This document shows, piece by piece, positions 1 through 64,000 of a stretch of 64,000 nt of DNA. Position numbers and translations under genes: made by a program. This DNA is from Natronobeatus ordinarius (lineage in GTDB: Archaea; Halobacteriota; Halobacteria; Halobacteriales; Natrialbaceae): contig NZ_CP101456.1 in assembly GCF_024362485.1 (NCBI RefSeq), positions 3,472,001 through 3,536,000 on the forward strand, written 5' to 3'. How positions within the stretch are numbered: the first letter of the stretch is position 1; each line of letters begins with the position of its first letter. The notes beneath the pieces are model-generated. The model searched no databases, was not told the origin of the DNA, and saw only the letters and a list, made by a program, of their open reading frames with translations.

Positions 1-1
1 G

Positions 2-1570
2 ACGACGACCGAAGAGATCGCCGCCTCGTCCAACGAGGTCGCCGACATCGCCGAACGGACCGCAAAAACTGGTCGAAGCGGTCGCGAAGCGGCCCAGCAG
101 GCGATCGCCGGGATGAACCAGATCGAGACCGAGTCCGAGGCCGCCGTCGAAGAGATCGAGCGACTCGAGGCGGAGATGGGACAGATCGACGAACTCCTGA
201 CGTTCATCACCGAGATCGCCGAGCAGACCAACATGCTGGCGTTGAACGCCAACATCGAAGCCGCCCGCTCGGGATCGTCGGGTGAGGGCTTCTCGGTGGT
301 CGCCAGCGAAGTCAAAGAGCTGGCCGAGGAGACCAAAGACGCAGCAGAGGACATCGAACGGCGCCTCGATCGGATCCAGACCCAGACCGAACGGACGGCC
401 GAGGAAGTCCAGGCGACGAGCCAGCACGTCTCAGAGAACAAGGCGTCCGTCGAGAGCGCGGTCGAGGCGCTCGACGAGATTGCCGAGTACGCGACGGAGA
501 CGAACAACGGCGTGCAAGAGATCTCCGCGGCCAGTCAGCAGCAGGCAGCGTCGACCCAGGAAGTCGTCGCGATGGTCGACGAGGCGGCGACGATCGCCGA
601 GCAGACGAGTGCCGAAAGCGAAAACGTGGCCGCTGCAGCCGAAGAGCAGACCTCCTCGCTCACCGAAGTCTCACAGAGTGCGAACGACCTCGCGGGCAAA
701 GCTGTCCAGCTCTCCCAGGCGCTGGATCGCTTCGACACCGACGCCGACGTCGCCGATCTAGAGGACGGCGCCGACCTCGAAGGCGAGAGTGCCATCCTCT
801 CTGAGGGTGGTGATCTGATCGACGCCCTTCAGGCTGACGACTTCGGGACGGATGGCGAGTCGGACGAACCGCTCGAGGGATTCACCTACGAAGAAGAGCC
901 GATGGGTGACGACTCGGACGACGACGAGCCACTCGCAGTGGGACCAGCAGACGAATCGGCGGCCTCCGAGACCGAACCGGCGGACGCGTTCGACGCCAGT
1001 CGACCCACTGAATCCGACGACGCGACCGATCCACTCACGGCCTTAGAGGACGAGTTCGAAGCGAGAGACGAGCCACTCGCCGTGGACCCGAGTGATGAAT
1101 CGGAGACGGTCGAGTCAGAACCTGCTGACACGGTCGCGGCTGGACCGGCCGACCAACACGACGAGGACGAAGAGCCGTTCGCGGTCGGACCGGCCGACAC
1201 CGACGGAGCGGAGTCCACCATCGAGTCCGAGGAAGCGGCCGACCCGCTCGCGGCTCTCGGTGACGAACCTGACGACGACAGTGACGGAGCCGACGAGGCG
1301 ATCGCCGTCGACCCCGTCGACGAATCCGAGGAACCGGTCGATTCACTCGAGTTCGACTCGACCGACGACGCAGACGACCTCTTCGACGCGGAACCAGCCG
1401 ACGACGTCGAAGCCGACGGAGACGACTCGAGCGAACACGGAGACGAATCGGCACAGGAAGCCGACGGAGACGACTCGAGCGAACACGGAGACGAATCGGC
1501 ACAGGAAGCCGACGGAGACGACTCGAGCGAACACGGAGACGACGTGTTCTCCTTTGGCGACAGTCGCTGA
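2..1570 (+). CDS. Methyl-accepting chemotaxis protein, C-terminal part (5' end outside window)
   Basis: The reading frame is open from base 2, so the gene starts upstream of the window. The visible part has the signalling domain of a transducer: heptad-rich helices and the conserved hairpin tip ([15 protein letters not shown], then [15 protein letters not shown]) that contacts CheA and CheW. No membrane segment falls in the visible part. Flanking glutamate pairs are likely CheR/CheB methylation sites. After about residue 240 (counted from base 2) the protein turns into a very long Asp/Glu/Ser-rich tail of some 280 residues ending in FSFGDSR, far longer than in usual transducers. The gene converges on cheR, which modifies such proteins. 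Membrane-bound or soluble cannot be decided here. Confidence 0.93.
1409..1542 (+). repeat. 48-bp tandem repeat in the transducer tail
   Basis: A 48-bp unit starting GAAGCCGACGGAGACGAC is repeated identically at 1409 and 1457 and partially at 1505. It encodes a 16-residue acidic unit ([16 protein letters not shown]). Exact nucleotide identity points to recent expansion. Confidence 0.9.
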
Positions 1571-1796
1571 TCGGCTCTGGCGCGGCCGAACGTTGGTTTT
1601 CTACCGGTTCGAATGTGGTCTGTTAGCCACTGAACGTCATTCCACACCCTGCTCGTGATTCAGCAGCCAGAACTGGCGTGACTCGCCGGTCCTGATCGCG
1701 CCACTGCAAGCGGTGTCCACCGCGTTTTAGTTGGTACTCTAGATGAGCATAAGTAGTCCTCACGGAACGAACCCCGTGAGCGAGTGTTGTGGTAGG

Positions 1797-2621
1797 CTAC
1801 TGGATTCGAATCGGATCGCGCTCCAACCGGTAGATCCGAAGTCGTCCGTCGTGGACGGCGAATGTCGACTTTAGGTCCGGCGGAATCGTCTCGGCTTTTC
1901 CGATCACGAGATAGCCTTCCGGACGGAGCGAGTTCGCGATCGTTTCGAGGATCGGTTGTTTGTACTCGGCGTCGATGTAGATGAACAGGTTTCGGCAGAT
2001 GACCAGATCGAACCCGGACTTGGGCCGATCGTTGATGAGATCGTGGCGCTCGAACGTGACGTTGGATTTGACCGCCTCACGGACGCGGAAGGTGCCGTTC
2101 GTCCGGTCGACGTATCGCGTGTCGTCGTCGAGAAACGCGAGCTGTTCGGCGAGGTCGACCGTCCGTGATTCCTCGTAGACGCCACGGCGCGCGGTTTCGA
2201 GGGCGCCTTCGCTGATATCGGTCGCGTGGACTGTGACGGCGGATTCGTCGATCTGTGGATCGTCGTGGGCGAGCATCGACAGCGAGTAGGGCTCACGCCC
2301 GTCTGCACAGGCAGCACTCCAGACGTGGACGCCGGTGCGCCGTGAGGCGAGCGTTCTGATCACCTCGCGGATCCCCTCCCAGACGTCCGGATTTCGGAAG
2401 AACTCGGTGACGTTGATACTCATCGAGTCGAGCAGCGCCGCCTGTTCGTCGGGATCGCGCCGGAGGTGCTCGAGGTAGGCCTCGTACGTCTCGATGCCGG
2501 TCCGTCGCATCCGCGAGGAGACGCGTCTGTCGAGGTAGCTATCGTTGTAGTGGCTCGTCGCAAACGAGAGGTCGGTTTCGACGTACTCGAGGAGTCTCGT
2601 GAACGCGTCGTCGTTGGTCAC
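1797..2621 (-). CDS. cheR: Chemotaxis protein methyltransferase CheR
   Basis: The enzyme transfers methyl groups from S-adenosylmethionine to glutamates of transducers and so drives adaptation. At 274 residues it has the usual size. A short helical N-terminal domain (LLEYVETDLSF, basic RRVSSRMRR helix) precedes the Rossmann methyltransferase domain with its SAM loop VWSAACADGREPYSL near residues 99-113 and the VICRNLFIYID strand near 208. It is the last gene of the minus-strand che operon, and its ATG overlaps the cheD stop by 4 nt, implying translational coupling. It converges with the transducer gene across a 226-bp gap. Confidence 0.96.
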   Translation of the reverse strand: MTNDDAFTRLLEYVETDLSFATSHYNDSYLDRRVSSRMRRTGIETYEAYLEHLRRDPDEQAALLDSMSINVTEFFRNPDVWEGIREVIRTLASRRTGVHVWSAACADGREPYSLSMLAHDDPQIDESAVTVHATDISEGALETARRGVYEESRTVDLAEQLAFLDDDTRYVDRTNGTFRVREAVKSNVTFERHDLINDRPKSGFDLVICRNLFIYIDAEYKQPILETIANSLRPEGYLVIGKAETIPPDLKSTFAVHDGRLRIYRLERDPIRIQ

Positions 2622-3133
2622 AGCTCGGTCACCGCTCCCTCCCCGTTCGACGTTCTGACGACGAGGACACCCGTTCCGGGGGTGAACTCGACAGTCCGTC
2701 CGTAGTCTCCGCCGACGTCCGCTGCGAGCAGCGGCACGCCGAGTTTCTCGAGTTCGTCTTTTGCGGCCTCGGCGTTTCGCTGGCCGACGCTCTCGTCGAA
2801 GCTATCGAACTCGAACATGTCGCTGCCGCCGGCAATCTTGGCCTTGACGGAGGTGTAGCTCGCCCCCCGCTCGACCATTCGGCGCAGGAGTGCCCGGATC
2901 GCCGTATCGGCGTACTTGCCGGGTTTTTCGTCGCTGTTCTCGACCTCGTCCCCGTTCGGGAGCATGACGTGTGCGAGTCCGCCGATGCCGGAGTCGGGGT
3001 CGTAGAGGGCGACCGCCAGGCATGAGCCAAGCCCATAGGACTTGAGTGTGTCCTCGCCTTCGCTCACGGCCAGTTCGGCGATCCCGACCTGAACGGGATC
3101 TGGAAGTCCTGGTTCGGTTCCGTACGTCTTCAT
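2618..3133 (-). CDS. cheD: Chemoreceptor glutamine deamidase CheD
   Basis: CheD deamidates selected glutamines of transducers and binds CheC. The 171-residue protein shows the family pattern: GLGSCLAVALYDP with the catalytic Cys at about residue 38, the His in GGLAHVMLP at about 55, and the KIAGGSDMF loop. It overlaps cheR and the two-domain cheC by 4 nt on either side, so the three genes are probably translated together. In archaea CheD also connects the Che proteins to the archaellum switch; that link is family knowledge, not visible here. Confidence 0.95.
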   Translation of the reverse strand: MKTYGTEPGLPDPVQVGIAELAVSEGEDTLKSYGLGSCLAVALYDPDSGIGGLAHVMLPNGDEVENSDEKPGKYADTAIRALLRRMVERGASYTSVKAKIAGGSDMFEFDSFDESVGQRNAEAAKDELEKLGVPLLAADVGGDYGRTVEFTPGTGVLVVRTSNGEGAVTEL

Positions 3134-4365
3134 GAGTTCTCGACTTCTTCGAACTTCGCGGTCGTCGGCGTCTCGTCGATTCGGTCGACATCGAGGTCGT
3201 TCAGCGCGCGCTCGAGGTCCGACTCGTCGGGGATGGCGTAGATATCACAGTCGAACTCGCGACCGTCCGCGGTCACTACCGTGTCGAAGACGAACGCGAA
3301 GTCCTGATTCTCGCCGAGCTGGATGATGACGGGATCGACTGCGGCGGCGCCGATGTCGTGGATGAACTCGGGTGTAGAGTGGTCAATCGCCGTATCGAGC
3401 ACGTTTGCCCAGCCGTCGAGGAAGCCACTCGCCATGATGTTCCCGAGTTCCATGATCGCGCTCTTGCCCATCTCGCCGAACCCCTCGTTTTCGTCGAGCC
3501 CCATCGGAATCATCGCGTCGGCGATCTCGTAGGCAGACTCCTCGTCGAACAGGAAGAGGAGATAGCCACTCGGCGTGCCGTCGAACTCGAACGCGACGCC
3601 GACGAGCGTTTCGTTCGAGACCGTCTCGGGGATGGTCTCGAGCGAGACGAAGTTGAGTCGTCGAATTTCGACGTTCGTCTCGATGCCGGTAAGCGTCGTT
3701 GCCGTCTTCGCGACCTCCTCGGCACCCTGTTCGGCCATCCGGTCGAAGCCGTCGAGTTTGTTGTACTCGATCCCTTCGTTCGTTCGCAACTGCTCTAAGA
3801 GCCTGGCCATCGTCTCCTGTCTCGGGAACAGGTAGTGGCTAAAGCCGATTTCGGTGCCGACGGCTTCGATCTGGCTCTGGAACAGCAACGCGAGGTCGTC
3901 GTCACCTGGTGCTTCTTCGATGTCGGCGAAGAAGGGTTCGGCTGACGCTCCAGCGACGAACTCGGGCGTCGAGACGTCGATGACGGTCTCTAAGACGTCG
4001 GCCCAGCCGTCGATAAAGCCGCTGTTCATGATGTGGCCCACCTCGGTCGTGGCGCTTTGGGTCATCTGATCGAACTCGTCGCTCGATTCCGAGAGGAGCG
4101 TCTCTACGATCCGAAACGCACTCTCGCGTTCGAAGACGACGATCGAGTGCCCGTCGAGGCCGCCGGTCAGCTTGACGCGGACGCCGACTTTCTCCGACCC
4201 ATCCTCGAAGTCCCGGCGAATCTCCTCGCCGCGCATGAAGTTGAGTTTCGTCACGCCGACTCGCGTTTCGACACCGGTCATCCGCGTCAGCCGCCCTGCG
4301 GCGAGCCCGGCCCCTTCGCGAGCGATCCGGTAGAACACACCCAGTGCGTTGACGTCGAGTCTCAT
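3130..4365 (-). CDS. cheC: Two-domain CheC-like phosphatase (CheC/CheX family)
   Basis: The 411-residue protein is a tandem of two CheC modules. Each carries the helix typical of CheY-P phosphatases: VGHIMNSGFIDGWADVL near residue 108 and MELGNIMASGFLDGWANVL near residue 308, with the E-x-x-N pair only partly kept in the first copy (H-I-M-N). CheC removes the phosphate from CheY-P and partners with CheD. A double-length CheC beside a single-domain one is normal in haloarchaeal che loci, where several CheC paralogues occur. It overlaps its neighbours cheD and cheC by 4 nt. The altered first helix suggests that one of the two sites may be weaker or purely structural; this is inference. Confidence 0.92.
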   Translation of the reverse strand: MRLDVNALGVFYRIAREGAGLAAGRLTRMTGVETRVGVTKLNFMRGEEIRRDFEDGSEKVGVRVKLTGGLDGHSIVVFERESAFRIVETLLSESSDEFDQMTQSATTEVGHIMNSGFIDGWADVLETVIDVSTPEFVAGASAEPFFADIEEAPGDDDLALLFQSQIEAVGTEIGFSHYLFPRQETMARLLEQLRTNEGIEYNKLDGFDRMAEQGAEEVAKTATTLTGIETNVEIRRLNFVSLETIPETVSNETLVGVAFEFDGTPSGYLLFLFDEESAYEIADAMIPMGLDENEGFGEMGKSAIMELGNIMASGFLDGWANVLDTAIDHSTPEFIHDIGAAAVDPVIIQLGENQDFAFVFDTVVTADGREFDCDIYAIPDESDLERALNDLDVDRIDETPTTAKFEEVENS

Positions 4366-4967
4366 GTCTGTCCAACCTCGATCCCGTTCACCATCCCGAC
4401 GAACTCCTCGAGGTCGGGGAACGCGTAGATCTCGGCTTCGATCTGATAACTCGGGACCGAGAGGTCCGAGTCGAAAAACAGCGCGAGGTCGTCGTCGCCG
4501 AGATTGGCAGTTCGAACGACGACGTCGCTTGCGGAGGCGTAGACGAGCTGGGGTGCGGCGATGTCGATTGCCCGGCCGAGGACGTCAGCCCAGCCGTCGA
4601 TGAAGCCACTGGCCATCATGTTCCCCATCTCCTCGACCGCACTTCGAGCCATCTTTCCGGAGACGTTCGACATGTCGTCGACGACGTCACGAAGCATGAG
4701 CGCGGTGATCTTTTTCGCACTCTCTTCTGGGAAGAGGACCAGGATGTGCCCGTGCGGTGGATCGAGCAGTCGAACGCGAACGCCGACTCGTTTTCCTGGC
4801 TCGAGCTGGGATTCGATGTCGTCGACGTCGACGAAGGTCGTCTTCGTGACCTCCATCTGTGCGTTTTCGCCCGTCAGCTTGCCCATGTTCTCGGCAACGC
4901 CGGTCGTTCCGACTTTCGCCATCTCGTTTATAAAGCTCAACTTTCGAATGTCGACCATCAGTGTCAT
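4362..4967 (-). CDS. cheC: CheC-type CheY-P phosphatase, single domain
   Basis: This is a 201-residue CheC. It contains the active helix VEEMGNMMASGFIDGWADVL (residues about 110-129) with the Glu and Asn expected for CheY-P hydrolysis. The start could be the listed ATG or the ATG three codons later (4958). It follows cheA after a 28-nt gap and overlaps the two-domain cheC by 4 nt, so all three belong to one transcript. It should terminate the CheY-P signal and cooperate with CheD. Confidence 0.93.
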   Translation of the reverse strand: MTLMVDIRKLSFINEMAKVGTTGVAENMGKLTGENAQMEVTKTTFVDVDDIESQLEPGKRVGVRVRLLDPPHGHILVLFPEESAKKITALMLRDVVDDMSNVSGKMARSAVEEMGNMMASGFIDGWADVLGRAIDIAAPQLVYASASDVVVRTANLGDDDLALFFDSDLSVPSYQIEAEIYAFPDLEEFVGMVNGIEVGQT

Positions 4968-4995
4968 TGGTTTCTCCGTGGGTTTTCCGCAGTAC

Positions 4996-7900
4996 TCATA
5001 GTGATGTTACGTCAAGGATGTTGACGACCTCTCCCCGGCCGCGGACCGTCGCACCGCTGAGCCCGGGAATGTTTTTCATGAAGCCTTCGAACGGCTTGAC
5101 GACGACCTCCTGTTGTCCGCGAATCTCGTCACACTGGATCGCGACGGGACGGACCTCGTCGCGAATCCGGACGAACATGCCGTCGTCACCGACGCCGTCA
5201 CCGGGGGTGTCGAGTTCCGCTGCGAGGTCGACGATCGAGAACTCGGCCTCGTCGGTCTCGAGGACGCCTCGTTCTTCGTCGACCTCGACGGCAGTCACCG
5301 TCTCGACGTCGCCGATGACTTTCGTGGGGACGCCGAACTCCTCACCGCCACTCTCGACGAACAGGACGTCCTCGATCGCCATCGTGACCGGCAACGTCAG
5401 CGTGAACGTCGTCCCCTCGCCGGGTGCACTCTCGACGGTAACCGAACCATCCAGCTCGTCGATCGTTCGTCTCACGACGTCCATTCCGACGCCTCGGCCG
5501 CTGATGTCGGTGACTTCTTCCGCTGTCGACAGCCCGGAGTGGAAGACGAGGTCGTACACCTCCTCGTCCTCGAGTGCGTCGGCCTCGGCGGCGGAGAGGA
5601 CGCCTGCTTCGACGGCCTCCGTCCGAAGCCGGTCCGGATCGAGCCCCGCGCCGTCGTCTTCGATCTCGATCGTGACCCGATCGCGCGATCGATCGGCGCG
5701 TAGCTCCACGGTCCCCTCGCGCGGCTTTCCAGCCGCTTCGCGTTCGTCCGGCGGTTCGATACCGTGATCGACTGCGTTCCGGACCATGTGGATCAACGGG
5801 TCGCCGATCTCGTCGAGAATACTCCGGTCGAGTTCGACCTCCTCGCCTTCCAGCTCGAGGACGACCTCCTTGTTCTGCTCGCGAGCGATGTCACGGACCA
5901 CACGCGGTAACCGGTTGACGGCCGTCTCGAGTGGAACGAGCCGAACGTCCATCACCGTCTCCTGCAGTTCGGTCGTGAGATCCGCCAGGCCGTCGAGCTC
6001 GCGATCGATCGTCATCAGATCCGCACCGGTTTCGATCGCGTGACGGAGTCGAACCCTGCTCGTGACGAGTCCCTCGACGAGTGTGAGCAGGCTGTCGATC
6101 TGGTCGACGTCGACGCGAACGGACTGGATACTGTCGTCGCCGTCGTCGTCGGACGACTGTTCGGCGGCTAACTGATCGCTGTCGAATTCGTCGGCGAGTG
6201 GCGTCGAGGTGTACTGGTCGTCGGCTTCGAGGTCGGCCGTGTCCGCAGCCGGCTCGCCCAGTTCACTGGCCGGGTCGAATTCGGTACTCGGGGCGTCGAA
6301 TTCGTCTTCGCCGGCGGCGGGAGCCTCGAATTCGTCGTCGAGCTCGAGGTCCGACGCGTCGTGGTCGAACGAATCGACTGGTGAATCGGCGAACGGGTCG
6401 TCCTCGATCGTATCTTCGAACCGTGGGTCTGCCGAGTCGAATCCGTCGTTCCCGAACACGGCGTCCCCGAACTCGTCTGTCTCTGCGGCCAGTTCGGCCT
6501 CGTCAAGGCCATCGTCACCCAACACCGCATCCGCGAACTCCTCTGTCTCGACGGCGTCGATCGTCTCCTCGAACGCGTCCGTCGTCGCGGGCGACTCGAG
6601 GTCGTCGACCGATTCGTCATCGTCTTCAACCGTCGACGGTGTCGTTACAGACTCTTCGTCGACGGCTGGCGTGTCCGGATCGTCGGTGGGGCGTTCCGGC
6701 TCGGTCTCAGCGTCGTCGGCTTCGACAGGGGTCTCAGCGTCGTCGGCTTCGCCAGTCTCGACAGGGGTCTCAGCGTCGTCGGCTTCGCCAGTCTCGACAG
6801 GGGTCTCAGCGTCGTCGGCTTCGCCAGTCTCGACAGGGGTCTCAGCGTCGTCGGCTTCGCCAGTCTCGACAGAGGCCTCAGCGTCGTCAGCTTCGACAGT
6901 CTCGACAGGAGCCTCGATATCGTCGGCTTCGCCAGTCTCGACAGGGGTCTCAGTATCGTCAGCTTCGACAGTCTCGGCAGGGGTCTCAGTATCGTCAGCT
7001 TCGACAGTCTCGACAGAGGTCTCAGCATCGTCAGCTTCGACAGTCTCGACAGGGGTCTCAGCATCGTCAGCTTCGACAGTCTCGACAGAGGTCTCAGCAT
7101 CGTCAGCTTCGACAGTCTCGACAGGGGTCTCAGCATCGTCAGCTTCGACAGTCTCGACAGAGGTCTCAGCGTCGTCAGCTTCGACGGCGTCGGCCGCCGC
7201 TTCTGCGGTGACGTCTGCGACCTCACCCGGAAGGTCGTCGAACGAGAACGCCTCGGGCACCGACTCCTCCGACGCAGTTTCGTCTCGGTCGTCGACTGCT
7301 GAGCCAGCTTCGAGGGCCGGTTCGGCGGACTCGATCTCTCCTTCTGACTCGTCTGCCCCGTCTGCCTCGTCCTCGAGCAGCGGATCCGAATCGTCGAGGA
7401 ACGAGTCGTCCTCGAGATCGACGTCGTCGCCGAGGAGCTCTTCCATGCTGATCTCGTCTTCGTCGTCGAACTCGTCGAACTCGAGTTCGTCGAGCTCGTC
7501 TTGCAGTTCGTCGAAGCCGACCATCTCGACTTCGTCTTTGAGTTCTTCGAAGACGGCGGTCGCGTCGTCGACCTGGTCCGTCTCGTCGTCTGCCGACGCG
7601 TCGGCTCTCTCGTCGTCAGCGTCTGCGTCGTCGACCGTCGGCTCCGTGGCGAGGTCGTCGACGTCTTCGTCCTCGAGCAGGTCGTCGAACGTGCCAGCGT
7701 CGCCCATGTCCTCGAAGGCGTCGACGTCTTCGACCTCTTCGGCCAGCGCGTCGAGGTCGTCGAACTCGCTCAGTTCGTCGAGGAGTTCGTCGACCGATAG
7801 TTCGTTGGCGTCTTCAGCGGAGATCTCGCTGCCGACGTCGATGTCGGGCTCGTCGCTGCCGGTCTCGAACCGGTCGGTCACGACGGTGATCTCGAAGTCG

Positions 7901-8583
7901 ACGACGGCGTCGACCGGCTCGAGTGCGGCGACGATCGCTTCTTTCTGGACGGGGCTGGCGAAGACGGCGTCGAGGGCGTGCTCGTACTCGCCCGCTTCGA
8001 TCGCTTCTCGAGGTGGATCGGTGCCGATCACGTCGAACGCGTCGGTCAGCGCCTCGACGACGAGGTGGCCGTTGTTCACGTCCGCGTCGCCGTCGATCGA
8101 GAGCCGAACGAAGTAGGCGTGGTGGTCGTCGTCTGCGGGTGGATCGAACGGTTCGAGGACGGCGTCGATCTCCTCGTCCGACGGGGACGAGAGCGACGAC
8201 GAGTCTCGGCCGGTTTCGGTCTGTGCGTAGAGTGCCTCGATCACCTCTGTCGGATCGGTCTGGATCTCGCCGCTCGAGGCGACCTCGTCGATTATTCTCT
8301 CGAGTTCGTCGACGCCGTCGAACACCGTGTCCATGAGGTCGCCAGACACCTCGGCGTCACCAGCCCGAACCTCGTCGAGGAGGTCCTCGATGGCGTGTGC
8401 CAGGTCACTCGCCTGTTCTAACCCCATCGCGCCACAGTTCCCTTTCAGGGTGTGGGCGGCACGGAAGGTGCGTCTCAACGCCTCTTGGTCGTCCGGTGAG
8501 CGTTCGAGGGTCAGTAGCGAGTTGTTCAACGTCGTGATCTGCTCTTGACTGTCCTGTACGAAATCGCTCAGATACTCACTCAT
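4996..8583 (-). CDS. cheA: Chemotaxis histidine kinase CheA
   Basis: CheA autophosphorylates and passes phosphate to CheY and CheB. The open frame extends upstream to 8766, but the ATG at 8583 is the better start: it overlaps cheB by 8 nt and begins the HPt domain directly (MSEYLSDFVQDSQEQ). Domains in order are HPt with RAAHTLKGNCG (phospho-His 44), a P2-like segment, a very long acidic linker (about residues 250-860), the dimerisation helix VRVDVDQIDSLLTLVEG, the ATPase with N box MVRNAVDHGIE and G boxes DDGAGL and GRGVGMDVV, and a C-terminal CheW-like domain ending ILDVTSL. At 1195 residues it is much longer than the roughly 650 usual for CheA, because of the repeat-rich linker. Confidence 0.96.
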   Translation of the reverse strand: MSEYLSDFVQDSQEQITTLNNSLLTLERSPDDQEALRRTFRAAHTLKGNCGAMGLEQASDLAHAIEDLLDEVRAGDAEVSGDLMDTVFDGVDELERIIDEVASSGEIQTDPTEVIEALYAQTETGRDSSSLSSPSDEEIDAVLEPFDPPADDDHHAYFVRLSIDGDADVNNGHLVVEALTDAFDVIGTDPPREAIEAGEYEHALDAVFASPVQKEAIVAALEPVDAVVDFEITVVTDRFETGSDEPDIDVGSEISAEDANELSVDELLDELSEFDDLDALAEEVEDVDAFEDMGDAGTFDDLLEDEDVDDLATEPTVDDADADDERADASADDETDQVDDATAVFEELKDEVEMVGFDELQDELDELEFDEFDDEDEISMEELLGDDVDLEDDSFLDDSDPLLEDEADGADESEGEIESAEPALEAGSAVDDRDETASEESVPEAFSFDDLPGEVADVTAEAAADAVEADDAETSVETVEADDAETPVETVEADDAETSVETVEADDAETPVETVEADDAETSVETVEADDTETPAETVEADDTETPVETGEADDIEAPVETVEADDAEASVETGEADDAETPVETGEADDAETPVETGEADDAETPVETGEADDAETPVEADDAETEPERPTDDPDTPAVDEESVTTPSTVEDDDESVDDLESPATTDAFEETIDAVETEEFADAVLGDDGLDEAELAAETDEFGDAVFGNDGFDSADPRFEDTIEDDPFADSPVDSFDHDASDLELDDEFEAPAAGEDEFDAPSTEFDPASELGEPAADTADLEADDQYTSTPLADEFDSDQLAAEQSSDDDGDDSIQSVRVDVDQIDSLLTLVEGLVTSRVRLRHAIETGADLMTIDRELDGLADLTTELQETVMDVRLVPLETAVNRLPRVVRDIAREQNKEVVLELEGEEVELDRSILDEIGDPLIHMVRNAVDHGIEPPDEREAAGKPREGTVELRADRSRDRVTIEIEDDGAGLDPDRLRTEAVEAGVLSAAEADALEDEEVYDLVFHSGLSTAEEVTDISGRGVGMDVVRRTIDELDGSVTVESAPGEGTTFTLTLPVTMAIEDVLFVESGGEEFGVPTKVIGDVETVTAVEVDEERGVLETDEAEFSIVDLAAELDTPGDGVGDDGMFVRIRDEVRPVAIQCDEIRGQQEVVVKPFEGFMKNIPGLSGATVRGRGEVVNILDVTSL
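6706..7190 (-). repeat. Array of 36-bp repeats inside cheA
   Basis: About 13 head-to-tail copies of a 36-bp unit encode 12-residue repeats such as ETVEADDAETPV and ETGEADDAETPV. Copies are nearly identical, and variants cluster: the TGE type near 6720-6860, the TVE type near 6960-7180. The array lies between the phosphotransfer part and the kinase core. Confidence 0.93.
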
Positions 8584-9712
8584 TGTACTCTCCCTCCGTT
8601 CTGAAGGCGTCGACGATGCGGTCGGCGATCGACGGGGCCGGCACGACTTCGTCGACACAGCCCGTCTCGATCGCCTGTTTGGGGATACCGAACACCGGAC
8701 TCGTCTCTTCGTCCTGGGCGATCGTCCGTCCGCCGGCCGACTTGATCGCCTCGATTCCGGCCGCACCGTCCCGACCCATCCCCGTCAGGGCGACGCCGAC
8801 GAGCGGGTCAGTGACGCGGTTGGCTGCCGTCTTCATCGTGACGTCGATCGCCGGCCGCACGCTGTGCACTCGCTCGCCGTCGTCGAGTCGCACTCGAAGC
8901 TGTCCGCCGATATTGCTCGAGACCTCGAGGTGATGCCCACCGGGTGCGACGAGCGCCTCTCCGGCACCGACGAGGTCGCCGTGTGTCGCCTCGCTGACGT
9001 CGTACTCGCTGATCTCGTCGAGTCGGTTCGCGAGGCGCTCGGTAAACTCCGCTGGCATGTGCTGGACGACGAGTAGCTTCGCCCCGAGTTCGATCGGGAG
9101 CGTCGCGAACAGCCGTTCCAGGATCTTCGGCCCGCCGGTCGAGGCACCGACGACGATCGTCGGATCGTCGAGATAGCTGTCGTCGACCTCGACTGCCGTC
9201 GAGCCAGTTCCCACCGACGTGGCACCGATCGACTCCATCGACACGACGGCCGACTGCCGGACGCGCCCGGAGGTGACGGACTCGATGGCGGCGGCCGCAC
9301 GCGCCAGTGCGAGCGAGGAGACGTCGGTATTCGCGACCTCGTCGACTTTGTCGACGAGTTCGTCCGCGAGATCGACGATCGTCCGCGAGTCCGTCCCATC
9401 CGGTTTTTGGAGGACGTCCATCGCACCCCGCTCGAGCGCGTCGAGCGTCGACTCTGCGCCCTCGGCCGTGTAGGCGCTGAGCATGAGAATCGGGGTTGGT
9501 CGCGACGACATGATTCGTTCGACGGCTTCAATTCCGTCCATTTCGGGCATCTCGACGTCCATCGTGACGACGTCCGGCTGGGAGGTCTCGACGGCGTCGA
9601 CCGCTTCTCGGCCGTTCGTGGCCGTTTCGACCTCGTAGCCCGCATCGGTGAGCGCGTTGTCGACTACCGACCGCATGAACTGTGAGTCGTCGACAACGAG
9701 TACGCGCTTCAT
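8576..9712 (-). CDS. cheB: Protein-glutamate methylesterase CheB
   Basis: CheB removes methyl groups from transducers after phosphorylation by CheA. The 378-residue protein has an N-terminal receiver domain (VLVVDDS, phospho-Asp 52 in VVTMDVEMP) and a C-terminal esterase domain with the catalytic Ser in VVGASTGGPKI, His in VVQHMPAEFTERLA and Asp in LTGMGRDGAAG. Its start overlaps the cheY stop by 4 nt and its end overlaps cheA by 8 nt, so the three are translationally coupled. Length and motifs are complete. Confidence 0.97.
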   Translation of the reverse strand: MKRVLVVDDSQFMRSVVDNALTDAGYEVETATNGREAVDAVETSQPDVVTMDVEMPEMDGIEAVERIMSSRPTPILMLSAYTAEGAESTLDALERGAMDVLQKPDGTDSRTIVDLADELVDKVDEVANTDVSSLALARAAAAIESVTSGRVRQSAVVSMESIGATSVGTGSTAVEVDDSYLDDPTIVVGASTGGPKILERLFATLPIELGAKLLVVQHMPAEFTERLANRLDEISEYDVSEATHGDLVGAGEALVAPGGHHLEVSSNIGGQLRVRLDDGERVHSVRPAIDVTMKTAANRVTDPLVGVALTGMGRDGAAGIEAIKSAGGRTIAQDEETSPVFGIPKQAIETGCVDEVVPAPSIADRIVDAFRTEGEYNE

Positions 9713-10071
9713 GCAGCAATGACGTCACGTAAGGCTTTCCGAACGCTCTCTTCTTCGAACGGTTTCGTTACGTACCCGTCCGCACCGGCTTTGACCGCGA
9801 GTTTCATCTTCTCACGCTGCCCGACGCTCGTACACATGATGACTCGTGAGCCCGGGTCGAGCTTTTTGATCGCCGCGGTCGCCTTGATGCCGTTACACTT
9901 GGGCATCACGATGTCCATCATCACGATATCGGGTTTCCGTTCTTTGTACAGCTTGACCGCTTCGGCCCCGTTAGACGCCTCTCCAACGATCTGGTACTCC
10001 TCTTCTAAGATCTGGCGGAGCAGGTTTCGCATAAAATGAGAGTCGTCTACGATGAGCACCCCTGTCGACAT
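9709..10071 (-). CDS. cheY: Chemotaxis response regulator CheY
   Basis: This single receiver domain (120 residues) has the acidic pair D9/D10 in VLIVDDS, phospho-Asp 53 in VMMDIVMP, the switch Thr in IMCTSVG and Lys 103 in VTKPFEE. It is the diffusible signal to the motor; archaeal CheY acts on the archaellum through adaptor proteins. It is the first gene of the tightly overlapping block cheY-cheB-cheA, with a TATA-type promoter about 40 nt ahead of its ATG. Confidence 0.97.
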   Translation of the reverse strand: MSTGVLIVDDSHFMRNLLRQILEEEYQIVGEASNGAEAVKLYKERKPDIVMMDIVMPKCNGIKATAAIKKLDPGSRVIMCTSVGQREKMKLAVKAGADGYVTKPFEEESVRKALRDVIAA

Positions 10072-10106
10072 TCAGTTGTACACCACAGACCGGTACAAAT
10101 ACAACT

Positions 10107-10114
10107 ACTATAAA
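10107..10114 (-). promoter_or_regulatory. TATA box of the cheY operon
   Basis: Read on the minus strand the element is ATTTATAG, about 37 nt before the cheY ATG, inside an AT-rich patch in otherwise GC-rich DNA. The spacing predicts a transcript start about 10-15 nt before the ATG. Confidence 0.5.
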
Positions 10115-10172
10115 TGCTGTCTCCCGGTTATCAGAGGTGATAAACGTGGAGTGAGCGCAGAACCGGTCGCCG

Positions 10173-10955
10173 TCAGCGCTGTCTGGACGCCACGAGCAAC
10201 CGTTCGACGTCGAGCAGTCCCGTCGTCTCGACTTCACCGACCTCCTCGGGCTGGCTGGTCTCGGTTCGTTGCTCTGCTGGCTCTGTGTCGTCGAACAGTT
10301 CGCCGACCTCGTCTCCCGACGCGTCGCCGCCGAGACCGAGCCGGCTTCCGAACGGGTCGGTCGACGTGTCCTGTTTGGGTTCGGCGTTACCTGCCCTCCC
10401 GGGGAGCAGATCGTCGATTCCGATCTCGGTTCCGGACTCTTTCACGACGGCCGCCACGAGCAACGGATGCTCGAGGACGCTTCGATCGATGTCCTCGACG
10501 GAGAACGGGACCTCCTCGAGCGAGCCCGACTCCAGCTCACGCTCCTCGAGGACGTTGCGTTCGGGTACCGATTCGACGCCCAGCACGTCGTCAACGCGGA
10601 CCGCGGCGGGCTGCTGGTCGGCTCTGGTCTCGAAGACGACGAGCCGCTGGTCGTCCGGTGTGCGCTCTGTCGTCGGGAAGTGAAGACGCAGATCGATCAC
10701 CGCCGTGATCACGCCACGAAGGTCCGTCACCCCTTCAATCGCTCGCGACGAGCGCGGCACTCGCGTCACGTCGGTCGGCGGATCAGTGATCGATTTGACG
10801 TCGTCGACGGCGAGCGCGAGCCGATGGTCGCCGAGTTCGACGAATACAAACCGCTCGTACTCCTCTTGCTCGTCGTCGCCATCGTCTCCCGGGTGCCGGT
10901 CGTCCGACTCACCGATACTGAGCCCGAGGAGCCTGTCGGGAATGTCCGAGGACAT
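10173..10955 (-). CDS. cheW: CheW-type coupling protein with variable extensions
   Basis: A CheW domain begins at about residue 34 (YERFVFVELGDHRLALAVDDV) and runs to about 165, with the strand pattern IEGVTDLRGVITAVIDLR typical of the transducer-kinase scaffold. The flanking parts are low-complexity and acidic, and the C-terminal tail resembles a linker (TETSQPEEVGEVETTG). It lies upstream of cheY on the same strand but is separated by about 100 nt containing a promoter, so it may be transcribed alone. It links transducers to CheA. At 260 residues it is longer than the usual 150. Confidence 0.88.
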   Translation of the reverse strand: MSSDIPDRLLGLSIGESDDRHPGDDGDDEQEEYERFVFVELGDHRLALAVDDVKSITDPPTDVTRVPRSSRAIEGVTDLRGVITAVIDLRLHFPTTERTPDDQRLVVFETRADQQPAAVRVDDVLGVESVPERNVLEERELESGSLEEVPFSVEDIDRSVLEHPLLVAAVVKESGTEIGIDDLLPGRAGNAEPKQDTSTDPFGSRLGLGGDASGDEVGELFDDTEPAEQRTETSQPEEVGEVETTGLLDVERLLVASRQR

Positions 10956-11063
10956 GTTCTCGTTCGTTACTTACATCGCATCGATAAAACGTTGACCCCC
11001 AGTGGCGAGCCACTCGAGCGTGCCGACAGCGTTATTTCCTGGCAGTTTCGACACTCAAGCAAG

Positions 11064-11516
11064 ATGACGACGGCTCCAGGTGCGGACGCCAACCGGCCAG
11101 ACCGACCGACGATGGTTCTGACGTTCTCTCTCGAGGAAACGCGATACTGCGTCGAGATCGAGCGCGTCGTGGCGGCCGTCGGCGTCGACGAGTACGACGT
11201 CCTCGAGGGGGCGGCCGATCCGTGGAACGCGGGCGAACTCACGCTCGACGGAGCGCCGGTTCGTGTCGTCGACCTCGCGCGGGCGTTCGGTTCCACCAGG
11301 ACGCCGGATCGCGTCGACGACCCCCACCTCCTCGTCTTCGAGTCGACCGACGAGGGCCGACGCTGTGGCTGGCTCGTCGACGACGTCGACGTCGCCCAGC
11401 CGGTCGATCCGTCGACGCTCGAGCGCTCGAGCGGCCACGTCCGATTCGTTCACGGGTGGGTCGAACTCGATGGTGAGCGACTCGTCTGGCTGAACGAAGC
11501 GGCGATAAACGGCTGA
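11064..11516 (+). CDS. Small CheW-like domain protein
   Basis: The frame is open far upstream, but the ATG at 11064 opens a compact 150-residue protein that is CheW-like throughout: VLTFSLEETRYCVEIERV, then ELTLDGAPVRVVDLARAFG and a final strand HGWVELDGERLVWLNE. The upstream part of the frame is the antisense of cheW and is not used. It is divergent from the cheW-cheY genes. It could be a second coupling protein or a stand-alone regulator; it lacks a kinase or receiver domain. Confidence 0.82.
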   Translation: MTTAPGADANRPDRPTMVLTFSLEETRYCVEIERVVAAVGVDEYDVLEGAADPWNAGELTLDGAPVRVVDLARAFGSTRTPDRVDDPHLLVFESTDEGRRCGWLVDDVDVAQPVDPSTLERSSGHVRFVHGWVELDGERLVWLNEAAING

Positions 11517-11617
11517 TCGAAGTTATCCACTGTTCTTTGACCGTAACGCGTGTGTCACCATTTTCTGACCGGCGGATCAGTTTCGTATTCCAATTATCCG
11601 AACGGTTGGACTTACGT

Positions 11618-11790
11618 CTACCGCGAACTGATCACCGATGGGAGTCTGAGAAGCAGGAAGCCCAGCATAATTCCGAAAAATAGGGTGAAAAAAGATATAT
11701 ACATGAGCGATTGTCCCGCTATCCAGTAAATCATCGTTATGATTGGCACCCCAATTAATCCTATTAGTAGCGTACGCTCTTGTGTAGCAC
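11618..11790 (-). pseudogene. C-terminal remnant of a membrane protein
   Basis: On the minus strand an open frame ending with TAG at 11618-11620 encodes a clearly hydrophobic stretch (LLIGLIGVPIITMIYWIAG, then SFFTLFFGIMLGFLLLRLPS), two predicted membrane helices and a short tail. It has no start codon of its own: upstream it runs straight into the end of the IS1595-type element near 11790. The sensible reading is the 3' end of a small membrane-protein gene cut by that insertion. Confidence 0.6.
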
Positions 11791-12752
11791 ATTGTTGATT
11801 TCAGAGCGTTGCTTTGATAGCCTGTTTGAGTGCGTCTCGTCCCAGTTTTCGATATAATTCTCGGCGGAGCTGGAACGCTCTGGGATACGGCGTCAGCTTG
11901 TCTTTGGAGACTCCTCGATGGGGCGAGAGCCACCGTCACGTCAGCGACGCGTGGCTCTCGTAGGTGTTGACGTGAACTTCCTCATCGGCGTATTCGTCGC
12001 CGTGGACGACGTATTTGCGGGTGAACGCGTCGTCCCCTTCGAGCGGTTTGAACGCTCGAAAGCCGTCGGTATAGACCGCGATCGACTCCTCTGTGCGGTC
12101 AGCAAGGAGGAGTCGAATTGTCGATTCGTCGGCGGCTTTCGCTGGGATCACGTACCGCTGTCTGGTCCCGCGATCAGCAAGAATGAATACAGGTGGCTTG
12201 TCGCCATCGTACGAACTTCGCCCACGCGTAGAGAGGCCACGCGAGCGCGACGGTCGATCGCGATCGCGGCCCTTCTTCCCGGCAGAGACGTACACTTCAT
12301 CGATTTCGACCGGTCCGACAAGATCGAGCGAAGGCGCATCGAGCGCTCTGGCGAAGGGCTCGATGCGCCGGTGCATCGTTTTGTGTGTTACCTCAATTTC
12401 ACACTGGAGTTGGCGGAGACTCGTGTTAAACCGGAGAAACGCGTAGATCGAAAACAACCAGCGGCGGAGTGCAACCTTCGAGTGGGCGAAGATCGTGCCA
12501 GTCTTGTTGTTGAATGTGCGGTCAAAATCCTTACAGAGATACCGCTGAAACTTTCTGTAGCTGCCGTTTCTGACCGTGTGGTCAGAACGGCAGCGAGGAC
12601 AGGTAACACCGTCACGCCAGCGAACCTGTTGCAGCAGGTCCGCTGCGACCGATTCTGAGCCAAACACATCCAGTGGAATCATTCGTGTCGGGCATCGCTG
12701 ACGCGGTGCCCTTGTCCTCTTCGACTCTGTAGCGACCGCTCAGTAGTGTCAA
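11790..12752 (-). mobile_element. IS1595-type insertion sequence
   Basis: The element is defined by its transposase and by imperfect inverted ends. ATTGTTGA near 11792 (plus strand) and the same octamer read inward from about 12752 (minus strand) are both followed within a few bases by a shared GAGCG. No convincing target duplication is visible at these limits, so the ends are approximate by about 10 bp. Confidence 0.6.
11801..12682 (-). pseudogene. IS1595-family transposase with an in-frame stop
   Basis: The protein begins MIPLDVFGSESVAADLLQQVRW. It has a zinc-ribbon start (CPRCRSDHTVRNG and YLCKDFDRTFN, second knuckle weakened) and the IS1595/ISXO2 catalytic core VGPVEIDEVYVSAGKKGRD ... 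AVYTDGFRAF. Translation stops at a TGA at 11936-11938 (codon 249). Reading through, the same frame continues with a typical transposase C-terminus (RWLSPHRGVSKDKLTPY ... LKQAIKATL) to a TGA at 11801. The TGA most likely replaced a CGA codon, because the surrounding residues read SLT-R-RWLS. The copy is probably inactive, since the truncated product lacks 44 C-terminal residues that carry the last conserved block. Confidence 0.85.
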
Positions 12753-12951
12753 CAATCTCCTACGGATGAGCGCACAACATCAAGAAGGCCGCAAAACAGG
12801 AAATTCCGCTCCCGTCATGCGATTAAACACGACCCTCTTAAGATGTTACCTCGTATTTCTGTAAAGGACTTCCTAATAGATTGATTTTAAGATACGAATA
12901 TTATATATAAATGGTAAGTTATAAAATATGGCCGTCCAAGGAATACGATAA

Positions 12952-13632
12952 TTATAGACCAAGTTCACACCCAACCGCCTCGACGAAGTCGCCGACGAAT
13001 TCGACGTACTGGTCGGCCGGGGCACGGTACCTGACGACCGCCGCGTCCGCATCCTGCACGATGTCGATATCTTCGGCGATCTCGACTGGGACCGCTGACT
13101 CGGTGCCTGATTGGTTCTTTTCAGCCGCCGTTCGGTCGAGGAGGGTCGTGGCCAGTTCGTCAACGAGCGTTTTGGCGAGGTCGACGTCGTGGGCCGTCAC
13201 GTTCACTTCCGCGACCCGGTCCGTCTTCTCCGCGAAGACGGCACCGTAGCTGAACGTAGTTCGGTCGCCCGAGTCAGGCCCTGGGCCTGTGCTCACGTCG
13301 ACGTCGTTCGGATGCACGAGGGCGAATCTGGTCGGGACCTCGATCGAACTCCGTTCGAACGTTCGCAGGAGATCACCCATAAGCGGGTCACCGTCGTGAT
13401 GCCACACGTCGATGATGGCTCGCGTCACGTCGGACGTTCCAACGGCGAATACAACGTCGCTGACCGCTGTCGCAGTCACCTCACCGACGGTGTACAGGGT
13501 GTGATTCGCATACTGTCTCGTTTCAGGCTTCACGTCATCCCAGCCGAGACGGGCGGGCAGGTCGTCCGCGTTCCAGTCGGCCCACACGATAGCGCCGACG
13601 CCCCCATCGGCATCGTCCGAGCCGACGATCAC
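12952..13632 (-). CDS. Hypothetical protein, cut off from its promoter by IS630
   Basis: I do not recognise this family. The frame runs upstream into the IS630 element, so residues before 13632 are IS sequence. The first usable start in native DNA is a GTG at 13632 (VIVGSDDADGG), giving 226 acidic residues. There is no signal peptide or membrane segment, and it has alternating strand-helix character (DVVFAVGTSDVTRAIIDVWHH; TTFSYGAVFAEKTD). Before the insertion this GTG would have overlapped the stop of the small gene now at 14677-15006 (TAGTG), so both were one operon. Whether it is still expressed is doubtful. Confidence 0.55.
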   Translation of the reverse strand: MIVGSDDADGGVGAIVWADWNADDLPARLGWDDVKPETRQYANHTLYTVGEVTATAVSDVVFAVGTSDVTRAIIDVWHHDGDPLMGDLLRTFERSSIEVPTRFALVHPNDVDVSTGPGPDSGDRTTFSYGAVFAEKTDRVAEVNVTAHDVDLAKTLVDELATTLLDRTAAEKNQSGTESAVPVEIAEDIDIVQDADAAVVRYRAPADQYVEFVGDFVEAVGCELGL

Positions 13633-13679
13633 TATAGTAACCGTTAGAATTTTCCGCCCAGATATTGTTACTGTAGTCA

Positions 13680-14204
13680 ATGGACCATCTCGACGAGATC
13701 TCCGTCGAAGAACTCCAAGACGCTCTCGACAGGGTTGAGGAGAACAAGCCGACACAGCGGTTACTAGCGGCGATCGCGTACAAAAACGGCGTTACGCAGA
13801 CCGAACTTGCAGAGTGGCACGACACCGGTCGAAGAACGATCTACAGCTGGCTCATGCGACTCGATACGGACGAACCGTTTGAGCAAGCCGTTTCTGATGC
13901 TCACCGCTCCGGAAGAAACCGGAAGCTCTCAGAAACACAGCAGGAAGAATTCGAACAAACCGTTCACGAACCTCCCAAGGAAGTCGGGATCGACGCGCCG
14001 GCGTGGACGCCGGCGCTCGTCCAGCAATATCTTGAGGAAACCTACGATGTCGAGTACTCAATCCCGAGCTGCCGGCGGTTACTCAAAGAAGCGGGATTGA
14101 GCTATCAAAAACCACGCCGTACAGCCGCCGAATCTGATGCTGACGAGCAAGAAACCTTCCGCGAAGAGTTCAAAAAAAGCGGCGGGAGATGGACGCCACA
14201 GTAG
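13680..14204 (+). CDS. IS630 transposase, first frame (DNA-binding part)
   Basis: The 174-residue product is the N-terminal half of an IS630 transposase: a helix-turn-helix (NGVTQTELAEWHDTGRRTIYSW), a second winged-helix-like part (WTPALVQQYLEETYDVEYS) and the start of the linker to the catalytic domain. A run of seven A (14172-14178) near the end, read TTC AAA AAA A, is a classic slippery site. A -1 shift there joins it to the next frame as EEFKKKRREMDATVVCIDQ, giving one full-length enzyme of about 330 residues. The unshifted product ends GGRWTPQ. Confidence 0.88.
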   Translation: MDHLDEISVEELQDALDRVEENKPTQRLLAAIAYKNGVTQTELAEWHDTGRRTIYSWLMRLDTDEPFEQAVSDAHRSGRNRKLSETQQEEFEQTVHEPPKEVGIDAPAWTPALVQQYLEETYDVEYSIPSCRRLLKEAGLSYQKPRRTAAESDADEQETFREEFKKSGGRWTPQ

Positions 14205-14680
14205 TCTGTATCGATCAGACCAAGAAATCCGTGCAAGTCGAGCCGCGTGCCGCGTGGTTTCCTCGCGGCACGCGGCCGGCCGTCGAATTATCCGGCCAAC
14301 GCGACTGGACGTGCCTGTTGGGCGCGATCACCGAAGACGGTGATCGCTTTTTCGCTCGATTCGAAGAGTACGTAACCGCCGAACACGCCAAACATTTCAT
14401 TCTTGCATTATGCGAAGAATTTGCAGATGATTTGCTCATCGTGCTGGATGGAGCGTCGTATTTCCAGGCGTCGGCCGTCACGGACCTGGCGGCCCGTGAC
14501 GACCTCGACTTCGTCACGTTACCGGCGTACTCGCCAGAGCTCAATCCTGTCGAGGAGTGCTGGAGACAACTCCAAGCCGCTCTCAGCAACCGTTTCTTTG
14601 AGTCACTCGACGATCTTACAACGGCGATTGATACAGCTCTTGACCAGATCTCTATACCAAAAGTGAGCAATTATTTCTAA
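14189..14680 (+). CDS. IS630 transposase, second frame (DDE catalytic part)
   Basis: The 163-residue frame overlaps the first by 16 nt. It holds the whole DDE core: first Asp in TVVCIDQTKK, second in LLIVLDGASYFQA and the Glu in LNPVEECWRQLQ. It is most likely translated by -1 frameshifting at the A7 run upstream rather than from its own ATG, as is usual for this family. No stop codon or missing catalytic residue is visible, so this copy is probably able to move and could mobilise the related MITEs near 52.6 kb. Confidence 0.88.
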   Translation: MDATVVCIDQTKKSVQVEPRAAWFPRGTRPAVELSGQRDWTCLLGAITEDGDRFFARFEEYVTAEHAKHFILALCEEFADDLLIVLDGASYFQASAVTDLAARDDLDFVTLPAYSPELNPVEECWRQLQAALSNRFFESLDDLTTAIDTALDQISIPKVSNYF

Positions 14681-15006
14681 TTTTTACTATAGCTTCGAAG
14701 CCGCTCTTGTTGTGCGTCCGTCAAGCTATGGCCGAAGTTCTCGTCAACATCCGCGAGGTTTCCGGTTTCCACTTCGCCAGGCGTTTCTGACTTGAAGTGC
14801 AGATCACCAAGCACTCGAAGCGGACGGCATATGTCCCACGAGATTTCGGTTTCATCCCCCGCTGATGGCACTCGGAATCCGAGTTCTTTAAGGAATGTAA
14901 CCGCGCGGTCCGTCACTTGGTATGTGCTTGGGCGGTTGTGGTCTGGGTGTGGCTTCCAGCGCACAATAATGCCTGCCTCCGTTGTCTTATTGCGTAGCGT
15001 TGCCAC
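14677..15006 (-). CDS. Small protein of unknown function, 3' end altered by IS630
   Basis: I do not recognise the family. The product has 109 residues from a GTG at 15006 and reads like a small winged-helix domain (WKPHPDHNRPSTYQVTDRAVTFLKELGF) followed by an acidic tail. A TATA-like TTAAATAT lies 20-27 nt upstream, fitting leaderless transcription. Without the IS the gene would end at a TAG right after LRS. The insertion adds four residues (YSKN) from the IS end. The insertion is therefore nearly silent for this protein but separates it from its operon partner at 12952-13632. Confidence 0.55.
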   Translation of the reverse strand: MATLRNKTTEAGIIVRWKPHPDHNRPSTYQVTDRAVTFLKELGFRVPSAGDETEISWDICRPLRVLGDLHFKSETPGEVETGNLADVDENFGHSLTDAQQERLRSYSKN

Positions 15007-15186
15007 AGCACAATAACATCAAAGATATTTAATAACTGTTTCGAATATCTATCGTTTTACAAGTTTCACGGCAGATGTGAGTGACGGCTATGGTGAATTG
15101 TCATATGTTCTCACACCAGTCACACTGTCGTAGTGAGATCGTATGTTCCCTGATTTTCAGTTGGTCTGTATCTATATCGGAAATTT

Positions 15187-16536
15187 TCATTCTACAGCTT
15201 CTTCGAGAATTGTTCTCAACTCTCGTTCCAATTCAGAAGTTTGGAGGATCGCGATTTCCCGATCGGATTGCTCCTCGAGTGACGCGGTCTCCTCCTCAAG
15301 ATCCTGAACCACCAGAAGCCCGTTCCACCCAGAGCCGAAGTAGTCTCCGTCCTCGTGGCCGAAGACGTACTCCTTGTTAACACGAAGGAACGCGAGGTAC
15401 TCGAGTGTCTCCTTAACACCCCGTCGAATCGTGTCCTCGTTGGTGCTGTTCTTCACCTCGACGATCAGGTACTCGTGCTCGTTCTCATCCTCCGAGATGA
15501 TCTCGAGGACGATGACGTCGGGACGACCGGTGTGGTTCCGGTAGTCTTTTTTGAAGTAGTTGCCGGCGACCTCTTGAGCAATGAGTTGCACCTGATCGGT
15601 TCGGGAAGGGTTGTCCTTGTCTTCGTCTGGGACGGCGACGAAGGAGAGGTCACGATCTCGAGCGGAGTTGTCGTGATAGAGGACGATCTCTTTGTCACCG
15701 TCGAAGCGGGCGACTTCCTGGCGGTCGGTCGCGATCGTCTTGAACTGCGGCTGACTCTCTCGGAGGTCCTCGAGTGTGGCCACGAAGCGGAACAGGACGA
15801 ATAGCTCGAACAGCGAGTCGGTGTCGTCCGGTGCGATGGCGGTTTGCTCGAGCAATCGCCGGATCTCCTCGGGCTCCCCTCGAAACAATCGCTGACGTGA
15901 TCTGAGTAGCGAGGCCGCATCTCGATACACTTCGTGGCGTGAATCGGCAGCCGTGGTCAGCATCCGCTCGGTCGGCTCGTACGTATCGGGATCGCGAATC
16001 CGTCGGACGTGGACGTTCCGCTCGACGATCCGTTGCAGTTCGTCGATCAGGTTCTCGCTTCCCTTCCAGGTCTCGCTCACCCAGTCGTAGTCCGCTCGAA
16101 GGTACTCTTCGGCCTCTCGAGTCGTCCGATGGATAACGGAGATGAGTCGCTTGAGAACGAGGTTCTCGGGGATATCGTAGTTCACCGAGCGGTTGTCGCA
16201 GACGAAAATTGAGTTGTCCTGTGGGTACTGTGAGTGGCGCTTCTTGATCGTCTCTCCCCAGTTGATCCGTCCGTCGACGGTCCCGCGTCTCGTACGGGAG
16301 GTCGTCCGGGTTTCGGTTCGGATGCTTCGCAGATGCTCCGGCAGCGTTCGGATGAACTCGACGACGTCGTCCTGGAGGATGAAATGGAGGTCGAGCAGGA
16401 GTTCGTACTCCTCGAAGCGCTCGTCTAGTTGCTCGGGTTTGATCGAGCGGGCAAGTTCTCGCTCCGGGAACGAGCCTCTCATCGCGTAGGCGAGGATATC
16501 CTCTGTGAGGTGCTCGAGGAGTTCGTCCCTATTCAT
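15187..16536 (-). CDS. PD-(D/E)XK nuclease, McrC-like partner
   Basis: The 449-residue protein has a helical N-terminus and a C-terminal nuclease core: acidic Asp in TGRPDVIVLEII (about residues 340-351) followed by EYLIVEVKNS (about 362-371), the D-(E)xK arrangement. It overlaps the McrB-like gene by 8 nt on the same strand, so it is almost certainly the cleaving subunit of that system, in the position of McrC. It is not a standard McrC by sequence; the N-terminal part (IRRLLEQTAIAPDDTDSLFELFVLFRF) resembles DUF2357/McrC-type linkers. It should cut DNA when the GTPase is bound to modified sites. Confidence 0.78.
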   Translation of the reverse strand: MNRDELLEHLTEDILAYAMRGSFPERELARSIKPEQLDERFEEYELLLDLHFILQDDVVEFIRTLPEHLRSIRTETRTTSRTRRGTVDGRINWGETIKKRHSQYPQDNSIFVCDNRSVNYDIPENLVLKRLISVIHRTTREAEEYLRADYDWVSETWKGSENLIDELQRIVERNVHVRRIRDPDTYEPTERMLTTAADSRHEVYRDAASLLRSRQRLFRGEPEEIRRLLEQTAIAPDDTDSLFELFVLFRFVATLEDLRESQPQFKTIATDRQEVARFDGDKEIVLYHDNSARDRDLSFVAVPDEDKDNPSRTDQVQLIAQEVAGNYFKKDYRNHTGRPDVIVLEIISEDENEHEYLIVEVKNSTNEDTIRRGVKETLEYLAFLRVNKEYVFGHEDGDYFGSGWNGLLVVQDLEEETASLEEQSDREIAILQTSELERELRTILEEAVE

Positions 16537-19500
16537 TCTGAGTGGAGAGGGGAACCTGGAGCATCTCTCGGGCTGCGCCCTCGAGGAGTACGGTGTCGAT
16601 ATCCGGAACGGCGGCGAGTTCCCTGACGATCGTCTTGCGTTTTGGAACCCCCTCTAACTGCGGGAATATGTAGCTGATGACCGCTTGGGTGAGGTGGTAT
16701 TTGAGGTCCTCGTCGGGATGGTGGCTGACGTATCGGAGGACGTCTTCGATGATCGCTGGCCCGATCGCCCGTTCATCGACTGCGGTATTCGCCGTTCGCC
16801 AGACGCGACCGACTGCGCCGGCTTCTCGACGCGTAATATCGAGCTCCCAGGCGTCCGCGTAGTCAAAGATGACATCCTCGACAGAATCGTCGGATTCCGT
16901 TGCCTCCGGGAGCGTCGGCGCTGGAACGCGCACGAATGCGAATCGACGCATGAACGCGTAACTCATCTCGTAGAGTGATGTCTTGTCGTAGGCGTTCATC
17001 GTCGCAAAGATCCGCCAGGAGTTGGGCACGACGTACTGGTTGCTGGCTGGCGTTCCGTCGACGTCCTCGTAGGTGGTCAGTTCGACTTCGTTCCCGTCGA
17101 CGGTATAGGGAAGCTGGACGGACTGGCCCGAGAGGAGCGTGAAGAGCTGGCCGAACGCTTTGTCGATGTCCGCACGATTGAGTTCGTCGATAACGAGCAG
17201 ATCGTTCGCCTGCGTGCCTGTTTGGGTGTTCTTGAGGCGGTTGAGAACGATTCCGGGTTTGAACGAGAGGTTGTCGTCCTCTGTGGACTCACTCGGCATG
17301 TATCCGCCGACGGTGTCGAACGTCGACCAGTCGGCAGTGGCCGTGGTCATCTCGAATCCCGAGTAGAGATATGGATGTGATTCCGTGAGGTGCTCACAGA
17401 CGCGTTCTGCGATTTCGGTTTTCCCTGTTCCTGGCGGGCCCGTGAGGAGGATGTGTTTTCCAGATCGGAGTGCCGTCGAGATCTGCTCGAGGATCTTCTC
17501 TCCGAGATCGTCTTCGAAGTGGAGGCCCTCGAGGATGTCCGTCGGAAGCGTACTCTGGAGTGGCTTGTGTGGGTTGATCGGTGAGACCTCGGTCAGGTCG
17601 TCGGCCATGGCGTCGAGGAGTGCCGTTGGACGGTCGTAATCTATGTTACCATCATCCGTGCGGAACGTTCCGGAACTCGACTGGACGGGGAATCCCGTTC
17701 CGGAAGCGGCCACACAGATCTGATTTGCCTCTTCGATCGGCAAGCAGTTTGCCGTCAGTGCGTCGAGTTCCTGCTCGAGTTCTGCAGTCTCTTTCTCCGA
17801 GGTTCCACGTGTGGTGTCAATCTGAGCGATATCGCTTGTGAGGAATAACCGCTCGAAACTCATGATCATCGAGTACTCCTTTCTACCGTGATGTTCGTCC
17901 AACCACCACGGGTCAGATTTCTCGAAGGTCTCGCCGATAATCCCTACTCCAATGACTCCACTGGGCTGATTCGTGAGTTCGGTATTCGATGGTTCGGCTC
18001 GAGAGTGCAGAAACGCGATGTCACCTTTCTCGAGGGTATTCCATCGATTTTCGTGGTCCGGCTCGAACGCAGCCGATGCGAACTCAACTGTCGTGAGCCA
18101 GTAATCCGGCGGCGCGGTGAACTTGTGGACCGTTGGCTCCGTGGTCTCGATCTGAGTCGCCAGTGGGTGATCCACGTTCGGTGATGATTCTGGTCGTTCG
18201 TCGGGTGTCGTGTAGCTGTCGGTCAGGACACTGTTCAATCGGGGTTGGCTGAGCGGTCCTGATAGGTCTAACTCGTCTTGGATGAGACGAACTCCACAGA
18301 GGAACAGCGTCTGAGCGGGTGTGAACGCATCGAGCGTTCCGATCCCGAGGTCATCGGCTTTCGCCTCTAACTCCGACTCGAGGCGTTCGTACACACGGCG
18401 GATCTGATCGAGTTTCGCGGCGGTGTCGGGGGAAACTTCATCCGACGGTAGGAATCCCGTGAGGGCGTCAGACCAGTCTTCGATGACGGTCCTGCCGATG
18501 CGGTTTTTCAACCACGGCTGCTCGTCTTCTGCGTGGGTTAGCCTCGAGCGGACGTCCTCGAGTGCGTGCTCGAGGGAATCGTACTCGGGGATGGTGTCGC
18601 TATTGTCGGGGTAGAGTTGCCGGCCCGTGATCTGGTTGATGAACTCCTCGACGGAGTCGTATTCGTCGTAGAAGCTCGAGTCGGTCCGATCGAAGTTGAT
18701 GGCACTGTAGGTGTCGTTCGGCCAGCCCTTGAAGCCTAACGTGGCCCAGAACTCCTCCTGGTTGAGTTCCGCTTCGTAGAGTGGCTCGAGGAAGAGGATG
18801 TGAGGGAAGATTTCATCGGTGACCTCGCCCCAGCCGACTGCGTCGGTGAATTTGGATGCTCTGTCGCGGTCCAACACCGTTGCGTGATTTACACGCGCGA
18901 CGATGGTGTACTCGCCGTCTCTCCGTCCGTTGCGATCGGCGAACAACAGGTAGTCGCCTTCGTCGGCGGCTTCGTCCTCCTGGTTCCCCCATACCCGAAG
19001 GGTGTCGTGTTCGATCGGAGGATCGTAGATCCCTTCCAGCTGCTCCCGTGGGACGCCCTCGAGTATCGTGCGATCGAAGTTCGTTCGAATCGGCCCATCG
19101 CCGGTCTTCACGGGGACCTGGTAGACAGTCGGATCAGTGAACTGGCTGAGGTCGGTGTTCGTCGAGTTGGAACCAGTGTCGAGTTTTGGCGTGGAGATGG
19201 GTGTGGAGCCGATGTCGACCGGGGAGAGTTTGAATCGAATCCCCTCTCGGAGGTTTCCTTCGGAGTCCGGGAGTTCCTCGAAGAAATGGCCGGCGTACAG
19301 ATACTGGCCAATGTACCGGACGCCCTCATCTTCCATCGTGAAGAAGTGGAGCTCGCGGCCTTCCTCGAGGTGGTTTCTGATCGTGCCGTTTCCACGTTTC
19401 ATCTCCATGTCGCCGACCTGTCCTTCACCAGTGTAGATCACTGTCCCGTCCGGACGGATCGCGTCTTGGTAGCCGTGGTCTTCGCCAGTGCCACCGCTGA

Positions 19501-20158
19501 ACAGGAAGACGACTGGTTCATCTCTGGACGGGGCGATTCCACCCTGGATGCTGCCGCCGTATTCTGTGTGGAGCTCACGGCGGTTGTAGATCGTGTTCGG
19601 TTCTAGGTCTACGGCGGAAACACCTTCGAGTTGGTCGGCGAGTTCTTTTCCGTCGGGGGTGAGGTGGGTTCGGTCGTTCCTTCGTTCGACGTAGCCGAGA
19701 ATTTGTAGCCACTCGCGGTGTCGTGTTGCGACCCCCGGCGTCTCCATCTGGCACTCCTCGAAGGTGTTCACGAGCACCTCCATGAGGTCCTCGTCAGTTC
19801 TGGGCTCGAGGGCTACCGCACGGAGGATTGTATCGAAGCCTTTGACGGATGTTCGGAGGGCATTGTAGAGGACGATTGGGTCTCGATCCCTGAGATACCA
19901 GCGGCTGATCTGTGTGCAGGTGTATACGTCGTTCTGTCTTTCAATGAGGCCGAGTTCTTCGAGGAAGTTCAGGCGGTCTCCGACTGCACCCGGTGCTGTC
20001 GCATTCGTGTTGGAGATGATCCAGTCGATGACTTCCTCTTGTGGAATCCCTGCGTCGTTCTGCTGTGCAAGGTAGGAGAGTAAATCGGTAAAAACCCCCA
20101 ACCGATCCTCGATGTCACCGTAGAACCGAACGGTAGACATCCGGCGCTCGTTTGTCAT
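16529..20158 (-). CDS. McrB-like AAA+ GTPase with SRA-like and EVE-like DNA-reading domains
   Basis: The frame is open to 20176; the ATG at 20158 fits a leaderless start (TATA about 30 nt upstream). The 1209-residue protein has several modules. They are a winged-helix N-terminus (10-180); a segment at about 195-320 with YGGSIQGGIAPS, VIYTGEGQVGDM and HFFTMEDEGVRYIGQY, matching the ScoMcrA-type SRA domain that reads modified bases; and a PUA/EVE-like stretch at about 390-465 (GDYLLFADRNG, YTIVARVNHATV). A second EVE-like stretch lies at about 680-780 (DYWLTTVEFA, KGDIAFLHSRA, GVIGVGIIGETFE), and the AAA+ motor at about 900-1090 has Walker A GPPGTGKT, Walker B LLVIDELNRAD and MRRFAFVRV. With the overlapping nuclease it forms a modification-dependent restriction system. 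The domain names for 390-465 and 680-780 are inferred from pattern. Confidence 0.85.
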   Translation of the reverse strand: MTNERRMSTVRFYGDIEDRLGVFTDLLSYLAQQNDAGIPQEEVIDWIISNTNATAPGAVGDRLNFLEELGLIERQNDVYTCTQISRWYLRDRDPIVLYNALRTSVKGFDTILRAVALEPRTDEDLMEVLVNTFEECQMETPGVATRHREWLQILGYVERRNDRTHLTPDGKELADQLEGVSAVDLEPNTIYNRRELHTEYGGSIQGGIAPSRDEPVVFLFSGGTGEDHGYQDAIRPDGTVIYTGEGQVGDMEMKRGNGTIRNHLEEGRELHFFTMEDEGVRYIGQYLYAGHFFEELPDSEGNLREGIRFKLSPVDIGSTPISTPKLDTGSNSTNTDLSQFTDPTVYQVPVKTGDGPIRTNFDRTILEGVPREQLEGIYDPPIEHDTLRVWGNQEDEAADEGDYLLFADRNGRRDGEYTIVARVNHATVLDRDRASKFTDAVGWGEVTDEIFPHILFLEPLYEAELNQEEFWATLGFKGWPNDTYSAINFDRTDSSFYDEYDSVEEFINQITGRQLYPDNSDTIPEYDSLEHALEDVRSRLTHAEDEQPWLKNRIGRTVIEDWSDALTGFLPSDEVSPDTAAKLDQIRRVYERLESELEAKADDLGIGTLDAFTPAQTLFLCGVRLIQDELDLSGPLSQPRLNSVLTDSYTTPDERPESSPNVDHPLATQIETTEPTVHKFTAPPDYWLTTVEFASAAFEPDHENRWNTLEKGDIAFLHSRAEPSNTELTNQPSGVIGVGIIGETFEKSDPWWLDEHHGRKEYSMIMSFERLFLTSDIAQIDTTRGTSEKETAELEQELDALTANCLPIEEANQICVAASGTGFPVQSSSGTFRTDDGNIDYDRPTALLDAMADDLTEVSPINPHKPLQSTLPTDILEGLHFEDDLGEKILEQISTALRSGKHILLTGPPGTGKTEIAERVCEHLTESHPYLYSGFEMTTATADWSTFDTVGGYMPSESTEDDNLSFKPGIVLNRLKNTQTGTQANDLLVIDELNRADIDKAFGQLFTLLSGQSVQLPYTVDGNEVELTTYEDVDGTPASNQYVVPNSWRIFATMNAYDKTSLYEMSYAFMRRFAFVRVPAPTLPEATESDDSVEDVIFDYADAWELDITRREAGAVGRVWRTANTAVDERAIGPAIIEDVLRYVSHHPDEDLKYHLTQAVISYIFPQLEGVPKRKTIVRELAAVPDIDTVLLEGAAREMLQVPLSTQNE

Positions 20159-20185
20159 TGTTTCGTAACAGGACACAGGTACTTC

Positions 20186-20193
20186 TTATAAAT
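20186..20193 (-). promoter_or_regulatory. TATA box of the mcrB-like operon
   Basis: ATTTATAA on the minus strand, 28-35 nt before the ATG at 20158, is the normal position for a leaderless haloarchaeal mRNA. This spacing is the main argument for preferring that ATG over the one six codons upstream. Confidence 0.5.
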
Positions 20194-20290
20194 CCTATCA
20201 AGAAGCCCGAAATGGTGTAACGTGAGGATGTTATTCGCGGATACATGCTGTCGATCCGGCTATATCAATGATCTCGTATGTAATGAAAGG

Positions 20291-20297
20291 CTATAAG
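20291..20297 (+). promoter_or_regulatory. TATA box of the BREX operon
   Basis: CTATAAG lies 25-31 nt before the ATG at 20322. It implies that the BREX transcript is leaderless and that the first in-frame ATG codons upstream (20268 and 20283) are not used. Confidence 0.5.
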
Positions 20298-20321
20298 TCT
20301 GCCCTCTATCTCAACAGGTAT

Positions 20322-21167
20322 ATGACTCAACCCTCTGGTGGACGGGAGGCAGTTTTGCCCTCTCTGCAAAAGCGACACCACCCAGAGGAGATCACCATGG
20401 ATCTGACGATGTGTGGTCTCCTCGTCGAGCGGGCGGAAGAGCTCGCTCAGCTTTATCGGGAGAAGGGGAACTGGAACGACGTCAAACAAGCGTGGTTCGA
20501 CGAGCGGCTCTCGAGTCGGAGCACGAGAAACAGCGCGCAGAAACTCTATCGAGTGCTGTCGTCGCGATTGAAGAACGCTCCCTCGAGTCTTCCAAACGCA
20601 AGCGATCTGCCTCTCATCCTAGATGAGTGTACGACGAAGCGCGATAAGGCACAGGTTCTCTTTCTCTACCTCGTTACGGACGATCCGCTTGTCCAATATG
20701 TGGTCCATGCATATGCGAATCGCGTTGCCAGCGGTCGTGACGGCGCGCTCGATTTTTCGAACGAGACGCTCGGTGGCATCCTCGAGGACCTTGAGTACGC
20801 GGACGGGTCTCCGTTCGAGTACGCCGAGTCGACGATGACGCGCTGGTGTGAGGGGTTTCGATCGGTCATGCGTGAAATCGGCGTCATCGAAAATCAGCAG
20901 GCAGTCGCTGGGAAGCCCCCCTCCGTTAGCGACGTGCCCTTGCTCGTTGCGATGGGGTACTCGTACTCCGCCGACAGCGACGAGGAGCGGTGGTTCGATA
21001 CGCCGATCGGATTGCTCTATCTCTTTCAGCCCGAAGATCGCTGGCTCGAACTCTTCGATCGGGTAGCTGCGACGGAGACGTGGGAGTTCGTCGAACTCCA
21101 CGGCGAACTCCGTCTCTCGCCGAACGATGGCCCGTACGCGTGGGTCGATAACGGAGGTGTCGCGTGA
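20322..21167 (+). CDS. BrxA-like protein (DUF1819 type), first gene of the BREX operon
   Basis: The start at 20322 (MTQPSGGREAVLPSL) is chosen from the TATA spacing; 281 residues. It shows the BrxA pattern: a first helix pair with KGNWNDVKQAWFDERL, an arginine-rich turn SSRSTRNSAQKLYRVLSSRL, a middle helix DKAQVLFLYLVTDDPLVQYVV, and a second winged helix ending MTRWCEGFRSVMREIGVIE. BrxA proteins bind DNA and are core parts of several BREX types; no catalytic residues are known. The last codons overlap the BrxC-1 start (TGATG). In type 5 BREX the protein in this position may carry a different family name, so I leave the symbol empty. Confidence 0.75.
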   Translation: MTQPSGGREAVLPSLQKRHHPEEITMDLTMCGLLVERAEELAQLYREKGNWNDVKQAWFDERLSSRSTRNSAQKLYRVLSSRLKNAPSSLPNASDLPLILDECTTKRDKAQVLFLYLVTDDPLVQYVVHAYANRVASGRDGALDFSNETLGGILEDLEYADGSPFEYAESTMTRWCEGFRSVMREIGVIENQQAVAGKPPSVSDVPLLVAMGYSYSADSDEERWFDTPIGLLYLFQPEDRWLELFDRVAATETWEFVELHGELRLSPNDGPYAWVDNGGVA

Positions 21168-24100
21168 TGCGACGGACCGAAACGACGGTGGATTCGGCGT
21201 GGTTCCCCACACTCGACACTCACTTCGAAGAATCGGTTCGGATCGACCGCAAGGACCTCGAGCGTGACGAACACGATCATCGCACGGAGGTCGTCGAGTC
21301 GTACCACCTGACGAGTGACTCGCGCCGATTTCTCGAGGATTTCATCGATCGCCTTCTCGGCGAGGCAGACGACATGCGGACGGGGTCGAACTACTGGCTC
21401 TACGGCTACTATGGTAGTGGGAAGAGCCACTTGCTGGCCGTCCTCGATGCGTTGATGGACTCAGTTTGGCTGGAGGGTGAATACGAGACTGTCTGGGACG
21501 CGCTCGTTCCCGACGCTGCCGTCGTCGACGAAGACGACTACGACTTCGAAACCCTGCGCGAGAAGTGGGGGGCGGTCCACGAAACGTACCACGTTATCCC
21601 CGTCTCGATCAATCTCCTGAAATACCAGGGGCAGAAACAGCGCAGTTTCAGCGAGATTGTTCTCAAACACGCCCACCAGAATTCGGAGCTCACCGGCGTC
21701 GAAGACGACCTCTCGAGCGGCCTCTCCTCGCAGATCGACGTCGCGTACTTCGAAGACTGGTATCGGACGACCGAGAAGTGGCCCGAACGCCACGAACGTG
21801 CGGAAACTACGCTCGAGGACATCACGGAGGGTTCGACAGCGTACGGTTGGCAGACAGAGACGCTTTGGACCGACATCCAGCAGTACGAGGCGTTGGGCGG
21901 CGTCGTCCTTCCGGAGCTGTTCGAGGACGTGACCGGGACTGAAGACGGCTACAGCGACCTACAGCCGTCAGACATCGATCCCGAAGCGGTCGTCCGCCGA
22001 CTCGAGGAGCTCCGCGCCGCTCGCGAGGCCGATCTCGGAAAACCGGTGAAACTCGTCCTGTTGCTCGACGAAGTGAGTCTCTTCATCGGGACGGACTTCG
22101 AGCGCCTCACCGAACTGCAGACGCTCGCGGAGAACGTAGACGAGATCGCCGACGGCGACGTTCAGCTGGTCGCGACCGCCCAGGCGAAGATCGAGGATGT
22201 CCAGCCGAAGTTCGCGGCACACGGCGCCGATTTCAGCATCGTCAAAGACCGGTTCCCGCATCGGTACCAGCTTCCGAGCAAACACGTCGGTGACATTGCC
22301 AAGCGCCGGCTCTTACAGAAGACCGAAGACGGCGAGCGTGACGTACGCAAACTTCTCGAGGACGCTGACGTCAAGCCGGCCGAGTCGCTCGTGTTCAACG
22401 AAATCAAACAGAACACGAAACCGCCACTCGACGCCATCGACCACGAGGAACTCGTCGAGTTCTACCCGTTTCTCCCCTATCATCCGCCGTTGTTCCTCGA
22501 AATTCTGTTCAATCTCCGCCGGGACGCACCTGATCCCGCGAAGTCGATCTTCTCGGGGACCGCACGGGCGATTCTCGCGCTCATGCATGGTCTCCTCGAG
22601 AGGTGGGAGCGAGAGGCCGAAGAAGACGAGATCATCTCACTGATCGACTTCTACAAACTGATCAAACCCGAACTTCGAGATATTCTCGAGACGGAGATGC
22701 AGGTCATCGAAGGGACAGGAACGGGAGCGGAGAAAATCCCGGGAATCGCAGACGAAGTCGGTGACGAAGAGAGTCCGCTCACCGAATTCGACCTCGAGGT
22801 TGCGAAGGCGATCCTGCTGTTACGACACGTCCACGACATCGTCCCACTCAACGAGGGGAACATTGCGGTCGCGGTGATGTCCGATCTCAACGGACGTTCC
22901 TGGATCAGTACGACCAACCGCGTGGAAGAGTCGCTCGATCGCCTCAAAAAGTACGTCCGACCGGTTCGGGAGGAAGGAAAAGCCCGGTACCGGTTCGCGA
23001 CCATAGAGGAGCGCCAAATCTACGAGGATGCGGAAGAACACGAGACGAATCCCGACTGGGATCGCATCCTGCAGACGCTCGACGAACACCTCTGGGACCG
23101 CATCGTTCAGGACCTCTCGTTGCCCGAATCCGCACCGTACGGGGATTCCGGTGACGAGTATCCGGTCACGTACTCTTTCAGCGTCGACGAAATGGGCTTC
23201 GAGACGGCACTCGAGCGGGAAAGTGGGCTGGAGATCGACGTCGTCGTCCAGGGCCTCCGGCCGGGAGCGACGACGGGAGTTACCGAAGAGGAGACGCTGT
23301 TCTGGTCGATCGACACTGACGGCCTCGAGGAACTGCGAAAACGCCTCATCGAGTGGTGGGCGCTGCGTGACGCCATCGCGATGCGTGATGCCCCACCGGC
23401 CGTCGAACACGATCTCGAGGAGCGGGCGACGGCAGTCCGTCGTAAGATCGTCAGTGCGATGCAGAAAGGCTCGTTCGCGGTGGAAGCCCGGACGGAGATC
23501 CGTGGGCTGTCGAAGGCAGTCCGGATCGCGATCGACGCCGCCTATCCCGACGACTTCCACCCGGTGATGCTCCAGGTCGACGACGACCGGTTGCTGGAGT
23601 TACGCGAACTGTCCGCCGAGGACCCGCTTCCGGAGTGGGCGCGGACGATTCAGGTCCCCTCGTCGAACGGGATGGGTGACCGAGGGAAGAAGACCATCCA
23701 GAACAACGTGCTGGTGCTCGCGGGGCGACAGTTGAAAGACCGAGAGGATGGCCTCCACTTGAACACCGTCCTCGACGGCATCGTCGAAGAAAAGCCGTTC
23801 TACGACGAGACGCGGCCTGCCCTCCGGGCGATTCTCTGGGGCTTCTGTCGCGCCGGCCGGTTCTTGCCGGTCGACGAGGACGGGAACGCCGTAGAGAACG
23901 ACGCTATCCTCGATCCGGATCGAGCGTCCACAACGCGGCTGAAACTCCTCACCGTTCCAAACATCGGGAAGACACTCGAGGAGTACGAGTTCAAACAGAC
24001 GACAGAGACGGTACAGGAGGGGCTGATCAACATCCGAGAGGCGAACCGCCGTCTCCGGTCGAAGCTCACCGGCCTCCGGGAAGACGTGCAGTTGATGGCA

Positions 24101-24952
24101 GACGCGGACGTCCACGCCGACGCCGTCACGGCGCTTCTCTCGTCGTTCGCCGACGAACTGGCCGACCGAATCGATGGTACGGAAGTGCGGCTGTCGGCCA
24201 TTAACGCACAGGACGACCAGCTGGTCGACGCGATCGAACGAACGGACGAGACGGAACAGTGGTTCGAGGAAGTCGTGGACGTCTGGGAGCGCCGGCGGTC
24301 GTCGATCTATCAGCTCGATGCCGTCCTCACTGTCGGTGCAGAACGGTTCGACTGGGTATCCAGTGAGACGCTGTCGTCACTCGACGACCGTCGTGACGCG
24401 GTTGCAGCCTTTGACGGCCCCTGGTGGACGACTGACGGCTGGAGTACGTTCTCCTCGGAACTCGTCCCAGACCTCACGGCCGACCTCGAGGCATGCTGGG
24501 AGACGTTCGTCGACGATCAAGGGCTCCGCTCACTCGTCAGTGACGTCGACGAGCATCCCTGGGTCATCCCCTCGACCGAATTACCGGCGGGCGTTCACAG
24601 GACGTTCGAACGGGAACTCATTGCACCGTTACGAGCACTGGGTGGCTGGTACGAGACACTCGATCGAGCGATCGGGGCGCTCTCGGCGGGTGATCCCGAT
24701 GCCCTCGTCGACGCCGCCGATAGCGTGTCCGAGCTGGAACCGCTCGCGGCGCACGTCGTTATCGACATCGACGACCTCGAGGCACGGTTCGACCGGCTGT
24801 CTGCGATCGTTGGCGATCGGACGTTCGCGGACGTCGACCACGTCGGCCTCGTGCCGGACGATCGGCAAGCACTCGATCGGCGGCTCCAGCGGCTGGTCGA
24901 AACGCAGGACCTCGATCTCGTCGAGATCGACGAAGGGGTGATCGTCCGATGA
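21167..24952 (+). CDS. brxC: BrxC/PglY-type ATPase, first copy
   Basis: A GTG at 21164 is directly followed by the ATG used here (TGATG with the previous stop). The roughly 1260-residue protein begins with a P-loop ATPase: Walker A LYGYYGSGKSHLL at about residue 80 and Walker B KLVLLLDEVSLFIG near 295. A long helical region with a winged-helix-like part follows. This is the DUF499-type architecture of BrxC/PglY, the large ATPase essential to BREX. It differs clearly from the second copy 4 kb downstream (Walker A HATFGSGKTHLL), so the two are not a recent duplication. Its stop overlaps brxB by 4 nt. Confidence 0.9.
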   Translation: MRRTETTVDSAWFPTLDTHFEESVRIDRKDLERDEHDHRTEVVESYHLTSDSRRFLEDFIDRLLGEADDMRTGSNYWLYGYYGSGKSHLLAVLDALMDSVWLEGEYETVWDALVPDAAVVDEDDYDFETLREKWGAVHETYHVIPVSINLLKYQGQKQRSFSEIVLKHAHQNSELTGVEDDLSSGLSSQIDVAYFEDWYRTTEKWPERHERAETTLEDITEGSTAYGWQTETLWTDIQQYEALGGVVLPELFEDVTGTEDGYSDLQPSDIDPEAVVRRLEELRAAREADLGKPVKLVLLLDEVSLFIGTDFERLTELQTLAENVDEIADGDVQLVATAQAKIEDVQPKFAAHGADFSIVKDRFPHRYQLPSKHVGDIAKRRLLQKTEDGERDVRKLLEDADVKPAESLVFNEIKQNTKPPLDAIDHEELVEFYPFLPYHPPLFLEILFNLRRDAPDPAKSIFSGTARAILALMHGLLERWEREAEEDEIISLIDFYKLIKPELRDILETEMQVIEGTGTGAEKIPGIADEVGDEESPLTEFDLEVAKAILLLRHVHDIVPLNEGNIAVAVMSDLNGRSWISTTNRVEESLDRLKKYVRPVREEGKARYRFATIEERQIYEDAEEHETNPDWDRILQTLDEHLWDRIVQDLSLPESAPYGDSGDEYPVTYSFSVDEMGFETALERESGLEIDVVVQGLRPGATTGVTEEETLFWSIDTDGLEELRKRLIEWWALRDAIAMRDAPPAVEHDLEERATAVRRKIVSAMQKGSFAVEARTEIRGLSKAVRIAIDAAYPDDFHPVMLQVDDDRLLELRELSAEDPLPEWARTIQVPSSNGMGDRGKKTIQNNVLVLAGRQLKDREDGLHLNTVLDGIVEEKPFYDETRPALRAILWGFCRAGRFLPVDEDGNAVENDAILDPDRASTTRLKLLTVPNIGKTLEEYEFKQTTETVQEGLINIREANRRLRSKLTGLREDVQLMADADVHADAVTALLSSFADELADRIDGTEVRLSAINAQDDQLVDAIERTDETEQWFEEVVDVWERRRSSIYQLDAVLTVGAERFDWVSSETLSSLDDRRDAVAAFDGPWWTTDGWSTFSSELVPDLTADLEACWETFVDDQGLRSLVSDVDEHPWVIPSTELPAGVHRTFERELIAPLRALGGWYETLDRAIGALSAGDPDALVDAADSVSELEPLAAHVVIDIDDLEARFDRLSAIVGDRTFADVDHVGLVPDDRQALDRRLQRLVETQDLDLVEIDEGVIVR

Positions 24953-25548
24953 CCGAAGACAGCGACTCGCCGTACCGAGCGTTCAAAGAGAAGCTGTGTA
25001 CGTTCGCCGACGGCCAGCACGGAATCCGAAACCCGTTCGTCATCGCCGCCGTCGATCCCGCCCTCGAACACGAGGTGGTCGCGCGGCTGGAACGGTGGGC
25101 ACGGGGGGAGGGAGAGGAACCGCCGTCGATCCCGGACGACGTGACCGTCCAACCCATTTGGCTCGACGAACTGTTCCCACGAACGGACGTGTTCAAGCTC
25201 CTGCTGGATCTCGGCGACGAGACGGAACCAGCGAGTATCGAAGGGACGATGCAGGATCGACTCGCCGATGAACTCGTCCAGGTGATGGTCAGCGACGTGA
25301 TCGACAGGGAGGCCCTTGAGTCGCCCAACCACGTCGTATTGCTCCTCAACCTCGGGAGTCTGTACCCGTTCACGCGGGCGTCCGAACTGCTCGACGAACT
25401 CGATCGGCGTAACGTCAAGTCGACGATCGGCATTCCGTTCCCAGGTGAGGTCGTCGGCGGGAAGTTGAACTTCTTCGGTGGCGACTCGCGCCACTACTAT
25501 CCGGCCCACCAGATCGACGGCAAGATTCAGGAGGTGCATCTCCCATGA
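24949..25548 (+). CDS. brxB: BrxB (DUF1788)
   Basis: The 199-residue protein has the DUF1788 pattern: an RNPFVIAAVDPALEHEV strand-helix start, the central VVLLLNLGSLYPFTRASELLDEL strand and helix, and the closing STIGIPFPGEV. It is the small BrxB component found next to BrxC in several BREX types; its biochemical role is not known. It is enclosed by two BrxC genes and overlaps both by 4 nt, an arrangement typical of the haloarchaeal type 5 locus. Confidence 0.9.
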   Translation: MTEDSDSPYRAFKEKLCTFADGQHGIRNPFVIAAVDPALEHEVVARLERWARGEGEEPPSIPDDVTVQPIWLDELFPRTDVFKLLLDLGDETEPASIEGTMQDRLADELVQVMVSDVIDREALESPNHVVLLLNLGSLYPFTRASELLDELDRRNVKSTIGIPFPGEVVGGKLNFFGGDSRHYYPAHQIDGKIQEVHLP

Positions 25549-28500
25549 TGATCGGCGCACTCTTTCACAGCGATCCGACGCGACAGCTCGAGGAGGTACA
25601 GAAGGTAAACGCTCGCGACCGGGCCGAAACCGACGTCCGGGAGTTCCATGAGACCGAGAGCGCGAAACGTGCGCTCACCGAACTCGGTGACGTCGTTCGG
25701 ACCTATCCCGACGAGGAGCCGCGATTTCTCTACTTCCACGCGACGTTCGGCTCGGGGAAAACACACCTCCTGAAACTCATCGGGCTCGTTGTCGATGGCG
25801 AGTCGGAACTTGCTCCCCTCGGGGAGCGACTCGCCACGAAGTGGCCGGGATTCGATTCGCTGCGCCATGCGGTCGAGGACTCCCACGTCGATCGGCTCAA
25901 GCCAGTGTTCCTCAACCTGCTCGATCGTGACGCGTCGAAGGAACCGCCGCTGCCGTTCCTGCTCTACGAGGCGATCGCCCGCGAACTCGGCTATCCCACG
26001 GACCCGAACTGGCTGCTCGAGTGGGCCTGGACGGTCGATTCGGAATACGACGGAGTCTGGGACGCGCTCACCGAGTTCGAACACGACGGGCGGACCTTTG
26101 CGGACGTCCTCGAGGAGCGGGCGTACCTCCGGACGTGGCTCTACGAGGCACTGCCCGCACTGGCGGAAACGACCGGGACCGATCTCGAGACGGCAGCGGG
26201 GGTCAAAGCGTCCATTGAGGCGGCCGAAGCGGAAGTCGACCCCGAGTCGTTCGGTCCCGACGACTTAGTGGAGCGCGTCGAGACGGCGACGGCGGCGTTG
26301 AACGAGGACGGGACGCGAACCGAACTCCTGCTGGGGCTGGACGAGGTCGCGCTGTTCGTCGGCGACAGTCGCCACCGGTATCGGGAGTTCGAAGAGACCA
26401 TGGAGGCCCTCCAGCACGGCCCAAACCCGGTAGTCGTCACGACCGGTCAGTACTCCCTCCCCGAGACCAGGAAGAACCTCATCGGCGAATCGGACGCGGA
26501 TCACTGGACGACCAGGCAGGTGCTCCTCGAGGGGACCGACACGGAGATCATCGTCAGGAAACGCTGGCTGCAGAAGCGTACCGAGGGATCGGAGTTTACG
26601 GAGTCGCTGCTTTCCTCAGTGTCCGACCTCTCGCTCGAGACGTACGAGGAGGTGACGAGTGCAGACCCCGACCCCGTCGAGTCCTACCCGTTCCGCGAGT
26701 ACGACCTGACGTTGCTCCGGCGGGTGATGCAGGAGCTGATCACCCAGGGTCGACAGACCGACCACGAGTACATCCAGGGACGGGCGTTGCTCGTCCTCGT
26801 CCGGTCGCTGTTCACCAAGTTCGACTGGGCACGGACCGAGGCCGGCGCGCTCGTCACGTGGGACCAGCTGTTCGACTTGCTCGTCGAGGAGACGACGTAC
26901 GTCCCGCTGTGGGTCCAGGAGATGATCGACAACACGCTGGTACCGACGTTCGGCGACGAGGAGGCCCGGGAAGTGCGCGTCTCGAAGGCGCTCTACCTGC
27001 TGAACCAGGCGCCCGCAGTTCCGGCGACGCCCGAGAACCTCGGCCGGCTGCTGGTCGACGACGTCGAGGCGTCGGTCGAGGAGGTCATCGCGGAGACCCA
27101 GGACGCACTCGAGACGCTCGTCGACAAGCGGAAGGTGCTCACCGAGACCAACGATCACGGCGACGAGGAGTATACGCTCGTCTCCGAAGACCAGGAGAGT
27201 GTCCTCAGTCGCGCCCAGACGAAAGCCGAGGAGATCTCGCCCCACCAGCTGTCGGCGTGGCTCGAGACGCGCTTCCGGGAGACTGACGACTTCTTCCGCA
27301 GCGACGGGACCCGCCACGAGATCGACGTCGGCGACGAACGCCTCGTCCCGCTGCGATACGAGTACTCCGTCCTCGATCCCGTCAACCGAGCGCCCACGAG
27401 CGAGTACGACGCGGTCTGCGTGCGCGTGCTGGCCGACGAGGAAGACGTCCTCACCGAGGGAGTCGAGACCTGGCAATCGGTCAACGAGGGACGAACCGGC
27501 GGCGAGCACGTCCTGATCGCCATCGAGGTTCCGGGGGCGATGCTCGACCGGATCCGCAACGTCATGGGAATGCGCCAGGCGCTCGACGAGGAGGTGGAAT
27601 CGTACGACGAACTCGAGCGCGAACTCCGGACCGACGAGCGCCGCCTCGAGGCCTCGGTGAGCGGGGTCCTCGAGGGAGCGGACGTCTACACCGTCGCGGG
27701 TCGCGAAGGGTCACGGCCGGAGATCCTAGAGCGGGTGATCGCGGACGAGGTTCGGTCGGTCTTCGGCTCCTCGCGGAAGGTGCTCTCGCGGTCGCTCGTC
27801 GAGGTCGAAGACGCGAAGGCGATGGCCGCGTTCTTCCGCGGGAGTGGCGAGTGGCCGCTGTCGGCAACCGACGCCGAGTTGCTCGGCGTCGACACGGAGA
27901 CAGCCGAACTCACAGACGACGGGTGGTGTCGGTCATTCGTCGAGGAGCACGAACCGCAGCCGATCGACGTCGAGACGCTACTTCGACGGACGGAGACCGC
28001 CAAGGGGGCCTATCGCGGGACGCCCCAGGAGTCCATCGCGGCGTTGCTCATCACCCTCGCAACGTCGAACGAGAACGTCGGGCTCAAGCGTGACGTCGAG
28101 TACGTGACCGACCCCGCGGCGATCGGTCGAGCGGTTCGGACGAAAGGCGGGCTGACGTCGCTGCAGGTGCGCTTCGACGTCGAGATCGTCGACCGAAAGC
28201 AGGTCCGGACGTTCATCGAGACGCTCCTCGAGCGCGAGCCCGCCGGCGAAGGAGTCGACGAGTGGCTCGCCGACCTCGAGGCGTGGGTCGACGAGAACCG
28301 CGCGTCGATCAAACGGACGCTGAAGGAGGCCCGCAAGGAGTTCGACGCGTCTCTCGAGACGCTTTCTGCGACGCTCGAGCCGGCGTTCGAGGGCGAGGGC
28401 CTCACCACGTCGGACCTGGGCGGCGACCGGCGCCTCGAGACGCTCATCGAGGAGGCCGAGACGTTCGCCGCCGCCCGCGAGCTGTTCGAGGGCGGGTCGG

Positions 28501-29366
28501 AATCGCTGTGGGCGCGATTCGAGGAGATGCGCTCGACGATGGCGTCGCGGTATCCCGACGCGACGATCACCGAGCGGATGCATGCGACTGCGTCGGCGGG
28601 GACTGTCCCGACCGTGACGACGGTGGAGTCGCGGCTCGAGGACGCCCGGGCCCACCGCGTCGACGCCGTCTCGGCGCAGTACCGGCGGCTCACCGGCGCG
28701 TCGCCGTCGGCGTCGACGGTCGGGGGCGTGCTCGAGGAACTCGGCGAGTGGCTGTGTGCGAACGAGTCGGTGGTTCGTGGCCTCTTCGAGGACGCAACTG
28801 CGACGTTCGAGGGCGTCGATCTCGGGGCGCTCGAGGCGCTCTGTGCGTCGGCGTTCGAGGGCGACGCGGTCGCGGAGGCAGACCTGGTCACGTCGGATGC
28901 GGTCGGACAGGCGAAGACCTTCGAGCGCGTCCGGGAGCTGTTCGACGACGTCGACGGTGAAAGCCCGTGGGCGAGACTCGAGGCCGCCGCGGAGACACTC
29001 GCGGCGGAGTATCCGGAATCGCTCACGCGGGAGTCCGTCGAGGGGACGCTCGCCGCCTCCCGACCGCCGACGCGACGGCGCGTCGAGGGGTTGCTCGAGG
29101 AAGCGAAGGACCCCATCCTCGGCGGTGGGAGCACGCTGGATCGCCTGACGACCGTCGGGCGTGACCTCGAGGGGAAGCTTCCGAACGCCGATCTCACCCG
29201 GGAGGTGAGCCAGGCACTCAAGTCCGAGGAGCTCACCGAAGATCGCGCGGCGGAACTGCTCTCTGCGGCGGAGACGGTCCTCGATCGACTGGGCGCCCTC
29301 GAGGAGCAATTGGACAATCTTGAAGACGGTAGCGTGGTTCTGATCGAGACATCTAACCGGGACTGA
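25545..29366 (+). CDS. brxC: BrxC/PglY-type ATPase, second copy
   Basis: The 1273-residue protein begins MMIGALFHSDPTRQLEEVQ and has Walker A FHATFGSGKTHLL at residues 64-76 and Walker B LLLGLDEVALFVG near 260. The C-terminal third is very regular acidic helix with repeated LEEAEKFAAARELFEGG-like motifs (about 960-1000 and 1120-1150), suggesting duplicated helical modules. Two BrxC/PglY genes in one operon are the hallmark of type 5 BREX. Such pairs may form a hetero-oligomer; that is inference. pglX follows after 5 nt. Confidence 0.9.
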   Translation: MMIGALFHSDPTRQLEEVQKVNARDRAETDVREFHETESAKRALTELGDVVRTYPDEEPRFLYFHATFGSGKTHLLKLIGLVVDGESELAPLGERLATKWPGFDSLRHAVEDSHVDRLKPVFLNLLDRDASKEPPLPFLLYEAIARELGYPTDPNWLLEWAWTVDSEYDGVWDALTEFEHDGRTFADVLEERAYLRTWLYEALPALAETTGTDLETAAGVKASIEAAEAEVDPESFGPDDLVERVETATAALNEDGTRTELLLGLDEVALFVGDSRHRYREFEETMEALQHGPNPVVVTTGQYSLPETRKNLIGESDADHWTTRQVLLEGTDTEIIVRKRWLQKRTEGSEFTESLLSSVSDLSLETYEEVTSADPDPVESYPFREYDLTLLRRVMQELITQGRQTDHEYIQGRALLVLVRSLFTKFDWARTEAGALVTWDQLFDLLVEETTYVPLWVQEMIDNTLVPTFGDEEAREVRVSKALYLLNQAPAVPATPENLGRLLVDDVEASVEEVIAETQDALETLVDKRKVLTETNDHGDEEYTLVSEDQESVLSRAQTKAEEISPHQLSAWLETRFRETDDFFRSDGTRHEIDVGDERLVPLRYEYSVLDPVNRAPTSEYDAVCVRVLADEEDVLTEGVETWQSVNEGRTGGEHVLIAIEVPGAMLDRIRNVMGMRQALDEEVESYDELERELRTDERRLEASVSGVLEGADVYTVAGREGSRPEILERVIADEVRSVFGSSRKVLSRSLVEVEDAKAMAAFFRGSGEWPLSATDAELLGVDTETAELTDDGWCRSFVEEHEPQPIDVETLLRRTETAKGAYRGTPQESIAALLITLATSNENVGLKRDVEYVTDPAAIGRAVRTKGGLTSLQVRFDVEIVDRKQVRTFIETLLEREPAGEGVDEWLADLEAWVDENRASIKRTLKEARKEFDASLETLSATLEPAFEGEGLTTSDLGGDRRLETLIEEAETFAAARELFEGGSESLWARFEEMRSTMASRYPDATITERMHATASAGTVPTVTTVESRLEDARAHRVDAVSAQYRRLTGASPSASTVGGVLEELGEWLCANESVVRGLFEDATATFEGVDLGALEALCASAFEGDAVAEADLVTSDAVGQAKTFERVRELFDDVDGESPWARLEAAAETLAAEYPESLTRESVEGTLAASRPPTRRRVEGLLEEAKDPILGGGSTLDRLTTVGRDLEGKLPNADLTREVSQALKSEELTEDRAAELLSAAETVLDRLGALEEQLDNLEDGSVVLIETSNRD

Positions 29367-29371
29367 CATTC

Positions 29372-32300
29372 ATGGCAAAAGGAACTCTCCAGGAACGGAA
29401 GGCACAGCTGGACAAAGCAGAACGCGAGCACTTAGAGGACGTCGTCGCGGAGATGCGCGGGCGTATCGAGGACCACGTCCGCTTTCGGCTCACCCAGGAG
29501 GGGCTCGAGATCGAGCCCGAGGACGCGGACGATCTCGAGGAGGAGACTCGCCAGCTCGTCGAGGCGATCGAACTCGAGGCCGTCGACGGCTACGACTGGG
29601 ATGAAGCCGTCGAACAGTACGTCACCGGCGTCGGCTACACGGTGGTCAACCGGCTGGCCGCGCTGCGGTGTATGGAAGTGCGGGGATTCCTCGAGGAGGA
29701 GGTCACGGTCTTCAAGGAAAACGGCCTGACCCCGGCGGCGGAGACGCTCGTCCACGAGGAGTTCTTACTCGAGGACGAGGCGATCCTCGAGGCCTACCAG
29801 GGGACCTGTGACGATCTCGCCGAGGAGATCGAGATCCTGTTCGACCGATCGTCGGCCTACAGCCTGCTGGATCCCGACGACGACACCTACGAGGCCCTTT
29901 GCACCTTGCTCGACGAGGTCCCCGACGAGGTCTGGCGTGCCGACGACGTGCTCGGGTGGGTCTACGAGTACTACAACCGCCCGGTCGTCGAGGCGCTGGA
30001 CGCCAAGAACACCCTCGAGCCCGAAGACGTCGGCCCCGCCAACCAGTTCTACACGCCCCACTGGGTCGTCCGGATGCTCACCGACAACTCGCTGGGGAAG
30101 CTCTACCTCGAGGCCACCGGCCAGGAATCGACAGTTCCCGACCCCGAGGAACTCTCGATCGAGGAGCGCAAGGAACGGCTCGTCACGCCAGAAGACTCTC
30201 CGGACGTCCCGAATCTTTGCACCTACCTGATCCCCGACGAGGACGACCACGAGGCACCCGCGTTCGACGACCCCTCCGAGATTCGCGTCATCGATCCCGC
30301 CTGTGGGAGCGGGCACTTCCTGCTGTACGCCTTCGACGTCCTCGAGCGTATCTGGTGGGCCGAACGTCCCGACCTCGACCGGAAGGAGGTCCCGGCGAAG
30401 ATCCTCGAGCACAACCTCTACGGCGTCGATATCGACCTGCGTTCGTGTCAACTCGCGGCGTTCAACCTCTACCTCAAAGCCCGCACCCGCGCCGAAGAGG
30501 AGGGTGACGGCGGCTTCGAGTTGCCAAACGTCGGAATCGTCTGTGCCGACGCCCGCGTTGCCGAGGTCGAGGAGGCCGTCGAGGTGCTCAACGAGATCAC
30601 CGGCGAGGGAACCGACGTCCGTGCGGCCCTCGAGGAGATCATCGAGGAGTTCCAGACTACCGAAGCTCTCGGCAGCTTGCTCGACGTTCAGGGGACGCTC
30701 TCGGCGGAGTTCCTCGAGGACCAGACGGACCTCTTTGACTATACTGACGATGGCCCCAAGACGCTGAACGCCTTCCTGAAGGCACTGCGCGAGGCCGTCG
30801 ACGAGCGAACGTCGGATTCCTTCGGCGAGCAGAATCTTCGAAGTTTCCTCAATCTCCTAGTGGTGTTGACCCAGGAGTACGATGTGGCGTTGATGAACCC
30901 GCCATATGGTTCAGGAGGTCGGATGCCTACTACTGTACGGAAATATATCGAACATCATTACGAGTATACAACAGAATATTATATCAATTTCTTTGAGGTT
31001 TGTGACAATTTGGTAAAGGCGTATGGACGAATTGGGATGCTCGTTCCCCGATCGTTCATGTTCCTCAAGTCATTTCAGGACTTCCGGGAAGATTTTATTG
31101 GAGGTGCGGGATCATTCGATTTCTTGGCTGAATTCGGCATAGACATTCTTGATAATGCAACTGTTAGGACTGCGGGTACAGTCGTACGTTCAGGCATAGA
31201 GAGTGATCAGGAAGGTACATTTATCCGTCTCGACGATATTAAAAAATCGCAAAAAGAACGCTCGTTTTTACATTCGTCCTTCGTCGATTCAAGTGAAAAC
31301 GGAATCCAGCGAAGATATCAGCGTGAACTGTCTGATTTCGAAATGGTTCCCGGAACCCCGATCACTTACTGGGTTCCGACCGACTTGCGATCGGTTTATA
31401 AGTCTAAAACTGTCCTTGATGCGGATAACGCTAAAGTCGAAGGGAATGACACATATGGTGTCATTAAGCAAGGGCTCGCGACGGCAGATGATTCGAGGTT
31501 CGTTCGGAACTTTTGGGAGAATTCAGATTTGAATTCGTGGCCGCCATTCGCCAAAGGCGGAGAGGACGCGTGGATTTTACCCAGGGTGAAAAATACAGTC
31601 CTCTGGAAGAACGATGGGGGAGAAATAAAGCGGTATGGAGGATCTCGACCTCAGAACACTCAATTTTATTTTGAGGAGTCACTGACATATACAGTCGCAA
31701 AAGAAAGTGGACGCCGATTCGGTTATCTCCACGAGGATTCTATATTCGGTCATAAAGGTTCCGTTCTCATTCCGAACCGATGTACGTGGAATGGTCTCTC
31801 GTACACAAATAGCCATTTATTTACATATTTAATGCTCGCACAGACCACCGAGCGAATGTGGGAAGTTGGACAGGTTTCCAAACTTCCCTGGCGTGAAGAA
31901 CTCGAAGATATTGAAGAATTAGAGGCGCTTTCCCGTGAGGCCGTGGGTTATCTGATCTCAAAACGGCAGTACGAATTTGTTTCACCCCACTACACAGGTC
32001 CTGTGCTTCTATCTGTCCTTGGCATTGAGGGATCACTTCCCTATTCTGAACATCCTCATCGTGAACTACGCGAAGAACTCGATGTCATTTCCCCTATGGA
32101 TATCGCTTCACCCGATACTTCGCTACACGACATAGGTATCATGGCAGCGAAACACCTCGAGCGAATCGAAGCGAACCTGCAAGAGTGCGCCGACGCAATC
32201 GACGAGGCAGTGTTCGACTGCTTTGACATCTCCGAGGAGCAACGCGAAACCATTCTTCAAGAGATTGCTCTTAGAACGAACAAAGATCCACGCGAGCGCG

Positions 32301-33577
32301 AGGAGTACGACCCCGATTCCATCACGGAACCCGGCGAGAACTTCCCCGAGATGGTCAAAGACCTGCTGTTGCACCTCGCCCTCCGGATCGTCCACGAGGA
32401 CGACGACGGAATCGTCGCACTGTCGGACGTCGACCGCGAGTCCGACCTCCTCGAGCGCCTCGAGGACGAGTTCGAGCGCATCTTCGGCGAGTACGCCGCC
32501 GATCGGCTGGCCGAGGTCGACCAGGTGCTCGGCAGTCGGACGGCCGACGAGGAAGCCTACCCCAACCTCCGGGCGTGGCTCGAGGACGACCTCTTCGAGT
32601 ACCACGTCTCGAAGTTCGACCGAGTGCCGATTCTGTGGCGGCTCACCACCGAACGCCTCGTCTCCGATCCCGACGGCGAGGGCTTCGCCTGCCTGCTCGA
32701 CTACCACCAGCTCGACGCCAGCGTCTTCGATAAGCTGCAGAACCGCTACCTCGAGCCCCGGAAGGCGCTGCTCCGGGAACGGCGTAGCGCGGCCAACCGC
32801 CGCCGGAGCGACGAATCGCTCTCGGCTTCCGAGAAGGCCGCCGCGGCCGAGGAGTACAGCCGGTGTGAGAGCGCCCTCGAGCAGATCGCCGCCCTCGAGG
32901 ATCGGATCAGCGACCTCGCACAGCCCGATCCCCGGGAGTGGCCCGAGGAGAACCAGGCGGTTGCTCGCGAGGCTGCCGAAAGGGTCGCCGAGTTCCGGGA
33001 AGAAACCGCACGGCGACTCGAGGCACTCGAGGAGCTGGCCGACCTCGATGACATCGATATGGAGGACCTGTTCAGCCCCTCGTTCTACGACACAGTGCAA
33101 GGGAACAAAGACGAGTGGATCGACGCACTCGAGGACCTCGAGGCGGCCTTCGAAGCGTATGCCGAAGACGGCTCCGAACCTGTCGAGGCCCACCTCTACG
33201 ATCTCTTCGAGTACTACCACGACCTCGTCGGCTCCGCCCACTACGCGAGCAACGGCATTCTGTTCACCACCTACTACTACGACAAGTTCGAGGAGCCCGA
33301 GCAGGCCCAACTCGGCGACGGCGGCGCCACCCGCAAGCAACGGCTGCTCTCGGAACTGGCGAGCGACCTCGAGGCGTACCGGGATCTCGCGGACGAGATC
33401 GCGGACGCGTGCGACGCCATCTCGAAGGACATCTCTTCGGACTGGGCGGATCGGGCCCTCTCCGAGATCACGACCAGAGGCTACGAGCCTAACCACAAAC
33501 ACGGCGTCGCGATCAACGTCACGCCGCTCGCCGAGGCGGAGATCGTCCCCGAAATCGTCGACGAGAAGGTGATCTGA
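29372..33577 (+). CDS. pglX: PglX adenine-specific DNA methyltransferase of BREX
   Basis: PglX methylates adenine at a non-palindromic site to mark self DNA and sets the specificity of the system. The 1401-residue protein has the N6-adenine methyltransferase motifs: SAM loop VIDPACGSGHFLLYAF at about residues 304-319, GVDIDLRSCQLAAFNLYL, and catalytic NPPYG at about 507. The target-recognition part (about 510-925) is encoded by visibly AT-richer DNA (about 30890-32150) with different codon choice from the GC-rich flanks, pointing to exchange of this cassette. The C-terminal third is coiled and acidic. It overlaps the next gene by TGATG. Length is full; no stops. Confidence 0.95.
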   Translation: MAKGTLQERKAQLDKAEREHLEDVVAEMRGRIEDHVRFRLTQEGLEIEPEDADDLEEETRQLVEAIELEAVDGYDWDEAVEQYVTGVGYTVVNRLAALRCMEVRGFLEEEVTVFKENGLTPAAETLVHEEFLLEDEAILEAYQGTCDDLAEEIEILFDRSSAYSLLDPDDDTYEALCTLLDEVPDEVWRADDVLGWVYEYYNRPVVEALDAKNTLEPEDVGPANQFYTPHWVVRMLTDNSLGKLYLEATGQESTVPDPEELSIEERKERLVTPEDSPDVPNLCTYLIPDEDDHEAPAFDDPSEIRVIDPACGSGHFLLYAFDVLERIWWAERPDLDRKEVPAKILEHNLYGVDIDLRSCQLAAFNLYLKARTRAEEEGDGGFELPNVGIVCADARVAEVEEAVEVLNEITGEGTDVRAALEEIIEEFQTTEALGSLLDVQGTLSAEFLEDQTDLFDYTDDGPKTLNAFLKALREAVDERTSDSFGEQNLRSFLNLLVVLTQEYDVALMNPPYGSGGRMPTTVRKYIEHHYEYTTEYYINFFEVCDNLVKAYGRIGMLVPRSFMFLKSFQDFREDFIGGAGSFDFLAEFGIDILDNATVRTAGTVVRSGIESDQEGTFIRLDDIKKSQKERSFLHSSFVDSSENGIQRRYQRELSDFEMVPGTPITYWVPTDLRSVYKSKTVLDADNAKVEGNDTYGVIKQGLATADDSRFVRNFWENSDLNSWPPFAKGGEDAWILPRVKNTVLWKNDGGEIKRYGGSRPQNTQFYFEESLTYTVAKESGRRFGYLHEDSIFGHKGSVLIPNRCTWNGLSYTNSHLFTYLMLAQTTERMWEVGQVSKLPWREELEDIEELEALSREAVGYLISKRQYEFVSPHYTGPVLLSVLGIEGSLPYSEHPHRELREELDVISPMDIASPDTSLHDIGIMAAKHLERIEANLQECADAIDEAVFDCFDISEEQRETILQEIALRTNKDPREREEYDPDSITEPGENFPEMVKDLLLHLALRIVHEDDDGIVALSDVDRESDLLERLEDEFERIFGEYAADRLAEVDQVLGSRTADEEAYPNLRAWLEDDLFEYHVSKFDRVPILWRLTTERLVSDPDGEGFACLLDYHQLDASVFDKLQNRYLEPRKALLRERRSAANRRRSDESLSASEKAAAAEEYSRCESALEQIAALEDRISDLAQPDPREWPEENQAVAREAAERVAEFREETARRLEALEELADLDDIDMEDLFSPSFYDTVQGNKDEWIDALEDLEAAFEAYAEDGSEPVEAHLYDLFEYYHDLVGSAHYASNGILFTTYYYDKFEEPEQAQLGDGGATRKQRLLSELASDLEAYRDLADEIADACDAISKDISSDWADRALSEITTRGYEPNHKHGVAINVTPLAEAEIVPEIVDEKVI
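30890..32150 (+). other. AT-rich mosaic segment of pglX (specificity cassette)
   Basis: From the NPPY codons onward the DNA becomes AT-rich, with many NNA/NNT codons, and returns to the GC-rich haloarchaeal style near 32150 (a gradual tail runs to about 32290). The limits coincide with the end of the catalytic part and the start of the helical C-terminus. This is what replacement of the target-recognition domain by homologous recombination in the flanks would leave. Confidence 0.75.
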
Positions 33578-34116
33578 TGAAGGCCCACGTCTTCGCGGAA
33601 GGATCCAACACGACGGCCGAGGACCGTGACCTGCCTCTCGTGGAGTACTACGAGGGACTCTTCGGGACGGTCGCAGGCCTCCAAGAGGAACTGGCCGACC
33701 ACACCGACACGACGCTCCACGTCCTCTCCGAGGAGTTCGGCGCCGCCCGCGGTCACGAACGCGTCGCCGACCTCGAGACTCGAGGAACCCCCGTCGGCTT
33801 CGAGGAGATGACGGCCGCAGCGAGGGAGGAACTCCGAGGCGCTGCCACGGACGCTGACGTGATGGTCGTCCTGCTGTCGACGGACGTCTTCGAGATGACG
33901 GTTGGCGAGGCGTGGCCGGATCTCGTAGAAGCTGCGAAGCCGGGCTCGATCTGGTGTCTCAGCGCCGCACGGAGCGCACTCGAGGAACTCGACCTCGAGG
34001 CCCTCGAGACGGACGGCCGGACCGTCCTCACCTACGAGCGTCGCGGCGTCGCCCGAATCGGAACCGAAACGCGCGAACAATTGCTCGAGACCGTGACCCA
34101 AACCGCCACCCAGTGA
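33577..34116 (+). CDS. Unassigned 179-residue protein between PglX and PglZ
   Basis: I do not recognise a named family. The protein is a small alpha/beta fold: a first strand KAHVFAEGS, a segment LVEYYEGLFGTVAGLQEELADH with TTLHVLSEEFGAARG, then DVMVVLLSTDVFEMTV and GSIWCLSAARSALEEL. The order (YY-x-LF helix, then a strand ending in LSEEFG) vaguely recalls DUF6884/YaaA-like proteins, but this is weak. It overlaps pglX by 1 nt and is followed after 2 nt by pglZ, so it is made in step with the methyltransferase. That makes it a likely regular member of this BREX variant rather than a passenger. Confidence 0.72.
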   Translation: MKAHVFAEGSNTTAEDRDLPLVEYYEGLFGTVAGLQEELADHTDTTLHVLSEEFGAARGHERVADLETRGTPVGFEEMTAAAREELRGAATDADVMVVLLSTDVFEMTVGEAWPDLVEAAKPGSIWCLSAARSALEELDLEALETDGRTVLTYERRGVARIGTETREQLLETVTQTATQ

Positions 34117-34118
34117 TC

Positions 34119-36311
34119 ATGCCAGCGACCAAAACCCTTCCACAGTGTGCCCACGACGCCCTCGAGACCGCCATCGCCGACGCCGTCGACGACGAGCCGG
34201 TCGTCCTCTGGTGGGACGAGGGCGGCTACCTCGAGGACCTCGTGCGAAACGTGAGCGCCACCCTCGGCTGTACCTTCCGGAAAGCCGAGCGAACCCTCCT
34301 CGAGCTTCGGGCCGAACCCCCGCGGGGGAAGACGGTCTGGTACGTCCCCGAGACCCCGGACGAGGACGTCGACTGGTTCAAGGACGTCGAGAACACCGGT
34401 AGCGTCCTCAAGCTCCACATCGGCAAGCTCGCCGCACGGTGTTTCGAACGTGATCGCCTCCAGGCCGCCTCGCTCCGGGCTGCCTTCGAGGACGCCACGG
34501 TGGACGACGACCTCGAGGAGGACGACCGCGACAAGGTCGCGAAGACCCTCTACCGGGAACTCGACGGCCAGGGCGGCCTCCCCTCGCTGCAGGCGCTCCA
34601 GACCAAGATCGTCCTCGATGGCCACGATGATCCCGTGCGGTTCGTCCTCGAGTACGGCGTCGAGGGCTTCTCCGACGACGGCGCCGAGGACGAGGGGCAC
34701 CAGGAAAAGGTCGTGCAGATCCGCGACCTCCTCGTCGACCAGGGCGTCGCCGCCGTAGAGGGCGTCACCGACGCCGAGACGATCGTCGAGCGAACCCGTC
34801 GCTGGGCGGTCGCCGAGTGGCTCGTCGACGAAGGCCTCGAGGCCTCTTTGCTCCCCGAGGAGTATCTCCCCGGAAGCGGCTCGAGTATCGGCATCTCCCG
34901 GCCTGAACTTCGCTCGACGCTGAGCAAGACCGAACGACCCGACGAACTGGCGGCGATCTACCTCGACCCCGAGCGCCGGTTCTGGCACGACGTGATCCGA
35001 ACCTACGACGAGCCCTGGACGCTCGTCGAGTGCCCCGTCGACGGCACCCTCGAGACTCGTCTCTGGGACGAGTGGATTCATCACTTCCAGGAGAGCGACT
35101 ACGAGACCTGCGCCACCCACGCGCGAGCGCGCCATCGCGCCCTCGAGCGCACCTTCGGCGACGTCCCGTGGACGAACGTGTGGAAGCAGGCGATCGACGT
35201 CGCCGACCTCGCCGCCGAACTCGAGTCCTGGGCGGAACGCGACGACGGCGACGTCGTCGACCTCTACGGCGACGTCGAGAACGGTACCTGGCAGATCGAC
35301 AACGCGGTGTTCAACCTCGTCATCTCCGGGGAACCCGAGGCCGACCTCCCCGAGGAGCACCCCGCGACGGCGACGCTCGCAGACCTGCGCACCTCGCTCG
35401 TCGAGGACAGCTACCTCGAGTACCTCTCGGAGCTGGGCGATCTCGTCGTCGAACAGATCGACTCCGGCGCGCCGTTCGTCGGCAAGCGCCACGCCCACCA
35501 GTTCTTCGACGAGGAGTCGGAGTACCTCCAGAGCGGCCAGAGCGTCGCGCTGTTTATCATCGACGCCCTGCGGTTCGACCTCGCACACGAGCTCGCCGAG
35601 TCCATCCGCCGCGAGCTGCCGGAGCTCGAGGTCGATGAAACCCCGTGGGTCGGGACGCTCCCCTCGGACACCGAGTTCGGCAAGGCGGCGCTCACCCCCG
35701 GGAGCAAGTTCAGCTTCAAAGTCGAACTCCGAGACGGCGATCTCGTTCCCGTTCGAAACGGCCGTCGAATCACTAACTACCAACGAAGAGAGCTACTGAC
35801 GAACGACGGCTGGAGCTACATCACCCAGGGAGGCGAGGAGACGGGTTGGAGTAGCACTCGCGTCGTCTACTACTGGAACGACATCGACGAAGCCGGCGAG
35901 AACGAACTGACCGACTTCGAGGACGTGTTTCGCGACCGTCTCGAGACGATTACACGGATTATCTGCGAGAAGATCGATCAGGGCGAGTGGGATCGGGCGT
36001 ACATCCTTACGGACCACGGGTTTGTGACCCATCCAACAGAACCAACTATTGATTCGCTGAGACCACCTCACGGCGCTGAGAAGGTTACACGCCGATGGAT
36101 CGCCGGTTCAGACGTCGATTACGACAAGGCAGGCGTTCTGCTGGACGAAAACACCCACCTCGGCTACCTCGATTCGGATACGAAGATCGGTATTCTATCA
36201 GATCCCCTTCAACGATTCAGCAAACGGGGGCCTTCCAATAACCGATTCTTCCACGGTGGGATCCTCCCACAGGAGTTCGTACTGAACTTTATTACGATCA
36301 CCCAAGAATAG
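34119..36311 (+). CDS. pglZ: PglZ, alkaline-phosphatase-superfamily BREX protein
   Basis: The frame is open further upstream, but the ATG at 34119 starts the protein 2 nt after the preceding stop; 730 residues. The PglZ core begins near residue 475 with SVALFIIDALRFDLAHEL (metal-site Asp), continues with TLPSDTEFGKAALTPG and ends with YILTDHGFVTHP (Asp-His metal ligands). The N-terminal half is acidic helical. PglZ is the constant component of all BREX types; it works with PglX. The last 350 nt are less GC-rich than the rest, again hinting at exchange at the locus. The operon-like run ends here; the helicase lies 3.5 kb away. Confidence 0.93.
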   Translation: MPATKTLPQCAHDALETAIADAVDDEPVVLWWDEGGYLEDLVRNVSATLGCTFRKAERTLLELRAEPPRGKTVWYVPETPDEDVDWFKDVENTGSVLKLHIGKLAARCFERDRLQAASLRAAFEDATVDDDLEEDDRDKVAKTLYRELDGQGGLPSLQALQTKIVLDGHDDPVRFVLEYGVEGFSDDGAEDEGHQEKVVQIRDLLVDQGVAAVEGVTDAETIVERTRRWAVAEWLVDEGLEASLLPEEYLPGSGSSIGISRPELRSTLSKTERPDELAAIYLDPERRFWHDVIRTYDEPWTLVECPVDGTLETRLWDEWIHHFQESDYETCATHARARHRALERTFGDVPWTNVWKQAIDVADLAAELESWAERDDGDVVDLYGDVENGTWQIDNAVFNLVISGEPEADLPEEHPATATLADLRTSLVEDSYLEYLSELGDLVVEQIDSGAPFVGKRHAHQFFDEESEYLQSGQSVALFIIDALRFDLAHELAESIRRELPELEVDETPWVGTLPSDTEFGKAALTPGSKFSFKVELRDGDLVPVRNGRRITNYQRRELLTNDGWSYITQGGEETGWSSTRVVYYWNDIDEAGENELTDFEDVFRDRLETITRIICEKIDQGEWDRAYILTDHGFVTHPTEPTIDSLRPPHGAEKVTRRWIAGSDVDYDKAGVLLDENTHLGYLDSDTKIGILSDPLQRFSKRGPSNNRFFHGGILPQEFVLNFITITQE

Positions 36312-36340
36312 TCGCTGAAGACTATCATTCGAATCCACCA

Positions 36341-36440
36341 CTGAACAAAGAAGAACGCGACCATCTTGGGGACGGGGTTGCAGAGATGTGTGTCACATCG
36401 AGAATTCTGTTCAGGAGGGACTCGAGATCAAGCCCAACAA
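36341..36440 (+). pseudogene. Degraded 5' end of a second pglX-like gene
   Basis: Just after pglZ the plus strand reads LNKEERDHLGDGVAEM. This matches LDKAEREHLEDVVAEM near the start of the intact PglX at 11 of 16 positions. After a 16-nt deletion relative to pglX the next frame reads QEGLEIKP, against QEGLEIEP in PglX. Spacing and order are conserved, so this is a true remnant, not chance. Nothing of the methyltransferase core remains. A further open frame to about 36625 has no clear relation to it. Confidence 0.7.
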
Positions 36441-36526
36441 TATAGGGCGAATTTTACGAGGTGACCCGAAAGATCCTGGAGTTCGATCACTACGAGGAGA
36501 TCGAGCGATGGTCTCGATTATGTCAG

Positions 36527-37012
36527 TTAACTCGATTGGGGGCTTTCCTCCTGGGTGCTCACCTTTTGCCTCCCTTTCTTATTCACGAAATATCCAAGCG
36601 CGAATATTACGAGCGCAATTAGGAAGAACACAAATGCCCAGACGACCAGCCCTATTAGACTGCCAAAGAATTCGCCCGCTCCCTCGAGTCCTTCCCCTGC
36701 GCCGAACATCACTGGGATGTAGAACAGAATTGGCGTCAACACCAACAATCCAGCGGAGATGTAGAGTCCCGTACCGATCGTCAGCCACGTCGACGGCTTC
36801 CGGTACAGGTACCAAGTCGAACCAACGAGCCCGACGATGAACAATACTTCTGAGCCCCCGATATTCAAGGACATCCACGCGAGGAGGCCCCCAATAACCA
36901 GGCCCATAAGCACTGATGCAAAGAGCCGAATCCACGCAATCGCACGGAATCTACCGCGCTTTTCCACCTGTTCGTCAAAATGGTCGTCCGGCGCAGATTG
37001 CTCCCCTGCCAT
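36527..37012 (-). CDS. Predicted small integral membrane protein
   Basis: The 161-residue protein has four predicted membrane helices: IRLFASVLMGLVIGGLLAWM, SEVLFIVGLVGSTWYLY, IGTGLYISAGLLVLTPILFY and the long LIGLVVWAFVFFLIALVIFA. Both ends are short, charged and probably cytoplasmic. I cannot name a function. It sits on the opposite strand between pglZ and brxHII, in the inserted block. Confidence 0.7.
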   Translation of the reverse strand: MAGEQSAPDDHFDEQVEKRGRFRAIAWIRLFASVLMGLVIGGLLAWMSLNIGGSEVLFIVGLVGSTWYLYRKPSTWLTIGTGLYISAGLLVLTPILFYIPVMFGAGEGLEGAGEFFGSLIGLVVWAFVFFLIALVIFALGYFVNKKGRQKVSTQEESPQSS

Positions 37013-37468
37013 AATCCTTCTGCACTGGGACCCGTTATAGAGCCGTGCTATTGTTTCACATTCTCATTTGTCGAGCTCGATCCTAAGGTCCGAATGGGGA
37101 AGTTCAGTGAAGATGTACACATGGTGTGGCCATATTACCGACTTTTCTAAGCGACACAAATACCCAGTTAATCTCAATAGCTAACCCGTTCATCTTACTC
37201 GGTTTCCTTAGTAGAAGCTCACCTGCCAAACTCATCCGTACAGAGACCGACTATCCAGCGGCTTGTAGCGGAACATGTTTTTTGAACCCCTCGTTCCAAC
37301 CGAATATAAATCGATATGGCTTGACCATCGCATTGTCGCTGTCTGCCACTCATTACGTTCTCCTCTGTGATTTTTGAACAGCAGTTGATAATGATGTGAA
37401 TCAAACTTCAGCTTTGATTACAATATCGACTCGTGGACCGTCTATGGAATCGCTAATAGGGCTATATT
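37013..37468. other. 456-bp AT-rich intergenic region without a gene
   Basis: Short frames occur on both strands but lack coding character. TATA-like patches lie near 37305 and just before 37469. No repeat or inverted repeat stands out. Confidence 0.5.
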
Positions 37469-38227
37469 ATGGCTAGCACGGTACCTGTCATGTATGGGGG
37501 GAACATTACTACTTACGGCAGGCGAAGTGTACTCAAAACGGCGGGTACACTCATCATCACGGCCATCGGCGCGGTTAGCGTAGCTGGCGCAGACAACGAC
37601 GAAGCAGATGGGGGAGAGAACGTACTCGACTTCGACACCGAGGTCGACCTCGAAGCAGACTTTGAGTTCGAGGGTGCCGGGCAGCGAGTCACTGACGAAG
37701 TTGAACTCGACGATGGGCCTGTCATTGCCATGGTGGAATACGATGGAGATGCCTCGATTCACGCCCACGCTATTCCGCAAGCCGATCAGGATATGGAGCG
37801 GGTGATCGTGATGACTGATGACGGTCCCCGTGGCGTCGGTGGTGTGATGGCAACGGAAGGACCCTACGTGTTCGAAATCGACTTGCTGTTCGTCGACTTC
37901 GATCTCGACGAGTCGGAGATAGAGTGGACGATAACAATAGTCCAGCCGGTGGCTGAAGAGGGTGATGCGATCGAACCGCCCGTCGAATTCGAGGGTGAAG
38001 TAAGCACGCTCCTTGGACCGGTCCGTTTGGATGGGACCGAAGTCGCCGCAGCGACCCACGACGCGGAGGGCAACTTCCAGATCGATGCGCTCCCACAGGA
38101 GGCGGAATTCGCCGACGCGATGTTCTTCGAAACTGGTGAGTTCGAAGGCGAAACAACCGTAGACACCGAGGGTGTGAACTGGATAACGGTAGAGGCTGGT
38201 GGTGAGTGGACGCTGTCGATCGAATAA
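37469..38227 (+). CDS. Tat-exported protein of unknown function
   Basis: The 252-residue protein has a twin-arginine signal: YGRRSVLKT followed by a hydrophobic stretch (AGTLIITAIGAVSVAGA) and a cleavage-like AGA at about residue 44. The mature part is acidic and rich in beta strands (VIAMVEYDGDASIHAHAIP, IEWTITIVQPV, WITVEAGGEWTLSIE). No catalytic motif is evident. A later ATG (codon 8) is an equally possible start and keeps the signal. It has no obvious link to BREX and is probably a passenger. Confidence 0.75.
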   Translation: MASTVPVMYGGNITTYGRRSVLKTAGTLIITAIGAVSVAGADNDEADGGENVLDFDTEVDLEADFEFEGAGQRVTDEVELDDGPVIAMVEYDGDASIHAHAIPQADQDMERVIVMTDDGPRGVGGVMATEGPYVFEIDLLFVDFDLDESEIEWTITIVQPVAEEGDAIEPPVEFEGEVSTLLGPVRLDGTEVAAATHDAEGNFQIDALPQEAEFADAMFFETGEFEGETTVDTEGVNWITVEAGGEWTLSIE

Positions 38228-38249
38228 CGATCCACTCGGTGAGATTCAG

Positions 38250-38888
38250 TCAGTAGGTCGTCGTAGTAGAGAGTTGGTTCTGAGCGATAATACGAAGGTG
38301 GGCTTTCACTGCCTGGATAAGTTCCTGATAGTTCGCGAAGTCATCTGTCGTGACGTGCCATCGATCACTGACTGCACGGATCATTTCGCTGTCGACGTCG
38401 CGTTCTTCGGTGAACAACACCTCCTCGAGGAGCGCAGGTGCAGGTAGACTCTCGCAGATGGCGCCGGTTTCGATTCCAACACCCAAATTGTCCCCCATCG
38501 CAGGTGTCACGAAAATGGTGGCGTTCGCTGCCCGTGTGAACGCAAGACTTTGTGTAGCGGCATCGATTTCATCGGTCTCGATCTGTGGGTCTGTGGCGAT
38601 AAACGCGTTCACGCCTGCTTTCTCTCGAAGTTCATCGCGAAGGTAGAGAAGAAGTGCGAGTGCATCGTCGACGTTCGAAGAGAAGTCTTGATCATCCTCA
38701 ATACGATCGTTGATCTCGTTAAGTGTAGGACGGCTTGTCGCCGCATTCGACACGTCGTGCGTAGGTGGGGTGGGATATGGGGGATAGGATTTGTACGGTC
38801 CCATCAGGTACACGAGGAAGTGTGGCTTGGAGACAGTGGACTCCAAATAGGGGCTGTCCTCTAGTTCAGTGATGAGTCGTTCTCTCAT
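38250..38888 (-). CDS. DUF7509-like protein, possible deoxyribosyltransferase/TIR-type fold
   Basis: The 212-residue protein follows the haloarchaeal DUF7509 pattern as I recall it: HFLVYLMGPYKSYP near residue 23, a helix LALLLYLRDELREKAGVNAFIATDP, AFTRAANATIFVTPAMG, and NLGVGIETGAICE with a conserved Glu. The order (GP strand-loop, NAFxAxD strand, VTP strand, GxxxE helix) is that of nucleoside deoxyribosyltransferases and related TIR/STALD NAD-processing enzymes. That relation is inferred. It is divergent from a winged-helix regulator and lies inside the BREX neighbourhood, so a defence role is possible but unproven. Confidence 0.65.
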   Translation of the reverse strand: MRERLITELEDSPYLESTVSKPHFLVYLMGPYKSYPPYPTPPTHDVSNAATSRPTLNEINDRIEDDQDFSSNVDDALALLLYLRDELREKAGVNAFIATDPQIETDEIDAATQSLAFTRAANATIFVTPAMGDNLGVGIETGAICESLPAPALLEEVLFTEERDVDSEMIRAVSDRWHVTTDDFANYQELIQAVKAHLRIIAQNQLSTTTTY

Positions 38889-38915
38889 TTCACCAGTCTC
38901 TTCTCAAATTCTGAC

Positions 38916-38923
38916 GATAAAAG
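38916..38923 (-). promoter_or_regulatory. TATA box of the DUF7509-like gene
   Basis: CTTTTATC on the minus strand, 28-35 nt before the ATG at 38888, in the 144-bp divergent region shared with the regulator gene; it suggests a leaderless transcript. Confidence 0.4.
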
Positions 38924-39032
38924 CCTTGATAAGAGACGAGTTGGTTCTACCGATGGAACTATCTTCACTTCCACTACGGTAAGGACTGTTAAGATGCTTG
39001 GTGCTGTATCACCTGATACGGAGGTAAAACGT

Positions 39033-39491
39033 ATGACGGAGACTCCCCCCGAAACGCTGCCCGACGGCGGCCTGGCATTTCCTGAACGCCAAAATGACGA
39101 TTCTAATGGAGACGATCGACCACCGTTTGACCTCGATCTCCCTGAGGATAGTCTCTTCACCGAGGAGGATTACTACAAGATGTACCGCATCGCTGCGGAC
39201 CCGTTACGCTCGAAGATTATGCGCGCGCTCTCGGTACATGAGCGACTCAGCACCGGCCAGATCTCGAAGTTAGTCGATCGAGATGCAAACGATCTCCACT
39301 ACCACCTTCGCCAACTCAAACAGACGGCGCTCATCCGAAATCAGCGTGAACCTCGAAGTGGTACGACGGAGCCGTACTCCTACTACACCTTGACGCCCCT
39401 CGGTGAGACGGTGCTCACTGAGGGCCTCGAGGACGGTGTGAAGAAACTCGCTGCCCAGGAACGCGAAATTCGGGAACACTTTTCCAAGTAG
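39033..39491 (+). CDS. Winged-helix transcriptional regulator (ArsR-like)
   Basis: The domain begins at about residue 45: YYKMYRIAADPLRSKIMRALS, then the recognition helix STGQISKLVDRDANDLHYHLRQL and wing YYTLTPLGETVL, a typical haloarchaeal ArsR-like fold. I prefer the ATG at 39033 (MTETPPETLPDGG); an in-frame ATG at 38994 would add 13 residues. The N-terminal 40 residues are disordered and acidic. It is divergent from the DUF7509-like gene, which it may control together with itself. Confidence 0.78.
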   Translation: MTETPPETLPDGGLAFPERQNDDSNGDDRPPFDLDLPEDSLFTEEDYYKMYRIAADPLRSKIMRALSVHERLSTGQISKLVDRDANDLHYHLRQLKQTALIRNQREPRSGTTEPYSYYTLTPLGETVLTEGLEDGVKKLAAQEREIREHFSK

Positions 39492-39797
39492 ATAGCAGTG
39501 GGCTGTCTCCACTCACCGACGCATTTCCAGTCGAGTATCTTGGCTTCGATCAGCGTCAGCCTCTTTTGAGCGACTGAAAGCGAGATCGCCAACAGAACGG
39601 ACGAAATTAGGGGTTGGGCGATTGGGGCTTGTGCATCTTGTTCAGACAAGAGTACGAGTCACGCTTGAACTGGTTGATCCCAAAATCGTGCCTGAGCCCG
39701 CAACCGTGGATTCCTTTGAGAGGAGGGATCCGTTGTACGTGTTGTGGTGGAGAACATTCATACTATGTTCAACGTATGGTTTGGACACTAACGAAAA
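39492..39797. other. 306-bp region upstream of the helicase gene, no gene seen
   Basis: The frame from about 39622 is open into the helicase gene in another frame (LVHLVQTRVRVTLELVDPK) but has no recognisable content. No strong TATA box is seen at the expected distance from 39798. Confidence 0.4.
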
Positions 39798-42710
39798 ATG
39801 GATGCTACATACGGTCCCGGCGACACAATTTTTCTCAATGGTGAGCCGGCCGAGGTCATTAAAACGTATACTGTCGGCGATCTCGAGTACCTGCGTGCGT
39901 ACGTCGAGAATATCGGCGTGAAAACAGTCTGTCTCGACGACGTCGAAATCGAACCTCAGGAGGATTCCCTCGAGACACTCTCTCCGAACACAGCGGGTGA
40001 CCTCCATCCCAAGCACGACACCGTCTCCGCTGAGTGGTTCGATCTCCGTTCGCAGGCGCTCCAGCTACAAATCGCCCACGAGCAGGGACAACTCCTGAGC
40101 ATCTCGAACTCGCTGGTTCGCCTCGAGCCCTACCAACTCGAGTGTGTCAACTGGGTAATGCAGAAACTCCGCCAGCGGGCACTCATCGCCGACGACGTCG
40201 GTCTCGGGAAGACCATCGAGGCGGGATTGATCCTGAAGGAACTCACAGCGCGTAATCGCGCCGACCGCGTTCTCTTCGTCGTTCCCGCTCACCTCCAGAA
40301 GAAGTGGATCCGTGACATGGACCGCTTTTTTGACATCGAGCTCACGCCGGCCGATCGGAAGTGGGTCGAGGGTGAGCGTCGACGTCTCGGCGAGGAAGCC
40401 AACATCTGGAATCAGGACCACCAGCGACTGGTGACAAGCATGGCCTTCCTCCGTCAGGACGAGTTCCAGCCCGAACTCGAGGACGCCTTTTGGGACGTGG
40501 TTGTCGCCGACGAAGCCCACAAAGCCGCCAAGCGTGGCGAGTCAGCGAACAAAGCGGCGAAGATGGTTGAACGGGTTGCAGGGAACTCAGATGCGCTTCT
40601 GTTGCTCAGTGCCACACCACACGACGGGAAAGGCAATGCGTTCCGGTCGCTTGTCGAGTACATCGACCCGTTCCTCGTCGCCGAGGATCGGGAGTTGACT
40701 CGAGACACCGTCGACCGGGTGATGATCCGCCGTGGAAAGCAAACCATCTACGACGACGACGGCGAGCGCATCTTCCCGGATCGAGACGTCAGGACGGTCC
40801 CGGTCGAGATGAGCCACGAAGAACGCGCGTTCTACCGCGCTGTCACTGACTACGTCAAATACGTCTACAACCGCTCTGAGCGACTCAACGAACCCGCGGT
40901 CGGGTTCGCGATGGCGCTCATGCAAAAGCGCCTCGTGAGCAGCATCGGTGCCATCAGGGCAACACTCAGTCGACGACTGCGTAATCTCGTCGCCGAGCAA
41001 TCGACGGGAACGGCGCTCTCAGAGGAGGCGAACGCATACTTAGAGGGGGAGGATCTCGACGAGGACGATAAACAGCGAGTCGAAGCTGAACTCGCGGGAT
41101 TGACCGTCACCGAAAGCGATGCTGAGCTCGAAGAGGAAATCGAGACGCTTCGGGACCTCATCACCCTCGCCGAACGCATCCCCGTCGACTCGAAGGCACA
41201 GAAGGTCCGCCGATTCATCCAACAGCTGCTCGAGGAACAACCGAACGAGAAGGTCCTGCTGTTCACCGAGTATCGGGACACACTCGAGTATCTCCTTGAT
41301 CTCGTGAAAGACGAGCCGTGGGCTGACGAAATCCTCGTCGTCCATGGGGACGTGGACAAGGAAGATCGCACCCAGATCGAAGACGAGTTCAACTATGGAC
41401 AGTCACGGCTGCTTTTCGCGACCGACGCGGCGAGTGAAGGGATCGACCTCCAGCACAGCTGCCACATCATGGTGAACTACGAGCTGCCGTGGAATCCGAA
41501 CAGGCTCGAGCAACGCATCGGCCGGATCCACCGCTATGGCCAGGACAAGGAGGTGAAGGTGTGGAACTTCTCGTTCGAGGAAACGAGGGAGGGGGAGATT
41601 TTCGAGATGCTCCAGAACAAGGTCGAAAACATCCGTGGGAAACTCGGGAACACGGCCGACGTGTTGGGGATGCTCGATGAGATCGACCTCGACTCGCTCA
41701 TCATGCGCTCGATCCGAAACGACGAACCCGCGAGCGCAACCAAAGCAGAACTCAAGGCATTGATCGATGAACGCCAGCGGACGCTTGAGGAGTGGTACGA
41801 CCGAAGCCTCATCGACACGAGCACGTTCGACGAGGAGAGTCGGCGAAAGATCCAACAAGTCGTCGACGACTCCGAAGGCGTCTACGGAACCGAGGCGGAC
41901 ATTCGGGAGTTCGTCGAGCGCGGTGTGCGGACCCTTGGGGGCGAGATCGAAAGCGCAGGAGCCAACATGTACCGTGCTGAGTTGCCCGAATTGATCGGAA
42001 CACGGGTTTCACAACCCGAGTACGGTCCGTTCACCTTCAGTCGCGAGTTCGCGATGGACCACGAAGGGATAGAATACGTCTCACCGGATTCGGCGCTGGT
42101 CCAAGGGCTCATGGAACAGATCCTCGATGAGAATCGGGGAGAGGTGGGGCTCAAACTCCTCCCGTTCGTCGAGACGCCCGGGATTACGTACAATTACCGG
42201 GTTCGGTTCGAGGATGGGACGGGCGAAGTGATTCGAGAGGAGTTACGCCCCGTATTCGTGGACATGGACTATCACGACCCACAGCAACGACTGGGTCGTC
42301 GCGTACTCGAGGCAGAAAGCGTCCAGGGCTCGCCGGACGAACGGACAGTCCAGACGCTTCTAGAGGCGGAGGGTGATCTCCGTAACGCTGCAGACGAATA
42401 CGTCAGTACACACGTTGTGTCACTCAAGAATGGGCTGCAGAGCCGTCGAGAGGCAGAGACAGAGCAAGAGTTAGACGACCTTCGTGAGTATGCCGAGGCC
42501 GAACGGATGCGGATTGAACAGTTCATCGACGAGTACGAACAACGAGCCGACGCCGGCTCTGACATGTCGATTGCGATCCGAAGACAGCGACAACGCCTCT
42601 CGAAGTTAGAGGAACGACTCGAGACCCGGCGCGAAGAGCTGCGACGGAAATCACAGGTCATCTCACTCGCGCCTGAAATCGAGGCACGTTGTCTGGTGCT
42701 CCCTGTTTGA
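39798..42710 (+). CDS. brxHII: SNF2-family helicase, BrxHII-like
   Basis: The 970-residue superfamily 2 helicase has Walker A IADDVGLGKTIEAGLIL at about residues 128-144, DEAH box VVVADEAHKAAK at about 235, motif III LLLSATPHDGKGN and the C-terminal helicase part LLFATDAASEGIDLQ and NRLEQRIGRIHRYGQ near 536-580. After it comes a coiled-coil tail. This is the layout shared by BrxHII of BREX and DrmD of DISARM. With no DISARM genes around and a full BREX set 3.5 kb upstream, BrxHII is the sensible name. It is on the same strand as the BREX operon but separated by unrelated genes. Confidence 0.85.
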   Translation: MDATYGPGDTIFLNGEPAEVIKTYTVGDLEYLRAYVENIGVKTVCLDDVEIEPQEDSLETLSPNTAGDLHPKHDTVSAEWFDLRSQALQLQIAHEQGQLLSISNSLVRLEPYQLECVNWVMQKLRQRALIADDVGLGKTIEAGLILKELTARNRADRVLFVVPAHLQKKWIRDMDRFFDIELTPADRKWVEGERRRLGEEANIWNQDHQRLVTSMAFLRQDEFQPELEDAFWDVVVADEAHKAAKRGESANKAAKMVERVAGNSDALLLLSATPHDGKGNAFRSLVEYIDPFLVAEDRELTRDTVDRVMIRRGKQTIYDDDGERIFPDRDVRTVPVEMSHEERAFYRAVTDYVKYVYNRSERLNEPAVGFAMALMQKRLVSSIGAIRATLSRRLRNLVAEQSTGTALSEEANAYLEGEDLDEDDKQRVEAELAGLTVTESDAELEEEIETLRDLITLAERIPVDSKAQKVRRFIQQLLEEQPNEKVLLFTEYRDTLEYLLDLVKDEPWADEILVVHGDVDKEDRTQIEDEFNYGQSRLLFATDAASEGIDLQHSCHIMVNYELPWNPNRLEQRIGRIHRYGQDKEVKVWNFSFEETREGEIFEMLQNKVENIRGKLGNTADVLGMLDEIDLDSLIMRSIRNDEPASATKAELKALIDERQRTLEEWYDRSLIDTSTFDEESRRKIQQVVDDSEGVYGTEADIREFVERGVRTLGGEIESAGANMYRAELPELIGTRVSQPEYGPFTFSREFAMDHEGIEYVSPDSALVQGLMEQILDENRGEVGLKLLPFVETPGITYNYRVRFEDGTGEVIREELRPVFVDMDYHDPQQRLGRRVLEAESVQGSPDERTVQTLLEAEGDLRNAADEYVSTHVVSLKNGLQSRREAETEQELDDLREYAEAERMRIEQFIDEYEQRADAGSDMSIAIRRQRQRLSKLEERLETRREELRRKSQVISLAPEIEARCLVLPV

Positions 42711-42817
42711 TTGCACCCACCTGCTCCGGGTTCTCACAGCCAGCGCTATGAGGAGCGAACTGATCGAGGGTATCAAGACCTATTACTGTCGGCCCAGATC
42801 GGCTATCAGAGAACCGA

Positions 42818-43234
42818 ATGGATGGATCGACAGAGCAGCCCGTCGAGAAGCCGAGCGTGATCGTCAGTCAATGCGACCGACCAAATTGTGACGCAGACGG
42901 CTATTTCCCGGCGGCGGACTTCGTTCTGGTAGAGGGCGACTCGCTGCAAGTGTGGGTGGACGGAACTCGTTTCATCGAGGATCCGGATGGAAGCGTCCGT
43001 CCGGGGCAATACTTACTCGTGAGAGACCCCGGATTCGGAGTGATGATCTCGAGAATCGAATCGCTCCAGCCAGACGATGATTCAGCGACGATCCAGCACC
43101 TCGTTCACTGGATGGATGGGGAACTCATTCGACTGAACGAAACGGAAACGTGGTCTCACGAGGAGATTACAGGGGAATACGACCGCTCGATGGGGGATGC
43201 CTCGATATCTACGTTCCTCGAGCGAACAACGTGA
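42818..43234 (+). CDS. Hypothetical protein, 138 residues
   Basis: No family recognised. The protein is acidic and beta-rich (FVLVEGDSLQVWVDGTRFIE; PGFGVMISRIESLQ), with a Cys-x4-Cys start (QCDRPNCD) that might hold a metal only with further ligands. It follows the helicase gene by 107 bp on the same strand and may be co-transcribed. Confidence 0.6.
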   Translation: MDGSTEQPVEKPSVIVSQCDRPNCDADGYFPAADFVLVEGDSLQVWVDGTRFIEDPDGSVRPGQYLLVRDPGFGVMISRIESLQPDDDSATIQHLVHWMDGELIRLNETETWSHEEITGEYDRSMGDASISTFLERTT

Positions 43235-43384
43235 CCTCCAAACGTTCGTTGATTGTTATTATATCACTGACAGTCAGTAGTTCCGACTAGTATATATTGA
43301 TTAAATTCACGGATAAGATAACAGTTTCTGTGGATTAATAATATTGCCTTCGGTGTGGTAGGTGCGTAGACATACGGCTGACAT

Positions 43385-44137
43385 ATGCGAGTAGACGACA
43401 ATACCCGGCGCCATATCCGCTCGCACTACCGGACTCACACAGAGTCATATACGAGAATCTGGTCGAAGCTCGACGCTATCCGTGAACGTCTCGAGGACAC
43501 CGATCGCGATGGGAAAATCGCCCATCTCAAACTCTCGTACATCAATGCGGTGATCAGCATTCGGACGACGGCTGACAAGCAAGACGAGGCAGTGGCCCGT
43601 CTCATGGCCGGTTACGACCTCAAGACAGCGTTGGCGAGCGTCAACTATCACACCCAAAAACGGAAGCATATGAGACGAAGTCTTGACGATGAGACTGTCT
43701 GGAACGAGATTGCGGTCTCTCTTGAAGCTGATGACCTGTACTCTGCCCACGAAATAGCGCTGGACCGGCTCGGGTATATTGGAACTGTGAAGGCCCCCTT
43801 TATTTTCGCGATGCTTGGTTATACGCAGAAGATGTGTATCGATGGAAACGCTCTTCGCGTTCTCGGGTTAGACGATTACCCGTCGACGAAAGACATCCAT
43901 GAATATGAACGGCTATGTCGAGCTATTCGTGAGGAGTTTCCTCAGTTGAGCGCCGAGCTGGATCCATTTCATCTTCACTGGGTGATCTTCGATTGGCAGC
44001 GGTCGGCTCCTCGGAACGGGGACGAACCACCAGGGCGGTCAAATCCATCCGATCGCGTTACGCAGCATGACGCCTGGTTCGAGGCTGCTCTTGGTGATAT
44101 TCCACGAATTCAGGAAGTGGTTGATTCGATTGAGTAA
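43385..44137 (+). CDS. HhH-GPD-like protein (possible DNA glycosylase relative)
   Basis: The 250-residue helical protein has a segment at about 125-160, LGYIGTVKAPFIFAMLGYTQ then MCIDGNALRVLGLDD, that follows the HhH-GPD pattern (G-x-x-x-KA-x-F, cysteine-less ID motif before R-x-LG). Similar proteins occur in haloarchaeal mobile elements and viruses. I do not see the catalytic Asp of true glycosylases with certainty, so base excision is only a possibility. An AT-rich promoter-like stretch (about 43291-43345) precedes it. Confidence 0.55.
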   Translation: MRVDDNTRRHIRSHYRTHTESYTRIWSKLDAIRERLEDTDRDGKIAHLKLSYINAVISIRTTADKQDEAVARLMAGYDLKTALASVNYHTQKRKHMRRSLDDETVWNEIAVSLEADDLYSAHEIALDRLGYIGTVKAPFIFAMLGYTQKMCIDGNALRVLGLDDYPSTKDIHEYERLCRAIREEFPQLSAELDPFHLHWVIFDWQRSAPRNGDEPPGRSNPSDRVTQHDAWFEAALGDIPRIQEVVDSIE

Positions 44138-44232
44138 TAGGTACCTATTCCACCTATTAGGTTAGAACAATCGCCCCACTGGATTTCCCGTTAACTGGTT
44201 CAGAAGAAAACTAATACACGAACCGCTTTGTC

Positions 44233-44401
44233 TTAATTGTCGTTGATTCGTTGCCAACGACCTTCCTGGATGAGTCCAGCGAGATATCGACTCAGGCTCA
44301 GTGCTTGTTCGTCAGTCTCCACTTACCATTGGTCTTTGTACTGGCGGTGGCGGTAGACATCCCCTAGTCATTCCTTCGCCGAATCCCTTGTTGTCGTCCA
44401 T
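44233..44401 (-). pseudogene. Decayed small gene
   Basis: On the minus strand MDDNKGFGEG at 44401 is followed, in another frame, by VYRHRQYKDQW, then a TAA, then in the same frame VETDEQALSLSRYLAG and LIQEGRWQRINDN to a TAA at 44233. The residues read like one continuous small protein broken by a frameshift and by a stop where Lys (AAA) is expected. Family unknown. Confidence 0.4.
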
Positions 44402-44494
44402 CGGTTGACGGGGATGCTAATGGTGCATCAGTCATCGAGAATCGACATATAGTCGAATTACTGTCAGTGAATTAATGGCACTATCCGGTCAGGG

Positions 44495-46336
44495 TTACGC
44501 GTCTTGGGTCTCCTCAGGGCCGAATTTATCAAGCAGGTCTTCGATGATTAGTTCTTCGCGCTTCTCAATGAACTCTGGGAAGTTCTCTAATTGGTGAAGG
44601 TCCTCGTTCTGCGGGATATGATGCTTTTCGAAGTAAGATTCATCTTGTGATTTAAGCCACTCGAGGAAGGACTGCCCACTCTTCGACCGGTTTTCGTTCT
44701 CGTTTAGGAGCTGGAGATTCCCAGGTCGGTCCTTGAGTTCGGTGTATCGTTCTGCCTCTATGGAGTCTAACCCGTAGTTCTGAACTAGTGTTTCTGTATC
44801 GAATTGGTCCTGCGGAAAGATGTGGTCGACATCGTGGCGAGTGTTGCTCCGCGCTGGTCCGGGGTGGTACAGCAGTGAGAGGAAAGAGAAGATCTTTCGA
44901 CTCCCGTATTCGAGGCTGTCGAGTTGCAGTTCCAGTAGGTCGCGGTCGAATCTGGAGACTCTACCATCGCTCCGGAGTTCGCGGTGGATCTCGTCGCCAG
45001 GGAACGTCATAGCAGGCGCAGTCTGCATCAGTGACCGCGCCCGTTCGATAGCACCTCGACCGACGGAAAATGTCCCGTTGAGAATCGACGTACAGAGCCA
45101 CTGGTGAATCTCTTCTCGAGCCGAAATTTCCTCGTGACCGCTACTCCATTCGAGGTTTGGGTTGTCGTTGGTATAGAAGAAATACGCAATCGGAACCAAG
45201 GCATTCCGACTTGTAAGGCTGCGGGAGTCAAGTCCGAAATCAACGACGAGGTCAACGGCATTTCGTACCGCCTGCTGCATCTTGCCGTTATCCGTCCAAG
45301 TCTGCTTCATCTTCTGTAGGTTCGACTGGTTGAAATGGCGAACAGACTCAGAGGTCGGTAAGTCGGAACACATCAGAAGATTTCGGAGGGCAAAATCGAT
45401 ATCGAAGCTAAAGCCGGCATCCTGTCGTCGACGATTGAGGTCATCAATGAACTCCGTGATCTCTTCTCGAGCGTTGATGGCGTCTGCTCCGCTCCCATTT
45501 GCCCATTGAGCAGTCGCAATCGAGAGCAGGACTTCGGATGTACTAAGTTGGGTTCCGCCACGATTCGTTCGAATGAACATATCGAGGACTTTCCCTAGGT
45601 CGTCCTCTTCTTTCTCGTCGTAGTTGATGAGACTACGCTCGTGAACAGCACGATAGAGGGAGGTGAGATTCTTATTGATGAACTTCCACTGGGTGGGATG
45701 GTGGATCTCCTGCTCGGAGAGTTCAGCATCAATCTCTTCAGTGATATCATGGATGCCGTCGTATTCGTTGAGTTCGAGGATGTCCTTGACCCGATACCAG
45801 TATTCGGCCTCGGACATCTCGGGATCCGTTTTAAACTCGAACTCATACCTCATCTTGAGGTCGTCGTCGCTAATCTCGTCAGGGTCGGAGAGGACGTTGA
45901 GATAGAGCTGCTTTCGGTCCCATGCGTTCGGGTTGGTTCGATGGCGGTGTTTCTGCTTAGTCGTCAGTGTTCCCTGTAATCCAATGTAGAGCGCGGTGAG
46001 TCGCTGTTGGCCGTCGAGGACTAGCTGAATCCCGTTAGGGACGTCCTCGTAGTCTTCGACCTCGGGATTACGGTGGTGGACGTTCCCTAAACTCTCCGGG
46101 TGGACCGGATCTGTGACGTAATGTTGAACGAATTTGTACTTAATTTGCTCTTGGGCGAGGTCACCCCGAACGCGCCAAAAGAGGAGAGACCCGATTGGGT
46201 AATCTCGAAGGATCGAATCGAAGAGTTGGATGATTTGTTCTTCGGTCCAAACGAATTCTCGTTGGATAGCGGGGACGAAGGTCGCCGTATTGAGTTCCTG
46301 AATGGCGTTGGCGATAGTTTTAGATTGGAAGCTCAT
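44495..46336 (-). CDS. DUF262/DUF1524 restriction enzyme, GmrSD/BrxU-like
   Basis: The start at 46336 (MSFQSKTIANAIQELN) matches family starts; a GTG at 46363 is also open. The protein has about 613 residues. The DUF262 part has PAIQREFVWTEEQI and the ParB-like nucleotide motif LVLDGQQRLTALYIG near residues 105-119. The C-terminal DUF1524 part has the HNH-type motif RHDVDHIFPQDQF near 505-515 and a later NENENRSKSG. This single-chain layout is that of GmrSD and BrxU, NTP-dependent nucleases that cut DNA with modified (for example glucosylated or hydroxymethylated) cytosine. Near a BREX locus it would cover phages whose DNA modification evades PglX-based recognition. Confidence 0.88.
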   Translation of the reverse strand: MSFQSKTIANAIQELNTATFVPAIQREFVWTEEQIIQLFDSILRDYPIGSLLFWRVRGDLAQEQIKYKFVQHYVTDPVHPESLGNVHHRNPEVEDYEDVPNGIQLVLDGQQRLTALYIGLQGTLTTKQKHRHRTNPNAWDRKQLYLNVLSDPDEISDDDLKMRYEFEFKTDPEMSEAEYWYRVKDILELNEYDGIHDITEEIDAELSEQEIHHPTQWKFINKNLTSLYRAVHERSLINYDEKEEDDLGKVLDMFIRTNRGGTQLSTSEVLLSIATAQWANGSGADAINAREEITEFIDDLNRRRQDAGFSFDIDFALRNLLMCSDLPTSESVRHFNQSNLQKMKQTWTDNGKMQQAVRNAVDLVVDFGLDSRSLTSRNALVPIAYFFYTNDNPNLEWSSGHEEISAREEIHQWLCTSILNGTFSVGRGAIERARSLMQTAPAMTFPGDEIHRELRSDGRVSRFDRDLLELQLDSLEYGSRKIFSFLSLLYHPGPARSNTRHDVDHIFPQDQFDTETLVQNYGLDSIEAERYTELKDRPGNLQLLNENENRSKSGQSFLEWLKSQDESYFEKHHIPQNEDLHQLENFPEFIEKREELIIEDLLDKFGPEETQDA

Positions 46337-46362
46337 TGTCACGATACTGGTGTGACCAGACA

Positions 46363-46550
46363 CTAAAATACTCCTGTTGAAGACTGTTGATCGGGTTTCA
46401 CAAATCCTCTGTTCCCGATAGTCTCGCTCAAGTAGCCAAGAAATATCGAGTCACATTCTTCATCGACGTGGTTCACGTTCCAAAGGCCTGATCCGCGGAT
46501 TTTCTTGCTTCGACTATAATTTCCGAGCTAATTATCTGAGCGTGAGTCAT
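46363..46550 (-). pseudogene. Two short coupled or frameshifted frames before the GmrSD-like gene
   Basis: On the minus strand MTHAQIISSEIIVEARKSAD to TGA at 46473 overlaps (GTGA) a frame from 46476 reading VNHVDEECDSIFLGYLSE to TAG at 46363. That TAG in turn overlaps the GTG at 46363 of the nuclease gene. The two pieces read well as one 60-residue protein with a one-base shift. They may be a small upstream gene or a decayed one; no family recognised. Confidence 0.3.
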
Positions 46551-46570
46551 GGGTTCTCCATCGTTGAGAG

Positions 46571-46732
46571 CTAAAAGTAAATCTCTGGATGGTGTTTCCT
46601 GATGTCTGTGTCACCTATCTCCTCTGAGAACGTTAGCCAATAGCCCTCATGCAGAATATTCCGGTGCTCAGGATCTAAACAGAATCTAAAGGTGGGAGAC
46701 TCGAAGAGTGAAGTATGAACTGAGGCCCGCAT
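46571..46732 (-). CDS. Possible 53-residue small protein
   Basis: An ATG at 46732 opens a 53-residue frame, MRASVHTSLFESPTFRFCLD then ILHEGYWLTFSEEIGD, ending at 46571. The amino-acid order looks protein-like (aromatic and charged residues alternate) but no family or promoter is clear. Confidence 0.25.
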   Translation of the reverse strand: MRASVHTSLFESPTFRFCLDPEHRNILHEGYWLTFSEEIGDTDIRKHHPEIYF

Positions 46733-46783
46733 AAATGCCAGATAGGTGGTGTGAGACGTATTCTATGATACTCTGCTGGACAG

Positions 46784-47053
46784 CTACATTTTATCTAGAT
46801 CAGTACTCTCTGGCTCACCATCTTCTCGAGGATCTTCAACAAGCTCATAAAGACCACGCGATGGTCGACGGACCCAACCGGCGCTGCGAAGGCTTCGGAG
46901 ACAGAACTCTACATTACTTTTCGAGAGGCCCGTCTCATCCATCAGCCACCGTGGGTTTGCGCGTCCCCATGGGTCACCACGTTCACGACCGTCTTTTAGC
47001 GCCTCGAGGACCTGCTCATCTTTTTCTGTCGGTGAATACCGCTCGTTGACCAT
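46784..47053 (-). CDS. Small winged-helix DNA-binding protein of plasmid type
   Basis: The ATG at 47053 (MVNERYSPTEKDEQVLEALK) is preferred over the frame start at 47074; 89 residues. The core is a MarR-like winged helix: NPRWLMDETGLSKSNVEFCLRSL, then SAGWVRRPSRGLYELV. Such single-domain proteins are common on haloarchaeal plasmids and integrated elements. It is divergent from the plasmid-type genes starting at 47252. Confidence 0.75.
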   Translation of the reverse strand: MVNERYSPTEKDEQVLEALKDGRERGDPWGRANPRWLMDETGLSKSNVEFCLRSLRSAGWVRRPSRGLYELVEDPREDGEPESTDLDKM

Positions 47054-47210
47054 GTCTGGTTGCACTATACTCATCGTAGGTCATAGCAGATCGTCATTTG
47101 TGAAAGCTTTTGCTATGCCCTATACTGAGCACTATGCAAAGCAAAGTTATAAGAAGACGGCGTATCTACTACAGGATAGAGACACAGGGATGGCCGAGAA
47201 AACTCTTGGC

Positions 47211-47228
47211 CGGGTGTTCCAGCACCCG
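47211..47228. promoter_or_regulatory. Inverted repeat before the 47252 gene
   Basis: CGGGTG-TTCCAG-CACCCG forms 6-bp arms, 24 nt ahead of the ATG at 47252, within the divergent region with the winged-helix gene. It could be an operator or a leader hairpin. Confidence 0.3.
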
Positions 47229-47251
47229 ACCCGTGTCCTCAGACTAGGACA

Positions 47252-47650
47252 ATGTCGATTACAACCAACGCGAACGAAAGCGTTACGGAAGATGCATTGA
47301 ACGAAGACGTCGTCCTCGAGCGACCGAACTACCACTACGGCTATCTCGGCCGCGACGGTGAAGGCTACTACCACCACGTCGACGAGGTCACGAACACGAT
47401 CTACGTCACCGACGAGCCATACGAACGGACGCTCCCGGCCGGCGGTGCAATCTACCGCATCACCCTCTACGGAAACGTCAACCACATCGAGGACCTCAAC
47501 CTCCACGACGACAAGGACCTGAGCGACTGGGTGGCCTACGTCGATTCAAAACGTGGCTGGGCCGAACGTCCGAAAGACATCACGGGGGCTCTTCAGCGTG
47601 CACTCGCTGGTGCTGTCCGAAATGATATTCTCGAGGGCACGCACCGATGA
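47252..47650 (+). CDS. Hypothetical protein of plasmid/ICE type
   Basis: The 132-residue acidic protein (VVLERPNYHYGYLGRDGEGY, VYVTDEPYERTLPAGGAIY-like strands) has no family I can name. The ATG follows an AT-rich promoter zone with TTATAAG near 47145. Its stop overlaps the next gene by 4 nt, so both are one operon with 48390. Confidence 0.65.
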   Translation: MSITTNANESVTEDALNEDVVLERPNYHYGYLGRDGEGYYHHVDEVTNTIYVTDEPYERTLPAGGAIYRITLYGNVNHIEDLNLHDDKDLSDWVAYVDSKRGWAERPKDITGALQRALAGAVRNDILEGTHR

Positions 47651-48108
47651 CGAACATCCCTCACGACGACGTCCGCCCCGCCGACCTCGAGGCAGCCGAC
47701 GAAACCACACTCACGAGTACAACTACCACCTCGAGCACTCACACAGACCTCGAGGCCGTCTTCGAGTACACGTCGATCACCGGTCGCCGTCGACGTGTGA
47801 CGATTGTCCCCGACACCGGTGGTGAAGCCTGGCGGATCGAACACGAACGCCGTGCTGGCGAGTGGCGAGAAACTGGCCGTGAACCGATTACCGAGTTCGA
47901 CCTCCACGTGCGAGGACGACTCGAGGAACACACCGCCCGTGAGATCGACCCAGATCCACGGAGCCAGTCAGCCGTTCCCGATGGCGGCAACGTGCGTGAG
48001 TCGTTTCTCACTGCCCAGAACCACTACTGCGACATCTGCTCGAGGCCGTTCGACACCCTCGACGACCTCGCGAACCATGACTGTCGACGTCACCCCGAGA
48101 GTGGATAG
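47647..48108 (+). CDS. C2H2 zinc-finger protein of plasmid/ICE type
   Basis: The 153-residue protein ends with a zinc finger: YCDICSRPFDTLDDLANHDC then RRH (Cys-x2-Cys, then x12-His, x4-His). The rest is acidic, with beta strands (RRVTIVPDTGGEAWRIEHE). Single C2H2 fingers at a C-terminus are common in small haloarchaeal mobile-element proteins and may bind DNA or a partner. It overlaps the previous gene by 4 nt. Confidence 0.7.
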   Translation: MTNIPHDDVRPADLEAADETTLTSTTTTSSTHTDLEAVFEYTSITGRRRRVTIVPDTGGEAWRIEHERRAGEWRETGREPITEFDLHVRGRLEEHTAREIDPDPRSQSAVPDGGNVRESFLTAQNHYCDICSRPFDTLDDLANHDCRRHPESG

Positions 48109-48389
48109 CTGAGTCAGCACACCACTTCGGGATCGCGTTGGCCATCCAATGAAGTAGACCACGACCGCGCCTCGTCGATCGAGATGAGGTGCCTACTCCC
48201 AGTCCCCGACCGAGTCGACGTCAGCCGTCCCGATCACAGAGACCTGACGGCGATGGTGGGGAGTGCCCCATTGCAGATCCTCGAGGCAGCCCTCGAGTCT
48301 CCGGCCTACTGCCCGCAGCCGCGTTCCCGACTCCGATCACAGCCAGCGCCAGCTCCGTCATCCAACCCTACCACCGAACCAGACCCTAC

Positions 48390-49256
48390 ATGAGCACGAA
48401 CCCAGACTGTCCCGCACCGACTGCACAGACGATCCAGACACTCGCCGACGAACTCGAGGCGCTTCGTGAGCGCGTCAGTACCCTTGAGTCCGGCCTCACC
48501 CAAAAAGACGAGCGCATTGCGAACCTCGAGACCGCCCTCGAGGAGACCCGACTGGAAAACGAACACCTTGAGGAACACCTCGAGGCCCTCGAGGAAACCC
48601 AGACGCCCATCGAGGCACGCCTGGACGCCCACGAGAAGAAACTCAACGCGAACAAAGACCGCGTCGGCGAACTCCAGGCGCGAGAACTCGAGAAGGGGGC
48701 GCATCTCCTCGAGGATCACGTCGACGAAGGCGAGATCGACGTCGTGGATGGCCGCCTCGAGCGTATCTGCAAAGACGACGGGCAGCGCTACTTCCGTCTC
48801 CCCGAGAGTGACGACCCACTCGAGCGTGGGGGTAACGTCGCTCTATCGCATGCAGATCTGCTCCCGATTCAGCAACTCGCAAAGATGGACGAGGATATGC
48901 TCCGTGCAACGACGTCCTCACTGCCGTCACGGCTCGCTGCAAAGCTCTGGAAGGCGCGTGTCGACTCGACGGTTGGTGACAACCCCTGGCGGAAAGGGAG
49001 CGCTGGCGTTCGCGAGTACGTCAGTGCCGGCGATATGAAACACTGGATCCGTCGCCAGGAGACGGGCGTCAGTGATTCCTATGCGAAGAAGTTGGTCTCG
49101 AGGACGATCGACGCGTTGCTCGAGCTCTCGAAGAGCCGTCTGGCTGTGAAAAAGAGGCGGCAACGAAAGAACGGCCTCGAGTACACCGAGCGCCGTGTTC
49201 TGCTGATGGACGACGCCGATATTCCAGGTGAGGGCCTCGAGACCGGAGACACCTGA
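48390..49256 (+). CDS. Coiled-coil plasmid-type protein with winged-helix C-terminus
   Basis: The open frame extends to 48189, but the first 67 residues are Pro/Arg/Ser-rich noise; the ATG at 48390 opens a sensible 288-residue protein. Residues about 15-110 form a long coiled coil (LADELEALRERVSTLESGL, EENEHLEEHLEAL-type heptads). The middle (HLLEDHVDEGEIDVVDGRL) and C-terminus (MKHWIRRQETGVSDSYAKKL, SRTIDALLEL) look like a DNA-binding winged helix with a basic patch KKRRQRKNG. A degraded copy of its 3' end lies at 59617-59752. Likely a replication or maintenance protein of an integrated plasmid; this is inferred. Confidence 0.68.
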   Translation: MSTNPDCPAPTAQTIQTLADELEALRERVSTLESGLTQKDERIANLETALEETRLENEHLEEHLEALEETQTPIEARLDAHEKKLNANKDRVGELQARELEKGAHLLEDHVDEGEIDVVDGRLERICKDDGQRYFRLPESDDPLERGGNVALSHADLLPIQQLAKMDEDMLRATTSSLPSRLAAKLWKARVDSTVGDNPWRKGSAGVREYVSAGDMKHWIRRQETGVSDSYAKKLVSRTIDALLELSKSRLAVKKRRQRKNGLEYTERRVLLMDDADIPGEGLETGDT

Positions 49257-49556
49257 CGTCCACACTCGAGGGTGTCTCCAAGCCACTCACAACCCCTGAG
49301 AAGGGCTGCACTCTCCACGCCATACTGAAACCCTGCACGAAAGCGGTGGTTTGCTCGGTACGGCTACTTGTGTGTACGTCACTCGATCGGTCGTCGTCGG
49401 TCTTACTCGAGTGACTCTAGTGCAGGTGTGTCTGAAGACGTCAGCTGTCTCCGGAAACAGTATGATACGCTCTTGTGGCGAAGACTGTTAGTGAGTCATA
49501 GCGCAGTTTCAAGAATGCTTCTCAGTGCTTCTCTTCCACTACTCAAGAGCGAACTA
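49257..49556. other. 300-bp intergenic region, no gene seen
   Basis: Neither strand holds a frame with coding character. The stretch leads to the nested palindrome in front of the toxin remnant. Confidence 0.4.
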
Positions 49557-49607
49557 CTATTGGCCCCTCGACCAATGCCCTTGTGGCATTGGCCCACATA
49601 CCAATAG
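49557..49607. promoter_or_regulatory. Nested symmetric palindrome, candidate toxin-antitoxin operator
   Basis: Four half-sites are arranged with perfect symmetry around 49582: CTATTGG (49557-49563), CCAATGCC (49572-49579), GGCATTGG (49585-49592) and CCAATAG (49601-49607). It ends 6 nt before the ATG of the toxin gene, where autoregulating antitoxins bind. Confidence 0.7.
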
Positions 49608-49613
49608 GCGAGG

Positions 49614-50007
49614 ATGGCCTCACTGACCGACGACGATCTCGATGGTGTGAGTGAGGTGAGGAAGTATCCCGACGGGACCGTTGTCCGCGTGTTTTGCATG
49701 CAGACAGACCGTGACGCGTACTCGTCTGGGTGGGCCTACAAACTCCACTACGGTGTGACGGAGCCGGACCCGACCCAAACACTTGACGATGGGACGATTC
49801 GTCGGTATCTCGAAAATCTCCGGATTTTCGACGACTCATCGAAACGGCTAGCCGTTTCGAGACGACAACTCACACGAGGACACCAAAGGGCACGAACTGC
49901 ATGTCGCACCGGACCCTGACCCAGACATAATCGAGTTCCCCGGAATGGTCGAACTCTGGGAACGATTCTGGAGCGAGATCCCGAAATCCGAGTTCGAGGT
50001 CAAGTGA
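49614..50007 (+). pseudogene. TumE-like toxin gene disrupted by a 55-bp palindromic insert
   Basis: The N-terminal part (LDGVSEVRKYPDGTVVRVFC, SGWAYKLHYGVTEPDPTQ, DGTIRRY) and the C-terminal part in the next frame (DNSHEDTKGHELHVAPDPDP, IIEFPGMVELWERFW) are the two halves of a TumE-family (DUF6516-type) toxin as I know it from haloarchaea. Between the codon ending at 49809 and 49865 lie 55 extra bases. They shift the frame by one and make the original product impossible. Removing them restores TIRRY-DNSHEDTKG exactly. The toxin is therefore inactivated. Antitoxin remnant follows at 50032. Confidence 0.78.
49810..49864 (+). repeat. 55-bp double-hairpin insertion element
   Basis: The insert is built of two hairpins: TCGAAAATC-TCCG-GATTTTCGA (49811-49832) and TCGAAACGG-CTAG-CCGTTTCGA (49840-49861), joined by CGACTCA. 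A similar two-hairpin unit occurs at 61317-61360. Confidence 0.75.
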
Positions 50008-50031
50008 GGCCACCACACTACGGTGATACCC

Positions 50032-50480
50032 ATGAACGACACTACGCCGCCGCTGCACCCGATGGAGCGCGAACAGCTTCGGGCCGAATCAACCCTCGTC
50101 GTGACTGTCAAGTCGTCCAGTGAGTTCCACGACGATGTCACCGTGGAATCAAGGCGCTCGAGCGAGGCGACGCGGTGGATTCCCCGCCGACGCTCTCGTT
50201 CACCAGCTACGACGAGCTCATGGAGACGCTGACGCCGCGCGTTCTCGATCTTATCGAAGCCATCCGCCGGGAAGAGCCATCCAGCATTAACGAGACCGCA
50301 CGGGTTGTTGACCGGGACGTCAAGAACGTCCACGAGGAACTCAGCCGGCTCGCCCAGTTGGGCATCATCTTCTTCGAGGAAGACGGGCAGAGTAAGCGTC
50401 CAGTCGTCTGGTTCAATGAACTCGTCATCAACCTCCCGTTCGATCCACAGGCTGGCGACACGGCAGCCGCCGCACCGTGA
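50032..50480 (+). pseudogene. HVO_A0114-type antitoxin gene with a frameshift
   Basis: The first part from the ATG at 50032 reads PMEREQLRAESTLVVTVKSS and SEFHDDVT. After about 50145 the family sequence continues in another frame: IKALERGDAVDSPPTLSFTS, LIEAIRREEPSSINETARVV, ELVINLPFDPQAGDTAAAAP. One base is missing between DDVT and IKALE. This is the winged-helix antitoxin/DNA-binding family usually paired with TumE-like toxins. A GTG inside (50175) could still give the C-terminal 101 residues with the winged helix intact. Confidence 0.72.
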
Positions 50481-50577
50481 AGGTGACGTCGCAGGCTACG
50501 TACTTCCCCGTTGCTCTGGCACATACGTCCTGTCCACACCTGTTGTTTTTTCTACCCGCACACGTAGCTCTCGAGTA

Positions 50578-51669
50578 ATGATTGAGTGTCGCTACTGTGA
50601 GCAAACCTTCGCGGAGGAGTCTGAAATCCGTGAGCATCTCTACAAAGCCCATGAACGAGACGAACTCAGTCGGATTGACCGGAAGCGTGTCGAGCAATAC
50701 GTCGACGAACACGGATTAGACGAGAGTAACCACGAAGAACACCAGGAAGCTGGTCAACCCGCTCAACGTGAGCTACGAACAGCCGATACATCAAGCGATA
50801 TCTACCCCGATGATGCGTGGGAACTCAGCGATGTCGAAGCGCTCTCGACGGACGAAATTGTGGAAAAACTCGCTGAGCACGGCATCGAAACGAGCGAGAC
50901 GGCGTTCCGGAACAGAACCGAAGACCTCAGCTCGGCGACGACACTCTCTGAGCAGTGGGAAGCTGAATACGAGGTTGACGCCACGGGCTACGATCAGGAC
51001 TTTATCTGGATGGCGGCAGAAGTACTCTGGGAGCGCTGGGCACCTGACGTTCCAAACAAAGAACGGATCTACGAGTTCGTCCAGGAGGGGCGTGACCTCC
51101 GTGAGAAAGAAAACCGTGCTGAGGCTTGTGATCAGTGGTTAACTGCCTGGGAGTACATCGTCGCCGTAACACCTGACGAAATCACGACCATTGACGAGGC
51201 AGACCGAAAATTGCCGTCGTTTCTCTCGCTCGAGGCTTTCATTCGATCGCTTGACAGCGACCTTGCCACCGCCGCGCAAGAGGATCCAGCATATCACGAG
51301 CACCGACTCGAGTTCTGTCGGGAAGTTTGTGAACAGTTCCCGGATGCACCCGACGAGTTCCTCCTTGACTTTCGCCACTTCGTCGCCGACTCGCTCGCAG
51401 AGCTGGATAGAACCAACGAAAGCAGGGCCGAACTCGGGTTACTCATCGAGGAGTATCCCGAGGATCCCTGGGCGTACAAGAAGCTCGCTGATAGCTACTG
51501 GCTCGAAGACCCAGACGAACTAACCAGAGAGGAGATGGAACGTACTGCAGAACTGTACCGAGCGGCACTGGACGCCGACGGTCCTCTGGAGGGTGCGTCA
51601 ATAGTAGCCGAGCGCTGTGGGGAAGTGGAGAGTCGACTATCTGACATGGGGGCGTCCAACCCAGAGTGA
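50578..51669 (+). CDS. Zinc-finger and TPR-like repeat protein
   Basis: The frame is open further upstream, but the ATG at 50578 starts exactly at a C2H2 finger: IECRYCEQTFAEESEIREHL then YKAH (Cys-x2-Cys, His-x4-His). An acidic linker follows, then about 200 residues of helical repeats resembling TPR (RAEACDQWLTAWEYIVAVTP, EDPWAYKKLADSYWLEDPDE, AELYRAALDADGP). 363 residues. A protein-binding scaffold is likely; no enzyme motif. The stop lies at the beginning of a 70-bp sequence that is repeated at 52841. Confidence 0.7.
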   Translation: MIECRYCEQTFAEESEIREHLYKAHERDELSRIDRKRVEQYVDEHGLDESNHEEHQEAGQPAQRELRTADTSSDIYPDDAWELSDVEALSTDEIVEKLAEHGIETSETAFRNRTEDLSSATTLSEQWEAEYEVDATGYDQDFIWMAAEVLWERWAPDVPNKERIYEFVQEGRDLREKENRAEACDQWLTAWEYIVAVTPDEITTIDEADRKLPSFLSLEAFIRSLDSDLATAAQEDPAYHEHRLEFCREVCEQFPDAPDEFLLDFRHFVADSLAELDRTNESRAELGLLIEEYPEDPWAYKKLADSYWLEDPDELTREEMERTAELYRAALDADGPLEGASIVAERCGEVESRLSDMGASNPE

Positions 51670-51735
51670 GCGCTTGAGCACAAGAACTTCCTTATTCGAC
51701 GACGCCCCATCTGTTTGTAGTGGAGCACACTCCGT
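51667..51735 (+). repeat. Diverged direct repeat, left copy
   Basis: About 69 bp starting GTGAGCGCTTGAGCAC and ending GGAGCACACTCCG match 52841-52910 at roughly 85 percent by eye. It begins at the stop codon of the zinc-finger/TPR gene. Confidence 0.75.
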
Positions 51736-51743
51736 TTAAGTAA

Positions 51744-52184
51744 TTATTGACCGCTACTACAATACGATTGCTGAAACTCAATATAAGTATCGCGTCCGTT
51801 AGATGTCTCTCGTATTTCAGCATAAAAGACATCCCGTGTGCCTTCTTTATTGCAGGAAATTTGAAAAGTACTTTCTTCTGAAGCTTCTTCAGACAGATAG
51901 ACTATTACATCAAAGGTGTCGGTATTAGTGGCCTCTACGAACCCCTTTTCTTGAATCATATTTGCTCCTTTTTCTGGAATTCGATCACTAATTTCATACT
52001 CTTCCTCTAACACAATATTCCCTTCTGTATCCCGGATTAGAACATCAACCAAATGAGTTTGTTCAGTGAAGTTCAATAATTCGAAATCAATAGGTCCGGG
52101 TTGCTCAGAAGTGATGGAGAGACAACCCGCATTCAATATTGCTCCTCCGCTACCCATCATCATGAGAGCTTTTCTCCGAGTCAT
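51744..52184 (-). CDS. Tat lipoprotein of unknown function
   Basis: The ATG at 52184 gives a compact signal MTRRKALMMMGSGGAILNAG with twin arginine, followed by the lipobox Cys (LNAGC); two earlier ATGs (52196, 52211) would lengthen it. About 146 residues. The mature part is rich in Thr/Glu strands (FELLNFTEQTHLVDVLIRD, YIEFQQSYCSSGQ). The base composition is more AT-rich than the neighbours, suggesting foreign origin. Anchored to the outside of the membrane; function unknown. Confidence 0.72.
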   Translation of the reverse strand: MTRRKALMMMGSGGAILNAGCLSITSEQPGPIDFELLNFTEQTHLVDVLIRDTEGNIVLEEEYEISDRIPEKGANMIQEKGFVEATNTDTFDVIVYLSEEASEESTFQISCNKEGTRDVFYAEIRETSNGRDTYIEFQQSYCSSGQ

Positions 52185-52335
52185 ATTCAGATCCATATCT
52201 GTAATACACACTTACTGACATAAACGCTTTCGGTGTGACATCTTGGGAATAATAAATATGGCTAAAAGATAAACCGCACCGTGCGGCCACTGAGAAATTG
52301 GACTGACTGTAGGTCCTACCCGGTGAGCGTCCCCG

Positions 52336-52560
52336 CTACGACGCCCTGATTACAGTCACATTGGATAGTGTCACTACCACACGGAGCTCACCAACCGAGA
52401 ACCGAATCTCGAGATCAGTCTGTGGACTCGTCGAGTCTACGATCCGCTCGAGGGCTTCAACATCGATCACCCGCTGCAGTTGGTACTCGTCACGAGCGAG
52501 CCCCTGCGCTTCGAGCGCATGAACGATCTCGAGCAGAAGCGGCCCGTGCTCGTCACTCAT
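52336..52560 (-). CDS. HalOD1-type output domain protein
   Basis: The 74-residue protein fits the halobacterial output domain HalOD1: EIVHALEAQGLARDEYQLQR and a strand pair DLEIRFSVGELRVVVTLSNV. Such domains occur alone or behind receiver domains. Its start overlaps the end of the MITE-interrupted frame upstream by 8 nt, so it was once the second gene of an operon. Confidence 0.72.
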   Translation of the reverse strand: MSDEHGPLLLEIVHALEAQGLARDEYQLQRVIDVEALERIVDSTSPQTDLEIRFSVGELRVVVTLSNVTVIRAS

Positions 52561-52788
52561 CGCCTATCACCTTCTCGACGATGTCGATGATCTCCTCCGC
52601 AGTCGAACTATAGTAACCGTTGAAAGTCATTGCACACCCAGTCACGACCGTTGGCGGGCAGCCTCGCCAACAAGGCCGAGGCTGCCCGCTCGGCTGTGAC
52701 CGGGGGTAAATCGTTTCAACGAGTACTATAGCAGGAAGTCTCTCATGACGGCAGTTTCCCCAAGAACCTGTACCGCTGATTATCACTA
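52553..52788 (-). pseudogene. Gene remnant interrupted by a MITE
   Basis: On the minus strand SGTGSWGNCRHERLPA (from about 52776) and SSTAEEIIDIVEKVIGDE (to the TGA at 52553) join in frame across the TA target once the 118-bp MITE is removed. The MITE plus duplicated TA is 120 bp, so the frame stays open through it. The 5' end is cut by another MITE end at 52789. What remains (36 native residues) cannot be named. Confidence 0.6.
52611..52728. mobile_element. 118-bp hairpin MITE related to IS630 ends
   Basis: Ends are TAGTAACCGTTGAAA on the left and, read inward on the right, TAGTACTCGTTGAAA; TA duplications lie at 52609-52610 and 52729-52730. Nearly the whole element is self-complementary, with a GGGCAGCCTCG / CGAGGCTGCCC core. 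The first 11 bases equal the left end of the IS630 at 13635. Confidence 0.85.
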
Positions 52789-52840
52789 TAGTAACAACTG
52801 AAACGATTCACACACCGATCGTACAATGGCGGTTCTCACA
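52789..52840. mobile_element. One end of a second MITE
   Basis: After a TA at 52787-52788 the sequence TAGTAACAACTGAAACGATT matches the same family of ends, but no matching right end is found in the next kilobase; it abuts the right copy of the direct repeat. Confidence 0.5.
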
Positions 52841-52910
52841 GTGAGCGCTTGAGCACGAAAACTTACTTATTCGACGGCGCACTATCTATTTACAGAGGAG
52901 CACACCCCCG
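52841..52910 (+). repeat. Diverged direct repeat, right copy
   Basis: Partner of 51667-51735 (GTGAGCGCTTGAGCAC ... GGAGCACACCCCCG). The copies lie 1.17 kb apart and enclose the lipoprotein, the HalOD1 gene and the MITEs. This copy leads to the small gene at 52918. Confidence 0.75.
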
Positions 52911-52917
52911 TACCACC

Positions 52918-53022
52918 ATGGAATTCGAAGAACAACTTCGGTCGCTGGAAGAACGGTATGACATCTCCGAGAGCGAACGTGCTCGAGAACTCGGCCGAAC
53001 CGTTGCCCAGCTGCGGGACTAA
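52918..53022 (+). CDS. Possible 34-residue small protein
   Basis: ATG at 52918 gives MEFEEQLRSLEERYDISESE then RARELGRTVAQLRD and a TAA at 53020. The product is an amphipathic helix pair, shorter than most annotated genes. It follows the right direct repeat, which may hold its promoter, and converges on the Fic/Doc-like gene. It could be a free small protein or the end of a lost larger one. Confidence 0.4.
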   Translation: MEFEEQLRSLEERYDISESERARELGRTVAQLRD

Positions 53023-53032
53023 CGCTCGAGTC

Positions 53033-53875
53033 TTACTCGCAGGTTTCCAGATACTCGAGGAACTCCTGTTTGTCGAGCCCATCCTCAGAACGCAGATGCG
53101 ACGCTCCAGCTCGCGTCAGTGACTCGATCATGAACTCGGTACAAAGTTCGATATGATGTGCCGCATACGTCGACAGGGCTTCTGACTGTGGCAGCTCGAG
53201 GTTGTACTCCGAGAGCTCGATTTCAATTTCACCTTTTCGCAACACGATCTCACAGCCCCACTCATCGAGCAGTCTGAACGGGGTTGTGTTTCGTCGAACG
53301 GTGAGCAGTCGCTTCGAGTCGACGATGTACGGGTCAACCCACTTCTGCCAGTCGTAGCTCTCGGTCGCCAACTTCGGGAGCGAAAACGACGGCTCGGCAC
53401 TCTCGAGGTACCACTCGGCGAATGCGATCGAGGTTCGATGATTGGCGTTTGGAAGCGGGTGGGCCAAAATGAGTGATGACATCAACTGCCCTGCGACCTC
53501 GGCTACCGATCTCGACCAATCGACGTGCTCAAGTGCAGTTGGAATTCGACCAACGTCGATCTGCTTGTAGATCTCGAGTTTCTCTCCTTCCTCGAGTTCC
53601 GTGGCTTCAAGGACACCTTCGAACGTCTGGAGAATTCGCATCGTCACAAGCCGGTCTGATTCGTCCATTGCGTCCAGTATCGCTTCAAAATCCTCGGTGA
53701 TATCGTCGACCGTTCCACTCGCCCCGGAGTTGGTGTAGAGGACGTGTACCGTTTCCTCGAGTTGGTAGGTTTCGACTTTCCCATCGTCGGGGTCAATCTC
53801 GTCGTGATCGAGCGTAACGTACGCGAGTGAATATTGCTCGTCGTCGGGGTGGTGGTAGTGGACGATACCGGTCAT
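53033..53875 (-). CDS. Fic/Doc-like protein with an altered catalytic motif
   Basis: The 280-residue protein carries LAHPLPNANHRTSIAFAE at residues 138-155. Fic proteins have HPFx(D/E)GN(G/K)R and Doc has HxFxDANKR; here the catalytic His, the Asn and the Arg are kept but the acidic residue that holds magnesium is Asn. The helix before it (VAEVAGQLMSSLILAH) fits the fold. Fic enzymes transfer AMP or another phosphate-containing group to target proteins. Activity with this motif is uncertain; it may be a dead or modified Doc-like toxin. A perfect palindrome GGAACGTTCC (53884-53893) lies just before the start. Confidence 0.68.
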   Translation of the reverse strand: MTGIVHYHHPDDEQYSLAYVTLDHDEIDPDDGKVETYQLEETVHVLYTNSGASGTVDDITEDFEAILDAMDESDRLVTMRILQTFEGVLEATELEEGEKLEIYKQIDVGRIPTALEHVDWSRSVAEVAGQLMSSLILAHPLPNANHRTSIAFAEWYLESAEPSFSLPKLATESYDWQKWVDPYIVDSKRLLTVRRNTTPFRLLDEWGCEIVLRKGEIEIELSEYNLELPQSEALSTYAAHHIELCTEFMIESLTRAGASHLRSEDGLDKQEFLEYLETCE

Positions 53876-53883
53876 TAAACTCG

Positions 53884-53893
53884 GGAACGTTCC
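53884..53893. promoter_or_regulatory. Palindrome upstream of the Fic/Doc-like gene
   Basis: GGAACGTTCC is a perfect 10-bp palindrome 9 nt before the ATG at 53875; possible operator, but short enough to be chance. Confidence 0.25.
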
Positions 53894-54067
53894 GGAGGAA
53901 CATAGTAACTATTTTTTGGCCCAGAGAAGACCAAAAGAAGGGACATATGAAAATTCGCTAACAGTCATGGTAAAGCAACTTCTCAACGGCGTCGATAACC
54001 CCCTATACCTCGTGCTAACATATCTAAAATTAGCTAGGTTCAAGTAAACTGACTTACTTCTTAAACT

Positions 54068-56656
54068 GTGCCATTACGAGAAGCACGGTCAATCGATCAG
54101 CTCTATTCGAGGGTTGCTGAGTGCGACATTGCGCTTACTGGTGAAGCACCCCTTGCACTCGCACTCGATAACCGGGTGCAAAGCCCTCGAATCGGCCGGT
54201 TGTCGGCTACACCGCGAAGCTATGCCGTCCAGGAGATGTTTCCCGATGACATCCGACCGCTCTTTTTCGAAATCGTCGCACAGACGGATCTCTCGTGGAA
54301 GCAAGCAGTGAGAGCACTCGAGCTGTGTATCGATTGTTGGACAGCGACGGGCGACCGTGAACAGATACTCGAGTATCCTGAGTTCAACAACCTCACTATC
54401 CAATCAGTGGTCGGGATGCTGGGAGAACTCGAGAGCAGCTATCGGGCTATCGAGCGCACGACGCTCTCATCGGAGCAAGAGATTGCGGTAATTGACGAAG
54501 CTCATCTGTCCGATCTCGACCGAAAACTCCTCCCTTCTGATGGGTACGAGACCTATTCGTCGCTGGGCGAGACTCATGTTCCCTTCCCCGAGCTACACAT
54601 CTTCCCATCAGCGACAGCAATCGTCTCGGCAATCGTCGACCAGATTGATCCAGACACAGCGGATCGATTTGGAATCGTTCTTGCCGAGGGGAGTCTGTAT
54701 AGCGCGTTGATCGAGTCTGCCCTCGAGGCAAGAGAAATTCCCTATCGCGGTGGACCTGGGTTCGAGGACGATGACGATGTGCGGGCGTTTTTCCGACTCC
54801 TAGAAGCGACATTTTCGGGATCCGACCAGCGAGTCGCAGAAATTCGGCCGGTGCTCACGACAGCCGGAATCGACCTTTCCAGAGATATAGAAGAACAACG
54901 GGTGGATTCACTTGGACCAGATCAACTTGGAGTCTACGTTGAGTTCCAGGAGGCCGTCGACGAAGGAACGTTCCGCGATGTCGTATCGATGTACGAGTCG
55001 ATCAGTGGCACCCAGTTAGCTGAACTTCGACGCGAGCTTCAGAACCTTGGAATACTTAACAATATTGTAACAGAAGATCGCGTTTCGCGCTTCCGGTACT
55101 ATCTCGATGCGTTCACTGTTCCAACGGACGGAGATACTACTGATGGGGTTCTCTTGGCAGATGCGACGTCCACAGCATACGTTGACCGGCCTGTCGTTTT
55201 CTACGTCGGTCTGGGCCCGGAGTGGGCACAGAGCCCACCAGACTATCCCTGGATTGACCGGGAAGCATACTTAGAACGCGACCTCGAGCGATTCGAGCGA
55301 TTGCTCCAGAACGGGACACAACGGTACTATTTCGTCCAAGAGACGCAGGCCGGCAGCGACGTGACTCCGTGTGTGTATCTGCGGCGACTCCGTGACGAGC
55401 CGTTTGACTCATTCGGTGATCTTCCACATACACAATACGGCGGACACACGACCTCATCTCTGACGTCGCCGTTTCCTGAACCAGACGATCCCCCGACACC
55501 ACCCCAACGCATAGAGACGATTAGTCAATCCCGACTGAAAGCCCTCACAAATTCGCCTCGAGATGCGTACTTCGATCGATTGGTCCAATCGCCGTCGTCA
55601 GTTCACATGGTTCGCGGAACGCTTCTCCACGAGGCCGCTGAGATTTACGTTTCCGATCCATCGATACTAGAGGACCAGCGTGGTCGCGTGCTTGACGCGA
55701 TGTGTGAGCGGTTGAACCCATACCTAGGTGACTCGAAGCAAGCCGTCCAGCGAACGTATTTGGAGGTTGGACTCGATGCGATCACGGCGTATCTGGACGA
55801 AAACCCGCCGGCGGAAGGAAGCTACGAAACCTACGATCACCGGGACCACGAAAACGAACTCGCTACCGAACTCGGTGTCGAGTGTGACTCACAGCTAACA
55901 GAACGCTGGTTCGCATCGCCGTCGATCGGAGTTCACGGGTACGTCGATTTGGTCCAGAGCGAAACCTCGATCGTCGATTACAAGACCGGGAACAAAAAGG
56001 ACGCTTCGGACATACTCGAGGCGGCATCGATCGATCCGGTCGATGAGTACCCCAATTTTCAGGCACTCGTCTATCTCGCCAAACATCGAGAGGAACGGCC
56101 GGATGAGCGCCTCGAACTCCATTTCATCCATCTGCTCGACGGGGTCGATGAAGCCCTCACGGGATCACCGCCCGATCTAGCAGATCTTGTTACGACGATC
56201 ACCTACGTTCCAGCGACGTTTAGCGAGTTCGTCGCGAGCCGAGATACCTTCGAGAGTGTAACTGATTATGCCGATTCGAACAAGCGGTGTCGGGCGTTGC
56301 ACCCGCTCGGGTACGAAGCCTACAGGGACTTTTTCGAGACTCACGAGCTTCCCCGAGCTGGAGACGATCCCGAACAACGGGCGACGATCACCGAGGAGTT
56401 CGTCGCCTATGCCCAGGAGCGCGTTGGCGAATACAAGTACGTCCGTCAAGGCTGCGAGAAGGTGATCGAGGATCTTGACGATGTACCGACCGGATACGTC
56501 CTGCAATCGGACCTCGATGCGTTCGAGGCGTTCGTCGACGAGCAACTCGAGGCCCTGAACGAGTATCGAAACAGTCGGTTCCCGGTAGCCTATCGGGAGG
56601 ACGGACCGACTTGGGACCGCGTCGATCATCGAGACCTCATACTCACAGACCGATGA
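54068..56656 (+). CDS. AddB-like PD-(D/E)XK nuclease protein
   Basis: The 862-residue product starts at GTG 54068; no better ATG exists nearby. The body resembles the inactivated helicase of AddB-type proteins (FGIVLAEGSLYSALIESALE, VVFYVGLGPEWAQS). The C-terminus is a RecB-type nuclease: TLLHEAAEIYV, then GVHGYVDLVQ and TSIVDYKTGNK (catalytic D and D-x-K at about 623-640), then YPNFQALVYLAKH. There is no Walker A, and the iron-sulfur cysteines of bacterial AddB are not evident. The stop overlaps the following helicase by 4 nt, so the two form one enzyme that unwinds and degrades DNA ends, comparable to AddAB/RecBCD. Confidence 0.8.
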   Translation: MPLREARSIDQLYSRVAECDIALTGEAPLALALDNRVQSPRIGRLSATPRSYAVQEMFPDDIRPLFFEIVAQTDLSWKQAVRALELCIDCWTATGDREQILEYPEFNNLTIQSVVGMLGELESSYRAIERTTLSSEQEIAVIDEAHLSDLDRKLLPSDGYETYSSLGETHVPFPELHIFPSATAIVSAIVDQIDPDTADRFGIVLAEGSLYSALIESALEAREIPYRGGPGFEDDDDVRAFFRLLEATFSGSDQRVAEIRPVLTTAGIDLSRDIEEQRVDSLGPDQLGVYVEFQEAVDEGTFRDVVSMYESISGTQLAELRRELQNLGILNNIVTEDRVSRFRYYLDAFTVPTDGDTTDGVLLADATSTAYVDRPVVFYVGLGPEWAQSPPDYPWIDREAYLERDLERFERLLQNGTQRYYFVQETQAGSDVTPCVYLRRLRDEPFDSFGDLPHTQYGGHTTSSLTSPFPEPDDPPTPPQRIETISQSRLKALTNSPRDAYFDRLVQSPSSVHMVRGTLLHEAAEIYVSDPSILEDQRGRVLDAMCERLNPYLGDSKQAVQRTYLEVGLDAITAYLDENPPAEGSYETYDHRDHENELATELGVECDSQLTERWFASPSIGVHGYVDLVQSETSIVDYKTGNKKDASDILEAASIDPVDEYPNFQALVYLAKHREERPDERLELHFIHLLDGVDEALTGSPPDLADLVTTITYVPATFSEFVASRDTFESVTDYADSNKRCRALHPLGYEAYRDFFETHELPRAGDDPEQRATITEEFVAYAQERVGEYKYVRQGCEKVIEDLDDVPTGYVLQSDLDAFEAFVDEQLEALNEYRNSRFPVAYREDGPTWDRVDHRDLILTDR

Positions 56657-59595
56657 CTGAAATCTCACCAAATCGGGAGCAAGAAACACTGATTGAACAT
56701 ACCGACGGGATTTATCTCGTCGATGCCGGCGCGGGGACGGGCAAGACGTTCACCGTAACGCACCGGTATGCCAACATCCTCGAGAAACCGGACATCGAAC
56801 CAGAGGACGTCCTTTTGGCCACCTTCACGCGGAATGCTGCTGCAGAGATGGCCGATCGGATCGCTCGCCAGTCCCCATACGACCCCGTCCAGTTACAGGA
56901 CGCCCCGATTAGTACGTTTCACGGCTACTGTTATCAGCTGCTTCGACGCTATGGGCACGAAATCCCGGCCGAAATCGGGATTGACGACCAGATTCCACAA
57001 TCACTCGAATTGATCGAGGATGGGATTCGGGAGGGAGAGCTGTTCAATACGTTTATCACTCGTTTCGAAGACCGTCACCCCGAATACGAGCACCTTTTCG
57101 CAGCGCTGAACGATCCCAGTACTCTGCGCTCGTTGATCGCCGAACTCGCTGCGAAAGGCGTAATCCCTGAACGCGACGGCTGGTACCGAGATACCGGCAC
57201 CCCGCTTTTCGGTGACCGGGAGGCGTTCATGGATCTTGTCGAACGGGAGAATCAACCCAACGAGGGGGCAAACGGTCCCACACAATCCGATGCACGTTCG
57301 TCAGTAAGTGGGTGGGATGCAACTGAATACGTTCCCGATGCACCGACAGCCGACGAGATCGTCGGGTACCCACAGCTTCACACTGAACCTGTCGAGCAGG
57401 CCTTCGACGAGGACCGGGAGGACTTACTTGCCTTTGTACACGACGTCTATTTCGAGTACCTCGAGTATGCGCTCGAGCGCAACTACCTCACGCAGGGACT
57501 CATGCTCGCGATGGCGTTCGTGATGCTGTGTGAGGATGCGGCGGTTCGCGAACGGGTTCGCCACCAGTACGTCATGGTCGACGAATTCCAGGATACCAAC
57601 GAGTTACAATTCAAGCTCACGCTGCTCCTTGCTGGTGAAAATAACATCTGCGTCGTCGGAGATTGGAAACAGAGTATCTACGGATTCCAGTATACCACGG
57701 TCGAAAACATTCAGAATTTCGAGGAGCGAATCTCGCGATACAAGGCGGAATTGAATCGGGACGAGACTCGAGTCCAGTATGCCGTCGACGAGGTCGAGAC
57801 GATACCACTGAAGAAGAACTACCGATCTACGGAATCGATTCTCTCGCTGGCGACGGAGACGTTGACAACCCCAGCAACGAACAGTGAGTCCCTGAATGCA
57901 GAGGAAATAGAGAGCGAGATCACGCCACTCGAGGCCACGAGCCGCGTTGATAACAGCAACATTCAGGCGGTTACCAACGAAGATGAACTCGAACTGCTCC
58001 TCGACCGAATACAGCATGTCGTCGGAAACGAGGACTACAGCGTCGAGGTACGGGACGAACCAGCCTCGACAGCAGAGATGTCTGTGGAGGAGCAAGCAGC
58101 TGCTGAACGAGAACGGCTCGGTGCCCCATCGTATAGCGATATCGCCGTCTTTACTCGAACTCGATCGTTTGCTCGTGACTTCCTCGAGAAGGCAGACGAG
58201 TACGGTATTCCGATCGCGTACGAAGGTGGGGTGGAGTTATTCGATACCGATCAGGCGAAGCTTCTGTTAGCATGGCTTCGGATTTGCGAATCGAACGATC
58301 AACGAGGGTGGGCGACCGTTCTGGAAGAAGCTGGATACACACTCTCGCACGCTCGTGAGATCCTCGAGGCCGAACAGTATCCCGACGCAATGGTTACGTT
58401 TCGGGACTCCTTGCGCGAGTGTGAGACCATCGGCGGGTTTGCCCGAATTGTCTTCGACGAATACGGGTACGACGGAGCGTATGCAAACGGCTTACTCGGT
58501 GAACTCACGGGTATGCATGAGACGACACTTGCAACCCGGGGCGAGGCAATCACCTACATAGAGGAACACCTTGAGGCCGGATCCACGATCGAAATAGATT
58601 CGAGCCCGGGCGAGGATTCCGTCACGCTTCAGACGATACACAGTGCGAAAGGATTGGAATACCCGATCGTATTCTGTGCGAACATGAATCGGCGAGCATT
58701 CCCGCATTACGGGCGACCATCGTCAGGTACGATCCAGTATCGGGAACCGATCGGGCTCAGACAACGATCCATCTACAGCGAGGCGAGCGGTCGACCCTAC
58801 GTCCACAAACACTGGCCGTACGATCTTCTCACCGGCTGTTTGCCATCGAAATACGATGAAGAGCGTCGACTCTTCTACGTTGCGGTGACTCGAGCGAAGC
58901 GACATCTGTTCCTCACAGCTGGTGACTCGCCAAGTCCGTTCTTCACCGAACTCCCGCTCGAGCCGATCGAACTTGAACCATCCGTCGACACCGAAACCGA
59001 ATATCGAGAGGACGAGGTGCCGTTTTCAATCACGCCCCCCGAACGAACGAAGCCTCGGCGGATGAGCGTCCACGACATCATGGATGATAGCGTGTACGAA
59101 GAGGTCACGGAAGGACGAGGGACGGAGTTCGGGGACGCGCTTCACGAATTCGCTGAGGAGTACGCACGAGGGAACGACCCCTCACCGAGTAATGATGACC
59201 AGGAACGCGTAGCGACGCTCCTTGATACGCTCGACGGGAAATTCAAACCGGAAGTTACGGCGATCCTTCCCCTGGATTTGGATCCACAGGTTACCCTCGT
59301 CGGCATTATCGATTTACTCGTAATCGCGCCAGACCGGATCCAGATTATCGACTACAAGACGGACCTCTCCCGCCATGCAGAGGCCGAATACAGGAAACAG
59401 ATTAGCGTCTATTATCACGTTGCAGCCGAGCAGTACCCAGACCGCACTATCTCGATCAGTGTCTTCTATACTGCCGATAACGAGCGCGTAGAAGTATCGC
59501 CGCTCACGCTCGAAGATCTACAGGAAATGACAACATCCGCAATTGAGCGTGAGGCGATCTTCCCTGAGGAAGTGCAAGAAGTTTCACTTGAGTGA
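56653..59595 (+). CDS. AddA-like UvrD/RecB-family helicase-nuclease
   Basis: The ATG at 56653 (MTEISPNREQ) overlaps the previous stop; 980 residues. Superfamily 1 helicase motifs are complete: LVDAGAGTGKTFTVTHRY (about 22-39), ATFTRNAAAEMADRI, VMVDEFQDTNE (about 306), GDWKQSIYGFQ, TLQTIHSAKGLEYPIV and RRLFYVAVTRAKRHLF. A C-terminal nuclease follows with VTLVGIIDLLV, IQIIDYKTDLS (about 894) and RKQISVYYHV. This is the layout of AddA. With the AddB-like partner it can resect DNA ends. The position next to Fic and plasmid-type genes suggests a mobile, defence-linked copy. Confidence 0.85.
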   Translation: MTEISPNREQETLIEHTDGIYLVDAGAGTGKTFTVTHRYANILEKPDIEPEDVLLATFTRNAAAEMADRIARQSPYDPVQLQDAPISTFHGYCYQLLRRYGHEIPAEIGIDDQIPQSLELIEDGIREGELFNTFITRFEDRHPEYEHLFAALNDPSTLRSLIAELAAKGVIPERDGWYRDTGTPLFGDREAFMDLVERENQPNEGANGPTQSDARSSVSGWDATEYVPDAPTADEIVGYPQLHTEPVEQAFDEDREDLLAFVHDVYFEYLEYALERNYLTQGLMLAMAFVMLCEDAAVRERVRHQYVMVDEFQDTNELQFKLTLLLAGENNICVVGDWKQSIYGFQYTTVENIQNFEERISRYKAELNRDETRVQYAVDEVETIPLKKNYRSTESILSLATETLTTPATNSESLNAEEIESEITPLEATSRVDNSNIQAVTNEDELELLLDRIQHVVGNEDYSVEVRDEPASTAEMSVEEQAAAERERLGAPSYSDIAVFTRTRSFARDFLEKADEYGIPIAYEGGVELFDTDQAKLLLAWLRICESNDQRGWATVLEEAGYTLSHAREILEAEQYPDAMVTFRDSLRECETIGGFARIVFDEYGYDGAYANGLLGELTGMHETTLATRGEAITYIEEHLEAGSTIEIDSSPGEDSVTLQTIHSAKGLEYPIVFCANMNRRAFPHYGRPSSGTIQYREPIGLRQRSIYSEASGRPYVHKHWPYDLLTGCLPSKYDEERRLFYVAVTRAKRHLFLTAGDSPSPFFTELPLEPIELEPSVDTETEYREDEVPFSITPPERTKPRRMSVHDIMDDSVYEEVTEGRGTEFGDALHEFAEEYARGNDPSPSNDDQERVATLLDTLDGKFKPEVTAILPLDLDPQVTLVGIIDLLVIAPDRIQIIDYKTDLSRHAEAEYRKQISVYYHVAAEQYPDRTISISVFYTADNERVEVSPLTLEDLQEMTTSAIEREAIFPEEVQEVSLE

Positions 59596-59616
59596 TTGTC
59601 CAATTTCGTCGATGTC

Positions 59617-59752
59617 CTTTTGACTCGTCTCGCGGACTGCCGACGCGGTGCTCGAGCTCTCGAAGGCCGCCTGGCAGTGACAAAGAAGGTCCAGCCGAAG
59701 AACGGCCTCGAGTACACCGAACGACGAGTCCTACTAATGGACGACGTCGACA
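59617..59752 (+). pseudogene. Broken copy of the 3' end of the 48390 gene
   Basis: The sequence from about 59617 to 59752 matches 49095-49218 at the DNA level, including CTCGAGCTCTCGAAG, AAGAACGGCCTCGAGTACAC and ATGGACGACG. Small deletions and an early stop break the frame. It marks a second, mostly lost copy of the plasmid-type module. Confidence 0.8.
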
Positions 59753-59936
59753 CTGACTTCTCTTTAAGTGCTTCTGGTCACAAGGTAGAGCTACGAAGGG
59801 ATTTTCGCCGTGCACCTCGTCGACGAGCGACGCTCTCGTCGATGGTACTTGACCCACCCAAATCCACCATCGGCGTTAACGCCGGCTTGTGTCTCGCCTT
59901 ACTCGCGTCCTCCAGTGAACGAAACTTCCTGACAGC

Positions 59937-61082
59937 TCACTCGAGAATGTCGAACACGTCGACTGCCTTGTACTCTTTCCCGCGTTGCTTTCCAGTCACT
60001 TCCTCGATGAGGCCATCCTCTTCGAGGTCATCGACGATCTTGTACGCGGTCCGGCGCGAGACATCGAGATACTCCAGAAGATCTGGGGCTCTGAAGTAGG
60101 GGTACTGGAGCAACTGTCGGGCGAATTCGTCCGTGTTCGTGGTGCCTGAATACTCCGTCTCATATCGCTCTTGGAGTTCACGAAGTTGATGAGTTCGACC
60201 GTATGAATTCTCGGCTTGACTTCGAAGCCCCTCGAGGAAGAACGTAAACCATTCTTCCCACTCCCCCTCCTCACTCACCGCACGCATCCGTTCGACGTAC
60301 TCGACTTTGTGCCGATTGAAGTATGCGCTTGGGTAAATGTATGGACTCTCGAGATATCCCTCACTCGCCAGGTAGAGGATAATCAGGAGTCGACCAAGCC
60401 GACCGTTTCCGTCCGAAAATGGATGGACTGTCTCGAAGAAGTAGTGGATTATCGCAGCATCGATGAGCGGATGGGACTGTCCACCCATCTGGATGTACGA
60501 CTCGAGTGACTGCATGAGTCCAGCGAGCACTTCCGGGGTTGGTGGGACGAACGGACGTTGGCCAGACCGTGGACTCGCTAGATGCACCATGTGGTCGCGA
60601 AAGTCACCAACGACCTCACCATCGTTACGGACGTCCTCGAGCAATATCGAATGGAGGTCCTTGATGAGCGAGAGTGTTATCGACTCTCCGTTCTCAATCT
60701 GATCGAGGCCATAGGTTAGCGCATTCTCGTAATTGAGAGCCTCTTTCAGATCTTTCTCAACCGTTGTCTCTGTCTCACCAGCGGTGTGTTGTGTGTGATA
60801 CGCCTCGAGATCTTGAAGTGCGACATCTGCTCCTTCGATGCGTGCGGATTCGACGGCCTCAATGCGAATAAGAGAGGTATAGAGAACTGCTGAGAAGTCA
60901 ACTGTTGAGCTAATGCCGTCAACACGGCCGATCTGATACGCGGCATCGGCCACGAGATCATGCGTCTGATCAGAGATCTCGAGCTTTGGCTCTATTGGGA
61001 GCGCCTCCGGTGAATAGTATGGGTTTGGATGGTAGGGTACGTATTTTCCTGGGGCGCTATCTGGAAGCTTTCTCGTTGGCAT
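59937..61082 (-). CDS. Fic family AMP-transferase with winged-helix C-terminus
   Basis: The 381-residue protein has a canonical Fic motif VHPFSDGNGRLGRLL at 219-233 (all residues for AMP transfer present). It has an inhibitory helix motif ESARIEGAD near 78-86 (S-x3-E-G, class II, N-terminal) and the flap FVPPTPEVL near 178-186. The last 60 residues are a winged helix (LLEYLDVSRRTAYKIVDDLE), likely for DNA binding and self-control. Fic enzymes of this architecture modify host proteins and are kept silent by the inhibitory Glu (about E83). It is preceded by two promoter-like repeats. Confidence 0.9.
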   Translation of the reverse strand: MPTRKLPDSAPGKYVPYHPNPYYSPEALPIEPKLEISDQTHDLVADAAYQIGRVDGISSTVDFSAVLYTSLIRIEAVESARIEGADVALQDLEAYHTQHTAGETETTVEKDLKEALNYENALTYGLDQIENGESITLSLIKDLHSILLEDVRNDGEVVGDFRDHMVHLASPRSGQRPFVPPTPEVLAGLMQSLESYIQMGGQSHPLIDAAIIHYFFETVHPFSDGNGRLGRLLIILYLASEGYLESPYIYPSAYFNRHKVEYVERMRAVSEEGEWEEWFTFFLEGLRSQAENSYGRTHQLRELQERYETEYSGTTNTDEFARQLLQYPYFRAPDLLEYLDVSRRTAYKIVDDLEEDGLIEEVTGKQRGKEYKAVDVFDILE

Positions 61083-61118
61083 CTCGGTGGTAGTACCTAC
61101 ACCCCCATTGATTTAGGT

Positions 61119-61128
61119 ATTTTTATAG
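61119..61128 (-). promoter_or_regulatory. TATA box of the fic gene
   Basis: CTATAAAAAT on the minus strand about 40 nt before the ATG at 61082, three bases after the motif CCCTTCGTATAC. Confidence 0.5.
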
Positions 61129-61131
61129 TCA

Positions 61132-61246
61132 GTATACGAAGGGCTCGAGAATGAATCGCGCTGTGAAAACGGGGCTGCAATAGTATACGTGCGAAGTTCA
61201 ATACGCTCTTTTCGTGCATTCAATATATAAGTAGGTATACGAAGGG
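61132..61246 (-). promoter_or_regulatory. Duplicated 12-bp motif before TATA-like boxes
   Basis: CCCTTCGTATAC (minus strand) occurs at 61132-61143 and again at 61235-61246, each followed three bases later by a TATA-like stretch (CTATAAAAA and CTTATATAT). It overlaps the BRE position and may be an operator, possibly for the winged helix of the Fic protein. Confidence 0.45.
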
Positions 61247-61649
61247 TGTCTTCGAGATCGTGCACTTCGCATTCTGTGTCTCGGTCTCGATGAGCCGCCT
61301 CGGGGTCAAGTGGTTCGAGAATCTCCGATTCTCATCATCGAGCGAAACCGACGGTTTCGCGGACATCGCAAAGCTCCGCTTCGCTCAGTCACGGAAATCA
61401 AAGATTCCCGTACGACCCCGAGGCACTCGCCTTGTTTTCTCTGTAGAGCCAGCCATTACTCAGTGATGAGTCATACCGCCACATAGCGTTTCGGGACCAA
61501 GAAGTGGGTCGTGTCTCAAACTTGTATAGAGTCGTAACTGACTCCTGTGGAAATAGGGTCACCGCTGGTATCCAGCCCGAAGTGACCAATACACGCCACA
61601 ATCGACGCACAGTTCACAGTTAGTCTCAACACAGACACAATATCACCCA
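61247..61649. other. 403-bp region without a gene, with a double-hairpin element
   Basis: Hairpins GAGAATC-TCC-GATTCTC (61317-61333) and GCGAAACCG-A-CGGTTTCGC (61342-61360) are of the same design as the insert in the toxin gene; a weaker third (GCAAAGC..GCTTCGC) follows at about 61367-61385. No coding frame looks real. Confidence 0.5.
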
Positions 61650-62213
61650 TCATTTAACTCGAACGTCGATTAACTCACCTATCTCATGAGTTGGCGGGTC
61701 GTACTGAATGTGGAAATTGGAGTTGTATGAACGCTTAAGACCCTCTTCTGTCCGTTCAACGTCAACAACGACTGTCGGGCGTCCATCCCACGGAGGAAGC
61801 ACCTCCTCTTGGCGGCCTTCTTCGATCGCTCTTTCTGCTTCCTCCATCGTGATGTCGGACTCCTCGATCCACTCTCTTGAAGCTCGAACTCCGACTACAC
61901 AGCGTTCTGGATTTCCATCCAGGGGTTCCGTGTACACGACTGACGGGTTGATTCCCGTGCGTTCGAGTTCGTCCATTTTGATCGCCGCGTGGCACATTAG
62001 CAACCCCTCGAGGTGTTCGACCTCGGCACGCTGTATCGTTGCGTTTATCGTCGCCTTCGGGAGCGTGTCGCTCTGATACGACCGGCCATCGTACTTCTCG
62101 GTAGGAACGCTGATCGGACCTTTGAACCGGAAGGTGACATCGAGCCCTTCAGCATCGCAGATCGTCTGAATGATTGATGCTGTTCTCGAAGCGCCGCCAT
62201 TTATACTCGTCAT
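61650..62213 (-). CDS. Hypothetical protein coupled to a DUF7342-like regulator
   Basis: The 187-residue protein has no motif I can name. It has a predicted alpha/beta start (IIQTICDAEGLDVTFRFKGP) and a beta-rich end (RPTVVVDVERTEEGLKRSYN). It overlaps the upstream regulator by 4 nt, a pairing seen in many haloarchaeal accessory regions. A toxin or effector role under control of the regulator is possible but not shown. Confidence 0.6.
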   Translation of the reverse strand: MTSINGGASRTASIIQTICDAEGLDVTFRFKGPISVPTEKYDGRSYQSDTLPKATINATIQRAEVEHLEGLLMCHAAIKMDELERTGINPSVVYTEPLDGNPERCVVGVRASREWIEESDITMEEAERAIEEGRQEEVLPPWDGRPTVVVDVERTEEGLKRSYNSNFHIQYDPPTHEIGELIDVRVK

Positions 62214-62731
62214 TCGTCACCTTCATTTGACGAGTCGGCCCGTTGAACAGCGCGTTTCAAGATCGTAATGTCTCGGCGAATCGTCCGCCATTCTGTAAGG
62301 TCGTCCCACCGGTCGTGAAGCGTTTCGTGATCTTCGACAGGATCATCAGAGACGACGACAGCATCGGAATCAGGGACCCCATACGTTTCCTGAAGATCCT
62401 GGTCTGCTTCAATGAGTTCTGCCAAACGCGAACGAAGCTCACCTGCGCTGTGTTCGCGTGCAAGCGTTTCAACACGTTTCCACTGGAAGTAGGATGGATT
62501 ACGCTGATACTGAGCTTGTCGGGTTCCTGTTCGTTCTGCAATCCCCATCTCGACAAGTTGCTCGAGTGCCTGACGAGCACCAGTCTCAGAACAGCGAGCC
62601 CACTCTGCGAACTGTTGTGCAGAAACAGGATCCGCCGTGCCGACGAGAATGTCGTAGACACGCTGGAACGTCGTCCGATCCGCATCCCACTGTTTTGACG
62701 GATCGTTTGGGAAGGTTAATCGTTTTGTCAT
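62210..62731 (-). CDS. Winged-helix regulator, DUF7342-like
   Basis: The ATG at 62731 (MTKRLTFPNDPSKQWDADRT) is preferred; the frame is open to 62758. 173 residues. The N-terminal winged helix reads TTFQRVYDILVGTADPVSAQ, CSETGARQALEQLVEMGIAE and RRNPSYFQWKRVETLAREHS-like family text. The C-terminal half (DHETLHDRWDDLTEWRTIRR) ends in a helix ITILKRAVQRA. The pattern is that of DUF7342 proteins, frequent on haloarchaeal mobile DNA. It controls, or acts with, the gene it overlaps. Confidence 0.78.
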   Translation of the reverse strand: MTKRLTFPNDPSKQWDADRTTFQRVYDILVGTADPVSAQQFAEWARCSETGARQALEQLVEMGIAERTGTRQAQYQRNPSYFQWKRVETLAREHSAGELRSRLAELIEADQDLQETYGVPDSDAVVVSDDPVEDHETLHDRWDDLTEWRTIRRDITILKRAVQRADSSNEGDE

Positions 62732-62806
62732 ACTACCTTCTTCGAGGGTATAGTGCATATATCTTGCCTGGAGGGCAGATATATGATCTCCATATCCAAG
62801 TTCTCT

Positions 62807-63745
62807 TCAGCTTGTTTTGTCCATCTCCTCCTCAACGACGTCGATGATCTCCTGAGAAGCCGAACTGATCCGCTCGAGCCGCTCAAGAATTGTCTCCGGT
62901 TCCTCCTTCTCCCACGCGGCGAGGTAGAACGCTGACCCACTCGTGTCCAGCCCAAAGTACCGACCGACGATGTGGCCGACTGCTTCGGCCTCGAGTTCAC
63001 GCTTTGCCCGTTCGTCTTCAGTATCGAGACCGCCGTGCAGCAGTGCATGAGCGTACTCGTGAACGAGTGTGACGGCGAGATCAGCCTCGTTTTCATGATC
63101 ACGGACCTCGACGAGTGGCCGTTTCTCCAGACGATACTGACAGACGCCTTTGGCGCTGCCGTGAGACCATTTTCGAGGGGATACGACCTCAACCTCTACC
63201 TCAAGGACAACCGCTGCCTCGAGGAGTGCTGGTACCAGTTCGTCGGCAGTGCCGTTTGCCTCGGTCTCGAGTTCCGGGAGTGACTCTCCCTCAGTCTGGG
63301 ATATGTCGAAGACTGGTGCTGGTCGAAAGCCGACGAGTCCCTTGTTCCACTCGTCGGGTTCCGTTTCGTCGTATCCGCACTCACTCCGTTCGTGGTACGA
63401 CGACGAGTTTCCACACTCGGGGCATTTCCTCGCGATGATCGGCGCCCAGATCCAGATAGCCTTCTCGCCTTTACTCACACATCGATCGAACTCGTTTTGC
63501 CACGTTCTGTAGCCAGCGACTCGAGTCGCATGCGGACACTGGACCTTGATCAGCAGTGTGTTTCGAGGAGAGTAGTCGTGGAACTCACTCTGGACGTCGA
63601 GCCACTCTCTGAACTGGTCGCTCGAGACCGCATCGTCGACCTCACAGACGAGGTCCTCGAGCCACGTTTCGATCGTACTGTGCATTTCGTCGTGCCGGGT
63701 GTCCGAATCGTCGAACGTTTCCCGGGTGCTGTTGCTCGTAGCCAT
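62807..63745 (-). CDS. ArdC-like antirestriction protein with metallopeptidase motif
   Basis: The 312-residue protein has the ArdC-type ssDNA-binding N-terminus (FHDYSPRNTLLIKVQCPHAT, VAGYRTWQNEFDRCVSKGEK) and a C-terminal zincin domain with VTLVHEYAHALLHGG (HExxH at 229-233) and the later Glu in AEAVGHIVGRYFGLD. An insert CPECG (108-112) with a further Cys at 123 suggests an extra zinc site. ArdC proteins shield incoming plasmid DNA from restriction during conjugation. Its presence fits a plasmid/ICE origin of this end of the window and opposes the restriction genes 20 kb away. Confidence 0.82.
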   Translation of the reverse strand: MATSNSTRETFDDSDTRHDEMHSTIETWLEDLVCEVDDAVSSDQFREWLDVQSEFHDYSPRNTLLIKVQCPHATRVAGYRTWQNEFDRCVSKGEKAIWIWAPIIARKCPECGNSSSYHERSECGYDETEPDEWNKGLVGFRPAPVFDISQTEGESLPELETEANGTADELVPALLEAAVVLEVEVEVVSPRKWSHGSAKGVCQYRLEKRPLVEVRDHENEADLAVTLVHEYAHALLHGGLDTEDERAKRELEAEAVGHIVGRYFGLDTSGSAFYLAAWEKEEPETILERLERISSASQEIIDVVEEEMDKTS

Positions 63746-63888
63746 GTTCTCTTCAGGTCCCTCGAGTCAAACTCGAGAAGACCGCTGGCCATCAGCGGGT
63801 CTCAAAAACACTACCGTGCGGTCAGCGTTGAAACGGTGGACGAGTTAGGAAAAGGTTCAGCAGCCTTGGGGAACGGATTCCACCAAAA

Positions 63889-63999
63889 TCACAGCGTGTC
63901 TTCGACGTACTGTTCCTCCCACCGGCGTCGATCTTCGATCTCCCGACGTCCTCGACGAGTCACGGAATAGACGTTCGTCCGACGGTCGGCCTCACCTTT
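63889..63999 (-). CDS. Winged-helix regulator, C-terminal end only (start outside window)
   Basis: The minus-strand frame entering from the window edge reads KGEADRRTNVYSVTRRGRRE then IEDRRRWEEQYVEDTL and stops at 63889. It is the wing and last helix of a haloarchaeal PadR/ArsR-type regulator. Only 36 residues are visible. Confidence 0.7.
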   Translation of the reverse strand, partial: KGEADRRTNVYSVTRRGRREIEDRRRWEEQYVEDTL

Positions 64000-64000
64000 C

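Follow-up and report, generated by a model that had tools for sequence, protein, structure and literature searches.

The window, a stretch of 64,000 nucleotides that forms part of a contig of 4.08 Mb in a haloarchaeal genome, carries two neighboring genes on its minus strand. The larger one (16529..20158; an open reading frame from the ATG at 20158) encodes a 1209-residue McrB-type motor with stacked reader domains, called P0001 below. The smaller one (15187..16536) overlaps it by 8 nt and encodes a 449-residue PD-(D/E)xK nuclease in the McrC position. The full-length P0001 protein is present in 10 other genomes at 61-82% identity, with its start, RRMS/T-x-RFYG, kept in these genomes as well. 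The named best relatives in the plasmid and genome collections belong to Natrialbaceae, e.g. Natribaculum, Natrarchaeobaculum and Natronorubrum. An intact-looking type 5 BREX locus (20268-42710) with BrxA, BrxC, BrxB, BrxC, PglX, PglZ and BrxHII runs divergently from the pair, and the 109 bp that separate the two sets of genes by their coordinates (20159..20267, no strand) presumably contain the promoters of both. On the side of the nuclease gene that faces away from the motor lie transposase-like open reading frames in two overlapping frames (13680-14680), which are probably a single IS element. A GmrSD-type (HEC-05) gene at 44495-46363 constitutes a second type IV-like system of the same island, and at 54068-59595 a UvrD-helicase/nuclease gene comes after a PDDEXK_1 nuclease gene, the two resembling an AddAB/RecB-type pair.

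The C-terminal part of P0001 (16544..17521, minus strand) is, judging by its sequence, clearly an McrB-type AAA+ motor, as the sequence-only reading had proposed. The C-terminal 330 residues match AAA_5 with an E-value of 6e-17, EcMcrB in the PDB with an E-value of 7.5e-14, and the E. coli McrB model with an E-value of 2e-15, the latter match being well below the equivalog cut-off of that model. The Walker A (GPPGTGKT, residues 908-915) and Walker B (D991-E992) motifs are intact. The McrB signature, which has the consensus MNxxDRS (PMC7680126), reads MNAYDKT here, with the N and D kept and a Lys in place of the Arg, and both residues of its NxxD core, N1055 and D1058, are invariant.

The separate nuclease that was expected to accompany the motor is the product of the next gene. 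Its assignment to the PD-(D/E)xK class is by motif, G-R-P-D-x19-E-V-K, of which D340, E360 and K362 are invariant in 16 relatives. The 449-residue protein itself has no Pfam match, none of the solved McrC structures matched it, and the McrC N-terminal domain DUF2357 was detected in one of the 16 relatives as a weak match (E-value of 0.0098). The gene adjoins the motor gene in 30 out of 30 genomes examined, where the relatives show 60-91% identity. Hence, the nuclease fills the place of McrC. These features also bear on whether the protein could be a CoCoNuT-like McrB that targets RNA or has a regulatory role. YTH-like domains, one of which is described below, occur in CoCoNuTs (PMC11090510). 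However, the signature of P0001 is NxxD and not NxD, and the PD-(D/E)xK residues of the partner are intact, which makes such an identity hardly credible.

Upstream of the motor, P0001 contains five segments, two of which, the winged helices at the N-terminus and a helical part further on, had gone unnoticed in the sequence-only reading. Two winged-helix domains span residues 14-180 (19619..20119, minus strand) and were modeled by AlphaFold with a pLDDT of mostly 70-88. The second of them (residues 94-180) matches RosR/MarR with a Z-score of about 10-12, residues 7-287 match FokI (Z-score of 10.0 over 204 residues with an rmsd of 5.0), and the BpuJI recognition domain was matched to the winged helices by Foldseek with an E-value of 1.5e-3. 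Since the winged helices of several type IV enzymes read m6A (PMC11037411), those of P0001 are possible candidates for readers of either m6A or sequence. Their resemblance to the segments with which FokI and BpuJI recognize DNA would also suit an NTP-dependent enzyme that restricts at specific sites, the sequence being chosen by the tandem winged helices (cf. the B3 domain of LlaJI) and the other domains being secondary. We consider this very unlikely, as many relatives lack the winged helices and, apart from PglX of BREX, no gene for a dedicated methyltransferase intervenes in the pair or directly flanks it.

The winged helices are followed by an SRA domain (residues 181-320; 19199..19618, minus strand), the identity of which is firmly supported by both sequence comparison and modeling. 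The motifs EGQVGDM and GGSIQGG, from which an SRA-like domain of the ScoMcrA kind had been proposed, are present and lie within it. Residues 172-333 of P0001, combined with 15 bacterial and archaeal relatives into a profile, match ScoMcrA in the PDB with an E-value of 1.2e-7, and Pfam SAD_SRA matches nine of the 16 profile members, P0001 itself not being one of them. The AlphaFold model is fair in this region (pLDDT of about 61-87 by blocks), and the structural search suggested for this segment returned the SRA fold: the SRA domain of SUVH5 with methylated DNA (Z-score of 12.8), ScoMcrA (12.4) and TagI (11.7). In TagI, Gln35 is thought to fill the space of the flipped base, Tyr55, Asp58 and Tyr67 to form the pocket, and Ile38 to be near the methyl group (PMC6212794). 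By their spacing, we infer that Q205, I208, Y230, D232 and Y242 of P0001 take the matching places, with the carboxylate of D232 positioned at Tyr+2, one residue earlier than the Tyr+3 of TagI. All five candidate flipping and pocket residues are conserved in 16 relatives. Phosphorothioate DNA had been listed among the possible targets, but the alignment of ScoMcrA with P0001 is confined to its SRA part and leaves out its sulfur-binding domain. This idea was therefore dropped.

The next segment (residues 340-490; 18689..19141, minus strand) was more difficult to place. Comparisons of shallow profiles among the readers were weak, and so were the matches of the shallow profiles A2 and A3 to McrB of Thermococcus gammatolerans (TgMcrB), with A2 alone giving an E-value of 0.2. 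In haloarchaeal McrBs of about 530 residues, the same domain is the sole part N-terminal to the motor. The deep profile A10, which combines A2 with these proteins, matches the TgMcrB N-terminal domain (6p0f) with an E-value of 9.3e-9 and full-length TgMcrB with an E-value of 1.1e-7, no other match having an E-value below 0.8, and W390 of P0001 belongs to the shared WG motif. Residues 340-490 are thus firmly assigned, through profile homology, to a YTH/EVE-like domain related to the N-terminal domain of TgMcrB, the YTH fold of which is reported to target 6mA (PMC7680126).

Residues 525-655 (18194..18586, minus strand), delineated by an AlphaFold run and by comparison of loci, form a helical part that was not found in the relatives L022 and L025-L028. 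The remaining segment (residues 660-835; 17654..18181, minus strand) adjoins the motor in every locus compared. We assign it as EVE-like with moderate confidence from profile-profile comparison, the slot it shares with other proteins, and its fusions. Related McrBs (L064-L066) have a Pfam EVE domain in the matching slot, and residues 660-835 can be aligned with it through a W-containing N-terminal segment, a GD motif and a C-terminal FP motif. The deep profile of this segment matches EVE with a profile-profile p-value of 1.3e-4. Among the controls, 60 EVE profiles with shuffled columns reached 0.014 at best, and values of 0.08-0.42 were obtained with the SRA, motor and nuclease profiles. When the deep profile is compared with PDB sequences, the EVE protein PH1033 comes first, at a non-significant E-value of 0.26. 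The AlphaFold run over 880 residues was poor beyond residue 315, and the segment modeled alone was also poor (pLDDT of 48). The top Foldseek ranks of this latter model are EVE proteins with non-significant E-values of 0.18-0.38, and its Z-score against 2eve is 2.2. We did not use structure matches from these poor models as proof. As P0001 does not reach the curated Pfam EVE cut-off, the domain is named EVE-like only.

The EVE-like domain is also found fused to a nuclease, PD-(D/E)xK-like by motif, in proteins of 373-391 residues (L124-L126). These are candidates for an unnamed one-chain type IV enzyme, and PADLOC run on L124 gave no match. L064-L066 are haloarchaeal McrBs in their own right, with one or two reader-like segments before the Pfam EVE domain that lies beside the motor.

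The sequence-only reading had envisaged one or two EVE/PUA-like domains, at residues 385-470 and 675-790, and two kinds of reader in one McrB chain. The first of these domains is well established by the deep profile, and the second is moderately supported. Structure modeling of the proposed reader segments confirmed the SRA fold and gave a low-confidence model of the EVE-like domain. The coexistence of two reader kinds holds firmly for the SRA and YTH/EVE-like domains, and the EVE-like domain adds to them with moderate confidence.

A comparison of relatives shows that the readers are exchangeable modules while the motor and nuclease stay. Relatives L012-L020 lack the winged helices and the SRA domain. 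In L023, L024, L029 and L030 the part before residues 500-525 is replaced, L029 retaining a distant winged-helix part. The block of two winged helices and SRA is also found on HNH proteins of 434-495 residues (L056, L057, L059, L060 and L062; the HNH domain was recognized by Pfam in L057 and by eye in the other four) and on a 1600-residue McrB from another motor clade (L058). The latter protein (L058 378-5177) carries a longer reader stack, with apparently three or four further PUA/EVE-type segments. A second winged-helix and SRA copy at L061 3226-4308 is broken by internal stop codons in a genome that also has an intact system. In a tree of the motor and nuclease, the SRA label needs four changes, at least three of which are forced by well-supported branches. 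Across 292 genomes of the class there are about 41 strong matches to the SRA profile, of which about nine are on McrB-type chains and the others on shorter proteins. Viral contigs scanned with profiles A1, A2, A3 and A9 contained no relatives, and a scan with A6 found one McrB only (37% identity). Each module is the sole obvious reader of some other enzyme: the winged helices with SRA in the HNH nucleases, the YTH-like domain in the McrBs of about 530 residues, and the EVE-like domain in its fusion to the PD-(D/E)xK nuclease.

The architecture of P0001 is real: the domain identities follow from sequence and fold (moderately for the EVE-like domain), and the gene pairing and module exchange are observed directly. 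We believe that the two genes probably encode an McrBC restriction system of type IV, which depends on modification, and that its readers form a modular stack. By analogy with the respective families, the motor would form a GTP-driven hexamer and thus a ring with six copies of the reader array, consisting of two winged helices, SRA, YTH/EVE-like and EVE-like domains. The functions of the readers are predicted from homology and from enzymes in which each module has no other obvious reader beside it. The SRA domain would hold 5-methyl- or 5-hydroxymethylcytosine after flipping it out, N6-methyladenine would probably be bound by the YTH-like domain, the EVE-like domain may bind another modified base, and the winged helices may add sequence context or a preference for m6A. 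Incoming modified DNA, bound by one or more readers, would load the motor, and translocation would then lead to cleavage by the conserved nuclease in the McrC position. Swapping of readers would widen or shift the range of modified viruses and plasmids that are restricted.

An alternative is that a single stacked domain senses modification, the remaining ones having a structural role or binding DNA non-specifically, in which case one mark is read. In the related haloviral enzyme HHPV4I/HhiV4I, the winged helix senses m6A whereas the SRA-like domain is reported not to sense modification (PMC11037411), which means that the presence of an SRA domain is not proof of reading. The EVE-like domain, always found beside the motor in the P0001 family, could serve the motor instead, since the structural elements that immediately precede the AAA+ core of McrB contribute to recognizing guanine (PMC7680126). 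However, the pocket-type residues of the SRA domain are conserved, and for every module there is another nuclease or McrB in which it is the sole obvious reader. We therefore regard a single active reader as unlikely.

If several readers are active, the simplest inference is that they act as alternatives (OR logic), because the same motor and nuclease persist in relatives that lack the SRA or the YTH-like domain. The methylation of the host complicates matters. PglX of the neighboring BREX locus is a predicted adenine methyltransferase and the second contig of the host, C2, carries two C5-methyltransferase genes. Simple targeting of 5mC or m6A could hence attack the host unless the sequence context differs. 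Such a setting would suit a coincidence detector (AND logic), in which two readers, or one reader and the winged helices, must meet nearby marks for cleavage to occur, and host DNA with BREX m6A or 5mC alone would be spared. We find this improbable, as the SRA or YTH-like module is lost in relatives that retain the system and BREX was not found beside the orthologues examined. The absence of BREX genes from the flanking DNA of these orthologues also led us to drop a functional link between McrBC and BREX. On a plasmid, BREX and type IV restriction have been described as complementary (according to a title cited in PMC12707154). Carriage of a C5-methyltransferase was rejected as a feature separating SRA carriers (1 of 11) from YTH-only carriers (1 of 14). 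In its most extensive form, our interpretation is that one McrB chain would read modified cytosine through SRA, N6-methyladenine through the YTH-like domain and a third mark through the EVE-like domain, while the winged helices supply context. A single motor would then restrict viruses whose DNA modifications differ, or a required coincidence of marks would spare the methylated genome of the host. This might be the case, and we propose it tentatively.

Parts of P0001 resemble several known systems. As in E. coli McrBC, an McrB motor is followed by a PD-(D/E)xK nuclease gene, but E. coli McrB reads with DUF3578, which was not found in the 1209-residue protein. TgMcrB has the same kind of AAA+ motor and a related YTH-fold reader, yet it is a 613-residue protein with this one reader, to which P0001 adds two winged helices, SRA and an EVE-like domain. 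By fold and family, the SRA domain of P0001 belongs with those of the SRA-HNH modification-dependent endonucleases ScoMcrA and TagI, but here it is joined to an McrB motor, no HNH being among the families matched in the chain and no sulfur-binding domain being recognized. In EVE-McrB fusions, as far as the passages of PMC7641849 describe them, an EVE-type reader directly precedes the motor as in P0001, and additional domains are common. The EVE-like domain of P0001 differs in its divergence, and two further PUA-superfamily readers precede it. Pairs of NTD-wH-NTPase and McrC have been noticed but not characterized (PMC11037411), and they too have a winged helix upstream of an McrB-like motor with an McrC-like nuclease. 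P0001 instead has tandem winged helices followed by SRA, and its winged helices are possible m6A readers. The specificity domains of canonical McrBs are described as small, modular units (PMC11090510). The passages found in two surveys describe no SRA-McrB-EVE chain, which is not proof of absence, and none of the literature passages describes an McrB that combines an SRA with a YTH-like and an EVE-like reader. A search of the open-licence literature found no paper on a haloarchaeal type IV McrBC.

Descriptions of type IV enzymes usually give them a single specificity domain. The stacking of SRA, YTH-like and EVE-like domains and their swapping between close relatives make it testable whether such readers act independently, additively or in cooperation, and the module exchange offers ready-made natural deletions for these tests. 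Furthermore, the P0001 family provides a way to study how hosts with methylation of their own, by BREX and C5-methyltransferases, avoid self-attack.

Follow-up and report, generated by a model that had tools for sequence, protein, structure and literature searches.

The window, the whole stretch of 64,000 nucleotides that was analysed, is part of a haloarchaeal chromosome (positions 3472001-3536000) in a genome of 4.2 Mb and contains a BREX-5 cluster. BREX systems mark their own DNA; to our knowledge, the way in which they alter this self-mark has been little studied. The genes of the cluster are the following:

20268..21167, + strand: brxA (PADLOC PDLC02456, E 3.5e-124)
21164..24952, + strand: brxC, first copy (PADLOC PDLC02474, 1808 bits)
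24949..25548, + strand: brxB (PADLOC PDLC02467)
25545..29366, + strand: brxC, second copy (PADLOC PDLC02473, 1838.8 bits)
29372..33577, + strand: pglX, intact, 1401 aa (NCBIfam NF033454, BREX_5_MTaseX, and PADLOC PDLC02518 over the full length)
33577..34116, + strand: unnamed gene of 179 aa in the interval between pglX and pglZ, with counterparts in other BREX-5 clusters
34113..36311, + strand: pglZ, start approximate (NCBIfam NF033444, BREX_PglZ_5, 1027.7 bits, cut-off 250)
39798..42710, + strand: brxHII helicase (PADLOC PDLC02504, 1872.6 bits, full length)

By profile matches, the locus holds the gene set of BREX type 5: a BREX-5 PglX and PglZ, brxA, brxB, two copies of brxC, and BrxHII. The last of these is 66 % identical to the helicase of a BREX-5 plasmid locus of Halorarius. 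PglX scored 2433 bits with NF033454, for which the cut-off is 900, and the BREX-5 model was the only NCBIfam BREX model for which it lay well over the cut-off. The scores for Pfam Eco57I and N6_Mtase also exceeded their cut-offs. The motif order of a gamma-class N6-adenine methyltransferase is present, with DPACGSGH (the SAM-binding GxG) near residue 309 and NPPY at residues 509-512. Judged by these family matches, the product of pglX, hereafter the query, is the adenine-specific methyltransferase and specificity protein of BREX-5. Only one pglX match was obtained in this genome. No family was found in Pfam, NCBIfam, or PADLOC for the 179-aa gene (33577-34116), which is possibly an unnamed BREX-5 component; its product is 41 and 56 % identical to those of counterparts in an equivalent position in two other loci (L223 and L225, respectively).

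Several other genes were observed around the cluster. Divergent to brxA (15187-20176, - strand), a McrB-like AAA protein of 1215 aa is encoded together with an overlapping 449-aa gene without a family match; the two may form a type IV (McrBC-like) restriction pair. Upstream of the island, two neighbouring ORFs (13680-14680, + strand) each carry one half of a transposase, the helix-turn-helix part and the DDE_3 part. A GmrSD-type protein (44495-46363, - strand; PADLOC HEC-05, 576 bits) is encoded downstream of brxHII, and the region with these two genes looks like a defence island. The interval between pglZ and brxHII (36388-39700) is AT-rich (GC 0.45-0.59) and contains small genes, among them one DUF7509 gene and one encoding a helix-turn-helix protein. 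In some relatives, pglZ is followed directly by the helicase gene, without the intervening stretch.

Within pglX, the GC content falls from 0.60-0.67 (about 0.64) to 0.43-0.50 across positions ~30,890 to ~32,250. GC3 amounts to 0.846 in residues 1-508, drops to 0.448 over residues 509-975, and is 0.874 from residue 976 onward, and the likeliest GC3 segment, as obtained by maximum likelihood, covers residues 510-975 (~30899-32296) with a log-likelihood gain of 128.5. At GC4, the flanks reach 0.884 and the core 0.437, the fourth largest contrast among 90 PglX genes. Amino-acid composition was ruled out as an explanation, since the effect sits at fourfold-degenerate sites. The deepest GC3 dip in pglX was -0.41 (465-codon window), while the values were -0.03 for each brxC and -0.08 for pglZ (window of 200 codons or larger). 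In nine long ORFs picked mechanically from the host chromosome, a small control, the dip was at most -0.14 in size. Host codon tables were drawn from 400 kb of sampled regions.

The earlier note had located an abrupt change in composition at the NPPY motif, between flanks of native appearance. Both observations were borne out: the NPPY codons occupy 30896-30907 and the change-point is at residue 510, while both flanks look native. The return to the native composition was also found but lies about 150 bases further than had been noted, so that the tract measures about 1.40 kb instead of 1.26 kb. Nor does the tract lie exactly over the target-recognition part, as had been thought, since it is larger: the second methyltransferase half and the spacer helices are included as well. 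With the domain limits transferred by alignment from solved BrxX structures, pglX can be divided as follows:

29372..30895, + strand: 5' frame, residues 1-508, N-terminal domain and first methyltransferase half (GC3 0.846)
30896..30907, + strand: catalytic NPPY codons, residues 509-512, left joint (identity drop, breakpoints, change-point)
30896..32329, + strand: AT-rich exchangeable cassette, residues 509-~986 (composition, identity correlations, breakpoints)
30896..31327, + strand: second methyltransferase half, residues 509-~652, in the cassette (alignment to E. coli BrxX; limits from PMC11842806)
31328..31900, + strand: target recognition domain (TRD), residues ~653-843 (alignment to the E. 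coli BrxX TRD, 651-837; PMC11842806)
31901..32329, + strand: spacer helices, residues ~844-986, end of the cassette (alignment to E. coli pglX; Salmonella limits, PMC11341690)
32330..33577, + strand: 3' frame, C-terminal region (GC3 about 0.87)

At the right end of the cassette, the compositional step is at 32296 and the family-wide exchange joint at ~32326-32371. The specificity determinants of PglX/BrxX are found in the TRD and in a loop of the methyltransferase domain (PMC11341690, PMC11842806); in Salmonella PglX, the positions targeted for specificity included a loop at 591-600 of the latter domain (PMC11341690). The identities of the second methyltransferase half (residues 509-~652) are uncorrelated with those of the flanks. 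That this half travels with the TRD makes sense, as the last base of the BrxX site is read by the methyltransferase domain (PMC11842806).

Full-length PglX genes were gathered from haloarchaeal genomes and plasmids and 90 distinct ones were retained. The core is lower in GC4 than the flanks in 85 of these (means 0.49 and 0.72, respectively), by more than 0.1 in 61 of the 74 genes with GC-rich flanks. The 16 genes with a flank GC4 of at most 0.6 do not dip further (means 0.45 and 0.38). In the 47 strong-signal genes of an earlier set of 62, the median positions of the GC3 change-points are residues 510 and 993, and a comparable fall in GC3 is present in the centre of haloarchaeal type IIG relatives. 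An AT-rich centre in all relatives had been named in the earlier note as an observation that would refute a replacement in this strain; such a centre is present in nearly all of them (85 of the 90 haloarchaeal genes) and is also seen in E. coli and other bacteria. The AT-rich middle is therefore a general design of PglX rather than an oddity of the query strain, and, as the family has it in common, composition alone is no proof of a recent replacement in that strain.

Exchange of the core is apparent from comparisons across the 90 genes. Pairwise protein identities of the 5' and 3' flanks are highly correlated (r=0.885), whereas those of the 5' flank correlate poorly with residues 509-600 (r 0.193) and 601-970 (r 0.364). 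In 30-residue windows, the correlation with the flank phylogeny falls from 0.69 at residues 476-505 to 0.10 at 506-535; it recovers at 981-1025 and is 0.66 at 996-1025. Cores of only 48-66 % identity were obtained for 42 pairs with flank DNA identities of at least 85 %, the breakpoint medians being residues 513 and 995. Pairs near 90 % flank DNA identity drop to ~50 % across residues ~513-~995, and 64 pairs combine flanks above 85 % with a TRD part below 62 % at the protein level. In exchange pairs, the DNA identity around the left joint stays high up to residue 512, the end of NPPY, and then drops. AU tests on the core data rejected two flank clades, with ten members (p 5e-61) and five members (p 2e-5), and those on the flank data rejected two core clades (p 2e-8 and 3e-40). 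As the clades were picked from the trees, which were quick ones made without a site-mixture model, these p-values do not refer to groups named beforehand. Residues 509-612 correlate weakly with the remaining core, and the cores are thus themselves mosaics, in which several smaller exchanges may have occurred besides swaps of the whole cassette. No boundary repeats or signal of site-specific recombination were present at the joints, where just low-complexity repeats of codons for acidic residues were seen. Homologous recombination in conserved codons would therefore be the simplest process.

The conserved flanks that had been expected among relatives were found, together with unrelated or differently related centres. 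Equal conservation across the centre, which the earlier note had named as the other refuting observation, was not seen, and correlations, trees, and breakpoints show exchange in the family. The proposal that the recognition domain had been replaced by recombination is strongly supported by these comparisons for the PglX family, and such an exchange is likely for the query too, although composition does not prove a new replacement there. The nearest relative of the query by its flanks (80 and 79 % identical) is the gene of Halobellus rarus (L079), in which the TRD region is only 50 % identical. The DNA identity of this pair is 0.765 and drops to 0.513 over residues 607-940, so one or the other of the two genes has changed. 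The nearest cores (L009, L059, L223, and L017) are all located within other frames. The tree positions of the query have weak support. No close donor of its core was found in GTDB genomes, IMG/VR, or phage and plasmid records, the best match being ~70 % identical at the protein level. As its composition contrast is extreme, the cassette is likely to be a fairly recent arrival in the strain.

A similar organization was observed in Bacteria. The flanks of ten E. coli BREX-1 pglX genes are 92-98 % identical at the DNA level, the cores are 40-62 % identical in 44 of the 45 pairs, and the breakpoint medians are 515.5 and 999, with NPPY at 510-513. Nine of the ten have an AT-rich core (GC 0.34-0.38 vs about 0.455). 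The GC3 segment starts at most ~7 residues from NPPY in the genes of Polaromonas, Azotobacter, Novosphingobium, and Nostoc; it is weaker or starts elsewhere in those of Ochrobactrum, Rhodococcus, and Vibrio and in one BREX-1 gene of Haloarcula, and is absent in very AT-rich Tenacibaculum. Judged from this small bacterial sample, the exchange architecture appears to reach across domains.

The origin of the low GC can be approached from cores akin to that of the query. These are ~66-70 % identical to it in the TRD part and range in GC4 from 0.44 to 0.90: 0.44 in the query, 0.58 in Halobacterium salinarum plasmid PHS3 (L223), 0.77 in L220, and 0.90 in L009. GC-native cores were seen in L221 (0.952), L214 (0.905), and L009 (0.897). 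Values can differ widely within one genome, as in G428 (0.771, 0.782, and 0.455), G449 (0.952, 0.905, and 0.550), and G173 (0.654 and 0.374). The GC-native cores, some of which stand beside AT-rich ones in the same genome, indicate that the protein does not need a low GC and that a uniform local host bias is insufficient. The best fit is an origin in AT-rich DNA, the imported cores having resided for different lengths of time. In three Haloarcula genomes, one pglX keeps a stable core (96-99 % identical) and dips only slightly (0.08-0.10); in the adjacent pglX, whose cores change, the dip is large (0.39-0.46). As GC dip and core turnover were not significantly correlated over 55 genes (rho -0.11, p 0.42), this pattern, the only one to agree with the expectation and limited to one lineage, is to be read as suggestive. 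A viral origin of the cassette was ruled out, viral contigs giving 32-33 % over short stretches and phage records 23-27 %.

Taken together, it is highly probable that pglX consists of a slowly changing frame and an exchangeable specificity cassette that is swapped among strains and species and would thereby alter the self motif. The frame would comprise residues 1-508 and ~990 onward and the cassette residues 509-~985 (window positions 30896-~32330). Cassettes would pass from one pglX gene to another, across strains and species, through homologous recombination, with one crossover in the conserved NPPY codons and a second just past the spacer helices. From the published structures and the specificity changes engineered with their guidance (PMC11341690, PMC11842806), such a swap probably changes the target motif and hence the self motif that is methylated, and would leave in place those regions of PglX that cooperate with the other BREX proteins. 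The cassettes would be drawn from a shared AT-rich accessory pool, which we infer to be the cause of their low GC. Most would stay too briefly to adopt the composition of the host, and for this reason the step would be family-wide; a cassette that stays long would become GC-native.

Other explanations have to be weighed against this one. Taken strictly, the earlier note saw in the AT-rich centre a single recent replacement by foreign DNA in the query strain. The GC4 contrast of 0.884 to 0.437, fourth of 90, agrees with that, as does the GC4 of 0.77-0.90 of related cores elsewhere. However, 85 of 90 relatives and bacterial PglX dip at these residues too, so that this strain is not singled out; no donor was found, the best core match being ~70 % identical, and so narrow an account is improbable. 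The shared dip could instead come from a local bias acting in place, for instance AT-biased mutation that is not offset by GC-biased gene conversion where sequences have diverged too far for homologous recombination; the cores then need not derive from AT-rich donors. The near-universal dip, which extends to type IIG relatives and Bacteria, its failure to deepen in the 16 AT-rich genes with a flank GC4 of at most 0.6, and the lack of correlation between dip and core turnover are all in keeping with such a bias. It does not account for GC-native cores or for their coexistence with AT-rich ones in a single genome, and it leaves the incongruent trees and the breakpoints unexplained. We regard it as rather unlikely and at most as an addition to exchange.

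That the recognition domain has simply diverged in place faster than its flanks, neutrally or under diversifying selection and without exchange, is scarcely credible. The TRDs are indeed the most variable part of BrxX (PMC11842806), but residues 509-600 are conserved like the flanks (mean identities 0.665 and 0.68) and nevertheless correlate with them at an r of only 0.19. Cores common to different frames, sharp breakpoints, and the AU tests refute this explanation for the family. A site-specific switch within the genome, of the kind known from phase-variable specificity genes and acting by inversion or through silent cassettes, would account for genomes with two pglX genes that have like flanks and unlike cores. 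In Haloarcula pellucida (L044/L187), for instance, the DNA identity is 88 % in the flanks and 51 % in the cores, with breakpoints at 515 and 995, and phase variation of pglX has been mentioned (PMC11341690). Since the genome of the window has one pglX match and the joints are devoid of repeats other than low-complexity acidic codons, a switch of this kind is very improbable here.

Several other observations were made in the collected genes. Two nearby pglX genes with unlike cores are present in several haloarchaeal genomes (L054, L057, L059, L044, L036, and L042), an arrangement that would allow two self-marks per cell. The gene is broken or split in L012, L063, L065, L066, L069, and L070, with stop codons, frame breaks, or a separated 5' part; broken or split pglX genes are known from other organisms (PMC9716671). 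A haloarchaeal-type BREX-5 pglX is also carried by L083, a contig whose title assigns it to a Nealsonbacteria metagenome bin, probably through a binning error.

That the BrxX TRD is variable was already established (PMC11842806), and pglX had been noted to diverge internally between E. coli HS and Salmonella (PMC9009780). In the open-access papers searched, we found neither the AT-rich step nor a PglX exchange unit with its start in the NPPY codons described. The BREX-1 BrxX/PglX proteins of E. coli and Salmonella have the same domain order as the query, with NPPY at 509-512 in Salmonella (PMC11842806, PMC11341690). Unlike the query system, they belong to bacterial systems with a PglX of ~1200 aa and without a second brxC or brxHII. 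The haloarchaeal type IIG enzymes (Eco57I/MmeI-like), which are ~30 % related in sequence, also share the domain order and the GC3-poorer centre; they are ~1250 aa long and stand outside the BREX-5 set analysed. In the TRD movement of the Helicobacter pylori type I and III systems, specificity likewise changes through exchange of TRD-coding DNA, and recombination at the DNA for conserved methyltransferase motifs has been described for type III (PMC3983042, PMC3077401). Those are restriction-modification systems with other gene layouts, whereas the PglX unit begins inside the catalytic motif and takes along half of the catalytic domain and the spacer. A conserved frame with a variable recognition segment is also typical of segmentally variable genes, of which methyltransferases are the leading example; the survey of such genes reported no general difference in GC between variable and conserved parts (PMC387263), while in PglX the difference is large and consistent.

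The joint inside the catalytic motif defines the part that travels, namely the recognition domain with half of the methyltransferase domain, and leaves the partner-binding frame untouched. The methyltransferase half that moves contacts both the flipped adenine and the site's last base. The joints predict cut points at which working chimeras could be made, and a grouping of PglX proteins by expected target motif from sequence only becomes possible. PglX also offers a clean test case for the question why specificity modules are AT-rich in GC-rich and GC-balanced genomes alike. Somewhat tentatively, it is proposed that PglX/BrxX of Bacteria and Archaea have this exchange architecture in common and that their circulating cassette pools stay AT-rich because cassettes are replaced before they adopt the composition of the host. 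If this is true, the last change of the self-mark by a BREX system could be dated roughly from how large the GC step at the catalytic motif is.

Follow-up and report, generated by a model that had tools for sequence, protein, structure and literature searches.

BREX type 5 of haloarchaea comprises brxA, brxB, two brxC/pglY genes, pglX, pglZ, and brxHII in one cluster. Type I restriction-modification systems can have several hsdS genes, so that one core is combined with more than one specificity protein and recognition parts are exchanged. The loci described below resemble such systems in having more than one specificity protein beside one core and in the apparent exchange of recognition parts, and differ from them in that methyltransferase and specificity are one protein, the shared part being its N-terminal domain. 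pglX is also the variable gene in phase-variable BREX, where the variation mentioned arises from a homopolymer tract within the coding region (available portions of PMC6326788 and PMC11341690); the change considered here, by contrast, involves the presence and loss of a directly oriented second gene, and no inverted copy was found. In PMC12839542, type 5 is classed as a helicase-containing subset of type 1, and the available portion of its type-5 treatment does not mention a second pglX. In the literature searched, which included the available portions of PMC12839542, PMC10609329, PMC6326788, and PMC11341690, the founding paper being outside its reach, a second pglX was nowhere reported for type-5 BREX; the two-pglX BREX slot that is marked by the remnant described here seems to be undescribed in that literature.

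The pglX remnant behind pglZ

The locus lies in a 64-kb stretch (the window) of contig 1 of a 4.2-Mb genome assembled in two contigs. It shares every core gene of BREX type 5, in order, with PADLOC matches for all seven genes, and differs by a pglX stub behind pglZ, where some relatives have a whole second pglX. The features are as follows:

20268..21167, plus strand: brxA (PADLOC BrxA, 411 bits)
21164..24952, plus strand: brxC, copy 1 (PADLOC)
24949..25548, plus strand: brxB (PADLOC)
25545..29366, plus strand: brxC, copy 2 (PADLOC)
29372..33577, plus strand: intact pglX, 1401 aa, methyltransferase/specificity protein (PADLOC PglX, 2370 bits)
33577..34116, plus strand: orf179, a small gene between pglX and pglZ, with a same-place copy in some relatives
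34119..36311, plus strand: pglZ from its ATG start, the listed ORF beginning at 33912 (PADLOC PglZ, 1044 bits)
36341..36438, plus strand: pglX2 stub, remnant of PglX codons 13-49 (profile alignment, shuffles, and DNA comparison)
36439..39797, no strand: unrelated sequence, 3.4 kb, the place for the rest of a second pglX (G+C, ORFs, and profile scans)
36527-37012, minus strand: ORF
37469-38227, plus strand: ORF
38250-38888, minus strand: ORF, DUF7509
38994-39491, plus strand: ORF, HTH protein
39798..42710, plus strand: brxHII helicase (PADLOC BrxHII, 1873 bits)

Two further genes of the window may be mentioned. orf179 (179 aa) yielded no Pfam or PADLOC match; it stands between pglX and pglZ in only some relatives, and between pglX and the helicase in L035 and L155. 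Downstream of the BREX operon, at 44495-46363 on the minus strand, lies a GmrSD-type nuclease gene (PADLOC HEC-05), a candidate second defence gene.

The stub comprises 98 bases directly behind pglZ, whose stop is 29 bp ahead of it. It reads LNKEERDHLGDGVAEM, which a 1-nt deletion (36389-36396 against 9 nt) separates from IENSV; QEGLEIKP then follows after an in-frame loss of 15 nt (5 codons) behind 36411. The corresponding residues 13-49 of intact PglX are LDKAEREHLEDVVAEM RGR IEDHV RFRLT QEGLEIEP. The initial annotation had placed two blocks of the PglX N-terminus here, separated by a net 16-nt deletion, and its coordinates, both blocks, and the size of the deletion are all correct; the middle block, IENSV, also aligns with PglX. 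Sequence inspection revealed no in-frame start codon left for the stub. Significant homology to PglX, together with a frameshift, a deletion, the lack of a start, and truncation, marks the stub as an ordinary pseudogene remnant.

The strength of the match was evaluated by frameshift-tolerant alignment to a profile built from 71 pglX N-termini, with scores in half-bits. The interval 36341-36438 aligned to PglX residues 13 to 49 or 50 with one −1 frameshift and a score of 65.4, which was reached by none of 400 dinucleotide shuffles (mean 27.3, SD 3.9, maximum 53.7). A tblastn search with residues 1-300 of intact PglX against 36312-36800 gave an E value of 7e-5. Both of these checks had been proposed with the annotation, and the match withstood them. 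When the whole window was scanned in 772 tiles on both strands, only the real pglX start exceeded the stub, and the next unrelated tile scored 57.3. In 11,706 control tiles from 73 loci of relatives, with long pglX matches left out, scores above that of the stub came from L111-L116 only; that in L116 (68.9, at about 6931-7260) belongs to an acidic stretch, which we take for a chance match. Because this stretch scores higher than the stub, the score alone is not overwhelming, and judged on sequence alone the match appears clear but short.

Position and DNA comparison provide additional information. In the first 329 bp behind each of 57 pglZ genes (see below), scores were 422-627 for nine real second pglX genes, 65.4 for the window, and ≤37.5 for the other 47. 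At the DNA level, 76 of 94 aligned bases of the stub are identical to the start of the pglX gene of the same operon. Among 75 pglX 5' ends this start is the best match (score 55, next 44; 200 shuffles compared with all 75 ends gave at most 32), which is what two copies kept similar to each other would show.

The 3.4-kb stretch between the stub and brxHII has a G+C content of 52.6%, compared with 58.4% for pglX, 64.1% for pglZ, and 58.5% for the helicase. No remaining pglX parts were found between 36440 and 39797. The four small ORFs were absent from the 73 loci of relatives, save for one weak match to the HTH protein, and inverted repeats in 36200-39900 were only 14-27 nt long and imperfect. 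Two candidate pglX pieces were rejected. The segment 36456-36509 (EVTRKILEFDHYEEIERW), considered as a third PglX piece, gave no profile signal; its similarity to a PAS/GAF-type signalling protein (L047, L049), and that of its second half to a cation-transporter-like protein (L066), is unconvincing, both names being our reading of the sequences. An apparent PglX C-terminus just ahead of the helicase (tile 39440) scored 38.8, a value reached by 41 of 638 window tiles.

A second pglX at the same place in relatives

A related-locus search in the genome contigs returned no relatives. pglX N-terminal searches of overlapping sets matched 22 of 125 genomes of the family, 80 of 392 genomes of the order, and 35 of 170 and 37 of 146 genomes of two further families. 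Together with the window, 56 fetched loci whose pglZ has a readable 3' end form a set of 57 haloarchaeal type-5-like BREX loci. A pglX gene stands directly behind pglZ, in the same orientation, in nine of them (complete in length in L103-L109 and L164, cut by a contig end in L131), the window has the stub, and the remaining 47 show no trace. The first aligned codon of the second pglX lies 28-85 bp from pglZ, and the position and orientation of the stub are those of these second copies. The helicase gene follows the second pglX in the tandem loci and pglZ in most others, often by 13-30 bp; therefore, the 3486-bp gap between pglZ and brxHII in the window corresponds to the place of pglX2. The tandem genomes (G306, G148, G389, and six labelled g47) represent four genera and three families, and the nine cases are not independent, since six of them share one genus label. 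An internal stop interrupts the second copy of L104, an instance of pglX2 decay in another genome.

We consider it probable that a second pglX once stood between pglZ and brxHII of this type-5-like operon and that the stub is what decay has left of its 5' end. The annotation had supposed that a second methyltransferase gene or cassette once stood here. The stub is real, and a complete gene at this place of the window is the best explanation of it because whole genes occupy the same place elsewhere. A complete second pglX was also to be looked for in relatives, and the nine loci provide it; the suggested inverted cassette was not borne out, as all nine second copies are in direct orientation. 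An invertible pglX cassette would have an inverted pglX segment between inverted repeats, together with a recombinase; what was found are the direct copies and the short imperfect repeats noted above. Against a complete second gene stand the facts that only 37 codons are left, that the 3' part of pglX is absent, and that 47 of the 57 pglZ loci have no second copy.

Other pglX fragments and alternative origins of the stub

Under the first alternative, the slot behind pglZ never received a complete gene but just a 5' fragment of pglX, brought there by a small duplication or as a recombination end. It is a possible origin because such fragments occur elsewhere with no evident second gene: in L113 a pglX 5' end is joined to a brxC2 tail in a duplication-type junction, and L114, L115, and L163 have pglX 5' stubs outside BREX operons. 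The end of the stub at codon 49, with no further pglX behind it, would also fit. This reading is nevertheless unlikely, given that the stub occupies the exact slot of a whole or contig-cut second pglX in nine of 57 loci and that neither a brxC tail nor another duplication partner was found behind it.

These fragments have features of their own. At L113:7400-7870 (G192), the pglX 5' end runs to about residue 43 and straight into the brxC2 tail, upstream of an intact pglX, an arrangement resembling a tandem-duplication junction. The stubs outside BREX are at L114:6640-6780 and L115:9440-9580 (both residues 6-26) and at about 9150-9250 of L163 (residues 1-32). Those of L114 and L115 lie within a 162-bp stretch that is 82% alike, with the end of an Mrr-type nuclease gene nearby in both loci. 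In L118 (G265), at about 10565-11614 in flipped coordinates, a 1-kb insertion, a transposon by its look, interrupts pglX near residue 285; the PADLOC family PDLC02520 (288 aa) fits best the first half of this gene and may derive from one split in this way.

According to a second alternative, the stub derives from a "mini" pglX with internal shortening, such as those of L111 and L112, which keep about the same N-terminal length. This is highly improbable: both known minis stand before pglZ and not behind it, and the stub is not followed by a PglX C-terminus, 36430-36800 having a profile score of 28.2 where shuffles averaged 27.9.

In L111 (7368-7730 and 9880-10167; G314) pglX is reduced to 120 aa and the helicase to an N-terminal part of 95 aa with a C-terminal piece; in L112 (7964-8371 and 10613-10792; G267), pglX has 135 aa and the N-terminal part of the helicase 59 aa. 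The N-terminal 45-60 residues of these minis are fused in frame to the last 60-95, and brxC1, brxB, brxC2, and pglZ are in place in both operons. Both genomes have full orphan pglX genes elsewhere (L110 in G314; L144/L188 in G267). Such double shortening in two lineages, with frames kept, is odd for plain decay. By N-domain match, the minis were not distinguishable in their relation to the orphan pglX genes of the same genome. A role of orphan pglX as trans partners of the resident BREX was likewise not supported by N-domain matches, the listed pairs ranking 3rd to 87th; the only mutual first match among orphans was between two orphans of one genome.

The last alternative, chance resemblance, might be entertained for so short a stub when one unrelated acidic stretch in 11,706 tiles scores slightly higher, yet it is the least credible of the three and, as far as these tests go, is already refuted: no shuffle and none of the 47 matched control flanks reached the score of the stub, and the DNA match to the genome's own pglX was well above shuffles.

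Shared N-domains and differing bodies in tandem pairs

The two PglX copies of a tandem locus share their N-terminal domain: within a genome, the first ~202 residues of pglX1 and pglX2 are 84-95% identical (eight pairs). Of the seven pairs compared over their whole length, five (L103, L105, L107, L108, and L109) show a sharp drop in identity right after DDVLGWVYEYYN; past this border the copies continue as two different bodies, with recognition regions 34-37% identical. In the L104 and L106 pairs, the methyltransferase and C-terminal parts are 84-91% identical and the recognition parts 54 and 42%, respectively. The N-domains of the L103 pair, and likewise those of the L105 pair, are each other's nearest among 59 others, and the partner ranks 25th to 50th for the methyltransferase, recognition, and C-terminal parts. 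FastTree analysis gave the same picture, with X1 and X2 of L103 and L105 being sisters in the N-domain (support 0.99 and 0.94) and spanning the whole tree in the methyltransferase part. Same-genome N-domains come first both ways in L103 and L105 only; related genomes are nearer in L104 and L107-L109, and the close kinship of the genomes in L104, L107, L108, and L109 confounds both ranking and tree.

The border at ~202 is near the end of the helical bundle of the solved Salmonella PglX (bundle 1-227, recognition domain 662-849, according to the available part of PMC11341690), and the N-terminal bundle may bind other BREX parts, as suggested in the available portion of PMC12839542. We infer that the N-domains have been kept alike by recombination and that both PglX proteins use one core. 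In tandem relatives, two methyltransferase/specificity proteins are encoded next to a single set of BrxA/B/C, PglZ, and helicase; if the common N-domain docks to this core, the second copy would give the same machine a second DNA motif. In the genome studied here, pglX2 would have lost everything past codon 49, and unrelated DNA with four small ORFs would now be in its place, leaving one specificity.

The annotation had also proposed the second gene as a donor for swapping the specificity part of pglX. Tandem copies in relatives do look like exchange partners, the N-domains being sisters in L103 and L105 and the recognition parts differing in L104 and L106. The present stub, of which only codons 13-49 remain, cannot be a donor now because it contains no specificity region; the search of the 4.2-Mb genome gave no other pglX at E ≤ 0.001, the gene at 29372-33577 being the only copy.

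Tentatively, haloarchaeal type-5 BREX can be a machine with one core and two specificities. pglX1 and pglX2 would flank pglZ and have in common a genome-specific docking domain (residue 1 to ~202) that recombination keeps alike, and entire bodies or recognition regions would be exchanged at this fixed border. Specificity would turn over by cassette exchange, with copies gained and lost, and the window might then be an end point of loss. What is of interest is the two-pglX variant to which the stub points, rather than the stub itself. Natural PglX pairs bear on how BREX changes its target motif, and pairs with a common N-domain that differ past a sharp border are ready-made tests of the role of the N-domain and of the use of two motifs by one core. 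As the stub suggests, methyltransferases come and go at this position of the operon.
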